A stretch of DNA of 64,000 nucleotides from Bryoerythrophyllum caledonicum (lineage: Eukaryota; Streptophyta; Bryopsida; Pottiales; Pottiaceae): contig OZ020514.1 of NCBI GenBank assembly GCA_963971425.1, forward strand, positions 40,523,158-40,587,157, in the 5' to 3' direction. The stretch's first letter is position 1. Every line of letters begins with the position of its first letter. The translations under genes and the position numbers were made by a program. This document shows, in pieces, positions 1 to 64,000 of this stretch. Below the pieces are notes generated by a model, which saw only the letters and a program-made list of their open reading frames with translations, had not been told where the DNA came from and searched no databases.

Positions 1-1796
1 ACTTCATTGACAATATATACAGCTTGCCGTCAGTTGGCAGCCGACGGTGAAAGAAAAACATACCTATCAATTCAAGACATTTTGTCGACTGCTGCAAAAT
101 ACTTGTTGGCTGGTGGCTTGAACTCTAGCACTGCAACTCCTCTGCCTCGTTCTACTTGGTAGGTGCTGCTCCACTCCTTCTTTTAAGTGCCTAAAACACT
201 ACATTGGCTGGCCGCAGACACGTTCATATCCAAACTAGGAAAAATTTTACCTAACCTTGAAGCTGCTCAACTAAACCAAAAAGAGCAGAATGCAAATGAC
301 CCGGTTTGGTGGAAACCTCACCTTTTATATCTCATCAAATGAAAATGCCGCCACCGTTCGATCATCTTCCATCCTTAATCGAAAGGCCATCAAAGTGTCT
401 GGGTAGTTCAATAGTTTACATCCAACCAGTCCGGTTTCAAAGAGTCGTTTTCAATTTCATTTAAAATTCCACTGTAACTTATTTTTAATATTCATATTTA
501 CTTATCTTTTTAGTGTTTTAATGTAAATTTCCTATTAATATTCTAATTTAGATTTCCTTGAATATCTCTTTTATAAATTTAATTTCTTTTGGTAATTGCT
601 TTGAAGTTTGTCTCCTAATCTCAACTAACACTAGGCTTTCAATTGCGTCTCTCTTTCATCCTCGTCATTTTCATTTTATAATTATTTCTCAAACTTTCAC
701 TCAAACTCCCATTCAAATTCCTCTTGAACATCTATTCAAAATTCTTATTAAAGTTTCACATTCGATTTCATTTGAATTTGAATTTGAAGTCCAAGAATGA
801 ACGGACGCAAAATCTGGGCGCAAATCTTTGAAGGTAATTCTGGCGCAAAATTCCAAAACCAAATTTTGCGCACGTTGTTCACTTGAGTGAAGAATATCAT
901 CGCATCTACTACAAATTCTCTGTCATTTCTGTTCTATTTCTTTGAAATGCACCTGCCCTAACACGCTATCTTGTCGCATAGTTTCTGTCCGAGCTTAGAT
1001 CGTCCGGATTGCACTGTTTTGCACAGGCTCTTTTTGACATTCCTGCTTTGCGTAGCACGTTGACAATCACTTTCTGGAAGTAAGCGTTCGTTTATGGTGC
1101 AGTTGTGTGTCCATTGCATTCTCCAATTAAACCTCATATTCCATTTCATGTAAAATTGTACTTGAATTATGTGCAATCCATTAGGATGTCCAGGTATTTC
1201 CCAAATTGTACTACTCTCCCGAGATATCTGCTCAATCCTTGGATTGTCATGTTTCTTCCCAGAATTTGCGTCATTTTTTGATTCATCGGAGACTCTTGCT
1301 TGATGATGTATGAACTCAACCTTTGTTGCTTCATTTTCTTGTTGTATCTGCGTTGATTTCTCGAATACTTAAAGTCCTAATATACTAAACACTGGTAGCC
1401 CTATTTGTGCACAAAAGTGCCCCTTCCTAGTTTGTTTATGCATTACATGTAATCACGAACAAGTTTTTTCCGATTCTTGATTTTCCATGTCTCGTGCGAA
1501 AGCATTGAAATCCATTGGCATTCACCCTGATACCCTAATCCCCAATCCTGAATCCTAAACCAAAACTCTAAAGTCTCGATTTAGACTCATTGGCGCTTGC
1601 ATTTGCCTTTACCTTGTTTGTGCACCATTCTTCAACTGAGAAGTACTTTATAAGTCGTTGTTCGTGACAAATTTTGTCGACTCCTAGCCGACGAAGCCCA
1701 GTTGGCATCCCGAAACATGGGATGCGGACCTATTTTATCGTTCATGAAGAATGAAAAATTAGGTCAACGGAAGCCCCGGAAAGGTGTTCAAGTCGC
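1..1796. other. No supported gene; degenerate leader of the first relic
   Basis: I find no coding frame longer than about 80 codons with recognisable sequence here. The stretch is AT-rich, and its few open frames have the composition of chance frames. It holds the first copies of the short palindrome family (27-47 and about 1687-1706) and a perfect 7-bp inverted repeat, GCATCCC/GGGATGC, at 1705-1725. Around 1525-1560 there are several CCTAA/CCTGAA words, which look telomere-like but are too short and irregular to call an array. Confidence 0.5.
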
Positions 1797-1855
1797 CCTA
1801 ACTCACTTGAGCCTCTACTTTGCAGGTCGCACAATCGTTCAAAAAATCATTCTGA
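1797..1855 (+). repeat. Left copy of a ~60-bp direct repeat
   Basis: This segment matches 7291-7350 at most positions, including the shared run GCAATCGTTCAAAAAATCAT (here ACAATCGTTC...). The two copies lie in the same orientation and bracket the DUF7869-like relic at a spacing of about 5.5 kb. They could be remnants of terminal repeats of a mobile element that carried the gene, or a dispersed repeat present twice. No TG...CA ends or flanking duplication could be made out. Confidence 0.5.
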
Positions 1856-1937
1856 GGGATCCATGGATTATTTGTTCTAAGGTGATCGAAGTATCCGATT
1901 TGATGGAAATGCGGATTCCGACCAAACTGATGGTTTA

Positions 1938-2237
1938 ACCATGCTTTGCAAATGTTGTGGTCGGTTAATCGATTTGGAGGCGGCTGACCTTCGGCCATTC
2001 GCTGTCATCGACGAACTCATTGAGGATTTAGCCAAATCCACAATGCAACCCATTGAGGATATCAAACTAGTTCAGTTATTCTTGAACCTTCGTGACGGCA
2101 TGGAGGTTGCCCTCCTTGATGATGTCATGGATCAAAACTGTTGTGCAGGCGTTGGAGTTATCAACGAGTGCTCCCCAAAGGATTTGTGGAAAAGATTTCT
2201 GATTCGTCACGGCTTCTTTTTGGTTGTCTGGGTCTAG
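1938..2237 (+). pseudogene. Exon-like fragment, upstream part of the DUF7869-like relic
   Basis: An open frame of about 98 codons with protein-like composition begins with CKCCGRLIDLEAADLRPF and continues through an acidic, leucine-rich stretch (IDELIEDLAK, VALLDDVMD). It is denser in G and C than its surroundings and lies on the same strand as the better recognised pieces at 3.2-5.7 kb, so I place it tentatively in the same gene. I do not recognise the domain. The frame ends at TAG 2235-2237. It could equally be an unrelated fragment. Confidence 0.3.
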
Positions 2238-3167
2238 AAAATGAATATCAAGTTCGTCACTCATACGGCATATTGCAAGCTCCCTAAGGTGGCACTATGG
2301 GTGACACAGTGGGTAACCTGGTTCTCTGAAGTGGCTATTGTGTTCGCCCCATGCGGGTCGATGACGACACTCGATATACGTCAGCTGATGAATGTCCAGA
2401 GAGTGAGATGTCGACGACCGGGGCGACAGGATCTATGATGATAGTACTTTTCCAGTGTCTATGAGATTCAATGGGGCTTCAGGCAACGACTCCGAAACAA
2501 GCCAAGAAGGATATGAGGGCGTTTCGTTGGTAGGCAACCAACGCCAGACTGACCAACCTCGAGCTGACGCCACCTTGCCTTCAGGGGTCAATAGTAATCA
2601 ATTCATGTATCCAGATTGACCACAATGGAGGAACAAGTACTGCCATTTGCTTGACAATAACTTCGCATTAATTGGGCAGGCGATGATCCAAGTTTGCCTT
2701 CCGCATGAGGCATGTGATGCGGACATATTGGGTGACAGTGACTTCGGCGTACTCTTTGTCTCTGAGCATGAGGAACTTTAGATGACCACGTTGGGCTAGA
2801 AGATATCGCACACGGGCCTGGAAGGTGGTCCACTGCTCTCTGAGTGCCTTATCTACTGCTTTAAGCACAATCAAGCCTCATGTAAAGATGACAAGCTCAA
2901 GGAGGTGGCCAAGGATCCATAAAGAGGTACGAAACGGAAGCTTAAGCTGAAGAGCGATGTTTTCGTCACCAAAGATTGTCGCCTCGAGGACAAAGTTGCT
3001 TGCCAGCTTGTTAGTTGAAAAAGTGTTGTTTGAGTTGATGCTGTCAGATATTTCTTTGAGCGGACACTTGAAAAATATGCGAGTAGTTCTACTCATCAAG
3101 TTTCGAGCAAAGGCGTGAAACTGCGTACGTTGTTCACGGCCAATACTACTCAGTTCTGGGATTATAG
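2238..3167. other. Unassigned stretch inside the DUF7869-like relic
   Basis: Short plus-strand frames continue with many stops, for example a lysine-rich run near 2884-3000. I could not join them confidently to the flanking exon-like pieces. The minus-strand frames look like shadows. The stretch may hold decayed exons and introns of the same relic. Confidence 0.3.
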
Positions 3168-3486
3168 AATCCCGACATCACTCTATATGGGGTTGATGTG
3201 TGCAAAGTTGTCCGGTTCCATATTCATGGCGTATCCAAGTCTACATACTACAAGTACAAATCTGATTCATTGAACGGACGCGTAAACGGTTGTCATGGAA
3301 ATGCTAGTATTTTGCGCCCCAGGTCTCAGCCAGTTCAAGCTCGTGGGACTATTTCAAGAATCATCAACGACAATGCAGACCACATGCCAAATGAGTTTCA
3401 AGTCATCGGCAACAAGATGGTCGCATCTCTGATGGTTCTACCTGCGGCGATGAACTGGAATTATCTCCGTGACATGTCCAACTTGG
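3168..3486 (+). pseudogene. Exon of DUF7869-like protein relic (N-terminal part)
   Basis: The plus-strand frame reads NPDITLYGVDVCKVVRFHIH and then GVSKSTYYKYKSDSLNGRV. The Y-K-Y-K segment is the kind of sequence that precedes the conserved core in DUF7869-type proteins. The exon ends at a strong splice donor, TTG|gtaagaat, at 3486-3487. The next exon-like frame starts near 3640 after an AAG acceptor. An in-frame TAG lies just upstream at 3165-3167, so the true start is not visible. The family assignment rests on the downstream motif. The placement as the same gene comes from strand, spacing and splice signals. Confidence 0.5.
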
Positions 3487-3639
3487 TAAGAATCTATTTT
3501 CCTCGAACTTGTACTTATAATTTGTCTCTCTCCCCTCCCAAAGCATTTTCCCTGTCTGTCGACTCGCAGCCAATGCATGTCTATTTTTGCATCTCTCTTA
3601 TTTAGCTTCATAAGTCTTGATCGTTTTCTCTATCGATTC

Positions 3640-4790
3640 CAAGTGAACTCTGAATGTTGTGTCGAGCTGATTTTGCAATCTATTGTTAGTCGATTGAAAA
3701 GGAAGATTTTTTGGCACGTTGAGGTAAAGGCTGTTGGTAGCAACTTTTCGAGATGTACCAAGTGTGACTATCTGGTTGAGTTTCTTGCCAAATCTCCTTG
3801 CGGATCTGACAAATGGTAAGCATTGCATGATGATCAAGCGAGGCATCTCAACTACCAAAGTGCTTGCTGTAATGTGTACTTTGGTTGGACATCTCAGTCC
3901 ATTAATTACCCATTCGAGTTCCTCTGCATTATTCACAACAAGGACACTTTTAAGACGGGCATTCAAAAAATGCAGCAAATTACAAAGGCGGGTCTCGGAT
4001 AGATTCCTAATTCATGTACTGGCATGCTAACTCACAATCACTGTGACGATGCGTATGCGCATTACTCGACGTCCTTATGGCCTGGGGACTCCAATTTCAC
4101 AATCTCGTCTATCTGCCGTATTCTTTGAACTTTAGAGCGCCGCCCTAAGCGAGAGTCTAAGCAGCTTTTTACATGTCCACCTAAGAATCCGTACTTTGAA
4201 GCCCTACTCCGTGGTAAATCCACATGTAGTTCGTTGATTCCAAAATCAAGGGGCGATCCCCTTCCAGTGGCTTCGCTCGCTCAACCGGAAGTTAAGCTTC
4301 CTCGGAAGCTGTATCTCCAACTTGATAACTTTGCAAAGGATAACAAGAACTGATTTGTCATGGCCTTCTGTTCGCTTCTTAGAGCCAGATAATTTTTTAA
4401 GGTAGTGGCTGTGGGATTTTTGATTGTCGGCCACACTCATGAGGATATCGACGCTCATTTTAGTTACCTTTCTACATTCACCAAACGGAAAAACACCTAT
4501 TGCTTTGCTGACCTTATGAAACCCTTCATGGACTCTCAGAAGATTGTAGCCTTTATTCCTGAACTTGTTCAAGAGGTTGTTGATTTTAAAAGTTATATTG
4601 TTGATTACCATCACAACAGCAAGAATAAACTTGTCAATCTCAGTGAGATGCACCTTTTTAAATTTTACAATGAAGAGGAAGGTGAAGATGCGGGATGGCT
4701 TGTCATGAGATACAAGAGAAGTGCGACGGATTCATCATGGCTCTCTCTGGATGAGCCTCATTTGATTTTCGATGATTTACAGTTCGCCTC
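3640..4790 (+). pseudogene. Core of a DUF7869-like protein, inactivated
   Basis: From 3640 to about 4370 a single plus frame can be read through stops. It contains a possible metal-binding segment (SNFSRCTKCDYLVEFLAKSP), then FLCIIHNKDTFKTGIQKM, THNHCDDAYAHYS and LPRKLYLQLDNFAKDNKN. After a short interruption near 4390 comes VGHTHEDIDAHFSYLSTF (4429-4482). From memory, the GHTH-x-D-[IV]-D signature after a Q-L-D-N-x-x-x-x-N-K-N segment marks the DUF7869 family, which is of unknown function, widespread in algae, mosses and invertebrates, and often repeat-associated. In-frame TAA (3817), TAG and two TGA codons break it. One TGA replaces the Arg expected after NKN (CGA to TGA). It could be a host pseudogene or transposon cargo. 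Confidence 0.6.
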
Positions 4791-4927
4791 TAATTTTTGC
4801 CATTGCTATTATATCTTATTTGTCGGCTGCCAGCCGACGGACTTGACTGTATCGCTTCTTTTGTAATACTTCTTGTCTTTATCATTGCTTTCTAGTTTTG
4901 GTCTCACTTTTCTGTATTTCGCTATCA

Positions 4928-5750
4928 GATAAGCATGTGAAGATGTGGACTGCGGATAAATTTGGGAATCTTAACCTTCCGATCGGTGATCCAAAACGAG
5001 TACCGTTCAAGCCGCTTTGAGGTAACGTTCATGTCAACAAATCGAAGCGTAACCAAGAGAAGGAGGTTGCAAGGGCCACTGGAAACAACAAAAAGCGGTC
5101 TTTTATGAAGAACGGTATTGCAAAGTATATTGAGTTTTGGAGGACCGGCATGGGCGAGGATATGGCTCCTTTCATTGCATATTAGGAGCGACTTCTTCAG
5201 CTCATATCTAGTCCTCTCCCTCGGACCCACGTCTGTCTCCGTGAAGGATTTTGGCCAGAATCGGGCTGGATGCGTGATCATGCTTAGGCAACGGCACTGC
5301 CCAATACAGTTAGTGCCAGCTCGGATGTTACTCCTGAAGATGAACCTGACCCGTACACTTTCTATGGCTCAGAGCTGAGCCGTCCAAAATTGTCCTTCAA
5401 TCCGATTCGAGATGTTCTTCTTGGCGATTTTGTCCTGTGCCAACCATGCGCTGGCCATTACCTTCTTGTGTAGATGGGCGGGGTACTGGAGTTTGTTAAC
5501 CTCACCCGTGGAGATTCCTATAGAAATTTTAAGGTCGAATGGTAGGTTCCACTGACGACTAAGAAAGATTCTAAGAAGATCATCATGAAGGAGTGTTGGA
5601 ATAGGCGGTGGGAACGGGAATAATGGGATCCAGATGTTCAAAATTGCAATATCGTTCTCTTCTCGCATCGATACCCGTCTCATAATAAGCGTGGGCTGCC
5701 AAAGATCCACCATATCCCGCTAGAAGCAACGAGCGGTGCAATGGCTTGTT
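4928..5750 (+). pseudogene. C-terminal exon region of the DUF7869-like relic
   Basis: After a possible acceptor (tttcgctatcag|ATAAGC, ending at 4930) one frame begins DKHVKMWTADKFGNLNLPIG and runs on to WRTGMGEDMAPFIAY, ending near DVLLGDFVLCQPCAGHYLLV and NRRWERE. At least six in-frame stops interrupt it (TGA near 5020; TAG near 5183, 5284, 5472 and 5541; TAA near 5621), yet the same reading is recovered after most of them, so it decayed mainly by base substitution. The composition fits the C-terminal part of the protein that begins upstream. No catalytic motif is recognised. Confidence 0.5.
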
Positions 5751-6208
5751 TGCAGGCAGGTGACATCGCTATCCATGGCAGTGTCGATTGGTTGTTTTAC
5801 TGATCGGCTTCCAGCTGACAAATTGAATTTCACAGCAATGGAATTTTTCACCATTTATCATTTGTATGCTCCGTGGATCAATACTTTCTGCCAAACTTTG
5901 GCAATGGATATTTTTTACAAGATACTCATCTAACAGATTTCAATTTGAATAGTTGATGTTTTCTTTGTCGGTTGCGAGCCAACAGCCACTGTATTTTAAG
6001 TTTGCAGTTTGAACCAGTTGTTGTGGTCAAAGTCTTTGTGCGTGTGAAGGGCTGAAATCTGTGGCACCTGTGTTGCTCGATATCATAATGGCAATAACAT
6101 GGCGGCGTCGTACGTTAGTAATTATTGTACAAGCGAAATTAGCAGCAACTGAATGATTAATTTCACGGATTCACTGTATTTGGAGCGTCTCTTTGTGTTC
6201 ACTTTAAT

Positions 6209-6744
6209 TTGTGTATCGTGAATTTTACTTGCTTCAGATTGGGTTATTTTGTCTACGCTTGTTTGATTCATTTTCCTAGTCTGATTCAGCTTCCAGCCGA
6301 CGACATGGTTGAGACTTGGCAAATGGCCCTAGTCTGGAGAGCAAGAGAGGCAAGGGAGGAGAGGGAGGCAAATGAGGCGAGAGTTGCTAGGGAGGCAGAA
6401 TCACAGAGTAGTGTAGTGTCTGAAAACACTGTGGAGAGCACTATTCTGTCGAGTGAGGTTCATAATGAGAACTGGGACAAAGAAGTTGTATTCGACAAAG
6501 AAGAGTCCAACAACGATGAGGAGTTCAACAACGATGGCGGTCACCATGTCGATGCTGAATTGGAATGCTCTGATGAGGAAGACTGTTGAGGCAATGGATC
6601 AGACGAGGTGGGCTCATGGGCTACTGGAGGTGTTGACACCGATTCATCTTCAGGCTTTATGGGTACTCCTTTTGAAACCGGATGCGACATTGATTCGTAC
6701 GTGGACTCTGATATGTACGCTTTGGCATGGCGGAAGAAGTGGTA
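6209..6744 (+). pseudogene. Acidic, charged C-terminal frame broken by one TGA
   Basis: A frame opens before a palindrome half copy (TTCCAGCCGAC, 6291-6301) and from ATG 6305 encodes a charged helical run of repeated ARE/ERE units (WRAREAREEREANEARVAR), then an acidic tail ending EDC at TGA 6587-6589. The same frame continues without a shift through GNGSDEVGSWATGGVDTDSS to TAG 6742-6744. The TGA is therefore probably a recent nonsense change in one exon. The helical run predicts a short coiled coil. Function is unknown. It may be the last exon of the DUF7869-like gene upstream or a separate small gene. Confidence 0.45.
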
Positions 6745-7059
6745 GATGTTAAGTATAGTTGAGTTTGTTAGTCATCTGCAGTTGCTTTTCTCTGATCCAT
6801 TTTCCAGTCTGTTGCCATCTCTGGGGCTCCTCCAAATGTAACCTGCTTTCTTACTAAAATATCGTGCTCTATTCGGATCACATCCTTGATGTACTTCTTC
6901 AAATGCAAGCCCCGTTTAGTTCTTTCAGTTTAGATGGTGTTTTTGGGAGAATAATGTGTGTCATGTGAGGTCAAGAGTCTTGTGTCCATGTGTTGTCTTG
7001 TGCAATAATTTCTATATCATTGTATTCTCTTCAAGGACATTGTAGAAAGTTATATTTTT

Positions 7060-7400
7060 ATCCGAGCCGCCAATCGGCAGCCTCCTCTGTGTGAAACCCA
7101 CTTCCTTGACTTTGTTATCAAATTCAGTACGATCACATATATGTCGTGACTTACTCTGCCTGACTTCTTTGATGAATGTTTTATTTACAATACTCTGTGG
7201 ACAGGATCTCATTCTCATTCATTGAAGTTTTTCCTGTGGGCTGCCATCCAAAACCTCTTTTCATTTCGAGTTTGGAGATCATCTGTTTTCCCTAGCTCAC
7301 TCGGGCCTCTACTTTAGTGATCACGCAATCGTTCAAAAAATCATTCTGACAACTACTGCTACTTTTGCGAGATGCCTACTGGGAGCCTTCTCTGTTTGAA
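7060..7400 (+). repeat. Two imperfect tandem copies ~295 bp apart
   Basis: The segment at about 7065-7105 (CAATCGGCAGCCTCCTCTGT, then GTGAAACCCACTT) is repeated in diverged form at about 7368-7408 (CTACTGGGAGCCTTCTCTGT, then TTGAAATCCACTA). The right copy of the 60-bp direct repeat (7291-7350) and a palindrome (7439-7455) lie nearby. This looks like layered, decayed repeat sequence. Confidence 0.4.
7291..7350 (+). repeat. Right copy of the ~60-bp direct repeat
   Basis: Same orientation as 1797-1855 and similar over nearly its whole length, including GCCTCTACTTT and the CAATCGTTCAAAAAATCATT run. See the left copy for interpretation. Confidence 0.5.
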
Positions 7401-7455
7401 ATCCACTAAACAACTGTGTCCAATACTCTCTTTTGTCTGTTGGCTACCGGCCAAC

Positions 7456-9050
7456 GTCTGTACTTAAAGGAAAGACCATGTTCTTCGTTTGCCCGTTGAC
7501 TACTTGTCATGGCTGCATATTTTTTGTTCAATTTCAAAATAATCACCTTACTTCAAAACCTCTAACTCTTTGGTGTATTATGGTGTTTTGGATTCTATAA
7601 GTTTTGTCGGTTATTTGCTAAATAAGGCCTTTTCTTATATCTTTAATTCTTTGCTTTGCTGAAGTGGTGACTATCTTTCCTGTTTGATCATTGGAGATTG
7701 TTGATTGGTATGTTTTGCAAGAGATTTCTTCAATAAATTAATTTGGTGATTCTGATTCCTCCTCATTCTTTGTTGATTGGCTCTTGACCTGTAATTCTAT
7801 TTTCAAGAATCCTTTGGTCATATGGAAAATCTTTAGGGTGTAAGGAGAATATTTAGCGTCTAAAAGAATATTTAGAGTCTACAGAGAATCTGTAGGTTTT
7901 TGGAGAATCTTTAGATTTTATGGATTGACCGCCAATGATTTTTAAAGATTCTTTTGGTTTTAAAGAGACTTCATAATGATATGCGACAATTATTTTAGTT
8001 TTGTGACGCGCAATGTTTGGTGGAACGTAGTTTTCAAAGTATATCTTTAGAATTTAGCCCATATTTGCTTGTTTTTTTGTATGATATAGGAAATGAAATC
8101 TGAGTCTAAGTTTTTTTTTGGTTCATAATTGAACAATTTGTCCACATTTAGTTTAATATCCGTTAAATGTGATGAGTGTGCATCGATTAGTCTTTGAGAT
8201 ACTAGATGATCGGCAATTGATCATCTTGGAGATATTATTGTTTAGGTGATGATCATCTGGTGCAAGCTCATGAATTGTCTGCTATGGTAGAGAACACCAT
8301 AGGACACATGGAGGTAGTCAAGTCACCGGAGGATGATGAGAGTCCTTTTGCTATAGCATAGTAGAGCAAGTGACGTTTGGGTGGTCAATAGATCAATATG
8401 ATACACTTGATATTTTAAATCTAATATGATATGTTTGATTTCAATATTTCTTTGCAGAAGTATAAAATTGTTTGATTAAGTATGTTTTTGCATATATCAA
8501 ACAGTGAGGTATGTCACATTTTCTCACTAAATTGTGTCTTTTGTTATTGAATCTCTTATAAGATGTATTTGTAGTGAGATACTCTAAAATTGTATAACCA
8601 TACAAATGTGTATCTACTAAATGTAAGTACATCATTCTTAAAATCTTAAAAATAATGAAAATCGGATCAATAATCATATGTGTTTATATGTTCTAGCAAA
8701 TAGAGAATGTATAACTTTTACATGAACATGTAGAAGCCAATATTTATCGCTACAAACATGTAAGTTTAGTACAAAAGCGATACTAATTTTTATTATTATT
8801 ATTTTTTAAAATTTCTTTTCTTCTAAAAAATCTTGTTGCTTTATAGTGTTCTTTCTTTGCACTTGGCTAAGTGCATAATTGCTTAACTATGTGTTCTATT
8901 TGGTTAGACTTTGATAAACCACTAGTATCAACCCACTTAACTTAACCTAAAGTAATATGAATGCCTTAGTCTCGAGGAATGAAACTAAGTTAGATTTATG
9001 AAGATTTCATTTAAGTTTTGTTAAATGATTACACTTGCTTTAAGAATTAT
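7456..9050. other. AT-rich non-coding stretch with a short degenerate tandem repeat
   Basis: No coding frame is supported. Between about 7815 and 7925 a roughly 20-bp motif (GAGAATCTTTAGGGTSTAAA-like) recurs about five times with substitutions. The rest is low-complexity AT-rich DNA running up to the proposed start of LTR A. Confidence 0.5.
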
Positions 9051-9306
9051 TGTAAAGTTGAAAACCTTATATTTTTAAATTTAAGTGAAAACAAGGCTGA
9101 GGATATGTAAAAAATTAGATATTTAATGCTTTGTTTTAGACTTAAGTAGTTAACTTCTTAAAGTGGACATGTTTACATCAGAACCTGAAAGAATAGTGTG
9201 AAAAGGTCAAAAGGCACACCCTTTGGTTGGAGTGCACCTTTAAATGAAAGGATGTGAGGATGTTATGGCATCAACCTTAATGGTTGATCATGAGGAAAAA
9301 TCCTTT

Positions 9307-9394
9307 CCAAGAGGTGTACCTCTTGGCTTTCCCAAGACATCTACCTCTTGGATTTCCCAAGACGTCTACCTCTTGGATTTTCAGTAGTATAAAG
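9307..9394 (+). promoter_or_regulatory. LTR promoter: three 25-bp repeats followed by a TATA box
   Basis: Three exact-length 25-bp units (9307-9331, 9332-9356, 9357-9381) end seven bases before TATAAAG at 9388-9394. Each carries a version of the palindrome AAGAGGTGTACCTCTT, and the first copy is the perfect form. LTR B has two units at 41694-41743 followed by TATAAAG at 41750-41756. LTR C has one palindrome, AAGAGGTACACCTCTT, near 32799. Position directly upstream of a TATA box suggests factor-binding sites that set LTR promoter strength. Binding is inferred. Confidence 0.65.
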
Positions 9395-10022
9395 ACCTTG
9401 AGAAATTGGCATTTGCGGTCACTTCCACAAGGAGCTTTGGAGTGAGTCCTAGCTTTAAGACCAAGCTAGTTGGTGACTCTTAAGGTGTAAGAGTTTACTT
9501 ATTAATATATATTATTATTGCATTTGTATGTCTTTAAGTCTTCTGGTTGTAACTTAAGTCATGTGTATGTGCATTAATAGGTCTTTATTATTAGTTTAGG
9601 GCAAAATCCCAATCATAAGGCCACGTGCATGACCTTATGTGTGTGTTAAGCATTAACCATAAGTATGTAAGATTTATTGGAGTTAATGTATCATAGTCTG
9701 ATTTAATGCACCAGTGGATAATATGCATAAGTATAGACTAAGGTCTTAAATAGGACGGTGAGAACGTAGGGACCTCAAGACTAAGTGCAGTGTACTTAAG
9801 TAAACAGGGTCTACAGTGAGGAAGCACGTGAGTAGAAGTTAGTAGTTTTGAGTCTGAGTGTTATTACTTAAGAAACGCAAGTATAGATGTGGGGCACTAC
9901 TTGCATCAAAGGGTTAATCATAGCCATGATAGATTCAAGTCAAAGCTTTATAGGTGCATTATTAGATCTTGAATCAACTTGTGTGTGGATTATGAGACTA
10001 ACCTTGAGAATAAAAATTCTAT

Positions 10023-10050
10023 CACGTGGATCGGTTGGACGGACGTGAGA
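10023..10050 (+). promoter_or_regulatory. Conserved G-box / ACGT-core block in LTR A
   Basis: CACGTGGATCGGTTGGACGG is followed by ACGTGAG. It contains CACGTG (10023-10028) and a second ACGT core. The block is unchanged in LTR B (CACGTG at 42387-42392) and recognisable in the diverged minus-strand LTR C (CACGTG at 31516-31521). CACGTG and ACGT cores are typical plant bZIP/bHLH sites. Conservation across diverged copies suggests function, but no binding is shown. Confidence 0.5.
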
Positions 10051-10443
10051 AGAGGAGTGGTTGCATGAGGTAAATTTGTGATTATTTAACATAGCATAAT
10101 TAAAGAACCCATGCATTGAAACTTGATGGAATATTCCATCAGCCCAAGGTGGCATAGGTCTAGGAGTGGGTGCACAAAGCATAATCTTAACAAGAATAAG
10201 GACTGTTCACTGATATAATGAATCCTGGGAGTTAACGGTGCATCATCCTTAAGAGTGATGCTAAGAGAGACCCATTTCCTTAAAGCATGATGAATATTCT
10301 CAAGTATTAACCAAATGGATAGCTTTAACTATCCAATTAGAGTCCAATTACTTAACAATAGACAAAAGGTCATTGCCAAAAGTAGATTTGGAGTTACAAG
10401 AGTATCTTGGATTTTTATTGAAGAGTAGAATTTTGGGATTTCA

Positions 10444-11757
10444 TTTTTTGCCGACAATGTCGGCGATGGCAACTCTTAATGTTATTCATTGGTAATTATC
10501 AAAGTGTCTTTCATTAATGCTGAGTGAATCATCTAAAAATGCATTGCTGAGAAGAAATGTCCATTAAGCAATAGACCTTTTAAAGGAAAATCTGTAGTTA
10601 GACGGATAGTACCTTGTGAGAAATCTGTGAAAGGGTTCATGTTTTTAAAACATAATGACGTTTCCATGGGAAGTTGATCAAAGGAATTTGAATAATTTCT
10701 GTGCAGGTCCGTATCTATTCAGAGCATTATATAGAGTATATAAAGTGCTTAGTATGCCCAAGGGTTCTAGTTTTATAGAGCTCGTCCTTGAATTGACAAA
10801 TTTTTTAAGGAAAAGTTTGAATTCTTACCTCTTAAGTTAAAACAGATAATCTTAACCAAAGTGTGGGATAATGGAGAGGGTATTAATGAGGTAATTGATA
10901 AAAATGATGTTTTGTACTTAAAGTATCAATTACAGATTTTATTTGCTTAAAGAGGAAAATCAAAATATCAGATTTAACCAATTGTTTCAAAAAAGATAGG
11001 ATGGAATGGATTTAAATTTTCAAGACAAACTTTTATCTTTAGATATACTCAAAGAAATTTTGATGGTGTGCCATATAAACCCACGTTCTTTCTCTAAGAT
11101 CCTTAATTTTTTAAATAAATCAATTTAGAGGTACTATGCCTATAAAAACAATGAATCCTCTAAGTGAAACCTTAAAAGAAGTGAAAGCTAGGTTAAAGAG
11201 ATTGCTGGTAACTTATTCCAATTTTAAATATAACAAACTGAAATTATTTAATCTTTTAGATAAAGAAATAGAACAAATAAAGAACAACCATTGGTTCTAT
11301 CATAAAAGAAATCTTGCGATCACACACATTTTAACCAAGTTTAATTATCCTAGAAAGTTAATAGTAGGACCATTGCGACTACTACCAAAGATAGAATCAT
11401 TTACCTTAATATCGTGGCATCACTATTTTGATTTCTATGGAGCGGAGAGTTAGACCTCTCTTTTGGGATCCCAAATATAGAATGTTAGCAAATCTTGAGA
11501 ATGAATTTGCAATATTATAGGAATATTCTATCCCTTGACAATCAATACTAGGAAAAAATAGAACTTGAAATTGATGAGTATATTAGGTTTGCCATTCTAC
11601 GGATACATGAAAATGATATGGGAGTTCTCTTAACTAAATTCGGATATCCTTGTAATAGAAACAAAAAATTTAAAATATGAAATTAACTGAGGAAGCTCTT
11701 CAATTTATCACAGTTGAAATGTAAGAAATAAATTAAAAAATAATATGGAGTCCATCC
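10444..11757 (+). mobile_element. Internal 5' region of gypsy element 1, with broken frames
   Basis: Between LTR A and the clear gag sequence lie several plus-strand frames with many stops. One (10655-10840) contains MPKGSSFIELVLELTNFLRK, and another (11136-11453) reads LSETLKEVKARLKRLLVTYS and then FNLLDKEIEQIKNN. They are lysine- and leucine-rich and may be a decayed N-terminal extension of gag or a leader ORF, as some Tat-lineage elements carry. A 6-bp stem, GCCGACAATGTCGGC, occurs at 10450-10464. No named domain is recognised. Confidence 0.4.
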
Positions 11758-12428
11758 ATGTTAGGAATATATAAAGAAACTAAAGAAAAACAAAAACTTG
11801 CTAGAGCTCAGCAATATAAAAAACGGTCTGAACCAAGTGCTACACCTTTGCGGAAAAGTGAAAATCCTGCATTTGATCCTGAATCACCTTCACTAGAAGT
11901 GGAAAGTGATGTAAGGAAGTCTACTTATGATAGTTCCTATCAAGTTCTCCCGTATTTTACAACACCACAAGTTACCCCTATACAATTGACCTTTACACCA
12001 AAGGATCTTATTGTAGCTACTTTAAATAATACACAAAAATCTTATAAGGAAAAATGTAAAGGAAAAAAATATACCACACGTTCCTGTTGTTCTCAAAGTC
12101 TTGAAAAGTTGGAATTCGATACCTTAAGTGATAGGGATTGGAGTAAAGGAGAAACTTTAGAAACAAAAAAATCAGGGAAAGAGAATGAAGATTTAGGAGA
12201 AGAGGAATCTTTGTTTCACAAGGACATTGAGGAATTTAAAACTCTTTCACCCACTACATTGGATTTTGACTAGAAAGAGTTGTCTGATCACAAAGTGGAG
12301 GAGGTGAGATACAATAGCATAAGTGAAACAGAAGTAAGTGAGAAATGGTAAAATCCTTGTAGAAAAGAAGAGGAGTCAAAGGGAAAAAAATAGTTGGAAA
12401 CACCTGAGTATGAATATTCACCTAGGCA
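11758..12428 (+). pseudogene. Charged, disordered N-terminal gag segment
   Basis: A 171-codon open frame (to TAG 12271-12273) is rich in Lys, Glu, Ser and Thr. It starts near MLGIYKETKEKQKLARAQQY and ends EEFKTLSPTTLDFD. The same frame continues with TAG/TAA/TGA interruptions to about 12440 (KELSDHKVEEVRYNS). The composition predicts disorder, as is common upstream of the capsid-like domain in plant gypsy gag proteins. The neighbouring frame at 12429 carries on with a Ser/Pro-rich linker, implying a frameshift. The assignment to gag is by position. Confidence 0.45.
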
Positions 12429-12977
12429 TTGATACCTGAGTCATTAAATTTGTGTAGAAGATCCTCAAATACCTTACTGCCTGAAGATCCATTAAATCTA
12501 ACTAATCCTTCCGACACTCGACATTCATCAAGCCATACATATAATTCTTCTCCTTCTAACTCTTCGTCAGCTAATTCTTTTCCTGAGAGACTTCCACTAC
12601 CCTCACCACCTTCAACACTTCTTACTTATGAAAAACCTATTATTAATCCATTACCAATGGCACATCATTGGATGCTTACTATAGCTCCCTTTCCCTTATT
12701 TTATAGAAATCTGGGAGAAGACCCGGATGCTTACAAAGAGAGATTCAAGGTAGTTGCCACACCTAATGATCTAGCTGATGATAAATACACCACTAGTTTC
12801 CTTGCTAATTTATTGGAGGAAGCTCAAAGATGGTATACGCCATAAGATCCTAAACCTATTGATTGCAATGCTTTAAAGGAAGCATTTTTAACTAGATTAA
12901 GGCCGCATTCTTACCATAATACCTTGCAAGATCAGTTGCAAAGTTTTCAAATGTACGGTGATGAGACTATAGTAGGA
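12429..12977 (+). pseudogene. Gag capsid-like domain of gypsy element 1, first half
   Basis: A Ser/Pro-rich linker leads into a retrotransposon gag domain: HHWMLTIAPFPLFYRNLGED, then YKERFKVVATPNDLADDKYT, LEEAQRWYTP, TAA near 12843, and ALKEAFLTRLRPHSYHN. These are the usual landmarks of the plant Retrotrans_gag fold (a W-Y near the helix end, then A-F-x-x-x-F/L). The frame runs into ETIV at 12963-12974, where the LINE insertion splits it. Past the LINE the same frame resumes at 17220 with ETIVGYYTRLRNLLHRW. Gag would have formed the particle that packages element RNA. Confidence 0.75.
12966..12977. repeat. Target-site duplication, left copy (LINE insertion)
   Basis: ACTATAGTAGGA here and ACTATAGTGGGA at 17220-17231 (11 of 12 match) flank the LINE. 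Removing the LINE and one copy restores the gag reading frame, which supports the call. Confidence 0.8.
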
Positions 12978-13260
12978 AGAAGAAGAAGAACGTCGGTCTC
13001 CGAAGGAGCCGGCGTGAATAAAGTGTCTGTTCGTTCCACTACTAAGACCATGCCCACTGGACAAGGAATTCAAAAGTTGGAACTACGTCCCCCTCTTGAG
13101 GGTAGACAATATGTAACAAGTAACCACAAGCCAAAAAACCAATCAATCAAAAAAGAAGCAAGGAAGGAGGGAGGGGGGAGAAGAGAGGAGAGAGGGGGGG
13201 AGGAGAGAGAAGGGAGGGAAAAAATGGGGAAGAGGGTGTGTTTTGCGGAGTCAGGGTTTT

Positions 13261-13995
13261 TTAGAAATGAAGTAAGGGGTAATTTAATGGGAGGTCTAAC
13301 ATATCAGGGAGGGCTTGGTTGTTTTCAATTTTGCGTTTATGTAGAAGAATTGACATAGCATGTTGTATGGCAATGATGTTAGTATTTTTGAAAGTGTTTG
13401 TAATAGTATTAATAGGAATTTTGAAGGTGTCTTCTAGGATTTTTATGGATGGGATGAAGGTGGTGGCACGGGTGTTGGTTGTGATTACAATAAGGGGGTC
13501 CACTTTCCATCCGAGGGTAGTGTTGTCATCAATAAGGGGTTGGTATTTATTGATTTTGTTTTCAATTGTTTCTGGTGAGAATCTGTCATTACAGTATGTA
13601 AATTCGTTGAATTGAATGATGTAGTCTTGGTTTATGTGGTCAGGTAGGGGGTCATTGTATGGTAGGCCTCTAACGCAGAGTATGTCTGGTTTGAGTCAAG
13701 CATTGCTGTGGCATCGTTGAAACTCAACCGTGTTTTCTTGTAGGTTATTATTAAAGGTGCCGGCATTCATGAGAATAAAACATCTCGATTTGTTATGGGA
13801 GGTGACTAGTTTACGGATTTTCCATACGGCTTTGTTATGTCGTTTGACATTTAGGGAGTGTATGTGATAGTTATGACATTTAAGTAAAATATGTAGCCAT
13901 GTGTCGGGGTCCGTGGAGGTGCATATGGGGCATGTTATAGATGGGAATCTTTCTATTCCAAAGAAGAGTTGTTTTTGGGCGTTTCCCATATTTTG
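13261..13995 (-). pseudogene. LINE C-terminal tail with CCHC-like motif
   Basis: On the minus strand the frame holds CPICTSTDPDTWLHILLKCH, a C-x2-C-x8-H-x4-C arrangement like the C-terminal zinc knuckle of plant LINE ORF2 proteins that binds nucleic acid. It then runs into RKLVTSHNKSRCFILMNAG and a tail (DPLIVITTNTRATTFIPS). A TGA at 13693-13695 sits where copy 2 (near 58250) reads CGC, an arginine, so it is a nonsense change in this copy. The last residues differ from copy 2 near 13330, indicating a frame disturbance. Confidence 0.65.
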
Positions 13996-14199
13996 ACTGG
14001 TACGAAATTTGATGAGGCATGTTATTTGTGAATCAGTGATGATGGGATTCTTCCAGAAGTTTGTAGAAAGTACATTGTCTAATTTGTTGTTGCCGGTCCA
14101 TTTTTCTATGTTGGGGAAGTTTTCTACAATTGTGTCAAGGTTGTGATAAAGGTCTTGTTTCTTGAGATATTTGTTCAGGAATCTAATCGGGCCTTTGTC

Positions 14200-14876
14200 G
14201 GGGGTATCTTCTTTAGAGGGCTAGTCTTCTTTTTGGAAGTAGTATGGTGTGGCATGGGCATGTTCGTATGGATCTTTGGCATTTCTATGTGATTTTTCTC
14301 GGCCTTCTTTTGCTAGTTTATCTGCTTGTTCGTTTCCATCGATATTGGCATGGGCTCTAACTTTGTGAAGGGTTGTCATTTGTGTTCGCTTTTGTAGCAT
14401 TTGGACCATTCATATTAATATAGTTTGGTCGGGGTGGCTATTGTGGAGGGTAGGGTGTGTTATTTGGATATTTAGTAGATAAAGTGCATTGATACAGTCA
14501 ATGAATATGTGTGTGGGTTCATTGCTGTATTTTATTGTGATGATTTGTAGTGTTTTGTGTATGGCATAAGTTCTACTTTAAGGATGTTTTGTAGTCCATG
14601 AAGTCTTTTGGCTAGTTTAATTTCCTTGATAGGGTTGTATATGCCATATCCAGCTTTTTCTTTGCGCCAGTTTCCCGGGCTAACTTGTTCAGGTGGTTTG
14701 AAGGAGACATCGGTATAGTAGCTATATGCCGGGTCAAATTTTGGTGAAGTTGGAGTTTGGTAGTTTGAGAGGGATGGAGGCATTTCACGGTAATCTATTG
14801 TATTATTGATGTATTTTAGTTTTGACCATTTTTTGCTTCGGCTCACAGGAGTTTGTTTAATTGTTGGTGGGGCCAT
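14200..14876 (-). pseudogene. LINE RNase H domain
   Basis: The minus-strand frame contains FDPAYSYYTDVSFKPP (first catalytic Asp in YTDVS), KEIKLAKRLHGLQNILKVEL (region of the catalytic Glu; copy 2 reads AELMAI) and VRAHANIDGNEQADKLAKEG (the H-A-x-I-x-G-N-E-x-A-D signature). This is the RNase H that removes RNA from the cDNA hybrid. Small frameshifts split the frame near 14400-14540. A TAG near 14223 stands where copy 2 has TGG (KEDWSS), a G-to-A change. Confidence 0.75.
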
Positions 14877-15199
14877 TTTTGTGTATAGGCAGCGTATGTC
14901 TAGAGTGCTTGCTATGGAAGTGAGTTTGGCAAGCTGTTCTAGGGTGCCAAGGGTTTGATTTTGGTGGTGGACACATATTATTTGTAATGTAGATGGTTCA
15001 ATCCGGGATTTTTTAGCTCGGGTAAAATAGTGGGTTCTTCGTATGGAATTGAATCTGCTTCAAGTAGTGCAATGATATGAAAGTCTGTGAATGGGCTTGA
15101 TTGTTGGTTAGAGTATTGGTACCAATTTTTGTTCGGTGTGATAATGAGTGTGGATGTGTGGTGTGGGTCATTTTGGGCAGCAAGGGAGGCCCAGTATAC

Positions 15200-16545
15200 T
15201 TTGTTTGTAGGAGTTTGTAGGTTCAAAAAGTATAATTTGATTCCATAGCCATTGGTGTCTAGTAGTGAAAAGGTGTGTGAATGTCTGCCATTTTCTTCGT
15301 ATACAAAAAAATGGCTTGGTTGTTTTCTATTCTAATTGTGTTTGAGAATGTGAGAAAGTCATTTTCAGTGTTACATTCCGTTATGTAGATGTTTAGGAGT
15401 GGAATGATTATGGATGGGGTTACGGTTCTTCAGTCGTGTGATTGTTCTTGGGGGTGGTGAGCTTGAATGGTTTCCAAGTAGAATTTATTTTTAATTTTTT
15501 GATAGTATTATTTTAATTTTTCGGTGTTGTATGTGGAGGTGTTACGGTCGTGTCTTGGGAAGAGGTTTCTTTGAGGGAGCCATTTGTTGCCATTGGCATA
15601 GATATCTTGTATAGGTATTTTGTATATGGTTGGTATCTAAGTGTTGTATATGTTCATGGCTTATGATGTTATTAATAGGGTATATGGTGGAATTTTTGGA
15701 GATGTATGTTGGGGCACGGGGGTGGTATGGGTGTGATGGGTTGGAGGGGTGGATTGATAGTAGGGTTGTTCGTGGGAGAATGTTGTTGTTGATGGTGATG
15801 AATGGGTCTTGGAGTATGTAGGAGTATGGGTGTATGTTACAAGGGGTATCGCATGTAGTGGGGCATGATGGATGGCAAAAAAGTTGTTTGGCAACATGTA
15901 GGGCACTCTTGATTAGTTTGGATGGGGTGAAGTGGAAGGTTTTGAAGTCCTCATTATTCATGATGTGTGTGCCGTTTGATAAAGTAATTTGTTTTAATTC
16001 AAAAATAATTTTTGAAAGGAGTTGTTGTAAGAGTTTTTGGGAGAGTTGGGCATTTAGTGTGTTATAATTTTGTGTTTATTGGTGCCATAATGTTTCTAAT
16101 GATGTCCGATCAAAGAGAAAATTTGGAAGTGTGCTCTTCAGGTGAACTTTAGCCACGTGTTTTAATAGAAAAAATGTATGAGTTATTGGTGATCTTATAC
16201 AATCCATTTTTTTAATTCTAGGTATATTTTTGGCACCACCATATTGAGCAAGAACGTAATAAGTTAACCCATTGTATATTTTTTCGAGCCTACCTTTGTC
16301 ATTTATTGCATTTTGTAGTTGCTCCCCTATACATTGAGGATAGGCATTTTTTAAGGAGAAGGCTTCAAGTCCAAATACGTTTTGTGGGAGTTAGGTTATT
16401 GCGTTTGACATGCATTTTGGCATACCACAAATGGTTTTTTGTAAAGCTATAATTTTTTTTATCAAGTTTTTTGATGGCTGGCATAGAGTATGGTACAGTG
16501 TAGAAGCTGTATGCTACGACTGGGCGTATTACAGTGTCAACCATT
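15200..16545 (-). pseudogene. LINE linker between RT and RNase H
   Basis: Minus-strand frames carry moderately conserved, stop-broken sequence between the RT thumb and RNase H. A segment at 15542-15961 is rich in Cys, His and Pro (FCHPSCPTTCDTPCNIHPYS), and another at 14978-15226 contains WASLAAQNDPHHTSTLIIT. I do not recognise a separate domain. Plus-strand frames here are shadows. Confidence 0.5.
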
Positions 16546-17219
16546 TTAATTTTTTTGTTTCATGGTGGCCGGACATGTTGTTAATTCTTTGCATTGTTTA
16601 ATGAGTTTTGTGGTCGTAGTGTGAATTTGGATTTTCCATTTTAGAGAGGGAATAAGGTTTGTGCCTAGGTATACATATGCTTCGTTTTGGTGTAGTATGG
16701 GGATTGGTTGGCCACGATAGTTGATGTTAGAAGCTTGCATTAGAGCTTTAAATGTAGTTGGGTTCATTTTGGATTTATTTGGGCATCAAGTAGCTGCACA
16801 TTTTGGGACACCTACGTCCATACCAGCCCATTTATAATATCTATCAATTTTGTTAATTTGTGTTTGTAATGATTTTATTTTTTTAGTTATGGTAGCAAGG
16901 TCATCGGCGTAGGCAGCGGAGTTTATGGTGATTTGTGATGTACCAAAAGTGGATCCATTATTGCCTTGCTCTAGCCATTTAAGTAGTGGTTTTAAGAATA
17001 TGATGAATAGGTATGGACTAAGGGTGTCTCCTTGTATAGTTCCTTTGTGAATGGGGATAGGCTTAGTTTTACCAAAGTGCTCACCGGTGTAGTACGCAGA
17101 TGATTGGGAGTAGATATTTCCAATTAGTGTAATTGCATCTTTTGGGTATCCAATATCAGTCATTACAGCTTATAGTCGGGCGTGGTCTATAGAACCAAAG
17201 GAGTTTTTGAAGTCAACAT
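16546..17219 (-). pseudogene. LINE reverse transcriptase (palm/thumb, 5'-truncated)
   Basis: The minus strand encodes YVDFKNSFGSIDHARL (RT domain 3, with the first catalytic Asp), KGTIQGDTLSPYLFIIFLKP (domain 4, G-x-x-Q-G-D-x-L-S-P), INSAAYADDLATI (domain 5, Y-A-D-D) and AYVYLGTNLIPSLKWKIQ (domain 7, Y-L-G). All three catalytic aspartates are present in the sequence shown. TAA near 17170 and TGA near 16785 break the frame. The enzyme would have copied LINE RNA at a nicked genomic target. Confidence 0.85.
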
Positions 17220-17520
17220 ACTATAGTGGGATACTATACAAGACTTAGAAACTTGTTGCATAGATGGAAAAATCATCAGATGCCTAAAACTTGGATAACT
17301 TATACTTTCACTTGAGGATTGTTAGATCCTGTGTGTATTTATCAAATTAAGCTTTCTAACCTTGCAACACTAGATGCAGCTTATGCTGCTGCTAGGAGTT
17401 AGGAGATAGCTATGTAGAGGTCTAGCATGGTACCCCCAAGTGATGATTATTACAACTCACGCTTAATCAATTTACCTTACCAAGTGGGGATGAATTATAA
17501 AGAGAAATTACTACCCGTTC
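17220..17520 (+). pseudogene. Gag of gypsy element 1, second half after the LINE
   Basis: The frame continues in register from 12977: ETIVGYYTRLRNLLHRWKNH, then DPVCIYQIKLSNLATLDAAY and AAARS. The GLLDP...L...DAAYAAAR pattern is the C-terminal half of the plant retrotransposon gag domain. In-frame TGA near 17316 and TAG near 17400 and 17415 break it. The first 12 bases are the right copy of the LINE target duplication. Confidence 0.75.
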
Positions 17521-18250
17521 TTGGTCTACTCATATAAAAATCCTCCATTGATGCTATCGGCACCAGCCGTAAGTAAGGAAAAACATTTAGCATTGATACT
17601 TGTGAATTGTGGTAAAAGTGAGATTCAAGAATTACAAAAAAAATTGAAGATCTATCAGTTCAAATTTATAAGGGAAGAAACAAAAGACCTAAAGCAACTA
17701 ATGAAAGAGTTAATATGTGGTGCAGTAATTGCAAAAGTCATGGTCATATAGCCACAGAATGTAGACATCCAATAGGAGGTGTCTCTAAAATTAGATGTAA
17801 TTATTGTGGACTAAAAGGTCATTACATAACTACTTGTACGAATATTAAAGAAGTTATAACCTTAATCGAAGAGAAACCTTTTCAAAGCAATAATCAATAA
17901 CTTGTTTATAGAGCAACTTCTAAACAACCTTTTGTTAAAGAAGGTAACAATGGGCGATCTCAAGGAAACAATAACTATAACCAACAAAGAAACAACAATA
18001 ACCACTAAAAGAATTATGGATATAGTCAGCAAAAAGAGTGGAAACCACCTTACTAAGATATGAATGGAGACGATACTTGTTATGGGTGTAGAGAGCCAAG
18101 ACATTATCCAAGGGAATGTACTGACTGAGCCCAATAAGTTGGATATAGTTCACTTTGTATGAGATGAAAACAATCTGGCCATATTTCTAGTTTTTGTGCA
18201 ACAATAATAACTGAATTTTCCAATATTGAAAAACAAGTTTAACTTCTAGA
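17521..18250 (+). pseudogene. Gag nucleocapsid with four CCHC zinc knuckles
   Basis: One frame carries C-x2-C-x4-H-x4-C knuckles: CSNCKSHGHIATEC (near 17718), CNYCGLKGHYITTC (near 17793), CYGCREPRHYPREC (18078) and a fourth, C-M-R-stop-K-Q-S-G-H-I-S-S-F-C (near 18153), whose second Cys codon is now TGA. An Asn/Gln-rich linker separates the pairs. Knuckles bind the element RNA during packaging. Four is more than the one or two usual for plant gypsy gags. Other in-frame stops occur. Confidence 0.7.
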
Positions 18251-18811
18251 AATAGAAGCCTTCAATACACGAAGTGTTAACTACATGGGTGTAGATAACT
18301 CTCAAGATGTTTTTTACCAGCGCTTAAGCTAGAAAAGCTTTAAAAAAAGATCCAATTACTACTTCAGATAGTGATTACAATAAGAACAAACTTAGTCCGG
18401 TACTCAGAAGACATGCAACAAGCATACTTAAACATGCTAAAGCTCTTATGCCATCACCTCAAATAGTGGAGATGCCAAGTAGTGGTAACCAAGCAAAATC
18501 TTTTCAAAAATCTCCACAACTATCAATACCATCTCCAATTCCAAAAAAAGCGTTGTTTAAAGCTTTTGATAATGATAAACCAAGTACTTCATTGAAATCT
18601 TTAGAGCAATCTACATTTTAAAAATCTCCCAAAAAAATGTTAAGAATCTTTATTGCCTATGAACAAATGAAAGCATAATAGAATAATGAGATTAGTTGTA
18701 GAAATGAATCCTTAAAATATATTTACAGATTTAAATAGCTTACAACCACAGATTTCATTAAGACAATTACTTGCCTTATTCCTTTACTGTAAATTTGAGC
18801 TAACAAACTCC
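18251..18811 (+). pseudogene. Gag-protease linker of gypsy element 1
   Basis: This stretch keeps protein-like fragments rich in Ser, Lys and Pro, for example around 18420-18600 (SPQLSIPSPIPKKALFKAF), but is broken by stops and frame changes. It lies between nucleocapsid and protease and probably encoded the linker. Nothing else is recognised. Confidence 0.4.
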
Positions 18812-19315
18812 TTGATTAGAAAGAGAGCAAAAACCATTGAGGACAATGGTATTAAGAATTCTAAAAGAAGGGCAAATAAGGAAAAAAGTAAGTTGCAACG
18901 TGAAATTGTGAGGGTGCATGTTATATCTATAGAGCCAGGGTCAACTACAGTGGATGTTCTTATAGATGGGGCTTTAATTGAGGGAGTGCAAATGGATAGT
19001 AGGAATAGTGTCAATCTAATGAATATTGACACTACAGAAGAGTTATACATAACTAATAAGTTGGTGCGCACCCCCATTATCTTAAGAATGGCTAATCAAA
19101 GTAGAGTGAAACCTCTGGCTAATTTTTTTTAATTTAGTACAATAATTGGTGAGATTGATTACAAGATAAACTACATTGTATTTAAAGTGAGTGATTTTAT
19201 CTCTACTTATCCCATATTTCTTGGTAGACCATGGTTATATATAGCAAAGGCTAAAGTTGATTGGGGGAAGGGAACCTTAAATGTAGGAACCGGTTAGGAT
19301 AAGATTGCTCTTCCT
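18812..19315 (+). pseudogene. Aspartic protease (retropepsin) of gypsy element 1
   Basis: The frame contains VDVLIDGALIEGVQMDSRNS then VNLMN, with the retropepsin active-site position reading D-S-R in place of D-[ST]-G. It continues with STYPIFLGRPWLYIAKAKVD, the I-L-G-R-P-[WF]-L flap-end motif common in Tat/Athila-type gypsy proteases, and WGKGTL. A TAA near 19130 splits the two parts. The enzyme would process the Gag-Pol polyprotein. The change at the active-site Gly, consistent with a G-to-A transition, and the stops make it inactive. Confidence 0.75.
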
Positions 19316-19850
19316 ATGTTACGTGCACAATACCATGGTGAAGCTCAAAATGAAGACTCAGAACAAAACATTGAACCTAAGTCAGAATTTGAAGAAGAAA
19401 ATCCTAATGTAGTTCAAGATATGCCTACTCTTTTGATTTTAAGCCTTGGTGAGTATTTTGTACCTCTTAACCAAGTTGAGCTAGATGCTGCCATAGAAGT
19501 TTGGCAAAATGAAAATGTCTTTAACAAAACAATAGAAAATGAATATGATAAGGAACTTCTTTATGTGTCGGATTCAGATGAACTATTAGGTAGTAAGAAA
19601 ATCCCTAGTGTACGACCTTTAATGAAAACTACCATTGACTTAAACCTGGGTATTGAGGAAGATTCTAAATCCATTAAGCTCTATGATGGATTGAGTCTTA
19701 AGGAGAGACCAGAATGGTTAGTATTCTTTAGGATTGAGAAAGATGCATTTGCATGGATATACAAGGACTTAAAAGGAAGACCTCTTGAAGCGTGTCAGCA
19801 TAAAATTATCTTAGAAGCCAATACGAAATTTGTACGACAAAGGTAGTATA
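19316..19850 (+). pseudogene. Protease-RT connector of gypsy element 1
   Basis: A 176-codon open frame, acidic at first (NEDSEQNIEPKSEFEEENPN), contains KEGLSLKERPEWL-like sequence (here LSLKERPEWLVFFRIEKDAF, then AWIYKDLKG) and then HKIILEANTKFVRQR. The AWxYxDLKG...H.I.L...xxPVRQR pattern is the region just before the RT in Tat/Athila gypsy Pol proteins, where the reduced pattern FVRQR precedes the RT fingers. It ends in TAG near 19845, directly upstream of the RT. Confidence 0.7.
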
Positions 19851-20470
19851 GGATGAATCCAAAATACTCCTTAATGGTCAAACAAGAGATAGATAAACTA
19901 TTTGAGTGTAAATTCATATATCCAGTACCATTTAGTAAGTGGGTGTCTCCCATTGTTATTGTTCCTAAAAAGAATGGCAAATTACGGCAAATTACAAATT
20001 TGCCAAGATTTAGACAACTTAATAAAGCTACTAAACATGATTTCTTCCCACTTCCTTTTTCAAATGCAGTTCTAGATGGGGTGGCTGGACATGAATGTTA
20101 CTCCTTTCTAGATGGTTTCTCTGGGTACAATCAAGTTCGAATTGCTCCAAAGGATAGACCCTTAACAACCTTTACAGCTCATTGAAGTACATTTGCATAC
20201 AATATCATTTCCTTTGGGTTATATAATGCCTCAGCAACATTCCAGAGAGTCGTAGCGCAAGCATTCACTAAATACTTAAGGAAGTTCATGGAAATATTCC
20301 TAGATGATTTTCGTGTATGGATCTAAGGAACAACATTCTAAATCCTTAAAGAATTTTTTTGATAAGTGTAGGGAATATAGAATATTCATTTATGCAACAA
20401 AGTCTGAATTTGCTACCACTTGTGGTAAGTTATTGGGCCATATAGTCTCCATTGATGGAATCTTAGTAGA
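19851..20470 (+). pseudogene. Reverse transcriptase of gypsy element 1
   Basis: The RT fingers and palm are clear: LFECKFIYPVPFSKWVSPIV, VPKKNGKLRQ, HECYSFLDGFSGYNQVRIAP (first catalytic Asp in FLD), FGLYNASATFQRVV and FMEIFLDDF (the catalytic DD pair). The phrases match Tat/Athila-lineage Ty3/gypsy polymerases. A TGA near 20183 and a frameshift near 20315 interrupt it. It copied element RNA into cDNA. The catalytic aspartates survive although the frame does not. Confidence 0.85.
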
Positions 20471-20659
20471 CCTCAATTAGGTAGAGTTAATCTTTAAAAT
20501 GGAAATGTTCATATACTTAACCGCCTTAAAACAATTTTCGGGTGTTGAAAGCTATTATCGAAGATTCATTTATAAGTTTGCCTTTATAGCTGCTCCCTAA
20601 AATGTTTTAACAAAATAAATAGTAAGACCAAGAATATGGACAAAAAATTGTACCAAAGC

Positions 20660-21120
20660 CTTTAACAAATTGAAGTGAAGGTTATGTAAGGCACCTGTTT
20701 TTATTCCCCCTATTGGACCAAACCGTTTGAGGTGTATGTAAATGCATCTAACGTTGCAATAGGCAGTGTTTCAAGCCAAAATAAATCTAAAGGTCATGAT
20801 AGACCTCTCTACTTTGCTAGTAGACAAATAAGTGCTGCAGAACAAAACAATTCAGACATTGAAAAGGAAGGATTGGAAATGATCTTTACAATTTAAAAAT
20901 TGAGACATTATTTATTGGGGTATAAGTTTATAATTCATATTGATCATGATGCCTTAAAATATAGGATTAATAAATTCCAATTGAGTCAAAGGATTGCACG
21001 GTGGGTTTTGAAGCAATAAGAATTTTATTTTGTCACTTTTGTTTGACCGGGGAAAATCCACCAAAATGCAGATTTTTTGTCTTGACAAAATGAAGAGGTC
21101 AATCCCGTATCCTTAAACAA
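20660..21120 (+). pseudogene. RNase H of gypsy element 1
   Basis: After a decayed connection domain the frame reads FEVYVNASNVAIGSVSSQNK (the usual first catalytic Asp position is Asn here), HDRPLYFASRQISAAEQNNS, DIEKEGLEMIFT (catalytic Glu), LRHYLLGYKFIIHIDHDALK and INKFQLSQRIARWVL. TAA and TGA codons break it near 20895, 21019 and 21043. This is the RNase H that degrades template RNA. The Asp-to-Asn change again fits a G-to-A transition. Confidence 0.75.
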
Positions 21121-22440
21121 TAGTTTCCCTGATGCACACATTTTTACGGTTAAAGGAGTTGATGTTATTGATGTCATCCCTAAGAAGTATGGTGATTTCA
21201 TTTTTTGATTAACTCATACTAAATTTCCTATTGATTATTTGTTCAAGGAAAAAAATAGATTAAGTCATCAATCATTTCCATACACAGTGATTAGTGGAGT
21301 TCTTTATAACAAAGGTAAAGATGACATACTTAGACGATGTGCGAATCCAAGTGAAGTACCCATGGTCTTAAGGGGTTGTCACAATGATGCATGTGGTGGA
21401 AATTTTGCTCGATGGGCAACTGCACAAAAAACTTTAAGGGCAAGATATTGGTGGCCTACTTTATTTTTGGATGCAACTGATTTTCTTAAAAAAGTGTGAT
21501 CCCTCCCAAAGAGTTGGTAGGCCAACGGCAACAACATCTATGCCCTTAACGCCAATCCTAGCCCAAATTTCCTTTTTAAAATGGAGAATCAATTTTGTTG
21601 GACCAAATAAATCCTCCAGTCGTGAAGGTCAGAAACGAAAAATCTTAGTTGCCAGTGAATATGTAACCAAGTGGATAGAAGCTTTAGCAACAAAGAATGA
21701 CGACGTAGTACATTTAGTTGCGAAGTTCATTCATGAAAATATCATTACTAGATTTGGATGTCCTAAAGGACTTGTAAGTAATAGAGGAACTCATTTCATT
21801 AATGATACCATTGAACGAATGTTGGAAAAATACTTTATTAAACATAGAAAGTCCTCATCCTACCACCCAAGAGCTAATGGACAAATTGAAAATACAAATG
21901 GAATTTTGTGTAAAATCATTACTAAAAAATTAGCGGAATATGCATCTGACTAGAAGTACAAGTTAAATAATGCTTTATCGGCTTACCGATGTACCATTAA
22001 AACAACAACTAAATCTTGCCCATTTTAATTGGTGTATGGTTTAGAAGCCATGTTACCAACAAAAGTAGAACTCCCCTCATTAAGAGTGGCCATTTCCGAG
22101 CGAATGAGTGATAGTGCATCTTTAAGAGAATGCCTAAATACTCCAGAACGCCTTGATGAAATCCAAGGCCAGGCTTTTTTTTAATATGGAAGCTATTCAA
22201 AAACAAAGAAAATCCTTCTATGATAGTAAGCTAAAATCCAAAGCTTTAAAGGATAATGACCTTGTATTGCTTTATAACAACAAATTTTAGAAATTTCCGG
22301 GAAAATTTAAAATGAGATGGTTTGGCCCGTACAAAATACTTAAGTCATATGCTAATGATTCTGTGAAATAACAAGATTTTGCAGGTAATGTACATGCAAC
22401 GTGGTATAATGGATACAAACTTAAGAAATACATTACTTGA
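21121..22440 (+). pseudogene. Integrase and C-terminal tail of gypsy element 1
   Basis: The N-terminal zinc-binding region is degraded (HNDACGGNFARWATAQKTLR, then ARYWWPTLF). The core reads WRINFVGP, CPKGLVSNRGTHFI and HPRANGQIENTNGIL. The two catalytic Asp positions of the DDE triad read Asn (INFVGP and SNRG), both consistent with GAT to AAT, while the Glu remains. The C-terminus has KFPGKFKMRWFGPYKILKSY and DFAGNVHATWYNGYKLKKYI, the typical Tat-lineage end, and stops at TGA 22438-22440. Integrase would have joined cDNA to the genome. This copy could not. Confidence 0.85.
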
Positions 22441-24181
22441 GGGCAAGTTACACTTTAAAAAAAACTACTTTATACTTAAATAATTTTGTAAGTGGTCCAG
22501 AATGACTTTAAATTACCAAAGGGATAGTGATTAAGTGATAGATGGGTATAAGTAAAGTCGCAGTCACATATTTCTTACTTAGGGGCAATTGCCACGAGTA
22601 ACTAATATAATACTTATAGCAATTATAACCTAAAAGATGGGTGATATTAGTATATAGAGTAAAACATAATATCGTCATTAAAAAAAACAACAAATTGCAT
22701 TAAATCACCAAAAAATAATAAGTATATGTGGAGAGTGAAAAAATATAAGAAGTTAACTTAACAGCTAAGTTAGAAAAAAGAGATGTCGCCGCTTAAAGCA
22801 TTTAGTGTCTTAAAAAGGGTGGTTGCATAAGAATAGACTATCCCACAGTGGAAAAACATGTGATAATTTTTTATTTAAAATAAAAATAATAATTATTATT
22901 ATTATAATTTAATTAAGAAATCAAATTATGATCATTGAAAAAGAAAGATTAGTGGGAAAATTTGTCAAATTAGATTTTTGTAGTGAGAAGACCTCTTCAT
23001 GTTAAGAGAATCAATCTACATGATGAGATAGTGGAAAATCTACAAAAGTGACTGATTCAACAAAAAATCAAGAAAATTCTTGGAAAGAGAGTCTATGACC
23101 AAAAAAAGTAACCTAGCACGCCCTACTTAAGAGAAGAATGGTTGTGTCAAGATGCATAAATTGAGAAGAAGTCATCTTGGTTTTGCCCAATTAGGAGAAA
23201 GAAGATGTGGCAGTTGGAAAACCTAGAGCATAGTGCATTGGAAAATCGAGTGACCGAGTGTGGAAATTTTGAAGCAAGCAAAGGTAAGAACTCCTTGAGA
23301 GATTTCAAATTGTCTTTGGAAATATTAGGATGCTTGCTAAGAGTTGTTGTAGAGAGTGGTTTTCTGTCAAAGTGCTATGAATACAACCAGTAAACAGTGA
23401 AAGGAGGAAACTTTCTTATATGTCCAAGTGATGACAAGTAGAGCAAGGAAGTGTCTTGTAAAAACCTTTAGAAATAGACAATTTGGTCTTACTTTAGGTC
23501 ATGAAATTGATAAGTTGTTGAATGTGCATTCTTATTGAGATAATTGACTTAAGACTTTGCATGCTAAAAGCTAATCTCTTTTGCATGTGCATACAATGAG
23601 TTGTCAAAGTATCCAGTGTTAGTATTAACAAACTTTGGTAAGTATACATTTATCCAAGTTGAGATTGCACATTCGGAAATTAGGGTTTGTAGTTAGACAA
23701 CACTAATGTAGATACTTATGAATGTTGAATTAGAAATATGTATAGTGTCTTAATTTTGTTAAGAAGAAGACGTCAACCTTGTTGAGAACCACTTTATTTT
23801 GTACATCAAAAGGAGTGAAGTTCCTCAAAAAAATTTGTAGATGAAATATGTGATGGTGATGAAAAGAAGTGTGTAAAAAGAAAATAGAAGATAGTTGAGA
23901 ATAATTACACAAAATTGCCACAGATTGCCGAGTGATTAAAGATACCAACAGCAATAGAAAACTCTTAAGAAAAGCAAGGAGAAGTTAGGTTATTGCAATA
24001 GAAATCACAAGCTTGTAGATTGACGTGGCAGTGGACGCAGAGATCGCAATGAATTAGAGAAGAAAGACCTAGAAGGATTTTGAGATCGACTCCACTCTAG
24101 GAGTCCAGAGTTGGAGTAGGTTACTCCTTCAACAAAGCAAAGATCCCTTGGAAGGAATGGCTTAAGTTTGTCAACCTTAGA
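22441..24181. other. AT-rich non-coding stretch downstream of pol
   Basis: No coding frame is supported. There is a run of A, T and TTA/TAA repeats near 22860-22925. I looked for a 3' LTR starting with the same bases as LTR A and did not find one here, so the 3' LTR of element 1 is either lost or is LTR B at 41429. Confidence 0.45.
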
Positions 24182-25560
24182 TTGTTGATGGCACCGGATG
24201 GCACAAAGGTGTTGTCACCAAGTGGTCTTGGTGCAAAATATATTAGAGCTAGACGAGTGAGCAACTCAGCTAGTCAAAAAATTTATATGCGTGCATCAGT
24301 GTGGAGATTGCAGGCAAGACTACGCGACACAAGTTATTCTTTCACAACACCACCTACATTTCAAAGTTTTGCCCTCCTCTTAAAGGTCCTACACGGAAGA
24401 CATCACCGGAAAAGAAGGAAGACTTGATAAGAAGACGAAAAAGGAAAGGCTTTGGAGAATGATGGAGGAACCTAAGGAAGAGTGTGACGTGGAATAGGCA
24501 CCTTTAACTATGGAAACTCCAAGTATGACCCCGGAGACAGTGGAGATTTCTAACTGAGTTACCGAGATAGTAGAGGTTCCTACTCCCACTTCTAAGATTG
24601 CAGTGATTCCCAATCGGGCTCTTGAGGTCACATGAGAACCTACTTTTACAACTCCTAAACCCTCGAGGACTATGCCCGATAAACGAAAGAAGAAGGTGAT
24701 GGAGGTGCAACATTTTAAGAAGATACACGAGTTAACCACTAGTAGTAAGTTACAAATTGTTGGTGTATCTAGGAGGCCAACTGAAGCCACACCAACACTT
24801 GTACAATCGGTTGCAGCAAGGACACCGTCTTCCCCGATAAAACAATGGTGGTGAACCAAGCAACAACTACATGCTCAACTAGAGGTTGATCATAAAAAAC
24901 CGGCAGTCATCTGAAGATCACTCTAGAGACAATCATGTTGAAGTATGTGATAGTATGAGCTCCGGGATGGAGAAACTAGACTTGTTGGTGGAAGAAAAAA
25001 ATGATCTGGTAGCCCAATATGACGGTACAAATAAAGAGACCTTAGCAGTCAAGGATCGAAACGAGAAAGCCTTTAGTAAGGAGAAGGATGAGATGGAGAA
25101 GCAACTAATGGAGGCTGAGAGAGCCAAGGAGATTCTCGACAAGGACCGAGCTAGCCTGCAAAGAAAACTCCAATAGCCTCAAGAGAAGATAAAGTATGGC
25201 GTAGGATTGTATAGAAACACCTTAGAGAAATCATAGTAGTTTGAGAGGAAGCAATAAGAGGTTGTGGAGCTCCATGATTACGAGTGCAAGTTGACGGATC
25301 AATTGAATAGCTGCAACTTACGTTACCAAGAAGAGAAGGACAAGAACGATCTTTTGACGTGGGAGCTTAAGGCGGCCATTGCCAAGCATCAGACAGAGCT
25401 TAAGGGTGGCAAAATCAAGCGTCATAATAGTGGAGCCACCTACAATAGAGGTGCTGAGCTTAAAGAAACAAGTTGAGGATTTAACTACAGCTAACGCTCG
25501 ATTAACTACACAAGTCAAGGCAGACACGGTGACGAAGACCAATATGCAAGCAACAATTTA
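24182..25560 (+). pseudogene. Degenerate Pro/Thr-rich and coiled-coil frame, unknown
   Basis: Three adjoining plus-strand frames look protein-like. A Thr/Pro-rich repeat region (about 24500-24660; TPETVEISN, VEVPTPTSKIAVIPN) leads into a basic segment with KRKKKVMEVQHFKKIHELTT. Then comes a charged coiled coil at 24886-25480 (EEKNDLVAQYDGTNKETLAV, EKDEMEKQLMEAERAKEILD, YQEEKDKNDLLTWELKAAIA). Stops and at least one frameshift occur. It could be an extra ORF of gypsy element 1, since Tat-lineage elements can carry one after pol, or a separate gene fragment. No named domain. Confidence 0.4.
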
Positions 25561-25879
25561 GCAACATGATATTCTTAGTCCATCCCCGTTTTCATTGTTT
25601 TGAGCTTATGAATTGCAAAAGATAGCATGTTGTAGCATGATGGAGCTTACGCCATGAGAGAAGCTAAGTCATGATGAATTCAAACTCTTAGGGACTGCTG
25701 CTACCAATTTTTTGAATATGCAAAACTTGCTATGTGAGATGATTGTAAGGCAAGACCTCCAGCTAGGCGATACGAACTAGATGTTGGTACCAATTGGTGA
25801 TATTGGTACTAAGGTGCTGATGGCTATTTGAATTTGGAGGCACAGTTGCAGATAAGGCGTCAACAATAACAAAAAGGTC

Positions 25880-27052
25880 CTGACTGAACGAGTTGCGATA
25901 ATCGCCGACCTTAACCTTTCTAACATTCCAACTAGTGCGGAGTTTCTAGCAAAATAGAAGAGACAGCTAGAGAAGCTGACAAGAGCAATACAAGTTGAGC
26001 CAACATTTACTGAATATTTGACTCATGCTAGAGAGCGTGAAGAAGTGGCTTAGCGAGGTGAACAATAAATGTTTGCCAAACTACTACGTGTTGCACAATA
26101 AATGTTTGCCAAACTACAAGCACAGTACCGACTAAAGAGAGTAATATAAGGAATCAAGAGGAAGGTGGTTGATGTGGCAGATGCAACACGGATGGCTACA
26201 TTTCTTGTTCCACCACCTAAGCATAGGTTGCCTGCTTGGATGACAGTGCCCGTTTCTATCACTGGATCATTGAACGAACATAGATTTTTAGGGCAATATA
26301 ACAACATGTTCAATAATCAAGAAGAGGCTCCCTTCCCAAGCTAAGAGACCATTGACTCGTTGTTGGAGGACTTTGGGATGTCTCCTCAAACTTAGAGGCC
26401 GTGGGATACTCTTCAATCGAGTATCTTCAAGCATTGGCCATGTCTTTCCCCTATGGCACTAGCTATAAGTTGTCACCAATGTGCTCTTAAGGAATATAGG
26501 CGTCATAAGTGGGCGCCATGGAGTAGATTCGACACTCTGCCATATAATTGACCACAGATCCCCAGAAGCTTCACCAACCATCAAGAATATAATGACTCTT
26601 AAAGAGCCTCTTTTGAGCTTCACCATTAATACACCGACCTTGTGTATTTTAGAGCTACAGTATTCTGCAATATCTTGGCTCACATGTGCTTGGGTTATCG
26701 GTGTGTGGTGATTGTCAACAGATTTGATGAGTAGAAGCCAAGGTTCCATTTATGGACTAAGCTTTAGTAGCTGCCAAGTCGTTGCATGCAGATGTTGGAG
26801 TGCATGGTCATCACCAACTTTCTCAAGGGCACCAATGCTATCTTTGTTTTGGAGTTTTTCAACAAGCATGAGGAGCAGCTGAGTACGTAGTTGATTTACG
26901 AGGAGACGCATGAGACTTACTTGTTCAAGCACGATGACGAGGTACATTGCACCATTGTAGCAAATGAGATGCAAAATATTCTTCAAGAGATGGATTTTTC
27001 GAACAACTTCAAGCACAAGCAACCACATATCGAGGTCAAGCATAAGACTTAA
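25880..27052 (+). pseudogene. Long single frame of unknown protein with ~15 in-frame stops
   Basis: One plus frame can be read for about 390 codons without any frameshift, although 15 stops interrupt it (about seven TAG, seven TAA, one TGA). Recognisable protein-like runs include LTRAIQVEPTFTEYLTHARE, FLVPPPKHRLPAWMTVPVSI, LEDFGMSPQT, FRATVFCNILAHMCLGYRCV and MVITNFLKGTNAIFVLEFFN. I do not recognise the family. Most stops follow residues where Gln would fit (for example EQ-stop-MFAKL and AQ-stop-MFAKLQAQ), which suggests CAG/CAA changed to TAG/TAA. An 8-residue unit, MFAKLLRV/MFAKLQAQ, is duplicated in tandem near 26070-26120. Confidence 0.5.
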
Positions 27053-29376
27053 ACTAGAGGTTTGAACAGCACTTTCAATATGGAAATTAGACAATTGATT
27101 CCACAGCTTATTACGGAAGCTGGAGGAAGTATAAACGGCAGACAAATTATGATAAGTACCATAGATGTTGAGCATAAAAGACACTTTGGTTAACTCATTT
27201 TGAAATAAATGGCGTTCTTTTGTGGTGAATTGTTATAACAATATGGATATTGTTGTATAAATGGTTATATCAAGAACAAGTGGTTGTTCATTACCATAAG
27301 CGTTAGAATATTGACAAGGTTAGTAACATGAATTTGTATATTAAAATTCTTTCGAAGTGATCTAGTGAATTGTTCAAAGAGAATTAAATTCTGCGGAACC
27401 ATCAATGGAAAAAGAGTGAAAGTATTCAAAAAGAGTTCACCATGCAACTACAAGAAAAAATATATTTGTGAAGTAAGAAAATTTTGGCAAAAGCCACGTT
27501 GGCAAACTAAGCGCAAATACTTGACTACTAAGACCTCAAAAACTGGAAGCTTCCAATTATATATATGTAGTAGTAACTTTTTCAAATTGATGTAGTTTAT
27601 GCTGACTTGGTGTTAATAGAGTCTCTAAATCCACTTGAATTAGGTTCGATTATGAGAATAAAAATCAAATGGATGTTTAAAGTAGTTTTGGTAGTTAAGA
27701 TGTGAAACGACTTAATTATGTATCCACCTAGAATTATAAGAGAAAGAGAGGAGGGCCAAGGAAACACTACACACTTAGTTTTGAGCAATTACGTTTTACA
27801 GTGTTAGTCATTATCTTAGCTTGATCCACTTGATCATGTTCTGTCATCGATTGGAGTTTTTCTGTGCCTGTATAGTATTAGTGGTTATATTCTGATCATA
27901 TCAACTCGATTCACTATACACATATATATACTATCAAATCGATGTGTGATCAACTAGATATGAGACGGATTACTGGAGTTGCTTGGTTCCACCTGTAACA
28001 TATCAACTGGATTCACTAACTTGTATACACCTTGATTGCAGCTATCTAATTGATCTTAAAGTCAGGGATTGGGGAGTATGTTGAATCATAGTTAGGAGTG
28101 TTAGGGGGAGTCCATAGTTGAGTTAACAACTAGATGAGAGAGAGAGAGATCAAATTGATAAGTGGGATTCTAGGAGAAGTCCAAGGTTGCCTGAGAGTTA
28201 TAGCCGTGACTATCCACTGGATGTAAAGAAGTTAATTGTAGAGATGACGATCCTACAATAGCTATGATTTGAATTTTCTATGAATTGGAGTCAAGTGCAG
28301 GTTACTAAGTGTGAGAGTAATATACATGCTTCAAATTATAACATAGAAAATACCAAGTCAACAAGAAATATGAATGCTTGATTGAATTATGTTCTGCTGG
28401 AAATGTGTTAGGCCAACCATATCCATTAGATAATTTACTAAATGATTTGACATACAAAACCATTCATCCAATTGAGAATAATCTACTTGATAGGACGTAT
28501 GTGCAGCCTTCATCAAATAGAATATTATAACTATGGTTGGAATTAATTAAGTCTTTGTATTTAAGGAAAATCAGGATGGTAAATTGATATGTGGAAATCC
28601 ATGAATTGCGATCAAGGCATTCGACATACATAAGGTTATAATCTCAATGGAGAATTGAGATCAATTTAGAAGAAGTAAAGATGGAATAAAGTGGAACGGG
28701 AGAATTTCATGAGCTAAGTATTAAAACCCTAATTTCAATTACGCAACATGGCATAATATAATTCGTAAATAGAATAAGGTGAAGGAGTTTACAATGTTGT
28801 TACTATCAAATTGATTATGGATACACCAACTGGATACTAAGGTTACTATCAAATTGATTGGACTAAGAGCGTTTCAAAAATACTAATCAATTTCTTAAAA
28901 AAATATACTTTGGGTTAATTCAATAACAATCACAATTACAACCTTCATGTGACCTTAAGCTACTTATACACTAAACGAAAAGATCCATTCCCTATAGAAG
29001 GTCCTAGAATTGAATTGCATGGAGTGTTTCGATGAATTCAATTAAAGATAGAATTTTCTATGCTACAATATACCCGCCCCCAGCACCTCCAATTATCACC
29101 TAGTGGCAGCCATGGCAGTATTACGTTTTGAGGAGCCATCCCGTCGACAAAGGTCTTTCGATTGACAGCATGAAGTTTGCTACGCTGTATATATTGAACC
29201 CGAGGAGGAGCTCCAAACGATATGAGATAAATGCGAGCATGACAACACAGAAACAAAGTATTGGAATTACCAGTAGTATATTACAAGGATAAAAATCATT
29301 GCTGTATTTATGAATACAAAAACTTAAGGACTGTGAATTCATGATATTGATAATTCATGCATGTTATGTAAGATGT
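27053..29376. other. AT-rich stretch with recurrent TCAAATTGAT / CAACTGGAT words
   Basis: No convincing coding frame. Short words such as ATCAAATTGAT and ATCAACTGGATTCACTA recur near 27895-28020 and 28795-28870. A purine tract followed by TGTTGAATC near 28068-28085 resembles a copia PPT/LTR start, but I found no partner repeat. A slightly GC-richer patch at about 29060-29250 has open frames on both strands that I cannot assign. Confidence 0.35.
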
Positions 29377-29575
29377 CACGGGATGTGGCGTCGACGACGA
29401 CACCACATCTCGTGGTGTTAGCGGAGGTTAGATTAGTTTAATCTATGTTAGTTTATGTGAGGACGTGCGTTTGACGCACCGTAGTCATCTGGTGGATGGA
29501 TTTCATCCATATAGTATTGCGGTTGTGTGTATACCGCCGCATACGTCCTTGACTTGACGTCTTTGTCAAGTCAAG
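29377..29575. repeat. Cluster of six consecutive inverted repeats
   Basis: Six hairpin-forming inverted repeats follow one another in 199 bases. 29377-29414: 17-bp arms with two imperfect pairs and a 4-base loop. 29429-29445: TAGATTA/TAATCTA. 29465-29479: GTGCGT/ACGCAC. 29493-29510: overlapping TGGATG/CATCCA or ATGGAT/ATCCAT. 29519-29537: GCGGT/ACCGC. 29548-29575: CTTGACTTGAC/GTCAAGTCAAG, perfect 11 bp with a 6-base loop. Such dense structure could be an LTR R region, a packaging or replication signal, or a transposon end. Just downstream (29580-29610) TTAGTGAG recurs three times. Confidence 0.7.
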
Positions 29576-29582
29576 CTTTGTT

Positions 29583-29610
29583 AGTGAGTTAGTGAGTTTT
29601 AGTGAGTTCT
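29583..29610 (+). repeat. Three copies of TTAGTGAG
   Basis: A short direct repeat, TTAGTGAG-TTAGTGAGTT-TTAGTGAG, directly follows the hairpin cluster. On the minus strand a purine run (CTGGGGGAGAA, opposite 29671-29682) lies on the other side and resembles an LTR polypurine tract, so this small segment may be part of an LTR in minus orientation. The LTR reading is inference. Confidence 0.4.
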
Positions 29611-29639
29611 TTGCTTGTAAGTGATGGTTTGTCATTAGC

Positions 29640-31088
29640 AAAGGCTCCGCATTCACTACTTAGTTGCGCTCGTTGATTCTCCCCCAGTGGAGTGCGTGCC
29701 ATTTGACTTCTTGTGGGAAACACATGTATCTTTCACTTGACAAAGACCACTCTTTCTCTAATTGTGTAAGACTTACAACATTATGATTTGATTGATTTCA
29801 ATGATGGTAGCATTTGTGGACGCTCATGGTTGTTAAAGCGTACAAACGTTGAGTTGTAGAAGAGTTTCTAAGGAGCACCTGCAAAGCACAAGTTTCTAGA
29901 GCCTAGTGTTAGAGCTTGATGTTGGAGTTGGGAGGTGAGAGCTCGATTTTTCATCTAGACTTGTTTGATGGTTCATCCATCCGCCCCTCATCCGTTTGCG
30001 AGTTCCATCCCGACTGCAAGCACATATAGGCTAAAAGCAAGCCCAACTAGGAGCGCCGAGATCAATGAAGAGATGTGGGTCCGGGCAAGGAAGTCAATTC
30101 ACATGAAAGACGTGGGCAGCTGCGCCCACGGTGAGTGAGCGAGTTGAAGCATGACATCCATGTCAGGCTAATTGGAGGTCGGGACAACGAGGAGCGCCAA
30201 GAGTACCGGTTCGTGGGGAGCACAGGCTTAGGTATCATCGGGGGTAGGGGCACTTCCATGTTGTAGCAGGTTATAGCGACAGGGTCAACATGGCTCTACG
30301 ACCTTGGAGCAAGGAAGCACCAGGAGCCCAATTGCAGTGGGACATAAGGCCTAGAGGTACCCAATAGCGTGCCGAAATCTCTATCCCGTCAGTTTTTTAG
30401 CAAATTTCAGAAGTCTCTGGCGTTGAATCATCCAAAATCCAACTTTTGGAGTTTTAATTATTTTTAAATTTTGACTTTGGATTTGAGTTCGTGAAAATTT
30501 TAAGACTAGTCATGCAAAAAAATTTTAGTTTGCAACAAAAATATTAGTTTGCAACAAAAAAACATGTTAATGTGACTTCAAAAAATTAAAAAAGCTAGTG
30601 TCTAAATTTAGTAGTTTGCAAGGGCATTTTGACTTGGATGTGAGTTAAAAGTTGAGCCTTTAATTGGGAAATTTGCCATTTTAGTCTAATTTTAGTGTTG
30701 GATTAGCTTGTTGACGCGTTAAATCAATCATTGTGGCAATTGCATTGGGAGGATTTGTGTTCCTAACACCGCGGTCAATGCCCCTCTATTTCTTTAGTTT
30801 TAGACATTGAGGGGAATACTTGCAAGTGTTTCTCTTTGTATTGTAGCTTTGCGACTCAGGCCATCCACTGCAGGCGTATGCTAGTGGCTCTGACCCCTAG
30901 TCCATTCTGCTTTTATGATGTTGGGGGAGAGGATCCGGTTTTGAATTCTGGATTCTTGTGCGGTACCTCCCTCGGATAGCGGGCTTGTTGCCGGTGTTTT
31001 CCGATGGCCCCATTTCCTATCGTACTAGATTGTGATAGGATACTGTAGGGATGAAGTTAGGTTTATGGCCGGCAAGATCTTTTTCTGT
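29640..31088. other. Unassigned leader region before solo LTR C
   Basis: No coding frame is firmly supported. A patch at about 30120-30340 has protein-like plus-frame sequence (VRLIGGRDNEERQEYRFVGS, TGLGIIGGRGTSM) broken by stops. A purine tract, TTGGGGGAGAGGA, occurs near 30921. The final part (about 30700-31088) is moderately GC-rich and, given that the solo LTR splits it from 33096, probably belongs to the 5' LTR or leader of the methyltransferase-bearing element. I could not match it to the 3' end of that element. Confidence 0.35.
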
Positions 31089-31093
31089 GGGGG

Positions 31094-33090
31094 TGTAGAG
31101 TGATTTTTCACCACTCTAGGAAAACACCCAAGTATACCCACCTCTCATAGGATTCGTTACGGGGATGATCATACGCCTAGTTTTAAGTAATTGGAGATTA
31201 ATTGTGTCGTTAAAGCTATCTTTTTGGTTAATTCTTAAGGTTATCTATCTATTTTAAGGAAATTAGGGCTGTTAGCATCACTCTTGAAGGGATCCACAAA
31301 CAAGTCTAACCCCAAAGGATCTCTCGTGCCTTAAAAAGGTACATTAGTCCTTTTAAGATTGTGCTTATGCCACTAATTCTTAAACATCTGCCACACTGGG
31401 CTAATGGAAGTTTCCATTAAGTCTCATTGCATTGGTTCTTTAATTATAGTCTTTATGAACTCAAATTCTTACCTCATGCAAAATTGCTCCACTTTTCACG
31501 TCCGTCCACTCGGTCCACGTGATCACGTTCTTAAGACAAGGGTTAGTCTCAAAAATCACATACACAAGTCAACTTAAGTCTTAAGGAGTTTCAGCTCTTA
31601 AGCCTCCACTTAAGTTCACATATCCCCACTTAATGTTTAAAGACTACGGTGTTCTACACTTACTCGTACCACTTAGTTCTTAAGATCTCTGACTAGTTCT
31701 TAAGACTTCATTCTCGATCGTCTCCATGTTCTTAAGGACACAGTTTCTGATCCTTAGTTCTTAAGCACTCACTTACTCATTTAGGCCTCATTCTTAAGAA
31801 CCTGCACTATCTAGACCAATTGAGCCCTACAATGTTCTTAAGTTTCTGTCTTGAGACTTCCAGAATCGGGAGTGCATCTCACTGAATGCAAATGTTGTCC
31901 CGTGTTCTCACTCATACGAACCTTTAAGTCCAAGCCTTTAAACTTAAGGGTCTCCTGGTACTTAAGGTCTCAACCTTCATAAGATTATGTATCCAAACTT
32001 GGACTTAAGATTCTTAAGTTTCTATGTTTTCTTCTTAAGTCTTTCTTCGGGATTTGTTCCTTGTTTTCTCTCTTATGATAGATTCTTAAATACTCACAAC
32101 TTAGGCTACCTTAGAGAATCCCTTCTATTAAGGCTAGACTTAATGCTAATTTTTTTGTATGCATAATATGACACTCTTGCCATGCATCAAGATATGCCAC
32201 TCTTGATGTTTATTGCATAAATTGCATTAACATGAATAAGAACTCCACTCTTATTCTTATGATACTCAAGTTATGCTCACTCACACTTGAGATCTTGTTA
32301 AGTACTTATGCACCACACTTCTTATGCACTAAGTCACTTAATTTCACATTATCTCCATTAATCTTCACAATTATGATTAATGCTCCAACACACACACAAG
32401 GTCACACACAAGGTCACACACACGACCTTAGTAGTTAGGATATTTCCCAAACTTATTCCATGAAGAATAAATATACAATGCATTCATGCATAGGAATTTT
32501 ATCCACAATTAATACCTAATGCATGCACTTGCATTTACAACACACAATGTCAAATTTATGCAATGAAGTTCACATAATATTGCAATTATACATATGACTC
32601 AAGTCACAAGACTCTACATATGCAAATTCAATAACAATTATATATTCATATATAAAATTAAATACTCTTACAACATTAAGAGTCATCAACTAGCTCTTTC
32701 ACCTTAAGCTAGGGCTCACTCCAATCTTCCTCCAATGAATTTCTATGGTAATGGCCAAGAATGCTAAAAATTCAAGCTAATCATTCTACTCAACATCGAA
32801 GAGGTACACCTCTTGGCAAGAGATTTTCCTTATTATTAACCATTAAGATTAATTCCACTAAATCTTCACATCTCTTCATATCTATTCATGGAAAGGTGCA
32901 CCCTATCCAAAGGGTATGAGTTCAACCCTTTTCCCATTATTTCCTATTTCTTGGATATGAATAGGTACTTTCCAATTAATTAAGTACTTAGTGTAAACTT
33001 AATCATTAATTTTTAAATTCTTCATATATCTACAATCTTTTTAACACTTAATTTTCGGAAAAAATCTATTTTTGTCATTTTGGCTCTACA
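31094..33090 (-). mobile_element. Solo LTR 'C' with 5-bp target duplication
   Basis: This 1,997-bp segment starts TGTAGAG and ends CTCTACA, perfect 7-bp terminal inverted repeats of the LTR type, and is flanked by GGGGG at 31089-31093 and 33091-33095. Read on the minus strand it is a diverged relative of LTRs A and B, sharing the G-box block (CACGTG at 31516-31521), the palindrome near 32799 and the CCCTTTGG word near 32915. No internal element sequence is attached, so it is a solo LTR left by recombination. It lies inside the 5' region of the methyltransferase-bearing gypsy element and is therefore younger than that insertion. Confidence 0.85.
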
Positions 33091-33385
33091 GGGGGGATGT
33101 GGTTGGACTTGTGATAGTCGGAGGTGATAACCGGTAAAGCACATAGCTTGGTGATTTTGTAAGTGCAGGTCGCCCTTATCCTATAGATAGTTGCAGGTAT
33201 CCGATAGTCAATTTCTGGTGAGCACCAGGAGTCGGTATTATCGCTCCCCCTCACTAGACTTTCCGGAGAATGCATCGCATTTAGACTTTGGGCCAGGGAC
33301 AGATACCAACGAGGCTTTAGAGCCTATTTTGGCGTTGGATACCGACCGTAGGCTTTGGGTCTAGAGTGTGGGTACGTTCGTCGAC

Positions 33386-34777
33386 ATGGAGGACAATCAC
33401 CGTCAGGCTGTGCGTGATCGTTTTCCAAGTTGAGCTAAGGGCATCTCCGTACCCGATTGGCGGCTTTGATTCCAGCCGTAGCAGAAAGAGAAGCGCCAAC
33501 GGACGCCGTCGTTTAACGATTGGTATGCGTTTGAGCTCTTGCCCCAACATTTGGCGTTGGAGGCTCTTCAGCCATACAGGTGGTGGACCATGCAGCACGA
33601 TGCTCAGTTGCGTCTTGTTGAAGAGTACTGACGCGAGCGTGTGGAGTTGGTAACTGTGCTCAAGGAGAGTGCGGTTGCCCAGCTCTCGGCTTCCACCAAG
33701 GAGCCCAAGGTAGAAGAGGGTTTCCTCGGTGAGAATTGTAGGGGCAAGGACATTATTGTTGTGGCCGAACGGTCTGGCATGGGGGCCATGTCACGTTTGG
33801 CCATGGCTATATGTACGGCATTTATGGCAGTTGGCGATCCGCTAGCCTTCGATCCTTTGGCACAATTCATGGCGCACTTGGAGGTGGAGTACAGGGGATT
33901 CAAGCGTGATCCAATGCAGGGCATCCAGGAATTCCGCCTGGAGCAGGACGATATCCCACGCATTATGTTTACCCAGTTGGCTGCTAAGTCTAGCGAGAAG
34001 GCAGAGGACAAGGAAAAGAAGCCGGTCACTTATTCGTATTGTAGCAAGTTTAGCCACAGTGAGGAAAATTGCTTCGTTCTTTACCTAGTCAAGCGTTTTG
34101 GGCCTTCAAGCGCTGGATTTGATGCGATGAAGACACTTCAGATTGAGATTGCCGAGCTGAAAAAGCATATGAGCACAATGGCCTTATTGGGGCAAGTGGT
34201 AGATACCAGTGTGTCGGTGCGGCGTCCAAGTTTATCTTCTGCTATGCATGTCTATTTGTATGGCGCTTCCATGGAGGTTGTGGCTGCAGTTGCCACTCGT
34301 GTTCAGACCATAGCACAGGCAGTGTAACCTTCATCCAGTGTACCAGTTACCAGTGGTCGTCTACGCCATGTGGGATTATCGGACCACATTGGTCAATCAC
34401 GGCTACAAGTGTTGTTTGGCATTGCGGATGCAACAGCTACCCGTGCCGCTTCCCCATTGCCTAGCGTACCACCAACTTCTTCCACTCATGTGGATGCCGC
34501 TCATTCCTTGGCGTACAAAGTGTTGCGGTTGCTGGAGTTTGTCGGTGTAGACTTTTTGACATCGGATTTTCAACCATCCAGTGTATTTCAATTGGCAGAT
34601 AGCATGTTGGAGGGCAAGGAGCCGATGTCATCATTGGAGGTGTTGCAGGCAGCGACGGCTCCACCTACCGACGAGAATTAAGTGGCAATGCGGGCCAAGT
34701 CGGCGGCGGAGGTTATTTCCGCGTTTGAGGCCAATGCTACATCCACACTTATGGAGTAGTCCTCCGAAGATCAGTCC
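33386..34777 (+). pseudogene. Gag of gypsy element 2
   Basis: ATG 33386 opens MEDNHRQAVRDRFPS and the frame continues through stops: FNDWYAFELLPQHLALEALQ, then RERVELVTVLKESAVAQLSA, a segment near GDPLAFDPLAQFMAHLEVEY, and a zinc knuckle region TYSYCSKFSHSEENCFVLYL. In the knuckle the first Cys position of C-x2-C-x4-H-x4-C reads Tyr (TAT), which fits TGT to TAT. A coiled, Ala/Ser/Pro-rich linker follows to about 34680. In-frame stops include TGA 33431, TGA near 33626, TAA 34325, TAA near 34679 and TAG near 34757. Gag would form the particle. Confidence 0.75.
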
Positions 34778-35450
34778 TTGATCTTTGGAGTGGCTAATTT
34801 GTCTAATATTGTAGCCCGGTCGGCACGAGAGCGACCGAATGTGTGTCGAGGGGTGGTACGCTTGGTAAACGATGACGGAGTCATGGTGGTTGGTTGTGCC
34901 GACGGCAATCCCTTCCGAGCTACCCCCCTCCGTGTTAAGTTGGACTCCAGAGCTCAGCCAGTGATGATTGGCAAGTTGTTAGCCCAAGATTTGGGTCTAG
35001 GTGCTTTGGACCTCGACCATTTTTCATTTACAATTGTTACATCAGTAGGGGGCACGGAGAAGGCCATAGGCTACATCCAACATCCGTTGCAGTTAATGTT
35101 TGGCGTGGGATCTAATCCTTTGTTCTCCCACGTTTCTCTCCAATGCGCGATGACTAGCGCCACCAACTACGACATTTTGGTGGGTCAACAGGCGCTTTAT
35201 CCCCTCAGTTTCAGGGTGGATAACTGGACGGAGGAGGCTTGGATTAGGCGTGGGTGGTCTGCGAGTGATGGCAGAAAGGAGATCATTCCAGTTGCCTTTG
35301 CAGCTAGCGCAGTGACTTCCATGGCGGATGCAATGTACGGGTGCAATGCTTTGACATCCAATTTGCCATGTGGTTCTACGCTTTTGGAGGAGACATATGC
35401 TTTTATGTCCGGGTTATTGGAATCACGTGAGCACAGATCACTAGAGATCC
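34778..35450 (+). pseudogene. Retropepsin-like protease of gypsy element 2
   Basis: The frame reads TPLRVKLDSRAQPVMIGKLL, AQDLGLGALDLDHFSFTIVT and SATNYDILVGQQALYPLSFR. The layout (strand, L-D-S-x-A, then I-G-x-x-L-A, then Y-D-I-L-V-G-x-x-x-L-Y-P) is that of gypsy aspartic proteases. The catalytic D-S-G triplet reads D-S-R, a Gly-to-Arg change compatible with one G-to-A transition. It is fused in frame to gag upstream and to the methyltransferase downstream, with no stop between 34778 and 35773. The enzyme would cut the polyprotein. Confidence 0.75.
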
Positions 35451-35599
35451 CTACACTTCATTTCAAGGATCTCATTCCTCCATGGGGAACTCATTTGGAG
35501 CTCACACGCCGCAGTTGGGAGAATGTGGAGGCTATTGATGCTCCCCACCTTTCAGTGAACTCTTCCACTCCGTTGTTGGCTCGTACTATGCAGTGGCGA

Positions 35600-36612
35600 C
35601 CACCGGATGAGGGTATTACCTTTGTGGAGTTATTTGCCGGTATCGATACTAGACTCGCGGCTGTGTTAGAAGCCGAGCTTAAGGTACGACGGTATATCCA
35701 GGTGGATTTTGGTTTTGCAGCCAACCGTGTTGCTCACCATCACATTCAGCGTCTTCTGGCGTTGTATTTGGATTAGTTACCACCTTCTGTGATTCGAGGG
35801 TATTTTGGCAAGTTGCCACGTGATGTGACGTTGATCAGTGAGGATGATCTTCGCCGGTTAAGTCACGTGGACTTGGTGATTGCCGGATGGCCTTGCCAAC
35901 GCCATTCACGAGCAAGCAGTGGACGTGGCTTGGATGATCCACCGTCGGGTCTCTTTGCGGATTTGCTCAGGCTCATCCATCGGTAGACTATCCACCAATC
36001 AATGCCACCGGGGTACATTTTTGAGAATGTACTCCAATTAGGAGATACACAAATGAAGGAGCATGAAGATGGGGCATATATCCATCACCTTCTTGGCCCC
36101 TCCACGCTTGTTGATGCCGTGGCGTTGGGCTCTTACGCCCATCCACCACGTTGGATTTGGACCAACATGACATCATCCACATTGCTCACCTCTACACTTG
36201 CTCAAGTGCAAAGGCCCATGCGTCGTGAGGTAGATGACAAATTGGACGACCACTGTGCTTCCACAGAGGTTACCAAGGTTGATGAGCCATCATTGGCCGT
36301 GGTCAACCGCATTGGTTTTACACAGGGGCGTTTCCCACGTTGATGTGCTACCCGGGATCTTCTGCTTTTAGGACACGCGGTCCGAGCATGGTTTGAGATT
36401 CATCTTCCCAAACTTACGAAGAACCTTATGCCGATGAAAGGGATCAGGCGATGGGCTTTTTGACAAGCACCGTCACCGCACCGGATCTCACTGAGGGCGA
36501 GCGTCATTATTTGTTGGGTCAAGCCATTGACCTCAATACCCTCGTTTGGATATGTGGCCTCTGTTTTGTCGCTCGAAGCCGTTTGAGTGATCATCCACGC
36601 ATGTTGGGGGTA
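35600..36612 (+). pseudogene. DNA (cytosine-5) methyltransferase domain within gypsy Pol
   Basis: Canonical motifs occur in linear order. Motif I is FVELFAGIDTRLAAVLEAEL (from 35621; the second glycine of the F-x-G-x-G loop reads Asp). Motif IV is VDLVIAGWPCQRHSRASSGR, with catalytic Cys at 35894-35896, then GLDDPPSGLFADLLRL. Motif VI is the GYIFENV segment (Glu-Asn-Val at 36023-36031). Motif VIII-like is LGSYAHPPRWIWTN. A motif IX/X-like end reads ADERDQAMGFLTSTVTAPDL, ERHYLLGQAIDLNTLVWICG. The order I-IV-VI-VIII-X is that of DNMT3/bacterial enzymes, not the permuted order of plant DRM. The protein transfers methyl from SAM to cytosine C5. Stops at 35774 (TAG), 35984 (TAG) and 36341 (TGA) and a frameshift before motif X inactivate it. 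It lies between protease and RT. Confidence 0.88.
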
Positions 36613-37021
36613 GACTCTGATGGCTAGGGGGCAACGGTGCCACATCTCACAGAGATTGAGGAAGCGGAGTTGTTTATTTATTGAAGAGGCATGTTGTTGA
36701 GGAGCTTCGTACTCAGCGTGTCTTTGTAGCCTTGGCCGAGGACTTTGGTCGAGAGGTTGCCCGGGATATCTTTGCCCGGTTTTATCATCACGACATGGGA
36801 ATTTTTGTGAATCTTGTGAGTGAAGAGTGTGGGGGCATGAATGCCTTTTTTCCTACCAAGTAGCAATCACCGGTCGTGCCGGTAAACGGTGAGACTTCTA
36901 CGGTGGAGAAGGAGACCACGGAGTTTGAAGATTGGCCTTTAAATTTGGGGCCACGTCTTACCTGTGCGGATGCAAAAAGGGTACGAGCGTGTATACGTTC
37001 GTATCGTAGTTGTTCTGCCTT
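36613..37021 (+). pseudogene. Connector between methyltransferase and RT
   Basis: Protein-like sequence in one frame: VVEELRTQRVFVALAEDFGR, EVARDIFARFYHHDMGIFVN, LVSEECGGMNAFFPTK, TAG at 36861, then an acidic linker with GETSTVEKETTEFEDWPLNL and a short helix RVRACIRSYRSC. It has no motif I recognise. Position and continuity in frame with the RT suggest it is the RT N-terminal extension of this element family. Confidence 0.55.
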
Positions 37022-37900
37022 TAGTCTCTATGATTTGGAGGGCTATAGAGGCAAACCAATTCACATCCAGTTGGAAGACGACCACTCGATCTTCCGACGA
37101 CCGTACAAGCTCAGTTTCTCTGAGAAAATTGGGGTTTAGACTCGTTGTCAGGAGTTGTTGGCCGCCAGCTTTATTGAGCTATATAACGGCGAGTACACTT
37201 GTGCCACGGTCATGCCATCAAAAAAAGATATCTTTGGCAGCTGGACGAAGAAGCGGATGTGTGGGGACTACAGGCAGGTCAATCGTAAGACCAAGTTGGA
37301 TCGGTATCCCATGCCCACGCCAGAGGAGTTGTTTGATGTGATAGAACACGCCAGAGTATTTAGTACTCTAGATTTGCGGTCCAGTTATCACCAATTACCA
37401 TTGATGGTGGACGACCAGATGAAGACCGCATTCTAGGGATATGATCTCGATGGAAGAGATCAGCTCTACCATTGGAAGTTTCTTCCATTTGGCCTCAAGA
37501 ACGCACCCGTTGAGTTTCAGAGGGTGATGGACCGGGTGTTGACCAGTTTACGGTTTGCCCGATGCTACATTCATGATGTTATTTTTTTTAGTAGCAGCCC
37601 ATAAGAGCATGTGAGGCATCTTCAGGCACTGTTACGGCAGTGGGGATTGCACTTGTACCATCGCAAGTGCAAATACTTCCATGACCGGTTGCCAAACTTA
37701 GGACATATTGTTCCAGGAGGTCTTGGCGTGCAGCAAGCAAAGGTTGACGCGCTGCAGAAGATTCCTAATCGACGTGTCACGCCTCAGAGCTTTTCTTGGC
37801 TTGGCGAATTACTATCGCCGATTTGTCAAGAACTTTAGCTTGATTGCCAAGCCGTTGACTATTCTCACGGAGAAGGATCAGCTATGGACTTGGCGACGGG
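37022..37900 (+). pseudogene. Reverse transcriptase of gypsy element 2
   Basis: Gypsy RT landmarks are HIQLEDDHSIFRRPYKLSFS, KKRMCGDYRQVNRKTKLDRY, PMPTPEELFDVI, HARVFSTLDLRSSYHQLPLM (first catalytic Asp), [20 protein letters not shown] and [12 protein letters not shown], where the usual Y-x-D-D box has His in place of the first Asp. Then come HLQALLRQWGLHLYHRKCKY and, in a shifted frame, [23 protein letters not shown] at 37137 and 37434 and TAA near 37601 look like former CAG/CAA. A frameshift occurs near 37770. It would have synthesised cDNA. Confidence 0.85.
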
Positions 37901-38363
37901 AGTAGCAGGCATTTGCTACTTTGATGTTGAAGCTCGGTTCATTGCCTCTACTGAGGCATCTAGATGCTATACGGCTTTCCACTTGCACACAGATTGGAGT
38001 GTTGTAGGATTAGGAGCCGTGTTGACTCAAAAGGATGATGAGGGACGGGAGTACGTTGTGGCGTTTGCTTCTAGGAGCAACAACAAAGCAGAGTCCAGCT
38101 ATTTGTCCTATGAGGGAGAAGCTTTGGCCGCGGTTTGGGCCATAGCTTATTTTAGGCCCTAATTGTGTGGGCAATGTTTTACCTTGGTGACCGACCACCA
38201 GCCTTTCAAGTGGCTCATGGAGTCTGACAGGCTACTGACAAGCTTTCCGGGTGGGCTCTGTTGCTTCCGGAGAACAACTTTGAGGTTGTACACCGGGCGG
38301 GCATCACTAACTTGGATGCGGATGGGCTATCGTGCAATCCAAGTCCGTCGGAGGAGGATTTGA
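37901..38363 (+). pseudogene. RNase H of gypsy element 2
   Basis: The frame holds [20 protein letters not shown] (first Asp of the active site), [40 protein letters not shown] (catalytic Glu) and, after TAA 38160, FTLVTDHQPFKWLMESD (third Asp). All three acidic residues are kept. This is the Ty3/gypsy-type RNase H that follows the RT in the polyprotein. The flanking tether is broken by frameshifts. Confidence 0.8.
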
Positions 38364-38694
38364 CTCGTGCTAGGTGGCATGGGGACTGTGATAGAGAGGC
38401 AGTTCCGGGGTGCGTATAGGGGCCTACCTCAATTTGATGTCTAGCTCAGCGTCAACGTTACCTGATATGGGAGCGGATGAAGAACCGGACAAAGCCTAGG
38501 TTGTTAGCGATGTGTGGGAAGACGTTTTAGTCTTGCACAAACTACAACATGGCATACTTCTGCCCAATCATTCGGCCATGGAGCGTGATTGAGTTGGACA
38601 CCGAATAGCAAGGTTCCGTTGGGAGAACGGCCTTCTATTTTGGTTGTAGCCAGATGGGACTAGGCGCATAGTTTCCAGACCGGATCAAAGGGCT
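38364..38694 (+). pseudogene. RNase H-integrase spacer, heavily decayed
   Basis: This stretch between RNase H and integrase carries short protein-like pieces on the plus strand with several stops and no single frame. It would correspond to the spacer before the integrase zinc-binding domain. Confidence 0.4.
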
Positions 38695-39623
38695 TTGTTG
38701 GTACGGCAAGTACACAAAGACCTTGGACATTTTGGCGTGCGACGGACTCATTCAATGTTGCACAGCCAATATTGGTGGACCGGCATGTTTCAGCAGGTCG
38801 CCACGTACGTTTCACGGTGTGAAGTCTGTAATCGGGTCAGATCCAGCTTCAACACCTTGTCACCACTCTTACAACCATTCTCCATCATGGGTTCAGGCTC
38901 ATGTTGGTCTCTGGATTTTGCGGGGCCGCTTGTTGTCACCCCACGTGGAGCGATGTACGTGTCGGTGATGGTGGAGCACTTTAGCAATTGGATTGAGCTT
39001 GTAGCACTACCACAGAACTCCTCGGAGTTGGCGGCCATGGCATTCCTTGACCGGGTGCTGGCTCGTTTCGAAGCCCCAGCTGAGGTGATGACTGTCCAAG
39101 GGCGTGAGTTCCTTGGTGCTTTCGAGGCTTTGTGCACCAAAGCTTTGATTGACCACCGTACCACTGCTCGGGATCATCCGGAAGCGAACGCTTTGGCGGA
39201 GCGTGTGGTTCATACCATCAAGCGTGGAGTACGAAAGTATGAATTACTTTGGGGTGGCCATTTGATTGGGATCTGATGATATTATGGATCGCCATGGGAT
39301 ACCAATTTAGCCGGCAGGTCTCTTTCGCCGCTTTCAATCCGTATCAGTTGTTGTACGGATGGGAGCCGATTCTTCCCAGTTCTGTATGGTAGAAGTGGGC
39401 CCCAGTTGTGGACTTGGATGATCTAGAGGTCTCGATCCAATGTTTGCGTGATCGGGCGGAGCTCTTCAAGCGGGCCATGCCAATGGCCATGGAGAATTTA
39501 TCCATCACTTAGCATCGCGACACGTTACAGTACGCTCGCATTCGCAGCGGCGCTTACAGACCTCAATTGCGGCGTTTCTCCACTGTAGATTACGTTTATT
39601 TGTAGCGTGAGGCGCCTACGACA
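38695..39623 (+). pseudogene. Integrase of gypsy element 2
   Basis: The N-terminal H-x-H-C-C zinc domain reads QVHKDLGHFGVRRTHSMLHS and QYWWTGMFQQVATYVSRCEV, C-N-R. The core has CWSLDFAGPL (first catalytic Asp), FEAPAEVMTVQGREFLGAF, where the second Asp position (T-D-x-G) reads Val, and HPEANALAERVVHTIKRGVR (Glu present). After 39276 the frame shifts and continues with FSRQVSFAAFNPYQLLYGWE and, after more stops (TAG near 39391, 39511 and 39604), YARIRSGAYRPQLRRFSTVD, the usual C-terminal region. Integrase inserts the cDNA. The Asp-to-Val change alone would abolish activity. Confidence 0.85.
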
Positions 39624-39983
39624 TTGGACGTCAAGGCCGAGCGCACCATTCTTCGTGTGAAGAATGTGTTGCTCAGTGGCATCTTGTTGATAGAAGGCAA
39701 AGATGGCCGGGAGTTTTGGGAGCACTCCAAGAACTACGCGCCCTGCCATTTGCCCATTGATGGCTCCGTGCATCCTGAGTTGGCCGTTGTGCCACAGGGT
39801 CTTCCGTGTCTTGTGTATGGTGAGAAGAAGGGTGCGGCTACCATGTTATTATGCGACCGTTGTAAGCGTGGCTGGCATATGGCTTGCTTGACGCCGCCCT
39901 TGTCTACTCTATCGCCTGGGGATTGGACTTGCCCTCGTTGTAGGAGGTCTTCGAGCTACGTTTCATCAGATGAAACAACTTGA
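39624..39983 (+). pseudogene. PHD zinc finger at the C-terminus of gypsy Pol
   Basis: After the integrase tail (DVKAERTILRVKNVLLSGIL), a PHD finger follows: GLPCLVYGEKKGAATMLLCD, RCKRGWHMACLTPPLSTLSP, GDWTCPRCRRS. The spacing fits Cys4-His-Cys3. The second Cys of the first pair reads Tyr (CLVY), consistent with TGT to TAT, so this copy may not bind zinc fully. PHD fingers read histone H3 tails. At the end of an integrase one could target insertion to marked chromatin, as chromodomains do in chromoviruses. That role is inferred. Confidence 0.8.
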
Positions 39984-40302
39984 TTTTTTCCTGGACATGT
40001 CACTAGTATGGTGTCCTGCCATTGAGTTGAAGTTCCCGGTTTTGTTTCAGGGATAGGCTACATGGAGATTGACCAAGGGATTGGCAACAAAGTTGCCTAA
40101 GGCGATTAAGGATGGGGCTCACATCACACCTCGCATATCCTGTCTTAGTTACTTCTCTATTGGTTCATTGATGCGGCAAGGGATTACATCTTCAACTGGA
40201 TGTGTACAGTTGTTGCAGCGGCATCACTATGGCGACTGTCTACATAGTGTTGTTTGGTCCTAGCCGGATAGAAGGTCTCTTTATCCGCTAGGGGGAGCAT
40301 TT
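39984..40302 (+). other. 3' untranslated region and polypurine tract of gypsy element 2
   Basis: Non-coding tail after the PHD frame (the frame ends TGA 39981-39983). It ends with CTAGGGGGAGCATT at 40289-40302, a good LTR-retrotransposon polypurine tract, directly followed by TGAGGGTGTACTACG, a plausible LTR start. I found no second copy of this LTR in the window, so the LTR length is unknown. Confidence 0.5.
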
Positions 40303-41428
40303 GAGGGTGTACTACGTATACTTGTTTTAGTATATGTTTTTTGTTTATTTGATGTTGGTTGTGATTCTCAATCTATTGTGTTTAGCGATCTTCGTTTACA
40401 CGGCAAAAATATTGATGAAAAAAATTAATAAGAATTGTAAAAAAAAAATTAAAAACAAAACAAAACAAAATAGAAGTTGTGAATTAGATTTACCACCAAA
40501 AGGAATGCCGATAATCATTTATATTACAAGATTAAAAACTGATTGCAATAAGACAAGACAAATATGTTATAAGCATTAGTTAATGATTGATGTAGAGAAT
40601 GTATAGTGAGACCACCTTAAGAGAAGTGATTTTAAGAGAGGTTTGAAGAGAGGTTTTAAGAGAAGTGATTTTAAGAGAGGAGTAAAGAACCTTGAGTTCT
40701 AAAGTCTGAGAATATGTGAATTTTATTTTTCTTAAATTAAAATGAAGTAATAGCCAATGACCTTGAAAAAAACAATTAGAAAAAGGATATACCTATTCAT
40801 AGTTTTAAGTAGTGAAAATAAGCTTAAGGACAATAAAAAGATATCATAAAGTTTAGGTACTTAGAGTAGTACCTCACATGTCCGCGTTTTAAAATTAAAA
40901 ATATATATATATTTGAACATAAATAAAAGGTAAGAAATAATGGAAAAATAAAATAATAAAGTGGAATTAGTGGTAAGGAGAAAAATAAGAGAGAACATGA
41001 TAATAAATGAGAGCTGTCATGATTAGATAAAATTAGTGCAATTATTAGTATAGGAAAATCCATCTACTTAATTATGTAGAATGTTTTGAATTAAAAAATC
41101 AATGAGAATAGAAGTGAAGAAATAGCAGCATCAGGATCAGTAAATATACAATTGGAATGCGTTCCGATGACTAATATACTAAGGCTTATGGCTTGTTACT
41201 TGAAAGAAAACTCAAAAAGCAAAAACAAATACACAAGTATGTAAATGAAGGGAAAGATATTATAACTCAAGGTGTAAAGTGCAAGAACAAGAAAGTATAA
41301 CAGATAATTGGAATGAAGACTTAAAAGAAATATGAAGAGTAAAGAACGAGACGTAGCTAAAAGATGATATTTCAAGGACAAAGGTTGTTGAAGTCAACGA
41401 GGACGTCTCTCAACAAAGACGGAGGCTA
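40303..41428. other. AT-rich stretch, including putative 3' LTR start and a tandem repeat
   Basis: No coding frame. The first part may be the 3' LTR of gypsy element 2. At about 40617-40683 AAGAGAAGTGATTTTAAGAG and related units recur (two to three copies of a ~40-bp unit). The rest is A-rich DNA up to LTR B. Confidence 0.4.
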
Positions 41429-42804
41429 TGCAGAGCCAAAACCTTTAAATTGGACTTCTTCACAAATTTAAGTGTGAACATGGTTGTGGATATTTAGAGA
41501 ACTAGGTATTTAATACTTTGTTTTAGACTTAAGTAGTTAAATTCTTAAAGTGGACATGTTTACAACAAAACCTTAAAGAGTAGTGTGAAAAGGTCAAAAG
41601 CCACACCCTTTGGTTGGATTGCACCTTTAAGTGAAAGGATGTGAGGATGTTATGGCATCAACTTTAATGGTTGATCTTGAGGAAAAATCCTTTCCAAGAC
41701 GTGTACCTCTTGGATTTCCCAAGACGTCTACCTCTTGGATTTTCAATAGTATAAAGACCTTGAGAAATTGGCATTTGTGGCTATTTCCACAAGGAGCTTT
41801 GGAGCGAGTTCTAGCTTTTAGACCAAGCTAGTTGGTGCCTCTTAAGGTGTAAGAGTTTACTTATTAATATATATTATTATTGCATTTGTATGTCTTTAAG
41901 TCTTCTGGTTGTGACTTAAGTCATGTGTATGTGCATTAATAGGTCTTTATTATTAGTTTAGGGCAGAATCCCAATCATTAAGGCGACGTGCATGACCTTA
42001 TGTGTGTGTTAAGCATTAGTCATAAGTATGTAAGACTTATTGGAGTTAATGTATCATAGTCTGATTTAATGCACCAGTGGGTAATATGCATAAGTATAGA
42101 CTAAGGTCTTAAATAGGACGGTGAGAACGTAAGGACCTCAAGATTGAGTGCAGTATACTTAAGTAAACAGGGTCTACAGTGAGGAAGCACGTGAGTAGAA
42201 GTCAGTAGTTTTAAATCTGAGTGTTATTATTGAAGAAACGAAGGGAATAAATGTGGGACACCACTTACATCAAAGGGTTAATCATAGCCATGATAGATTC
42301 AAGTCAAAGCTTTACAGGTGCATTATTAGATCTTGAATCAACTCGTGTATGGATTATAAGACTAACCTTGAAAATAAAAATTCTATCACGTGGATCGGTT
42401 GGACGGACGTGAGAAGAGGAGCGGTTGCATGAGGTAAATTTGTGATTATTTAACATAGCATAATTAAAGAACTCATGCATTGAAACTTGATGGAATATTC
42501 CATCAGCCCAACGTGGCATAGGTCTAGGAGTGGGTGCACAAAACATAATCTTAACATGAATAATGTATGTTCACTGATATAATGAATCCTGGGAGTTAAC
42601 AGTGCATCACCCTTAAGAGTGATGCTAAGAGAGACCCATTTCCTTATAGCATAGTGAATATCCTTAGGTATTAACCTGACGGGTAGCTTTAACTATCTAA
42701 TTAGAATCCAATTACTAAACAACAGACGAAAGGTCATCCCCGAGAGCGAATCCAAAGTTACGAGAGTATCTTGGGTTTTCCTTGAGAGTAGAATTTTGGA
42801 TTCA
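41429..42804 (+). mobile_element. LTR 'B' (direct copy of LTR A)
   Basis: About 1.38 kb starts TGCAGAGCC and ends GGATTCA(CA). It aligns end to end with 9051-10443 in the same orientation. It has two, not three, 25-bp promoter repeats (41694-41743), TATAAAG at 41750-41756 and the G-box at 42387. It may be the 3' LTR of the element that begins with LTR A: ATTAT precedes A at 9046-9050 and ATTAC follows B at 42807 if B ends CACA. It could also be an independent solo LTR. An antisense 80-codon open frame (42304-42546) is a shadow also seen in A. Confidence 0.75.
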
Positions 42805-43183
42805 CAATTACATTAGATGAATAAAAGAATCTTAAGTAATTAATTAAGAATTCACTAATACTAGCCTAAGGTAAATGGAATTTGACCCAAATAAATCTAT
42901 TTGAATCAATGGTGACTTTAGAATAACTAACAATAACTCACCGTTGAACCTACATAAAAAAATTCAAGTACAAATTGAAGGAAAATAATATTAACTGAGA
43001 AATTCACTTTAGTTTGATTTCAGCTGACTTGGACTATAGTTCCTTGACCTTTGCCTTTAACAATCTGTTTCTTTTACTGTTTGTTTTTTTTTCTTTAATT
43101 CTTTTATTAGTTGGCTTTAACTAATTTATGTGACTTCGTATTATTACAGTTATGACTTAATCACAACTTCAGTGACGACGGAA
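42805..43183. other. AT-rich stretch, host side of the hAT insertion
   Basis: No gene is seen. This unlabelled DNA lies between LTR B and the left target duplication of the hAT element. Confidence 0.5.
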
Positions 43184-43191
43184 CCGTGCAC

Positions 43192-43380
43192 CAGGGTTGA
43201 TTTTTCACAAAGTTTTAACCCGTCCATGTCCGAAAACCTTGAATTGAACGGCAAAAAAAATTGCAGCCCGTCCCAAAACCGGTAATCTCAAAACCAACCC
43301 GTCCATGGAAAGGTTAAAAAAAAAACAACCCGTCCCAAAACCGGTTCAAAAAAGAAATACCCGTCCCGTATGTTTATAAA
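43192..43380 (+). repeat. Left hAT terminus with subterminal AACCCGTCC repeats
   Basis: ACCCGTCC-like motifs occur at about 43228, 43264, 43298, 43328 and 43360, several followed by CAAAACCGG. Related motifs (AACCTGTCC, AACCCGTCC, ACATGTCCC) lie at about 46938, 46988 and 47025 near the right end. Clusters of short repeats next to the termini are the usual transposase-binding sites of hAT elements. Binding is inferred. Confidence 0.65.
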
Positions 43381-44041
43381 AAAAATTATATTAAAAAAAA
43401 AACCAAAAAAAAAACCAAAAAAAAAACACAAAAAAAGAACAGGCAGAGCCTGCAGGCGGCATATGCTCCGGAGATTATTCGCTGGACCTCGATCTGAGTT
43501 CGGTGATTTGTGCTCTCGATGTCGTCTTCTTCCATATCCTCACTTCCTTCTTCTGCGCTTTCTAGAGGTTGCAGGTTGAAATCTGTGGGTTAGTGAAGGT
43601 CAGTGATCCATGGCGCCTCGATGGTTTTGTTCATGATGTTGCCTGCCTCACATTAGGATCCCGGAGACCTGAGGTTGTAGGGTTGGTTTGCCGGGTTTGC
43701 GGATAACACTGAACGTCTGAATTCTGTTCCATTTGCCGAGCTCTTGCTTGGGTGTAAAGAGTGGTTGCAACTTGTCTTTTTTCAGGTTGCTGCAGAGCTT
43801 GGCTTGGCCCGGCTCTGAAGCCTGGCCTGGCCCGGCCTAAAGGCCCGACCCGGCGAAGCTCTGCAGCTCAGGTCAAGGCTGAGGGTGCACAGGCTGCACA
43901 GACTGCGAGGCTGCATAGGCTGCAGAAACTGCGAGGTTCAGTTTTTGGCTCATTTTTTTGGGTCCAGCTGTTGCACAGCTCAGTGGTGCGTTTTCAGCCT
44001 GGTTGTGATTTTTCGAGGTGGACTAAAGCTTCAGGACCTAG

Positions 44042-44202
44042 GTATGTTTGTTTACTTTGATATTTCTTATTTTTTTTCAAGTGATAGAGAAGTAATGTAT
44101 ACAAGAAATCAACATAGAGTCTAGGTTTAAGGTAAGTTACACATTTAGGGTTTTTGTATTTCATGTGTGTGGTGATTGATCTGTTTTGAATATGTATTGC
44201 AG
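44042..44202 (+). other. Probable 5' UTR intron of the hAT transposase gene
   Basis: Donor CCTAG|gtatgt at 44041-44042 and acceptor ttgcag ending at 44202 bracket an AT-rich segment just before ATG 44205. The preceding GC-rich segment (43770-43940) has repeated GGCTTGGCCCGG and AGGCTGCA words and would be the leader. Confidence 0.5.
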
Positions 44203-44204
44203 TT

Positions 44205-46633
44205 ATGTCTTTGCCAGTGTCTGGAGTACCCAGGCAAAGGAGAGATGCCCGGCAATAGAGCATTCTCCATATGTTTAGGGCATCTTCTTCTTCTCAAACT
44301 TTGAGTGATGGGAGGAATGAAGTGCCTGAGTTGTCAGAATCTTTTGTTAGGGGTTCTCCATGTGGTATTCCTGATGTTGAGGTAGAGCAAGGTGGCGTTC
44401 AAGGTCATGATCAGATCAGAGAGGACATTGAGATGGAGGAAGAGAATGAGATGGGGGAGGACAATGATTTTGATGATAGTGCACATGAGGAGGATAGTAT
44501 AGGAGTACAGGTTCCAGCTCATGGTGGTGGAGGGCGGCCTCCAAGGGGGAGGAAGTTTATGCCCGTATGGCGTCAGGGAAGGCCCTGGTTGATGCACATT
44601 GCTCTCTCTAGACAGAAGTCCTACATGAAGTGTGCAGCATGTCAAGCATCTGGTCAAAACTTACGATGGGGGACCAGAGGAGAAGGTTGTGAGTCATTGC
44701 AACTTTTAGCTGTGAAGGAGCATGAAGGATCAACCCTTCATGCTCATGCCATGCTCAGGTGGAGACCGGTGAGAGATAACCCTGAGGCACTTGCCATGGC
44801 TAGACATGTGGTAAATGCTATTGATGCAGAGAGTGCTAGAATTGTTTGTTGTATGTAGATTTTATACCATTTGGTAGTTAATGATAGAGCTATCAACCAG
44901 TATGAGGATATGTGTCAGATAATTAGACACCTCAGGGCTCCAGACATGCCTGTCAATGATGAGTACGGTGCTTACACTAGTAGACAATCTGCATATGATT
45001 TTTTGTGGGCCATTTCACAGCATTTGAGGGATGTTGATCTTTTAGAAGTTAGAGATTCACCGGTGATCTCTCTTCTTATAGATGAATCAACCGATCGTAG
45101 TCTAGAGCAGCATTTGATTGTGTATCTTTGCAGTCTATCTCGTGGTGGCTTAGGCCCTCCACGTATGCAGTATGTTGGTTTGTCTGGTGTTCCACGAGCC
45201 ACATGAGAGGTATTCTATAGGAATGTGGTGGATTTATTGGAGGAGTTGCAGTGGCCTCTTGACAAATTAGTGGCTTTAGCTACTGATGGAGCGGTTTCTA
45301 TGACTGGGGTGAGACAAGGACTAGCAGGCAGACTTCGGGCAGATGTACCAACACTTGTTAATGTGCATTGCATTGCACATAGGTGAGTCTTTAATTTTAA
45401 GTTTTTTTTAATGAATTTCATTATTTTCTAGAATGTAATATATTCACTAATTAATTCCCGTGTTTGTTCAGAGATGCACTGGCAGCCAGCGATGCAGCTG
45501 AGGCATCACCGGAGCTACAGGTTTTGGATGATTTCTCCAACTTTGCATACTCGTGGGTGGGCAGGTCATCATTGCGGCGGACACAGCTTGATCAGTTGAT
45601 GCTGGAGTTTGCGATGGATCCATTGGTTGTTCTCCACATACATGGAGTTCGATGGTTATCCCGTGGACAAGTGATGCAACGGATTTTGGATTGTATGCCC
45701 TCGTTTCTGGAGTTTTTCTGTGAAGAAGAAGCAATGTGGTATCGTAAACTCACATCCTTTCAGTTTCAATTCCTTCTACGGTTACTTGTAGATATTCTTA
45801 CTGAGTTGAATAAACTCAATAAGCTATTTCAGAGTGACCATGTGGATATTACTCAGATTGGAGGTCATTTAAACATTTGTATCACAGTATTGAGTAGACA
45901 TTTTCTAGCAGCTAGAGGTGCAGCATTTGGAAGAGGTTCAAGGGCATTGTGGTCATTTTTGGAGACCTGTGCAACTTCTATGGAGATGGAGTATCCAATT
46001 GCAGATGGTGGCCTGAGAACCTATCCAATGCATTTGGAGAGTGTTACTAGGAGAGCCGGTACTATTGAGGAGTGCAAACTCATTGGGGCAGAGTATGTGC
46101 AGAGGGTGGTGGATGCATTGAATAACAGGTTTCCAGACTTAGGCATCTTCAATGCATGCAAGCTCTTCAGCCCCAATCTCTATCCTGCAAATGATGATGA
46201 GAGGACTCGTATTACTGAAGAGTGGTTGGAGAGGTTGTTTGTGAAGTTCCAGAGTTCTGAAGAAGAACAAGATCGGTGTCGAGGTGAGTGCTTGGAGATG
46301 GTAGAGACCATGAGAGAGATGATCCCAAATAAGTCTTTATTTGAAGCATGGGAGTTTGCAGGTACAACTCTAGAGTGGTCCATCAATTGGCCTGGTTTGA
46401 GTAACTTGTGGAGGAGAGTTATGGTGATTCCTATGAGCACTGGAATATGTGAGAGGGGTTTTTCCAAACAAAACCTAATCAAGAGTCATCTCCGTACTAG
46501 GTTGAAGTTGGAGGCTTTAGATGCTTTGATGCGCATTTCATGTGCAAATATTCCAGTTGAAAACATTATTTGGAATGCAGTGATGCTTGTCTGGAGAAAC
46601 ATGAAGGATAGGAGAATTCATCCACTTGTTTGA
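44205..46633 (+). pseudogene. hAT transposase, two coding exons, three internal stops
   Basis: Exon 1 44205-45382 and exon 2 45472-46633 join in frame across a GT-AG intron (AG|gtgagt ... ttcag|AG) to give 780 codons including the stop. Features in order: an acidic N-terminus; a zinc finger of the BED/TTF type (MKCAACQAS ... KEHEGSTLHAH); first DDE region VISLLIDESTDRSLEQHLIV; second region ALATDGAVSMTGVRQGLAGR and HCIAHR; then VRWLSRGQVMQRILDCMPSF; and the C-terminal hAT dimerisation domain VIPMSTGICERGFSKQNLIK, SHLRTRLKLEALDALM. The protein cuts and reinserts hAT ends. TAG 44256, TAG 44856 and TGA 45204 interrupt exon 1. No frameshifts are seen. Confidence 0.85.
45383..45471 (+). other. Intron of the hAT transposase gene
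   Basis: An 89-bp AT-rich intron with donor AG|gtgagt and acceptor gttcag|AG. Splicing turns CAT-AG/A-GAT into H-R-D and keeps the reading frame. Confidence 0.75.
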
Positions 46634-47073
46634 ATGGTAAGTTCTTTTTTTTTGTAAAAATTGAACATGTTTGTATTAACTAAATTTTTATACAATTGCT
46701 TAGTTTACCTTCAATTTAAATCTTTGACATTGTGTTAAAAAAATTCTAAATATTGTGGTTGATGAATCAATGTGTGCAGGTGAATCCAGCCTTTTGAAGA
46801 TTGGTATTTTGATTAGGTATTAGTGGTTTGACTCCATTATGTTTACATTCACATGTCATATATGACATAATGTAATTGATATTTGCATCATTCATTTTTA
46901 TGGGAAAAAATTGTCAAAAAAAAATTTATGTTTAGAACCTGTCCAAAGTGAATTTGACACATCCAAAAACCGGTTCATTTTCAGAGAACCCGTCCACTGG
47001 AAATGTTTTTTTTTTTCAAAACATGTCCCGGGAAATGTTAGGGACCTTGTGAAAAATCACCACTGCCGTGCAC

Positions 47074-48840
47074 CATGACCGAGGCTTCTGAATGTACAAC
47101 TTTTCACTCTCAACAACCACCAACACCAAGAGACCCTACAGACGACTTCATCCAAATTTGTTAACCTTAACGACGTGTGAAACACAATATTATAAAGATT
47201 ATTCCACAATAATATGAGCTCAATGTGCACAATGCACTACATAAATTCCAAGAAAAGGGTCGAGACTAAGACTGGTGCGAGTAGTGAAGGTCAGCGAGGT
47301 TCAGCTCCGGTCCCTGCCCACTCGTATAGTGCTCCGCGCAGCAGAATAACCATGATCACTCAGCACCAAGACAATCGCAGCATTGCTCATGCAACCTGCA
47401 ACCCGCAACCCACCGACATTGCCATCGGAATCCACTACTCTTAGCAGAACGCTATGGGAGGGAAGTCAAATCAAATGGCATTGAACTCTATGGCATCAAC
47501 TCAACCCCGAGTCACAACCAGCCTCTACACCACGAGGATAAAATCACACCACAACAATGGAACGATCAAGGTATCCTTCCAATTCTGCCGCAGTAGCGGG
47601 CTTAGCTCAGGCTTTGATGCACACACAATAGAAGTGTGAACACTCGGAAAAAAGAAAAGAAAAGAAAAACATGAATCTCGACACTAGGGATTGGTTGGCA
47701 ACTCTGCAATACAACTTACAAACCGGAATCTCCCAGCTAGACTCCAGTTCTTGCTTGACCCGGGTTTGTCATGTTCACTCTGGAGACCAGGACTCCGGCG
47801 TCCTCCACGAGTCAACAAATCTGCGACCCTTGTGCAGCTGCAATCTCGCGATCTGCGGCAACGCTGCACCTTCGCCCAACAACCGCTGAACCTCCACAAG
47901 GCCACGGAATCAGAACCCGGAAGATCTCTCATTAATCTAGCCGCAAAATAATTGCTCAGCCGCACCGCACTGTCTTCCGGCACACACTCCTTGCCCTTGC
48001 TTCAATCCTTTAACCGTAGGTACCAAAGCCCAACCACGCTCTCATCAGCGAAGTCTAAGAGCACCGACCCACACCTTTTCCAATACAACACAAACCTTTA
48101 CAAACACAACCGTCCCACACTTAAGCCCTAACTTCAGGGTTGCACAGAGCATCTCCACTCCTGCCGTGGAATTCTCCATGCTAGGGCGGAAAAACTTCTC
48201 CACGCTGGGAGTGCTTTAGCCTTTGGCGTTTGCTTGCCTACACCGCAAGCATAGAATTTTTCTTTTTAATAAGACGCTTTCACCTTTCACCTTCCGCCAC
48301 CAATGACACGGCGCCACATGTTGCGAGGATATGGGTGTGTCGCCAACATCAAAAACTGGCGCACTCCCCCATCCTAGGAGATTTCTCTATGCCCTACACC
48401 AAACTTCTAAAATTAAATAAAATTTCCCGTTTAGATGTCTCGGGAGCAACTTTCTATCCTTGCAAAACCCCAAATTCGTCGAATGTTTTGGTTCTCTGTC
48501 TCCGCATGGAAATGCTCTCATACCCGCACTCCGACCTCAACACTCCATCAAGCTACATACACCAAGACATTCAAGAGCAAAAAGAAAGTGCACCCTGTGA
48601 ATTGTGATCAAAACCACGGTCTTCCCTTCCACAGGCACCTCCTACTCGACACCTACGCAACTATCTTCTAAATCCTAACAAACTCAAGCTTGAAATCTAG
48701 ACAGCCATGTCTCTTAAGCTCTCTTTTGGTTGGGCTTACTCCACCGAAAATATTTGAGAGACAGAAAAGAATCCAACCCCCAAGGTAATTCAACCAAGCT
48801 CTACTTCCACCGTAATCTTGCTCTTGTTCTTGTTCTGGTT
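47074..48840. other. GC-richer unassigned stretch
   Basis: Several open frames of 60-125 codons occur on both strands (for example 47684-47983 minus and 48230-48607 plus), but none shows a domain I recognise and they overlap each other. Composition is nearer to that of a gene-flanking region than the AT-rich blocks. A CATCTCCACTCCTGCC / CTTCTCCACGCTGGGA imperfect repeat lies at 48151-48210. No call is possible. Confidence 0.35.
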
Positions 48841-48841
48841 C

Positions 48842-48844
48842 ATC

Positions 48845-48876
<32 letters not shown>

Positions 48877-48893
48877 CTTCTTCTTCTTCTTTC
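48842..48893 (+). repeat. (TTG)n-(TTC)n microsatellite
   Basis: A compound trinucleotide repeat, about ten TTG units followed by about five TTC units. It can be read as a poly-Leu frame by chance. Confidence 0.85.
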
Positions 48894-49012
48894 CTTCGTC
48901 CTCTTCCTCTTGGGCTTCTTCTTGAATTACGGTGGTAATGTTTTTTTTTTTTTAATTGGACTAATTGTAAATTCCCTTAAAATTCTAACATTCGTTGTAG
49001 AATAATAAAATC

Positions 49013-49302
49013 TAAATTCTAAGATCTATCTTTCTAAATTCAAAATCATAAATTCTAAATCCTGAATTCTAAATCCTAATTTCTAAATTCTAAATTCTAA
49101 ATTCTAAATTCTATATTCTAAATTCTAAATTCTAAATTCTAGATTCTAAATTCTAAATTCTAAATTCTAAATTCTAAATTCTAGATTCTAAATTCTAAAT
49201 TCTAGATACTAGATTCTAAATTCTAAATTCTAAATTCTAAATTTTAAATTCTAAATTTTAAATTCTAAATTCTAAATTTTAAATTCTAATTCTAAATTCT
49301 AA
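49013..49302 (+). repeat. Heptanucleotide array (TTCTAAA)n
   Basis: About 290 bases of 7-bp units, consensus TTCTAAA, with variants TCCTAAA, TTCTAGA and TTTTAAA. The unit equals the plant telomere repeat CCCTAAA with its first two C changed to T. Single-step TCCTAAA units occur at the left edge (for example 49053-49078). It may be a decayed interstitial telomeric array or an unrelated satellite of the same period. Confidence 0.8.
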
Positions 49303-52300
49303 TATTTTTCCATTTATTCCTCTTTCAATATCTTTTTAACTAGTAGAACCCCTATCGAAACCGACAGTCCAAGGGCAATCTTGAGTTAAGAAAATGTACA
49401 TAAATGAAAACTTTAAATCTTGAATTATGAAGTGTCTACAGCTTACTAACTTTTCATGAGCAAATTTACCTTTAACTATCTTGGTTTTTTATTATTATTT
49501 CTACTTATTTTTTTACACCTTTTTATTACTTTAATTTTTTTCTAACATTTACAAGCTTATTTCACAAAATTAGTATCTATTGCATGGAAGAAAACATATA
49601 CTACGTTAACTCCTTAATTTGTATTTTTGTTGGATTAACTTTAATCACTTATTTGGTTATTTTTATTTGATTGACTTATGAGGTTAATTTTTGTTCATAT
49701 AAAATATATCAAAATACTAAAAAATATTAAAATTATGCAAATAAAATTTGAATACAAATTCAATTTAAATCATATTCATAGAACTTGGTGGGTAAATTTG
49801 GTATGCATAGGCGGACATGATCAACATACTTTGATTTATGATAATGGCATATTTTTACACTTTACATATGACTAGGTGTATAGAAAGTGGCCCTTTACGT
49901 ATGAATTTTTTTTAAATAGAGAAATAACTGTTGGTTGTAAAGTTTGAATATTGGATAAAATTTTAATGACTTGTCTTAACAATTTAAAAGAACTAACTTT
50001 CAAGAAAGTAAAATCCTTAATTTTTAATGTGATTATATTGGCTAAAACTTCTTTGACAATTTTATGCAAAAAAAACTTCCAGCTTTAAAGGGCCCATTTA
50101 TACACAAGACATTTTTCCACCTCGACATGTTGTTTTGGAATGAAATGGATATTTGATACACTAGACTAGAACCATGGCTTTTAATGCTAGATTGGATTGT
50201 CATTAATTTTTGAAGTGGATGGTTAGGAAGTCTCATATAGGACTCAAGAGTTGCAGTCTTTGGAAGAATGTGGATTCAATGTTATGATGGCTCTAAAAGT
50301 CTTAAATATGGATCTAGCTTTGTAAAAAAGGACTCTCCATAATTTGCAAACAATGAGCACACTTGACTATGGATTATACGTCGTTTATAGATGGTAGTTT
50401 GAAGAACTTCTTTGGTAAAGCATTTAATGTTGGATCAAAGTACACTGATGTTACTGATAATTATCCATTTGGAGTTATGGTCAAATTCCGTTACGATGTA
50501 TTGATGCATGTATAATGCATTGCAAGTGTATTGTAAAGGCCTCTACATTGCTAAATACTAAAAATTGATTAAAAAATCCCCATTATTTTATTCATACTAA
50601 ATAAAAGGTTTTCACTTGCATTAATAATAAATCTTAGTTGTATAATATATTTCTCCAAAGTAATTATATATTATTAGTAATTAGTCAATGTAATTGGTAT
50701 CAAACAACACCGAGCACTAGATTTTAGACGAAGTATAGGTAGCTAAATAAAAACAAATTAAATATTAGCGTCTAAAATTCTTAAAGAGTACAAAAGTTCA
50801 TAACATAGAGTATAATTAATTATACCAAAATAAATTTATTAGATATGACCATAATTAATATTTATTTGAATAGGAGCCAAAATTGCCTCAAACCTAAAAT
50901 ATGATCCGTATATAATTCCCAAGTAGCAAGAGCACCAACAGCTTCATTGTTGACCTTGTCAGCCTCTGCACACGTCTCGATTGTCTGTGCTCTAAGCTTC
51001 TTGTGTGCTTTCATTACCCTGCTTATTTCTTTCTGTTGGATAGTGTCTATATAATTAGAAGCTGGCAAAATTCTAGCTAGAACTATCAATTATACCTAAT
51101 AGTTTTGTTTCATCTCACTAGCATGTTATTGACTTTCTTGCATTAATATTAAGTTTTATCCATTTTCAATATTGACTTTCTTCAATATTTTGGATACAAT
51201 TTTTGCTTCCTGAAACTGACTAGTGTGCCAAAAAGACTTAAGTAAAAAACATTATTAAGAACTACTTTTATTTGCCAAATCACTTAAGTTTTTGATAAGA
51301 TATCAATCTTTTCATTCATAATACTACTTTGAGTTTAAAAATTAATCGCTATTAGATACAAAAAGGTTTGGTGCCCATCCTAATTAGTATGAAAGATTTT
51401 TATGGTTTATAAATTCAAGTTGAAAGTAGATTTGGTCACCGTTCGAAGGATTAAAGAAGTATATTATACTAAAAGCTTAAGAACCTTTGAGTTGATTATA
51501 GAAATTTCATAACTAATAATATCCTATTTACAGTTAATGAAAAAAAAAACGTAATAGTTTTTCAAATTAAAACAAATTAACTATTCTTTGCATCTTTGAT
51601 TCATTTTCAAAGAACTCTGTTCCATGTCTTTAAGAAGCACTTCATTAAGTATGAGCCTAAGAATTTAGAATAATTAAGTAAGATTTCCTTGTTTACGGTT
51701 TTAAAATTTATGTTTGTAGAGTATAAATTAGATTATTTTAGGAGATTCATTTTTGAAAAGATGTATTGAAGGCAATAAGTTTTAATTACCAAAATCTTGT
51801 AATTAATAAAGAAACTTGTTGGTTTTATTCAAGCAAAATTTGTTCATACTAAGTTAAATAATAGAATCTTGAGTTAAATGTTGATGTCAATTTGAGTTAT
51901 GAAATTTGATATTAATAAAAGCAAGTAAATTACATGATAAATATTCATTGGAAAAAAATTTGAATAAAATATTTATTTTGGCAATTTATATTATCATTTA
52001 TATTTTATGATCAAATTTCCTATATTGAATGTAGTTTTCTAATTATTCTTATCATACATCTATCATAGCATATCAAAATATCGAAATTATATAATATTGT
52101 CTTCATATCTAAATTTTTGAATAATTCATACAAAAGAGCTATTAACAACAACACTCATTATTTTTTTTCAGAATAAGAAGATTTTTTTAAAAAAGATAGG
52201 TTAAAAACATTGATATAAATTTGAATGATATTAAATTTTTTTAATAAAATTGTTTTACATATACCATTCTACCAAACATACATGATTTTAGATTCTTGTT

Positions 52301-52690
52301 TAAAGAAATCAAATTGTAATTATATTTAAGTTTATCTTATATTCATCAAAATGAAACCTTAAATTGTATTTTTTATACAATATATGAATTCATAATGGTT
52401 TTTATCTAATTTAATTAAATTTAAAGGTTCATAATTTTGTACAATTACAACAAAATTGCAACATAATGCTAATAGAATTGCTATCAATTGAAAAAGAATT
52501 CAAAAAAATCTTGAAATTTGAGAGCATTTATTGAGACCTTAGAATCAATAATGGGATAGTAACTACAATCACATAATGAAATAGATTATTTATTAATAAA
52601 AAAATATAGATAGTGTTGCTAGAAAAGCAATACATGCCTCACAAAATCAATACAATTGATGATCTACTCATTAGAAATTTCTCTTCCTTT
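49303..52690. other. Long AT-rich stretch without a supported gene
   Basis: Low-complexity AT-rich DNA. The only coding-like piece is at 50862-51089 on the minus strand, listed separately. No tRNA, rRNA or transposon terminus was recognised. Confidence 0.5.
50862..51089 (-). pseudogene. Exon-like fragment of unknown gene
   Basis: A 75-codon minus-strand frame in otherwise AT-rich DNA contains ISRVMKAHKKLRAQTIETCA then EADKVNNEAVGALATWELYT, with normal amino-acid composition and a possible acceptor (ccaacag) upstream. I do not recognise the family. It may be a captured or relict exon. A chance frame remains possible. Confidence 0.3.
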
Positions 52691-52739
52691 CTTCCTTCTC
52701 TTTGAAGCAAGGTTACCAATTCGACGTACTTGGTGGGTC

Positions 52740-53074
52740 TGAAAGCGTCCTAGGACGTCGTCCAAACGTTACATCGGACGCACCGTCCGGGGAGGTAAAA
52801 ACCAATTACGGAAGGCCCTGGTAAGTTTTCTGGACCATTGGATCCGACGAAGTGCCACGCGGCCAAATCGAAGCCGTCAAATTCCGATTGGCCATCCGAT
52901 CGGTCGTTGCCGTCATGGTGATTGGATGGCACCTCAGCCCTCCGCCCGATCAGACGGCGAGCGGACTGATCGAACGGCCGCAATTCGATCGCGCGGGCGC
53001 GCGCGACGGCCGTCTCATGAGGCGGACGGCCGTGGTGGCGGTCGGCGTGTGGCCGTCCGCCCCCCTATAAAAGG
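52740..53074 (+). promoter_or_regulatory. GC-rich promoter block with CGGACGG motifs and TATA box
   Basis: A sharp rise in G+C. It carries repeated GGACGG/CCGTCC words (for example at 52783-52793, 53007-53030 and 53052-53060) and ends in TATAAAAGG at 53066-53074, about 220 bases before the ATG of the kinase-like frame. A CT-rich leader (CTCTCTCTCC) follows. The same design faces the other way at 60260-60440, which suggests that both belong to one element family. Confidence 0.6.
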
Positions 53075-53291
53075 CTGTCCGCCGTCCTCTCTCTCTCCTT
53101 TTTTCTTTCCCCTCTGAAGAATATATTTTTGAGTGGATGCGGAGTGGCTTTTGGCATGCAATTCTCCATCCATTGGCTCCTCATCTTTGGAAGGGATAAA
53201 GTGATTCACATTGGAGGAGGAGGTTTTGTCGTTTTTTAAAAAAAAATTATAAAAACTTGTACTAGTTTCGAACATCGGCGGTTTAAAGAAG

Positions 53292-54776
53292 ATGCCGAAG
53301 GACAAGAAGAAGCAGAAGGTTGCGGACTTCAATCCAAAGCTTCATCCCATCCACGACATTCCATGTGGGACTTGCAAGATTTTCCTCATAGAATTGATTG
53401 TCAGATTCTATGAGGTAAATACTGTTCAATCTTTGGAGAGCAAGTACGTCAGATATCGGGATGAAGGTCCCTAGAAGTTTCCGAGGGACATGTGGCAGCA
53501 CATGATGGACGCGCTGTAAGCCCCGGTGTGGAATACGGTGACCCAAAAGCGGGGGTTTTTGAAGTTCGTAGATGCCAGAGTGCAGGATGCACTCTGGAAT
53601 GCCAAGAACTTGTTGACCAAGTTTGGGAGGTTCAATCGCGCAGCTGATGGGGATTTCAACGACATGCTGTTGAAGGCCGATTTATTTGTGGCCTAGATGA
53701 AGCCATTTGCCAAGAATTGAAATAAGCGTGGCTTCGTGGGATGGTGGAACTCGACGGAGAAGCACCAAGAGGACCTGTTGTAGAAAGCTCATCTGATTGC
53801 CATTCCGCCAACATCCACGGTTAAACAGATGGATAATGTCAATCGGAGATGTGGATACGCCACCATTAACAAAGTCCACATTGAGGGTGCTCCGGGCATT
53901 GAACCATTCTGGGAATTTGCCGCCAAATTGTCAAACCAATCGGAGACACGGCCGGACTTGGCAAAAGTGGAGCATCAGAATGAGTTGATGGCGGTGAAGA
54001 TTCCACATCCAGGTGTCATCCGATTCGTAGCCATTCATCCGGACAAGTACGAAGGCTATGCGTATTGGTGGAATGGTGTGACAATTCGAGAGATGCTGAA
54101 CCGGGATTCCGATTATAATGACGATGTCTATATACATTTGAACTATGGAAGATTCCCTAAGGATGAGGTTATTCGAGCTCAACCGTTGGTTTGTTTTTGC
54201 AAAAAACGGACCGAGCTTGCGTGGGCGTTGTTACGCATTATGAACGAGGTCCACAAGAGCAACAATCTCCACAACGACTTGTCTCCGGACAATATCCTCC
54301 TCCACTTCCCTTTAGATGAATCGCGAGTGTATATTGGAGTATGGGATTGAGGCATGACCACGAAGGTTACCGAACCAATGTAGTCTCTTTATACGTTCAC
54401 GAATCGTGAAGACATGGCCGTGACTCTGCGAAGGCGATGGTGGGTGAATCCGCGGGTTGCATACTTGCACAAACCAGATGCGGATGTACAAATGATTTCG
54501 AAGTTATCGATGGCTTTGGAACAGTTCGCTACGACCCAAATAGCACAACGAATCAACGGGCGGACAATGTCCATGGGCTACGAGAAATTGCAACTCGAAT
54601 CTCGGAGTTGTATAGTATTCTCAAATCAAGAATTTACGAATACATTTCATATGTACATGGAGAGAGTCTACAGCAAAGACCGAGAGGGCTCTGGAGGGTT
54701 GTTTCATATTATTACACACTTCAGCGATACATTCAATTGGCCCACGCCTCATGAGCATTTTTGGTCCACGTATTAG
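53292..54776 (+). pseudogene. Protein kinase-like gene relic (single frame, 7 stops)
   Basis: ATG 53292 opens MPKDKKKQKVADFNPKLHPI. The same frame runs 495 codons to TAG 54774-54776 with seven internal stops (TAG 53472, TAA near 53517, TAG near 53694, TGA near 53718, TAG near 53778, TGA 54348, TAG near 54378) and no frameshift. A kinase fold is indicated by ELMAVKIPHPGVIRFVAIHP (VAIK-like Lys region), a hinge-like YAYWWNGVTIREML, and VHKSNNLHNDLSPDNILLHF, an H-x-D-L-x-x-x-N-I-L catalytic loop. VYIGVWD-stop-GM follows at the Mg-binding position, with Asp in the W-D-x-G-M context. It may be an atypical Ser/Thr kinase or a pseudokinase, probably element cargo. Confidence 0.65.
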
Positions 54777-57328
54777 TAGTAGATAGGTTTTATTTTATAC
54801 CTTCCGGCATTATTAGACTGTATTAGATAGCATGTACGTTTTAAAGTGACCATAGCAATAGTCTTAGATTAATATGTATTGCATGCCTTTGAAATTTGGG
54901 CACAACAAGTAAAAAAACTCTTTTTCATATAGCCGTACAAAGATTGACGTTTTTTGTATTTTATATGGTTTTGCTTGTGGTATAGTTCCGATTTTTTAAC
55001 TTATCAATGTGTTCTATTTCGGAATCATTGTAGAAATGTTTTAAACTTAAATCACCTCAAAATATCCAAATCCAACCTTATGATGATATTCCCCTACACA
55101 CCAATTTTTATAGGTAGAGAAAACTTTAGCATATTCAAATCAAGTGCACAAATACTGGAGTTTAGAAAATGTCATTCCACGTTTTATTTTTTGTAAACTA
55201 AATTTGATTTCAAATGATAATCCAAACTATGAGTAAGAAGGTTTTCACTACATGTTGAAAAAGAAAAATATGTAAAATATGACAATCCTTAGGTTTTTTT
55301 AGAGAAGACGTATTTTAAATTTTAAGAGTTTGGGTTTGAAATTTATGGATAGTGCCCATGGCACTCAATCATACATAACCTCAACCATTTTATGTTTTTT
55401 GAATATAATTTAGCATTTCTAGAAATTACCCCAATTTGAAATGCCTCCTCAATTCCGACTCCCTACTCATGCAACATGTCTCCTATATCCCCTAAGGTAC
55501 CGTTACAGTTTTGCACCGAAAACACTTCAAAATTGTTGAATTCTAGTGCAATGAACATAGAAGGAAACCAAAAGTTTGATTTCTAGTTCTGATTGTAGGA
55601 TCTCAATTAAGACTTATTAAAAAATATGTTTACAAAATTTCATAAACTTTGACCGCACACATTGAAAGATTATAGTGTTTGAAGTGAAGCAAATGGTTCA
55701 TTTTCTTCACTGCGTTTAGTAGATCAACAGACTTTGACTTTACTTGGTGTCAAATTTTTGAACTACACAAGGTCTAAATTCATTACCTTCTTGTTAAGCA
55801 TGATGTTACTTCCTCATACACCAATTTTAAGAGGTAGAGGACAGGTGTAGCGTATTCAAAACAACTGTGCAAGTAGTGAAGGTTCAAAATTTGCCAATTC
55901 AAACTTTTATTTTTTGTGAACTTAATGTGTTTTGGATTACAAATAAGAAGATTCAATAAGAAGATTTATACCACATATTAATGTGGAAAAAATAAAATGT
56001 AACAAATATAAAGATATGTAGGTTTTATGTGGAAATGAATAAGTTCTATTGGTACCTTGCCCGACATTGAGTGACAATATGTGAAAATGTTTGACTTGGG
56101 TTGGTATGGTATTTTTTAATAAAGACAAGAGTTGTTTTTTTTACAATATCAAGGAAAACAATATTACTTGCGAGTATTGAAAATCTCACTTTCAATAGAG
56201 TGTCCAAGCAAAAGTGTTTGGACCTGCTCGAGCTGCCCACTCTCTCCATTGGAAATTCAAAACCCTATAACTTTTTCATCAAATGTCCAATTTAAGAAAA
56301 ATTTATCTTCCCACTAAGATATTGATAATGGCTTTCTATAGTAAAAATTTCAAAGAAGAATGTTGGAAATTCACACCATAGGAACCTAAGCAAACTTTTA
56401 AAAAGCCCAATATTGATACTTGATCCTTTAGGGGATATACTTACTTGCCTTAGAAGTTAAGTATTCGTACTTCAACATTTTGACTCTATCAAAATATACT
56501 AATTTTTTGTCTCTTTATATACTTTGCAATACACGTCTAACTATACGAGAATTTGAAACTACACCATGGAGTAATTTCCACACCCATTTGCATCTATAGA
56601 AGATTAGAAGCGGTTCGCGCTTGTTTTGCAACGCATTAGAACAACCATTTTAATGCGTTTTCTACATTACAGAATATTAAGAAAAAGATTCATTTCAAAA
56701 TTTTATAGAAAATTACAAGAGTAGAGAAGGAGCGGGTTACAAACATAAAGTGTTTGTTAATAGTGTTCAGGATGATTCTTAACACTTTCCCATAGTCATT
56801 CACGGACGATTTTTCTTCCGGAGACTGTTTTTCGTCCATGGACTGTTTTTTTAACCACGGACTACTTTTTCATCCGTAGACTATTATCATCCACAGTGGA
56901 TGAAACTGTAATTTGGCCTGATTATATTAATAGTGAGTTAATATCTCCTAACATGATCATTATTCTTGAATTCCGACTTTGGATATCGGTTCTCAAAGGG
57001 GGGTTTTCATTTAGTAAAAAAAAAAAATTGCGTAGAAGGTTTTTCAAAAACCACATTCTTGTGAGTGTTTATAAATCATTTCAAGGAAGTTCAATTTCTT
57101 ACTCTGTAGGTAGATTGCTAGGCCATTGTTACTCGGTTTAAAATATCCATAACAATTTGAAGCAATGAAGTATATGCAATGATTAATACAAACATGCATA
57201 CATTAAAATGCAAATGCATCCAAGTATGAATAGCAAAAATGCTTAAAGGAAGAATTTGTTGTATTCTTTGATATTGTATAATGTATTTGGTCTACTATTT
57301 TGTCTACTCTATGGAGTAATTTCTACAC
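54777..57328. repeat. AT-rich repeat block, left arm
   Basis: Non-coding. It holds (i) a ~120-bp motif at about 55076-55200 and again at 55797-55920 with the core TACACCAATTTTAAGAGGTA; (ii) a longer unit at about 55665-55920 that also occurs at 61975-62220 and inverted at 61420-61575; (iii) the left arm (56053-56437) of a ~385-bp inverted repeat with 63488-63882; and (iv) about six ~19-bp tandem units (TCCATGGACTGTTTTT-like) at 56798-56905. Confidence 0.7.
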
Positions 57329-58738
57329 ACTAAAATATCCTTAGAGCAGAACTTATGGCCATACACAAAACACTACAAATCATCACAACAAAATACAACA
57401 AGGAACCCGCACACATATTCACTGATTGTATCAATGCATTTTATCTACTAAACATCCAAATGACACACCCTACCCTCTACAATAGCCACCTTGACCAAAC
57501 TATTTTAATGTCGTTGGTCCACATGTTACAAAACCAAACACAGATAACAACCCTTCACAAAGTTAGAGCCCATGCCATTATCGATGGAAACGAACAAGCA
57601 GATAAACTTGGAAGAGAGGTCCGCAAAAAATCGCATAAAAATGCCAAAGACTCGTACAAACATGCACATGCTACCCCATACTATTTCCAAAAAGAAGATT
57701 GGTCTTCTAAAGAAGATACCCCCGATTAAGGGCTGGTTTTATTCTTGAACAAATATCTCAAGAAACAAGTCCTCTATAACAACCTTGACACAATTGCAGA
57801 AAACTTTTCCAATATAGAATAATGGGTTGACAACAACAATATAGACTATGAACTCTCTACGAATTTTTGGAAGAATCCCATCATCTCTAACTCACAAATA
57901 ACATGCCTCATCAAATTCCGTACTAGTCGATATATGGGAAACGCCAAAAAAACAACTTTTATTTGGAATAGAAAGATTCCCATCTATAACATGTCCCACA
58001 TGCACTTCCAAAGACGCCGACAAATGGCTCCATGTTCTACTCAAAATGCCAAAACCATGACATACACTCTTTAATTGTCAAAAGACATAACAAAGCGGTA
58101 TGGGAAATTTGAAAACTAATCAACTCCTATAACAAATCACAATGATTTATCCTCATGAATGCCGGCACCTTTAATAACAACCCACAAGGAAATACAGTCC
58201 CCCCTTGGCTACTCCCATATACATGCGCAACTTAGCGCTGTCACTGTAACGCTAGACTCAAAGCAGACATACTTTGCATTCGGGGCCTAGCATACAATGA
58301 CCCCGCACCCGACCACATTAATTAAGACTATACCATTCAATTCATCGAATTCACATATTGCAATGATAGATTCTCCCCAGAAACAATTGAAAACAAAATG
58401 AATAAATACCAACCCCTTATTGATGACATCATTGCCTTGGGATGGAAAGTGGACCCGCTTATTGTAATCACAGCCGGTGCTTGTGCCACCACCTTTATCC
58501 CATCTATAAATATCCTTGAAGATACCTTTAAAATCTCCATCGAAACAATTTCACACACTTTCAATATTATTAACACCGTTGCCATTCAACAGGCCATGTC
58601 CATTCTACTACACCAACGCAAAATTGAAAAACAACCAAGCCCTCCCCCACACGATGTCTGGTGGGTATGGTCTTAGTGGTGGAACAAACATACCTTTTAT
58701 TCAGGCTGGCCTCTTCGCGGACCAACGTTCTTCTTCTT
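57329..58738 (+). mobile_element. LINE copy 2, 5'-truncated within RNase H
   Basis: The plus-strand sequence matches the minus-strand LINE at 12978-14600. It begins within RNase H (AELMAIHKTLQIITTKYNKE, IFTDCINAFYLLNI, VRAHAIIDGNEQADKLGREV), continues through the CCHC-like tail (near 57985; the Cys spacing is partly lost by frameshift) and DPLIVITAGACATTFIPSIN, and ends with the same 3' end (CGTTCTTCTTCTTGC). Where copy 1 has TAG this copy has TGG (KEDWSS), and where copy 1 has AAA this one has TAA. Target duplications were not resolved. It lies between the two convergent genes of the 52.7-60.5 kb block. Confidence 0.85.
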
Positions 58739-59095
58739 GCTTTAACTTTTTGGTGAGAAATACTCAAGGAATTTTAGGGGTACAGGTTGTAAAAAAAAAT
58801 TTGTTGAACATGTAATGATATGAAATATTCTTGAACTTATATGAGGTGAATGAAAAGTTGGAATGTATAAAAATTCCTCATTCCACACATCCACTTGTAC
58901 TAGAAAATTATCAATAAAATTCATTTGAAAACAAGTAACATCAGTCACATTGACATGGCCGCAACGTAGAAATATTTAGTAATCATCCATTTGAAGATCT
59001 TAAAAAATGACCTTCTAAATTTACAAAATAGTCAATATTGTTCTCGAACGAAGACATTATCCACATGGATTACATTACAACGTGCCCATGTATGA
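58739..59095. other. Short AT-rich stretch after the LINE
   Basis: No gene is recognised between the 3' end of LINE copy 2 and the 3' end of the minus-strand frame at 59096. Confidence 0.5.
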
Positions 59096-60124
59096 TTAAT
59101 CTAAATCTGAGTCAGTATCACGTCTTTGACTTGGCCCAGCGCCACTTGAGTACGACCCGCTTGAATAAACATCATACAAGTTATTATACTGCCTGTTCTT
59201 GTAGCGAGATTCATCTTCGAGCCTGCAGATGTACTCGTCATGGCTCTATATTGTAGCTTCACGCATTTGTCTCTCAAACTCGACATCTTCATCCTCACTT
59301 GGTTGAAACGTTGATGGAGGTGTATTGTCACTCCCATATGTGCTCCGGCCATATCCATCGTACGTGACGGGTGCATAGTTTGGGGTGTGGTGTTCTTCCT
59401 CTTTTCCAGTGGAATTACGACAAGACTCGTACGTATCCCTTAGATGCGTTGGCATATAACTCTGAGGGGTGTTGGTCCGTGTACCACATTGGCCGCCTTC
59501 GTAGTAATGGCTGCCACTCCCCCCACCAAATGATACAAGTGCGGAACCCATATCATTGCCATAGTTGTAGTCGTTGTAGTTATGGCCCCCGTACTCCTGT
59601 GGAGATGTCCGTCGTTGTTGGTGGGCATCGGGATCGTCCCCGGATCTTCGGTTGGACCAACGTTCCCAACAATCACTCGGTTGATTCCAGCTGGTTGGTA
59701 TAAAATATTGGCTTCGATCCATGAGGCTGACATTTTGACCCACCACGGTGCGCCAATCCACATCCTTGTGTAGGACAATTTCCGCCCAAACCATCGCCAT
59801 GTTTGAGTACAACATGATCTTCGGCCTTGAGTTGCGCACATCCACCGCAACAGTGACCTCATGATATCGATGCAGGAAATGGTCGCTCTGACAACTGCTC
59901 GCTAGACCTTCGCGCTGCGGCCCCGATATCCTCGCTTGTGCCATTGGCCACAACTTCATGAGGTGCTTCATCTTCACGTACCTCTTGCACATGGTGCAAG
60001 TCCAGAGCCTCTATTCCCCATCCTGCCATCCATATTCCACGACAACATCTGAATTGTTCGTTGCGCCCCAATCCATCTTGGGGGCTTTCCCCTTTGGAGC
60101 AACGGGCCGGTTAGACCTTGGCAT
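59096..60124 (-). pseudogene. Zinc-finger-like N-terminus with Tyr/Gly/Ser-rich tail, relic
   Basis: Minus-strand ATG 60124 opens MPRSNRPVAPKGKAPKMDWG, then EYGWQDGE, TAG 60011-60013, and RLWTCTMCKRYVKMKHLMKL (a W-x-C-x-x-C start like BED fingers of hAT transposases). The frame continues with SRPKIMLYSNMAMVWAEIVL, RWSNRRSGDDPDAHQQRRTS and a Tyr/Gly-rich tail (YNDYNYGNDMGSALVSFGGG). After one more TAG (59246-59248) it reads SHDEYICRLEDESRYKNRQY and ends DTDSDLD with TAA at 59096. It has 343 codons in one frame. A local frameshift near 59960 is suggested because the shifted frame reads SEDIGAAARRSSEQLSERPF. It may be an internally deleted hAT-type transposase. Confidence 0.45.
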
Positions 60125-60540
60125 CTTCCCTAATTAGAACAAACAACTAAAAGAATGAAAGAAAATTAAATGAAATAAAAAATAATGGGGGGGCACTCGA
60201 GGGGGCACAAGCGATTCGGTAGAGAATACCAAAGCGACCAACTCGCCCACTAAAGTGTGGGAGAATGGTCGACCGTCTGCCTTTTATGCCGACCGCGGAT
60301 GGCGGACGACATTGGCGGACGGTCGAGGAATCGTCTGAGCAGTCCGATGTCGGACGGCCTCGGGCGCATCGCCCGATCGGACGGCCACGATGTTGCCACG
60401 GACGGTCGCGGGGTCGGATCGGACGGCCTCCCCTCTTCGCTCCTCCACTTCTCTACGCTCCTTCCCCTCCCAACTCTCTCCCCTTCCAACTCCCTTCCCT
60501 TGTCCTCCACTTCCTTCTCTCGGAAGGATGACATTGCACG
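60125..60540 (-). promoter_or_regulatory. GC-rich promoter block with spaced CGGACGG motifs
   Basis: On the plus strand CGGACGG recurs at about 60324, 60353, 60378, 60401 and 60420, spaced 19-29 bases. On the minus strand the block is followed by CATAAAAGG (60288-60280), which is TATA-like, about 155 bases before ATG 60124. The architecture mirrors 52740-53074. A GAGG/CTCC-rich segment at 60425-60520 flanks it. It probably drove the minus-strand gene. The motif array may also be the recognition sites of a transposase. Confidence 0.55.
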
Positions 60541-63500
60541 TGCACTCCAAATCTGAAGATCCAGTCATGTGCATTAGTGGTTGGAAAAATGTCGGGAAGA
60601 TTATATGCGCATTCACGAGGATATTCCATTGTGCGTGTGGAAGCACAAATTTATATAGTTTCTTAATAGTGGTTCCACTTAAAATATCCTACATAACATG
60701 TAAGAGATGCTCGTATCCTTTTTTTATGTTTGACTCACCAGGAGGAAATTGGAATGGCCCACAAGCACAATGTTCCAAGGGCCAAGGGTACATTGCCTAC
60801 GACGTAGGCATAACTTTTTATGGGAGGATTTTTGGCCTCTATCCCTCTACATGATTGAATCTCCTTCACGGCGAGTTTTCAATTTTTGGCAGGTTCGAAT
60901 AAAAAAAAACAACTTTCAAAAATTTTATGTTAGATCGTCGCTGAGAAGAGCTATTTGAATGTATTAATTAATTAATTTTTGGAATTGTGGTTCCAAATTT
61001 AGAACCATCCATAGTAAAAAATAGGGAGCCCGAGCATCTAAAAACCTTTTTTAGAATTTTCTATTGACATTGAGGTTTTTCATACTCATGAAGAATATTT
61101 CTTTCCTTAAAGATTTCCAAAAAACATGATTGTCTTTATTGTAAATTTGCATTTAATTCCAAGTAGAATACTTTCACCATTTTTTGTGCAATGTGCAACA
61201 AAACTTCTTCTTTTCCTCAATAAAACTTACAAATTTTTATATTTATCACTTCTTGTTTTGTTTTCCTAAAAGATGTGATGTATACCCTTCTATTGACCAG
61301 TTGGAATATGGATAAGCATTCTAAAAGTATTTAGTTCACAAGTGATTGTAACTTGAATTGGCCATTCTTGAACCTCCACTTGTTGCTGAATTTTTTTGAA
61401 GATGCTACACCCTTCTTATACCTCTAGAAATTGGTGTATTGGGTATGAACATGATGTTTAAGACAATGGTAAAAGATTTGGAACTTCTGTACTTGAAACA
61501 TTTCATAGAAAGTGAAGTCAAAGTCGATGAACCCGGAAAGAAAACTCAACCATTGTTTTCACGTTAGGCACTATAATCTACCAATTCGTGTGGTAGATTG
61601 CAACTAATATAGTATGGCATGTTCATATATTTTGTTCCTATCGACCGCACGGACAGATAAATCATGGTGTTTACAATTCAAACAACAACTCATTCTCTTC
61701 CTTGCATTGATCCATATTCATGAGACACTAAGACTTTGACAACACTTCGTATCATATTTATGTAATATGCAAGGTCTAAATATTTTACCCTTGTTTGAAA
61801 CTCTAAAGGAACATGGCCAATTTAGCTAAAAATTTAGTCCAAAACCGTCACATTGAAAAAGAGGCATAGCAATCACATTTTTCAAGTGATCCTTAGAATT
61901 TAAATTGTAAGATCCTAAAGTAGACTTCTATATGAACACACCATGCTCTTATGGTTGCAATCCACCGTATGGATTGATAGATTATAGTGTGTAAAGTAAA
62001 AAATATTGTTCATTTTCTTCCATAGTTGATTGGTATCCTAGACTTTGACTTTGCTTTTTATAAACTTGTTCCAATCCAAAAGTTTGTAATTTTATAGTGA
62101 GAAGCATGATGTTGATTCCATATACACCAATTTGTAGAGGTAAAAAATGGGAGCATATTCAAACAAATTTGTGCAAGGAGTGCAGGTTCAAACATGGCCA
62201 ATACACATTTCACTTTTTTGTGCACCAAATATCTTTAAGATTGTTTATCCAAACAATCAATGAGAAGGTTTATAACACATCTTGTACAAGTGAAACAAGA
62301 TGTGTCAAATTTAATAAGGTGTACATTTGAAACTGTCCCTCTCTCTCTCTAGTTCTCTTCTCCTTCTAGTTTACTTGAGAGGTTAATTTTTATTTGGTTG
62401 TCCCTCTCTTCCTTTTGTCTATTTAAATAAAATTGGGATGTTCCTTCCCAAACTCACACCTTCTAAATTATTTAATATCTAAATCATCAATTGTCCCTAA
62501 AGCCTAAACCCTCTTCCTTCCCTTCTAATTTAATGAAGACTTCATTTATTATTGTCCATCTCTCGTTCTTGCCTCCCTTTTTTTTGTTTATTGAAGAACC
62601 TTCTTTATTTTAATTTTTAATTTTTTGCATTCTTCTCCACTCCTTCCAAGAAAAAGAAACTGGAATTATTTTGCCTTGGATCCTCTTCTTCTAATTTAAC
62701 TAGGATCTTTTTGAACGATTGTCCATCTCTCCCTTCTCCACTCACTCCATCTAAATCAAATGAGATCTACATTTATAAATGTCCCTCTCTCTCTCCCTCC
62801 CTTCTCTTTCCGTTTTAGTTCAGACCTGGAATTTTGTAGATTGTCACTCTCTTCCTTTTGTCTTCTTCACTTATTTATTAGTTTTTTTTTTCTTTGGTTT
62901 TTTAAAATTCCTCCCGACTCCTTTAACCCCTAGTGATCTAAGCGATTTTAGATTATTCTCTACTTTGTTGATTAATAACTACGAAGAAGAACTTATTGAA
63001 ACTGTATCCATAGGATTTCCTTCTAAACTGATATAAGATAGTGTGGTCAAAATTTTGTGAATTCTGATTGTACGGATTGAAAGCTAATTGCTTGTCAAAG
63101 TATGCATTTTTGTACCTTGGAGACACTTGGGCTAATAGGGGTTAAATTGGCAAAAAGAAATGAAAGCCTTTGTGCCTATTGTTAAAGTGAAAGTCAACTT
63201 AGAAACGATGAGTAGATTCTATATCCGCATAAGGTAAAAAGAACTTATGTTTCTATATCCACTCAAAGTAAAGTGAGCTTGTAGTTTACTTTACCTTCTA
63301 TGGTGGGAGGAAAGTATTATGTATATAAGGCAACTTTCCCTCGAAGTTGAAAAAGCTTCTCCATAGCTTATATATTTCAAATATATTTGTGTAATTTGTT
63401 GTCTCTCCCTCATATTTGCTTTCTCTCTCTTTTATATTTTGGTTTCCTTAGAGTATGTAGCTCTATTACCTTACGGTATATAGCTCCATCTTAACCCCTA

Positions 63501-64000
63501 AAGGATCAAGTGTCAAAAATGGGCTTTTTGAAAGTTTGGTTAGGTTCCTATGGTGTGAATTTCCAACATTCTTCTTTGAAATTTTTACTACAGAAAGCCA
63601 TTACCAATATCTTAGTGGGAAAACAACTTTTTCTTAAATTGGACATTTGATGAAAAAGTTATAGGGTTTTGAATTTCCAATGGGGAAAGCGGGCAGCTCG
63701 GGCACTTCCACAAACTTTTGTTAGGACACTCTATTGAAAGTGAAATTTTCAATACTCGCAAATAATATTGCTTCCCCTGATATTGTAAAAAAATAAGTAT
63801 TGCTTATTGAAAAATAGCATACCAACCCATTGAAAACATTTTCACACATTGTCACTCATTGTTGAACAAGGTACAAAAAAAAATTCTTCTTTTCAAGATA
63901 AAATGTAAAGATCTTCATAATTTTCAGTTTTTATTTTTTCGACAACAACATCTGGTGTAAGCCTTCCTATTGGCCATTCAGATTATCAATCTAAAACATA
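60541..64000. repeat. AT-rich repeat block, right arm
   Basis: Non-coding. It contains an inverted copy (61420-61575) and a direct copy (61975-62220) of the ~250-bp unit found at 55665-55920, and the right arm (63488-63882) of the inverted repeat with 56053-56437. CT-rich runs (CTCTCTCTCT, CCCTCTCT) recur at 62335-62830 about every 150-200 bases together with 'TTGTCC' words, suggesting a decayed tandem array. No coding frame is recognised. Confidence 0.6.

Follow-up and report, generated by a model that had tools for sequence, protein, structure and literature searches.

Plant hosts silence retrotransposons by cytosine methylation, so an element that keeps a de novo-type methyltransferase of its own under purifying selection presents a paradox. 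The role that such an enzyme plays in a transposon is the question raised by a 64,000-nucleotide stretch of the Bryoerythrophyllum caledonicum genome (hereafter the window), in which a first-pass annotation had recognized a C5-methyltransferase lodged between the protease and RT of a Ty3/gypsy-lineage element. Our analysis supports this placement as one shared within the family, with the enzyme under purifying selection. Copies are numerous in the genome, and those dated are 98.6–100% alike in their repeats, which makes the role of the enzyme for the transposon testable.

To judge from its sequence, the window holds a dead, decayed copy of this Ty3/gypsy-lineage element, with the C5-methyltransferase lying between protease and RT (Table 1). 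The methyltransferase motifs occur in order, as had been proposed, i.e. FVELFAG (35621), WPCQ (35888), FENV (36020), PPRWIWTN (36143), ERDQAMGF (36436) and LLGQAIDLN (36511), which we presume to represent motifs I, IV, VI, VIII and IX/X, and PF00145 (DNA_methylase) matches a stop-free 69-aa piece (35777–35983) alone at 2.2e-8. Behind the methyltransferase, Pfam finds, in the anticipated order, a weak RT match that falls short of the cut-off, then RNase H, Integrase_H2C2 and rve; the PHD finger that closes Pol had been overlooked. The single frame proposed for 33386–36343 contains 10 stops, and the last two methyltransferase motifs lie in another frame. The methyltransferase is present as claimed but extends further, to ∼36582, with ORF1 running on to a UAG (36861–36863) common to other copies, and the element as a whole is also larger than had been thought, reaching from the left repeat A to the right repeat B. 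The open ORF1 frame of relative P0002 aligns to 33215–36860 and the Pol of P0017 to 36876–39968 (tblastn). In the window copy, ORF1 has lost its start codon and carries 11 stops in the main frame (33215–36343) and two frame changes, and Pol has several stops and frame changes; a C>T excess at CG and CHG accompanies this decay, which fits past methylation of the window copy and is silent on the enzyme responsible. Asp_protease_2 was matched in all five relatives scanned, above the cut-off in two of them. The insert in the leader may be a solo LTR and has no part in the function of the element; an inverted relative of it lies at 41429–42786. The 70% inverted arms around the coding part were considered as inverted termini of the element and rejected, being copies of another ∼2-kb element, one of which is the GGGGG-flanked insert in the leader. 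No repeats of at least 60 bases were found in window positions 30000–46000, and a tRNA and Rfam search of the window returned no match.

Table 1. Features of the element copy in the window
Feature	Position	Strand	Evidence
Left terminal repeat A1	29374..29740	+	begins TGTCACGGG; blastn 75% over 362 bases to A of C7_13.3
5' leader, upstream part	30355..31093	+	74% to C7_13.3 leader
Foreign ∼2.0-kb insert within leader	31094..33090	+	TGTAGAG...CTCTACA ends, GGGGG flanks; alignment with C7_13.3 breaks on both sides, at one place
ORF1 remains: Gag, zinc knuckles, protease, Dnmt3, C-tail	33215..36863	+	tblastn with P0002
Protease active-site region, decayed in the window copy	34940..34957	+	D[ST]GA in 15/15 relatives
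Dnmt3-type cytosine-5 methyltransferase domain (predicted)	35600..36582	+	PF00145, P0002 alignment (sets right end), motif places
ORF1 stop, context UAG-CAA-UCA (CAR YYA)	36861..36869	+	sequence; like context in other copies
Pol remains: RT, RNase H, H2C2 and DDE integrase, PHD	36864..39983	+	tblastn with P0017; Pfam
Integrase H2C2 zinc-binding and rve core	38650..39276	+	PF17921 2.1e-17, PF00665 2.3e-10
PHD finger, Pol C-terminus	39822..39941	+	PF00628 2.9e-10
Right repeat B, single-B form	40301..40405	+	89% to B of C7_13.3

The termini of the family are arranged as A-coding-B-A-B, the left end consisting of A only, and A1, A2, B1 and B2 are all present in C7_13.3 and five further copies. Elements end in TGTC...GACA, thus beginning with TG and ending with CA, and exact 4-bp target duplications flank eight of the nine copies in which both ends were seen. 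A B-GC-A junction is found in eight of the ten hand-picked copies, the other two being devoid of A2, and GC-TGTCA stands behind B in 10/11 sampled B-A-B copies. As A1/A2 (six copies) are 98.6–100% alike and B1/B2 (seven copies) 98.7–100%, the family has recently been active. Downstream of the right repeat B of the window copy neither A2 nor B2 was matched; simple 3' truncation was rejected for this copy, which ends at the end of B, like 3/14 sampled copies with the window-type B. Of four single-B copies considered (C1_59.8, L083, L085 and L097), C1_59.8 and L083 are flanked by an exact 4-bp duplication and L085 has none; the duplication of the window copy would be AAGA/AAAA, with three of four positions matching. 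The single-B form could have arisen by recombination between B1 and B2.

The element combines features of two classes. The domain order of Ty3/gypsy elements (protease, RT, RNase H, DDE integrase) is found in the window pieces and intact relatives, the window protease being decayed, and the TG...CA ends with a 4-bp target duplication agree with the 4–6 bp of that class; two identical complete LTRs flanking the coding region are replaced by A-coding-B-A-B, the split direct repeats of DIRS-like elements. A Pfam scan of ORFs from the relatives revealed a DDE integrase and no DIRS-like tyrosine recombinase, and the 4-bp duplications also depart from the DIRS type, in which target duplication is absent. 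Such a combination of a DIRS-type repeat layout with a DDE integrase asks for a different reverse-transcription scheme. At the C-terminus of the integrase, a chromovirus chromodomain gave no match at 1e-3 in seven proteins, its place being taken by the PHD finger, which is present in 15/24 Pol relatives and was confirmed in six of the seven scanned.

The enzyme is, by profile comparison, of the Dnmt3 type. Among 57 matches of a profile search, the best solved relatives are DNMT3A/B/C (∼1e-20), followed by the plant DRM enzymes (4e-13 to 3e-10), HaeIII (1e-9) and DNMT2 (2e-5), with no DNMT1 or CMT entry among them. The motif order is unrearranged, introns are absent and the catalytic motif set is full, and an AlphaFold2 model of the domain reaches a pLDDT of 85.6 and a pTM of 0.86. 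The window domain is 78% identical to P0002, and 15 relatives in public data span 41–78% identity. Mean pairwise identity within a close clade of nine proteins is 0.82 for DNMT, 0.87 for protease and 0.66 for Gag. Between two subfamilies (C3_26.4 versus C7_14.46) dN/dS is 0.04 for DNMT, 0.02 for RT, 0.02 for INT, 0.07 for PHD and 0.13 for PR, the DNMT value being only approximate because dS between the subfamilies is near saturation. Within the window subfamily, dN/dS exceeds 1 in 3/21 copy pairs (all with dS ≤0.021) and is 0.70 in one other pair; PR and GAG rows involving C2_18.87 were left out because its PR match, and perhaps that of GAG, seems to lie on a second element nested downstream. 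By these comparisons the methyltransferase is conserved, under purifying selection like that on the enzymes needed for transposition.

The 437-Mb host genome contains at least 123 DNA_methylase loci (123 scored of 1052 first-look candidates; one is bacterial-type), with family membership checked in the copies fetched, and at least 150 close integrase loci (the best 150 of 5076 candidates). From these 150 best-scoring loci, 20 integrase copies were taken at even steps. The annotation had staked its reading on other copies carrying the domain at this position, which proved to be so in 16/20, each with more than 150 of the 330 domain residues directly upstream. Counting against the main reading set out below, one copy retains 93 of the 330 residues and three have none, which may reflect either damage or a lineage devoid of the domain, and some of the 16 domain-bearing copies are themselves decayed. 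Some other copies in the genome are intact, and the enzyme is evidently a conserved part of the element. The domain could still be a passenger, i.e. a host gene that landed by chance in one copy, as the dead and interrupted state of the window copy might suggest. Chance insertion is, however, ruled out because 16 of 20 evenly stepped copies carry the domain directly upstream, together with the purifying selection, the 15 public relatives and the at least 123 DNA_methylase loci, and we assign the passenger reading a negligible probability.

Contrary to the single polyprotein frame first envisaged, Gag-PR-DNMT and Pol are split in other copies by a conserved stop, ORF1 (Gag-protease-Dnmt3) ending in UAG-CAR-YYA with RT-RNase H-DDE integrase-PHD in frame behind. 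This context occurs in all 10 hand-picked copies, in 16/20 of a DNMT-based sample and in 15/20 of the Pol-based sample, the remaining junctions (four and five, respectively) being truncated, deleted or unaligned and hence not readable as UAG-CAR-YYA; both the context and the terminal repeats were seen in the B. caledonicum genome only. ORFs of at least 250 aa inside the ten hand-picked copies are ORF1 and Pol, the latter split in some. Alternatively, ribosomes might re-initiate past the ORF1 stop to make Pol, and P0017, P0018 and P0020 do begin with MPA/MPS close to the aligned stop, although these starts may be gene-caller choices. In eight of the ten hand-picked copies, however, the frame is open straight past the UAG, with no Met in Pol until 15 to 116 codons downstream, and the context is kept in three different wordings (CAATCA, CAACTA and CAACCA), which makes re-initiation very unlikely. 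We therefore favour readthrough, and consider it probable that the Dnmt3 of the Gag-protease ORF is packed into the particle and methylates new cDNA before integration. Most ribosomes would stop at the UAG, and the position of Dnmt3 ahead of a leaky stop predicts its presence in the particle in Gag-level amounts, with readthrough yielding a smaller amount of Gag-Dnmt3-Pol. The protease would release Dnmt3 inside the particle, where it would methylate the freshly made double-stranded cDNA ahead of insertion by the PHD-bearing integrase. New copies would then be born methylated, and thereby be shielded from recognition as foreign DNA, or have their expression damped with harm to the host limited. 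The first-pass annotation had proposed that the element could methylate DNA of its own or of the host, perhaps to hide from other defences or to stay silenced between bursts. A fuller scheme, in which a land-plant element obtains Gag-level Dnmt3 via a leaky stop, methylates its own cDNA and feeds the product of a DIRS-like B-GC-A replication to a DDE integrase with PHD, is put forward tentatively as one possibility.

Two other roles for the enzyme are conceivable. Dnmt3 could act in trans, entering the nucleus in Gag amounts to perturb or compete with host methylation, while the PHD guides insertion and so shapes the landing sites. The full catalytic motif set and the chromatin-reader domain on the integrase side are in keeping with such a role, as is the published finding that in yeast SymbioDIRS-Dnmt3 domains by themselves introduce methylation at genomic CG (PMC5890265). 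The placement in the Gag-protease ORF points to the particle, however, and in the same account K. nitens, although it has KnitGypsy-Dnmt3, shows a plant-like methylome, so that action in trans seems unlikely. Dnmt3 might also serve as an RNA methyltransferase or nucleic-acid chaperone on packaged RNA, DNA methylation not being its role; its position beside Gag would suit this, and RNA methylation is raised for SymbioLINE-Dnmt in PMC5890265. The profile, in contrast, clearly points to DNMT3 (1e-20), well ahead of the tRNA methyltransferase DNMT2 (2e-5), and a role on RNA is quite unlikely.

The stop codon and the six following bases are the same as in type I readthrough of tobamoviruses (UAG CAR YYA; PMC2754532); unlike in tobamoviruses, the leaky context lies here between the Gag-PR-Dnmt3 and Pol of a retrotransposon, where it is recognized by sequence. 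A scan of viral contigs with P0002 and a Pol alignment revealed no relative. The nearest named integrases, from Riccia, Calypogeia and Sphagnum, are 60–62% identical (Sphagnum over 66% of the query). In Sphagnum fallax, the gene model BDL97_09G086500 (P0037) predicts a single protein made up of a Gag-like part, methyltransferase segments, the start of RT and integrase; its methyltransferase is incomplete and gives no DNA_methylase match at 1e-3. Three database proteins, P0025, P0041 and P0042 (Closterium sp. NIES-53), join a Dnmt3-like domain to a gypsy RT, with integrase and PHD at the end of P0025 and P0041; the methyltransferase precedes RT in the same ORF in P0025 and P0042, and lies between RNase H and integrase in P0041.

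In the literature as we consulted it, published descriptions of retrotransposon cytosine methyltransferases come from two lineages, Klebsormidium and dinoflagellates. SymbioDIRS-Dnmt3 of Symbiodinium shares with the present element a Dnmt3 within a retrotransposon and A-coding-B-A-B repeats, whereas it is described as belonging to the DIRS class, with a tyrosine recombinase rather than a DDE integrase and with Dnmt3 in the Pol ORF (PMC5890265). The first-pass annotation knew of no gypsy element with this arrangement, but a methyltransferase-bearing gypsy element is already on record, KnitGypsy-Dnmt3 of Klebsormidium nitens, where Dnmt3 lies in the Pol ORF (de Mendoza et al. 2018, PMC5890265). 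As described there, it too has the gypsy domain set and an intronless, unrearranged Dnmt3 under purifying selection, and its repeats are arranged as in DIRS (Figure 4 legend), i.e. A-coding-B-A-B (Figure 1 legend). Expression of its domain in yeast gave no methylation, a result the authors call inconclusive and one that counts against the reading we prefer. Among our protein-search matches, which in one of the searches came from the 8000 candidates with the most shared words, none is named as K. nitens, many matches bearing no name, and the two elements are compared by description only. They differ in host, a land plant here and a green alga for KnitGypsy-Dnmt3, in the PHD finger, which is present here in Pol and has no mention in the main text on KnitGypsy-Dnmt3, and in the position of Dnmt3, which sits in the Pol ORF there and here ahead of the conserved UAG that closes the Gag-protease ORF. 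In the host genome, matches to the LFY (seven) and dirigent (15, of which 14 exceed the cut-off) families agree with a land plant. By its sequence, the element is a retrotransposon type known from Klebsormidium in a new form, with Dnmt3 encoded together with Gag and protease, ahead of the UAG.

The window carries what reads as a decaying element of the Ty3/gypsy lineage, and the methyltransferase-bearing gypsy element proposed in the first-pass annotation is a real finding, with an anatomy more interesting than was visible to that annotation. A profile search returns a DNA_methylase match, accompanied by Integrase_H2C2, rve and RT_RNaseH_2, in support of the proposal, and the flanking repeats lengthen the element at both ends (table). 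The single frame given there to gag, protease and methyltransferase (33386-36343) does not hold, as 10 stops were counted in it. The leader insertion is one of two window copies of a ~2-kb AT-rich element (the other, inverted, at 41429-42786; ~70% alike in the best-matching part) with ends TGTAGAG...CTCTACA, read on the leader copy, where GGGGG lies on both flanks. The window further holds a second, different gypsy-type Pol remnant (19637-22067; 23-31% identity to the Pol relatives used) and, at 44259-46633, two longer ORFs that by eye are zinc-finger and hAT-type transposase-like.

Features of the decayed window copy and terminal repeats of the genomic copy C7_13.3
Feature	Position	Evidence or remark
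Window: left repeat A	29374-29740	lengthens element leftward
Window: foreign insertion, ~2.0 kb	31094-33090	breaks the leader
Window: alignment to ORF1 relative P0002	33215-36860	frames 2, 2, 1, 3
Window: DNA_methylase PF00145	35777-35983	2.2e-8, stop-free piece alone
Window: alignment to Pol relative P0017	36876-39968	frames 3, 2, 1, 3
Window: RVT_1		0.00029, weak, under its cut-off; stop-free piece (Pfam)
Window: RT_RNaseH_2		3.4e-18
Window: Integrase_H2C2		2.1e-17; stop-free piece (Pfam)
Window: rve		2.3e-10; stop-free piece (Pfam)
Window: PHD finger		2.9e-10; stop-free piece (Pfam)
Window: repeat B	40301-40405	lengthens element rightward
C7_13.3: A1	1090-1456	copy coordinates
C7_13.3: B1	10204-10309	copy coordinates
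C7_13.3: A2	10308-10672	copy coordinates
C7_13.3: B2	10668-10773	copy coordinates

The class of METHYLTRANSFERASE was assigned with a profile of 12 domains, for which the best matches were DNMT3A/B/C (about 1e-20), followed more weakly by 4onj (4e-13), DRM2 (3e-10), HaeIII (1e-9) and DNMT2 (2e-5); DNMT1 and CMT were absent from its 57 matches. The database entry for 4onj says DNA methyltransferase only, and we take it to be a tobacco DRM. The motifs stand in canonical order, in contrast to the rearranged DRMs, with F-x-G, P-C, E-N-V, R-x-R and W-T-N invariant across all 12 domains, the Q following P-C present in 11 and the Q of the final L-G-Q in nine. The AlphaFold2 prediction for the P0002 domain has a pLDDT of 85.6 and a pTM of 0.86.

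With the methyltransferase piece as query, its stops written as X, 15 public proteins of 1228-1775 aa were recovered (78-41% identity). The precomputed domain list gives PF00145 for every one of them, and all are arranged as Gag, zinc knuckle(s), protease with D[ST]GA (15/15), methyltransferase and tail. RT was found in none of the 15, at searched lengths (~825-2625 aa) that would have accommodated a fused protein. The integrase search gave 24 proteins, the named hosts being Riccia sorocarpa, Calypogeia fissa, Sphagnum fallax and Closterium; 15 carry a PHD finger in the precomputed list, and several of the remainder are short. One of the 24, P0025, has methyltransferase and RT in one ORF. A third search added P0042 from Closterium and P0041, in which the methyltransferase sits between RNase H and integrase. 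Given the differing placements in the ORF1 relatives, P0025 and P0041, the position of the methyltransferase, as read from sequence, varies among lineages. P0041 itself is a gypsy Pol of 1649 aa with an extra tail beyond the PHD finger, by eye a small reader-type domain. The window domain clusters with P0002-P0007 in the methyltransferase tree (support 100/100) and with P0017 and P0018 in the integrase tree (97/96), and P0025, P0041, P0042 and the S. fallax gene model P0037 lie on long branches of the former, their placement unsure.

Copies were sought in the 437-Mb assembly that contains the window. PF00145 was found at no fewer than 123 loci scored from 1052 first-look candidates, all 123 above the cut-off, with family membership checked among the copies fetched. 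L001 (G000:C14:16014858-16018817) was excluded from the family as a full-length bacterial-type cytosine methyltransferase (2.4e-62) in a 22-Mb contig, beside an ORF that by eye resembles an insertion-sequence transposase; it would be either assembly contamination or a gene transfer. For the integrase query, the best 150 of 5076 candidates were scored (all ≥83% identity), and every eighth row plus the last gave a Pol-based sample of 20, chosen blind to the methyltransferase and representative of these best-scoring integrases. Copies lacking the domain had been named in the first-pass annotation as evidence against its idea; directly upstream of the sampled integrases, more than 150 of 330 methyltransferase residues are present in 16 of 20, 93 residues in one, and none in three. 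The motifs are intact in all ten hand-picked copies, and decay is seen in some sampled ones (PSQ in L051, a motif VI stop in L047, a broken motif VIII in L056).

Between subfamilies (C3_26.4 versus C7_14.46), the methyltransferase has a dN/dS of 0.04 (dN 0.072, at a near-saturated dS of 1.70), with 0.02 for RT, RNase H and integrase, 0.07 for PHD and 0.13 for protease. Within the window subfamily, values range from 0.08 to 1.76 over 21 pairs of seven copies and lie below 0.5 in 18; the three above 1 all have a dS of 0.021 or less. One pair beyond these 21 (L051 versus L054) gives 0.70. The dead window copy was compared with C7_13.3 over 7314 aligned positions (window 33091-40406), this younger copy standing in for the ancestor, with direction approximate. 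C>T or G>A changes affect 15.3% of sites in CG context, 19.2% in CHG and 9.1% in CHH, compared with an A>G/T>C rate of 6.6% among A/T sites. The CG and CHG excess fits long methylation of the dead copy.

ORF1 ends in TAG in all ten copies picked for long open frames, followed by CAACCA (nine) or CAATCA (one); the frame is open directly past the TAG in eight, with the first Met 15-116 codons downstream. A second set of 20 copies, DNMT-based, took every third row from 4 to 61 of the PF00145 list, leaving out one already fetched (19 rows), together with one copy picked for a long frame; TAG-CAACCA is present in 16 and the junction unreadable in four. TAG-CAR-YYA is likewise found in 15 of 20 copies of the Pol-based sample, as CAATCA (11), CAACTA (3) or CAACCA (1), the latter two located by pattern at the expected place rather than by alignment. 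According to PMC2754532, on plant readthrough, CAR YYA past the UAG was found to be essential for readthrough in tobacco mosaic virus RNA, tyrosine being inserted at the UAG. As this context is kept across copies, matches that of the virus and would follow a given stop by chance about once in 512 (assuming even bases), Pol is probably made by UAG readthrough. The methyltransferase, being located ahead of the stop, would be made in Gag amounts.

C7_13.3 has the layout A-coding-B-A-B, and in five further copies A1 and A2 are 98.7-100% identical along the full repeat. The B1-A2 junction reads CACGACA-GC-TGTCA in eight of ten hand-picked copies, A2 missing from the other two. Window-type B occurs in 14 of 20 sampled copies (11 B-A-B, three B alone), the other six showing no match to the A/B repeat queries, all drawn from the window subfamily. 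Ten of the 11 B-A-B copies have GC-TGTCA after B, one of these with a changed base at the B end; the eleventh is mutated. Both ends are visible in nine of 14 copies surveyed for duplications (the ten hand-picked and four targeted), and eight have exact 4-bp target duplications (AGCA, CCTC, TAGT, AAAT, AGGA, GGCA, AACT, GAAT); L085 has none unless two extra bases are permitted. Three of the nine, C1_59.8 (L021/L022), L083 and L085, are A-coding-B only, two of them with exact duplications; L097 likewise ends in a single B, and the window copy is probably also A-coding-B only. The simple explanation suggested by these copies is recombination between B1 and B2.

In the open-licence literature searched, we found neither a Gag-protease placement of Dnmt3, nor a leaky UAG or integrase-end PHD finger in Dnmt3-bearing gypsy elements, nor a land-plant family of such elements. 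LFY and dirigent families are present in the host genome, which makes the host probably a land plant. The central idea, a methyltransferase inside a gypsy element, already has published precedent: a Klebsormidium gypsy element, described in PMC5890265 and cited in the later PMC12344493, carries Dnmt3 within the Pol ORF, with DIRS-like repeats and under purifying selection. The repeat layout of the moss element is the same as that of DIRS elements, yet its integrase is DDE-type and it makes target duplications. As the repeats of KnitGypsy-Dnmt3, that Klebsormidium nitens element, are likewise DIRS-arranged according to the Fig. 4 legend of PMC5890265, those of the moss element are not new in kind.
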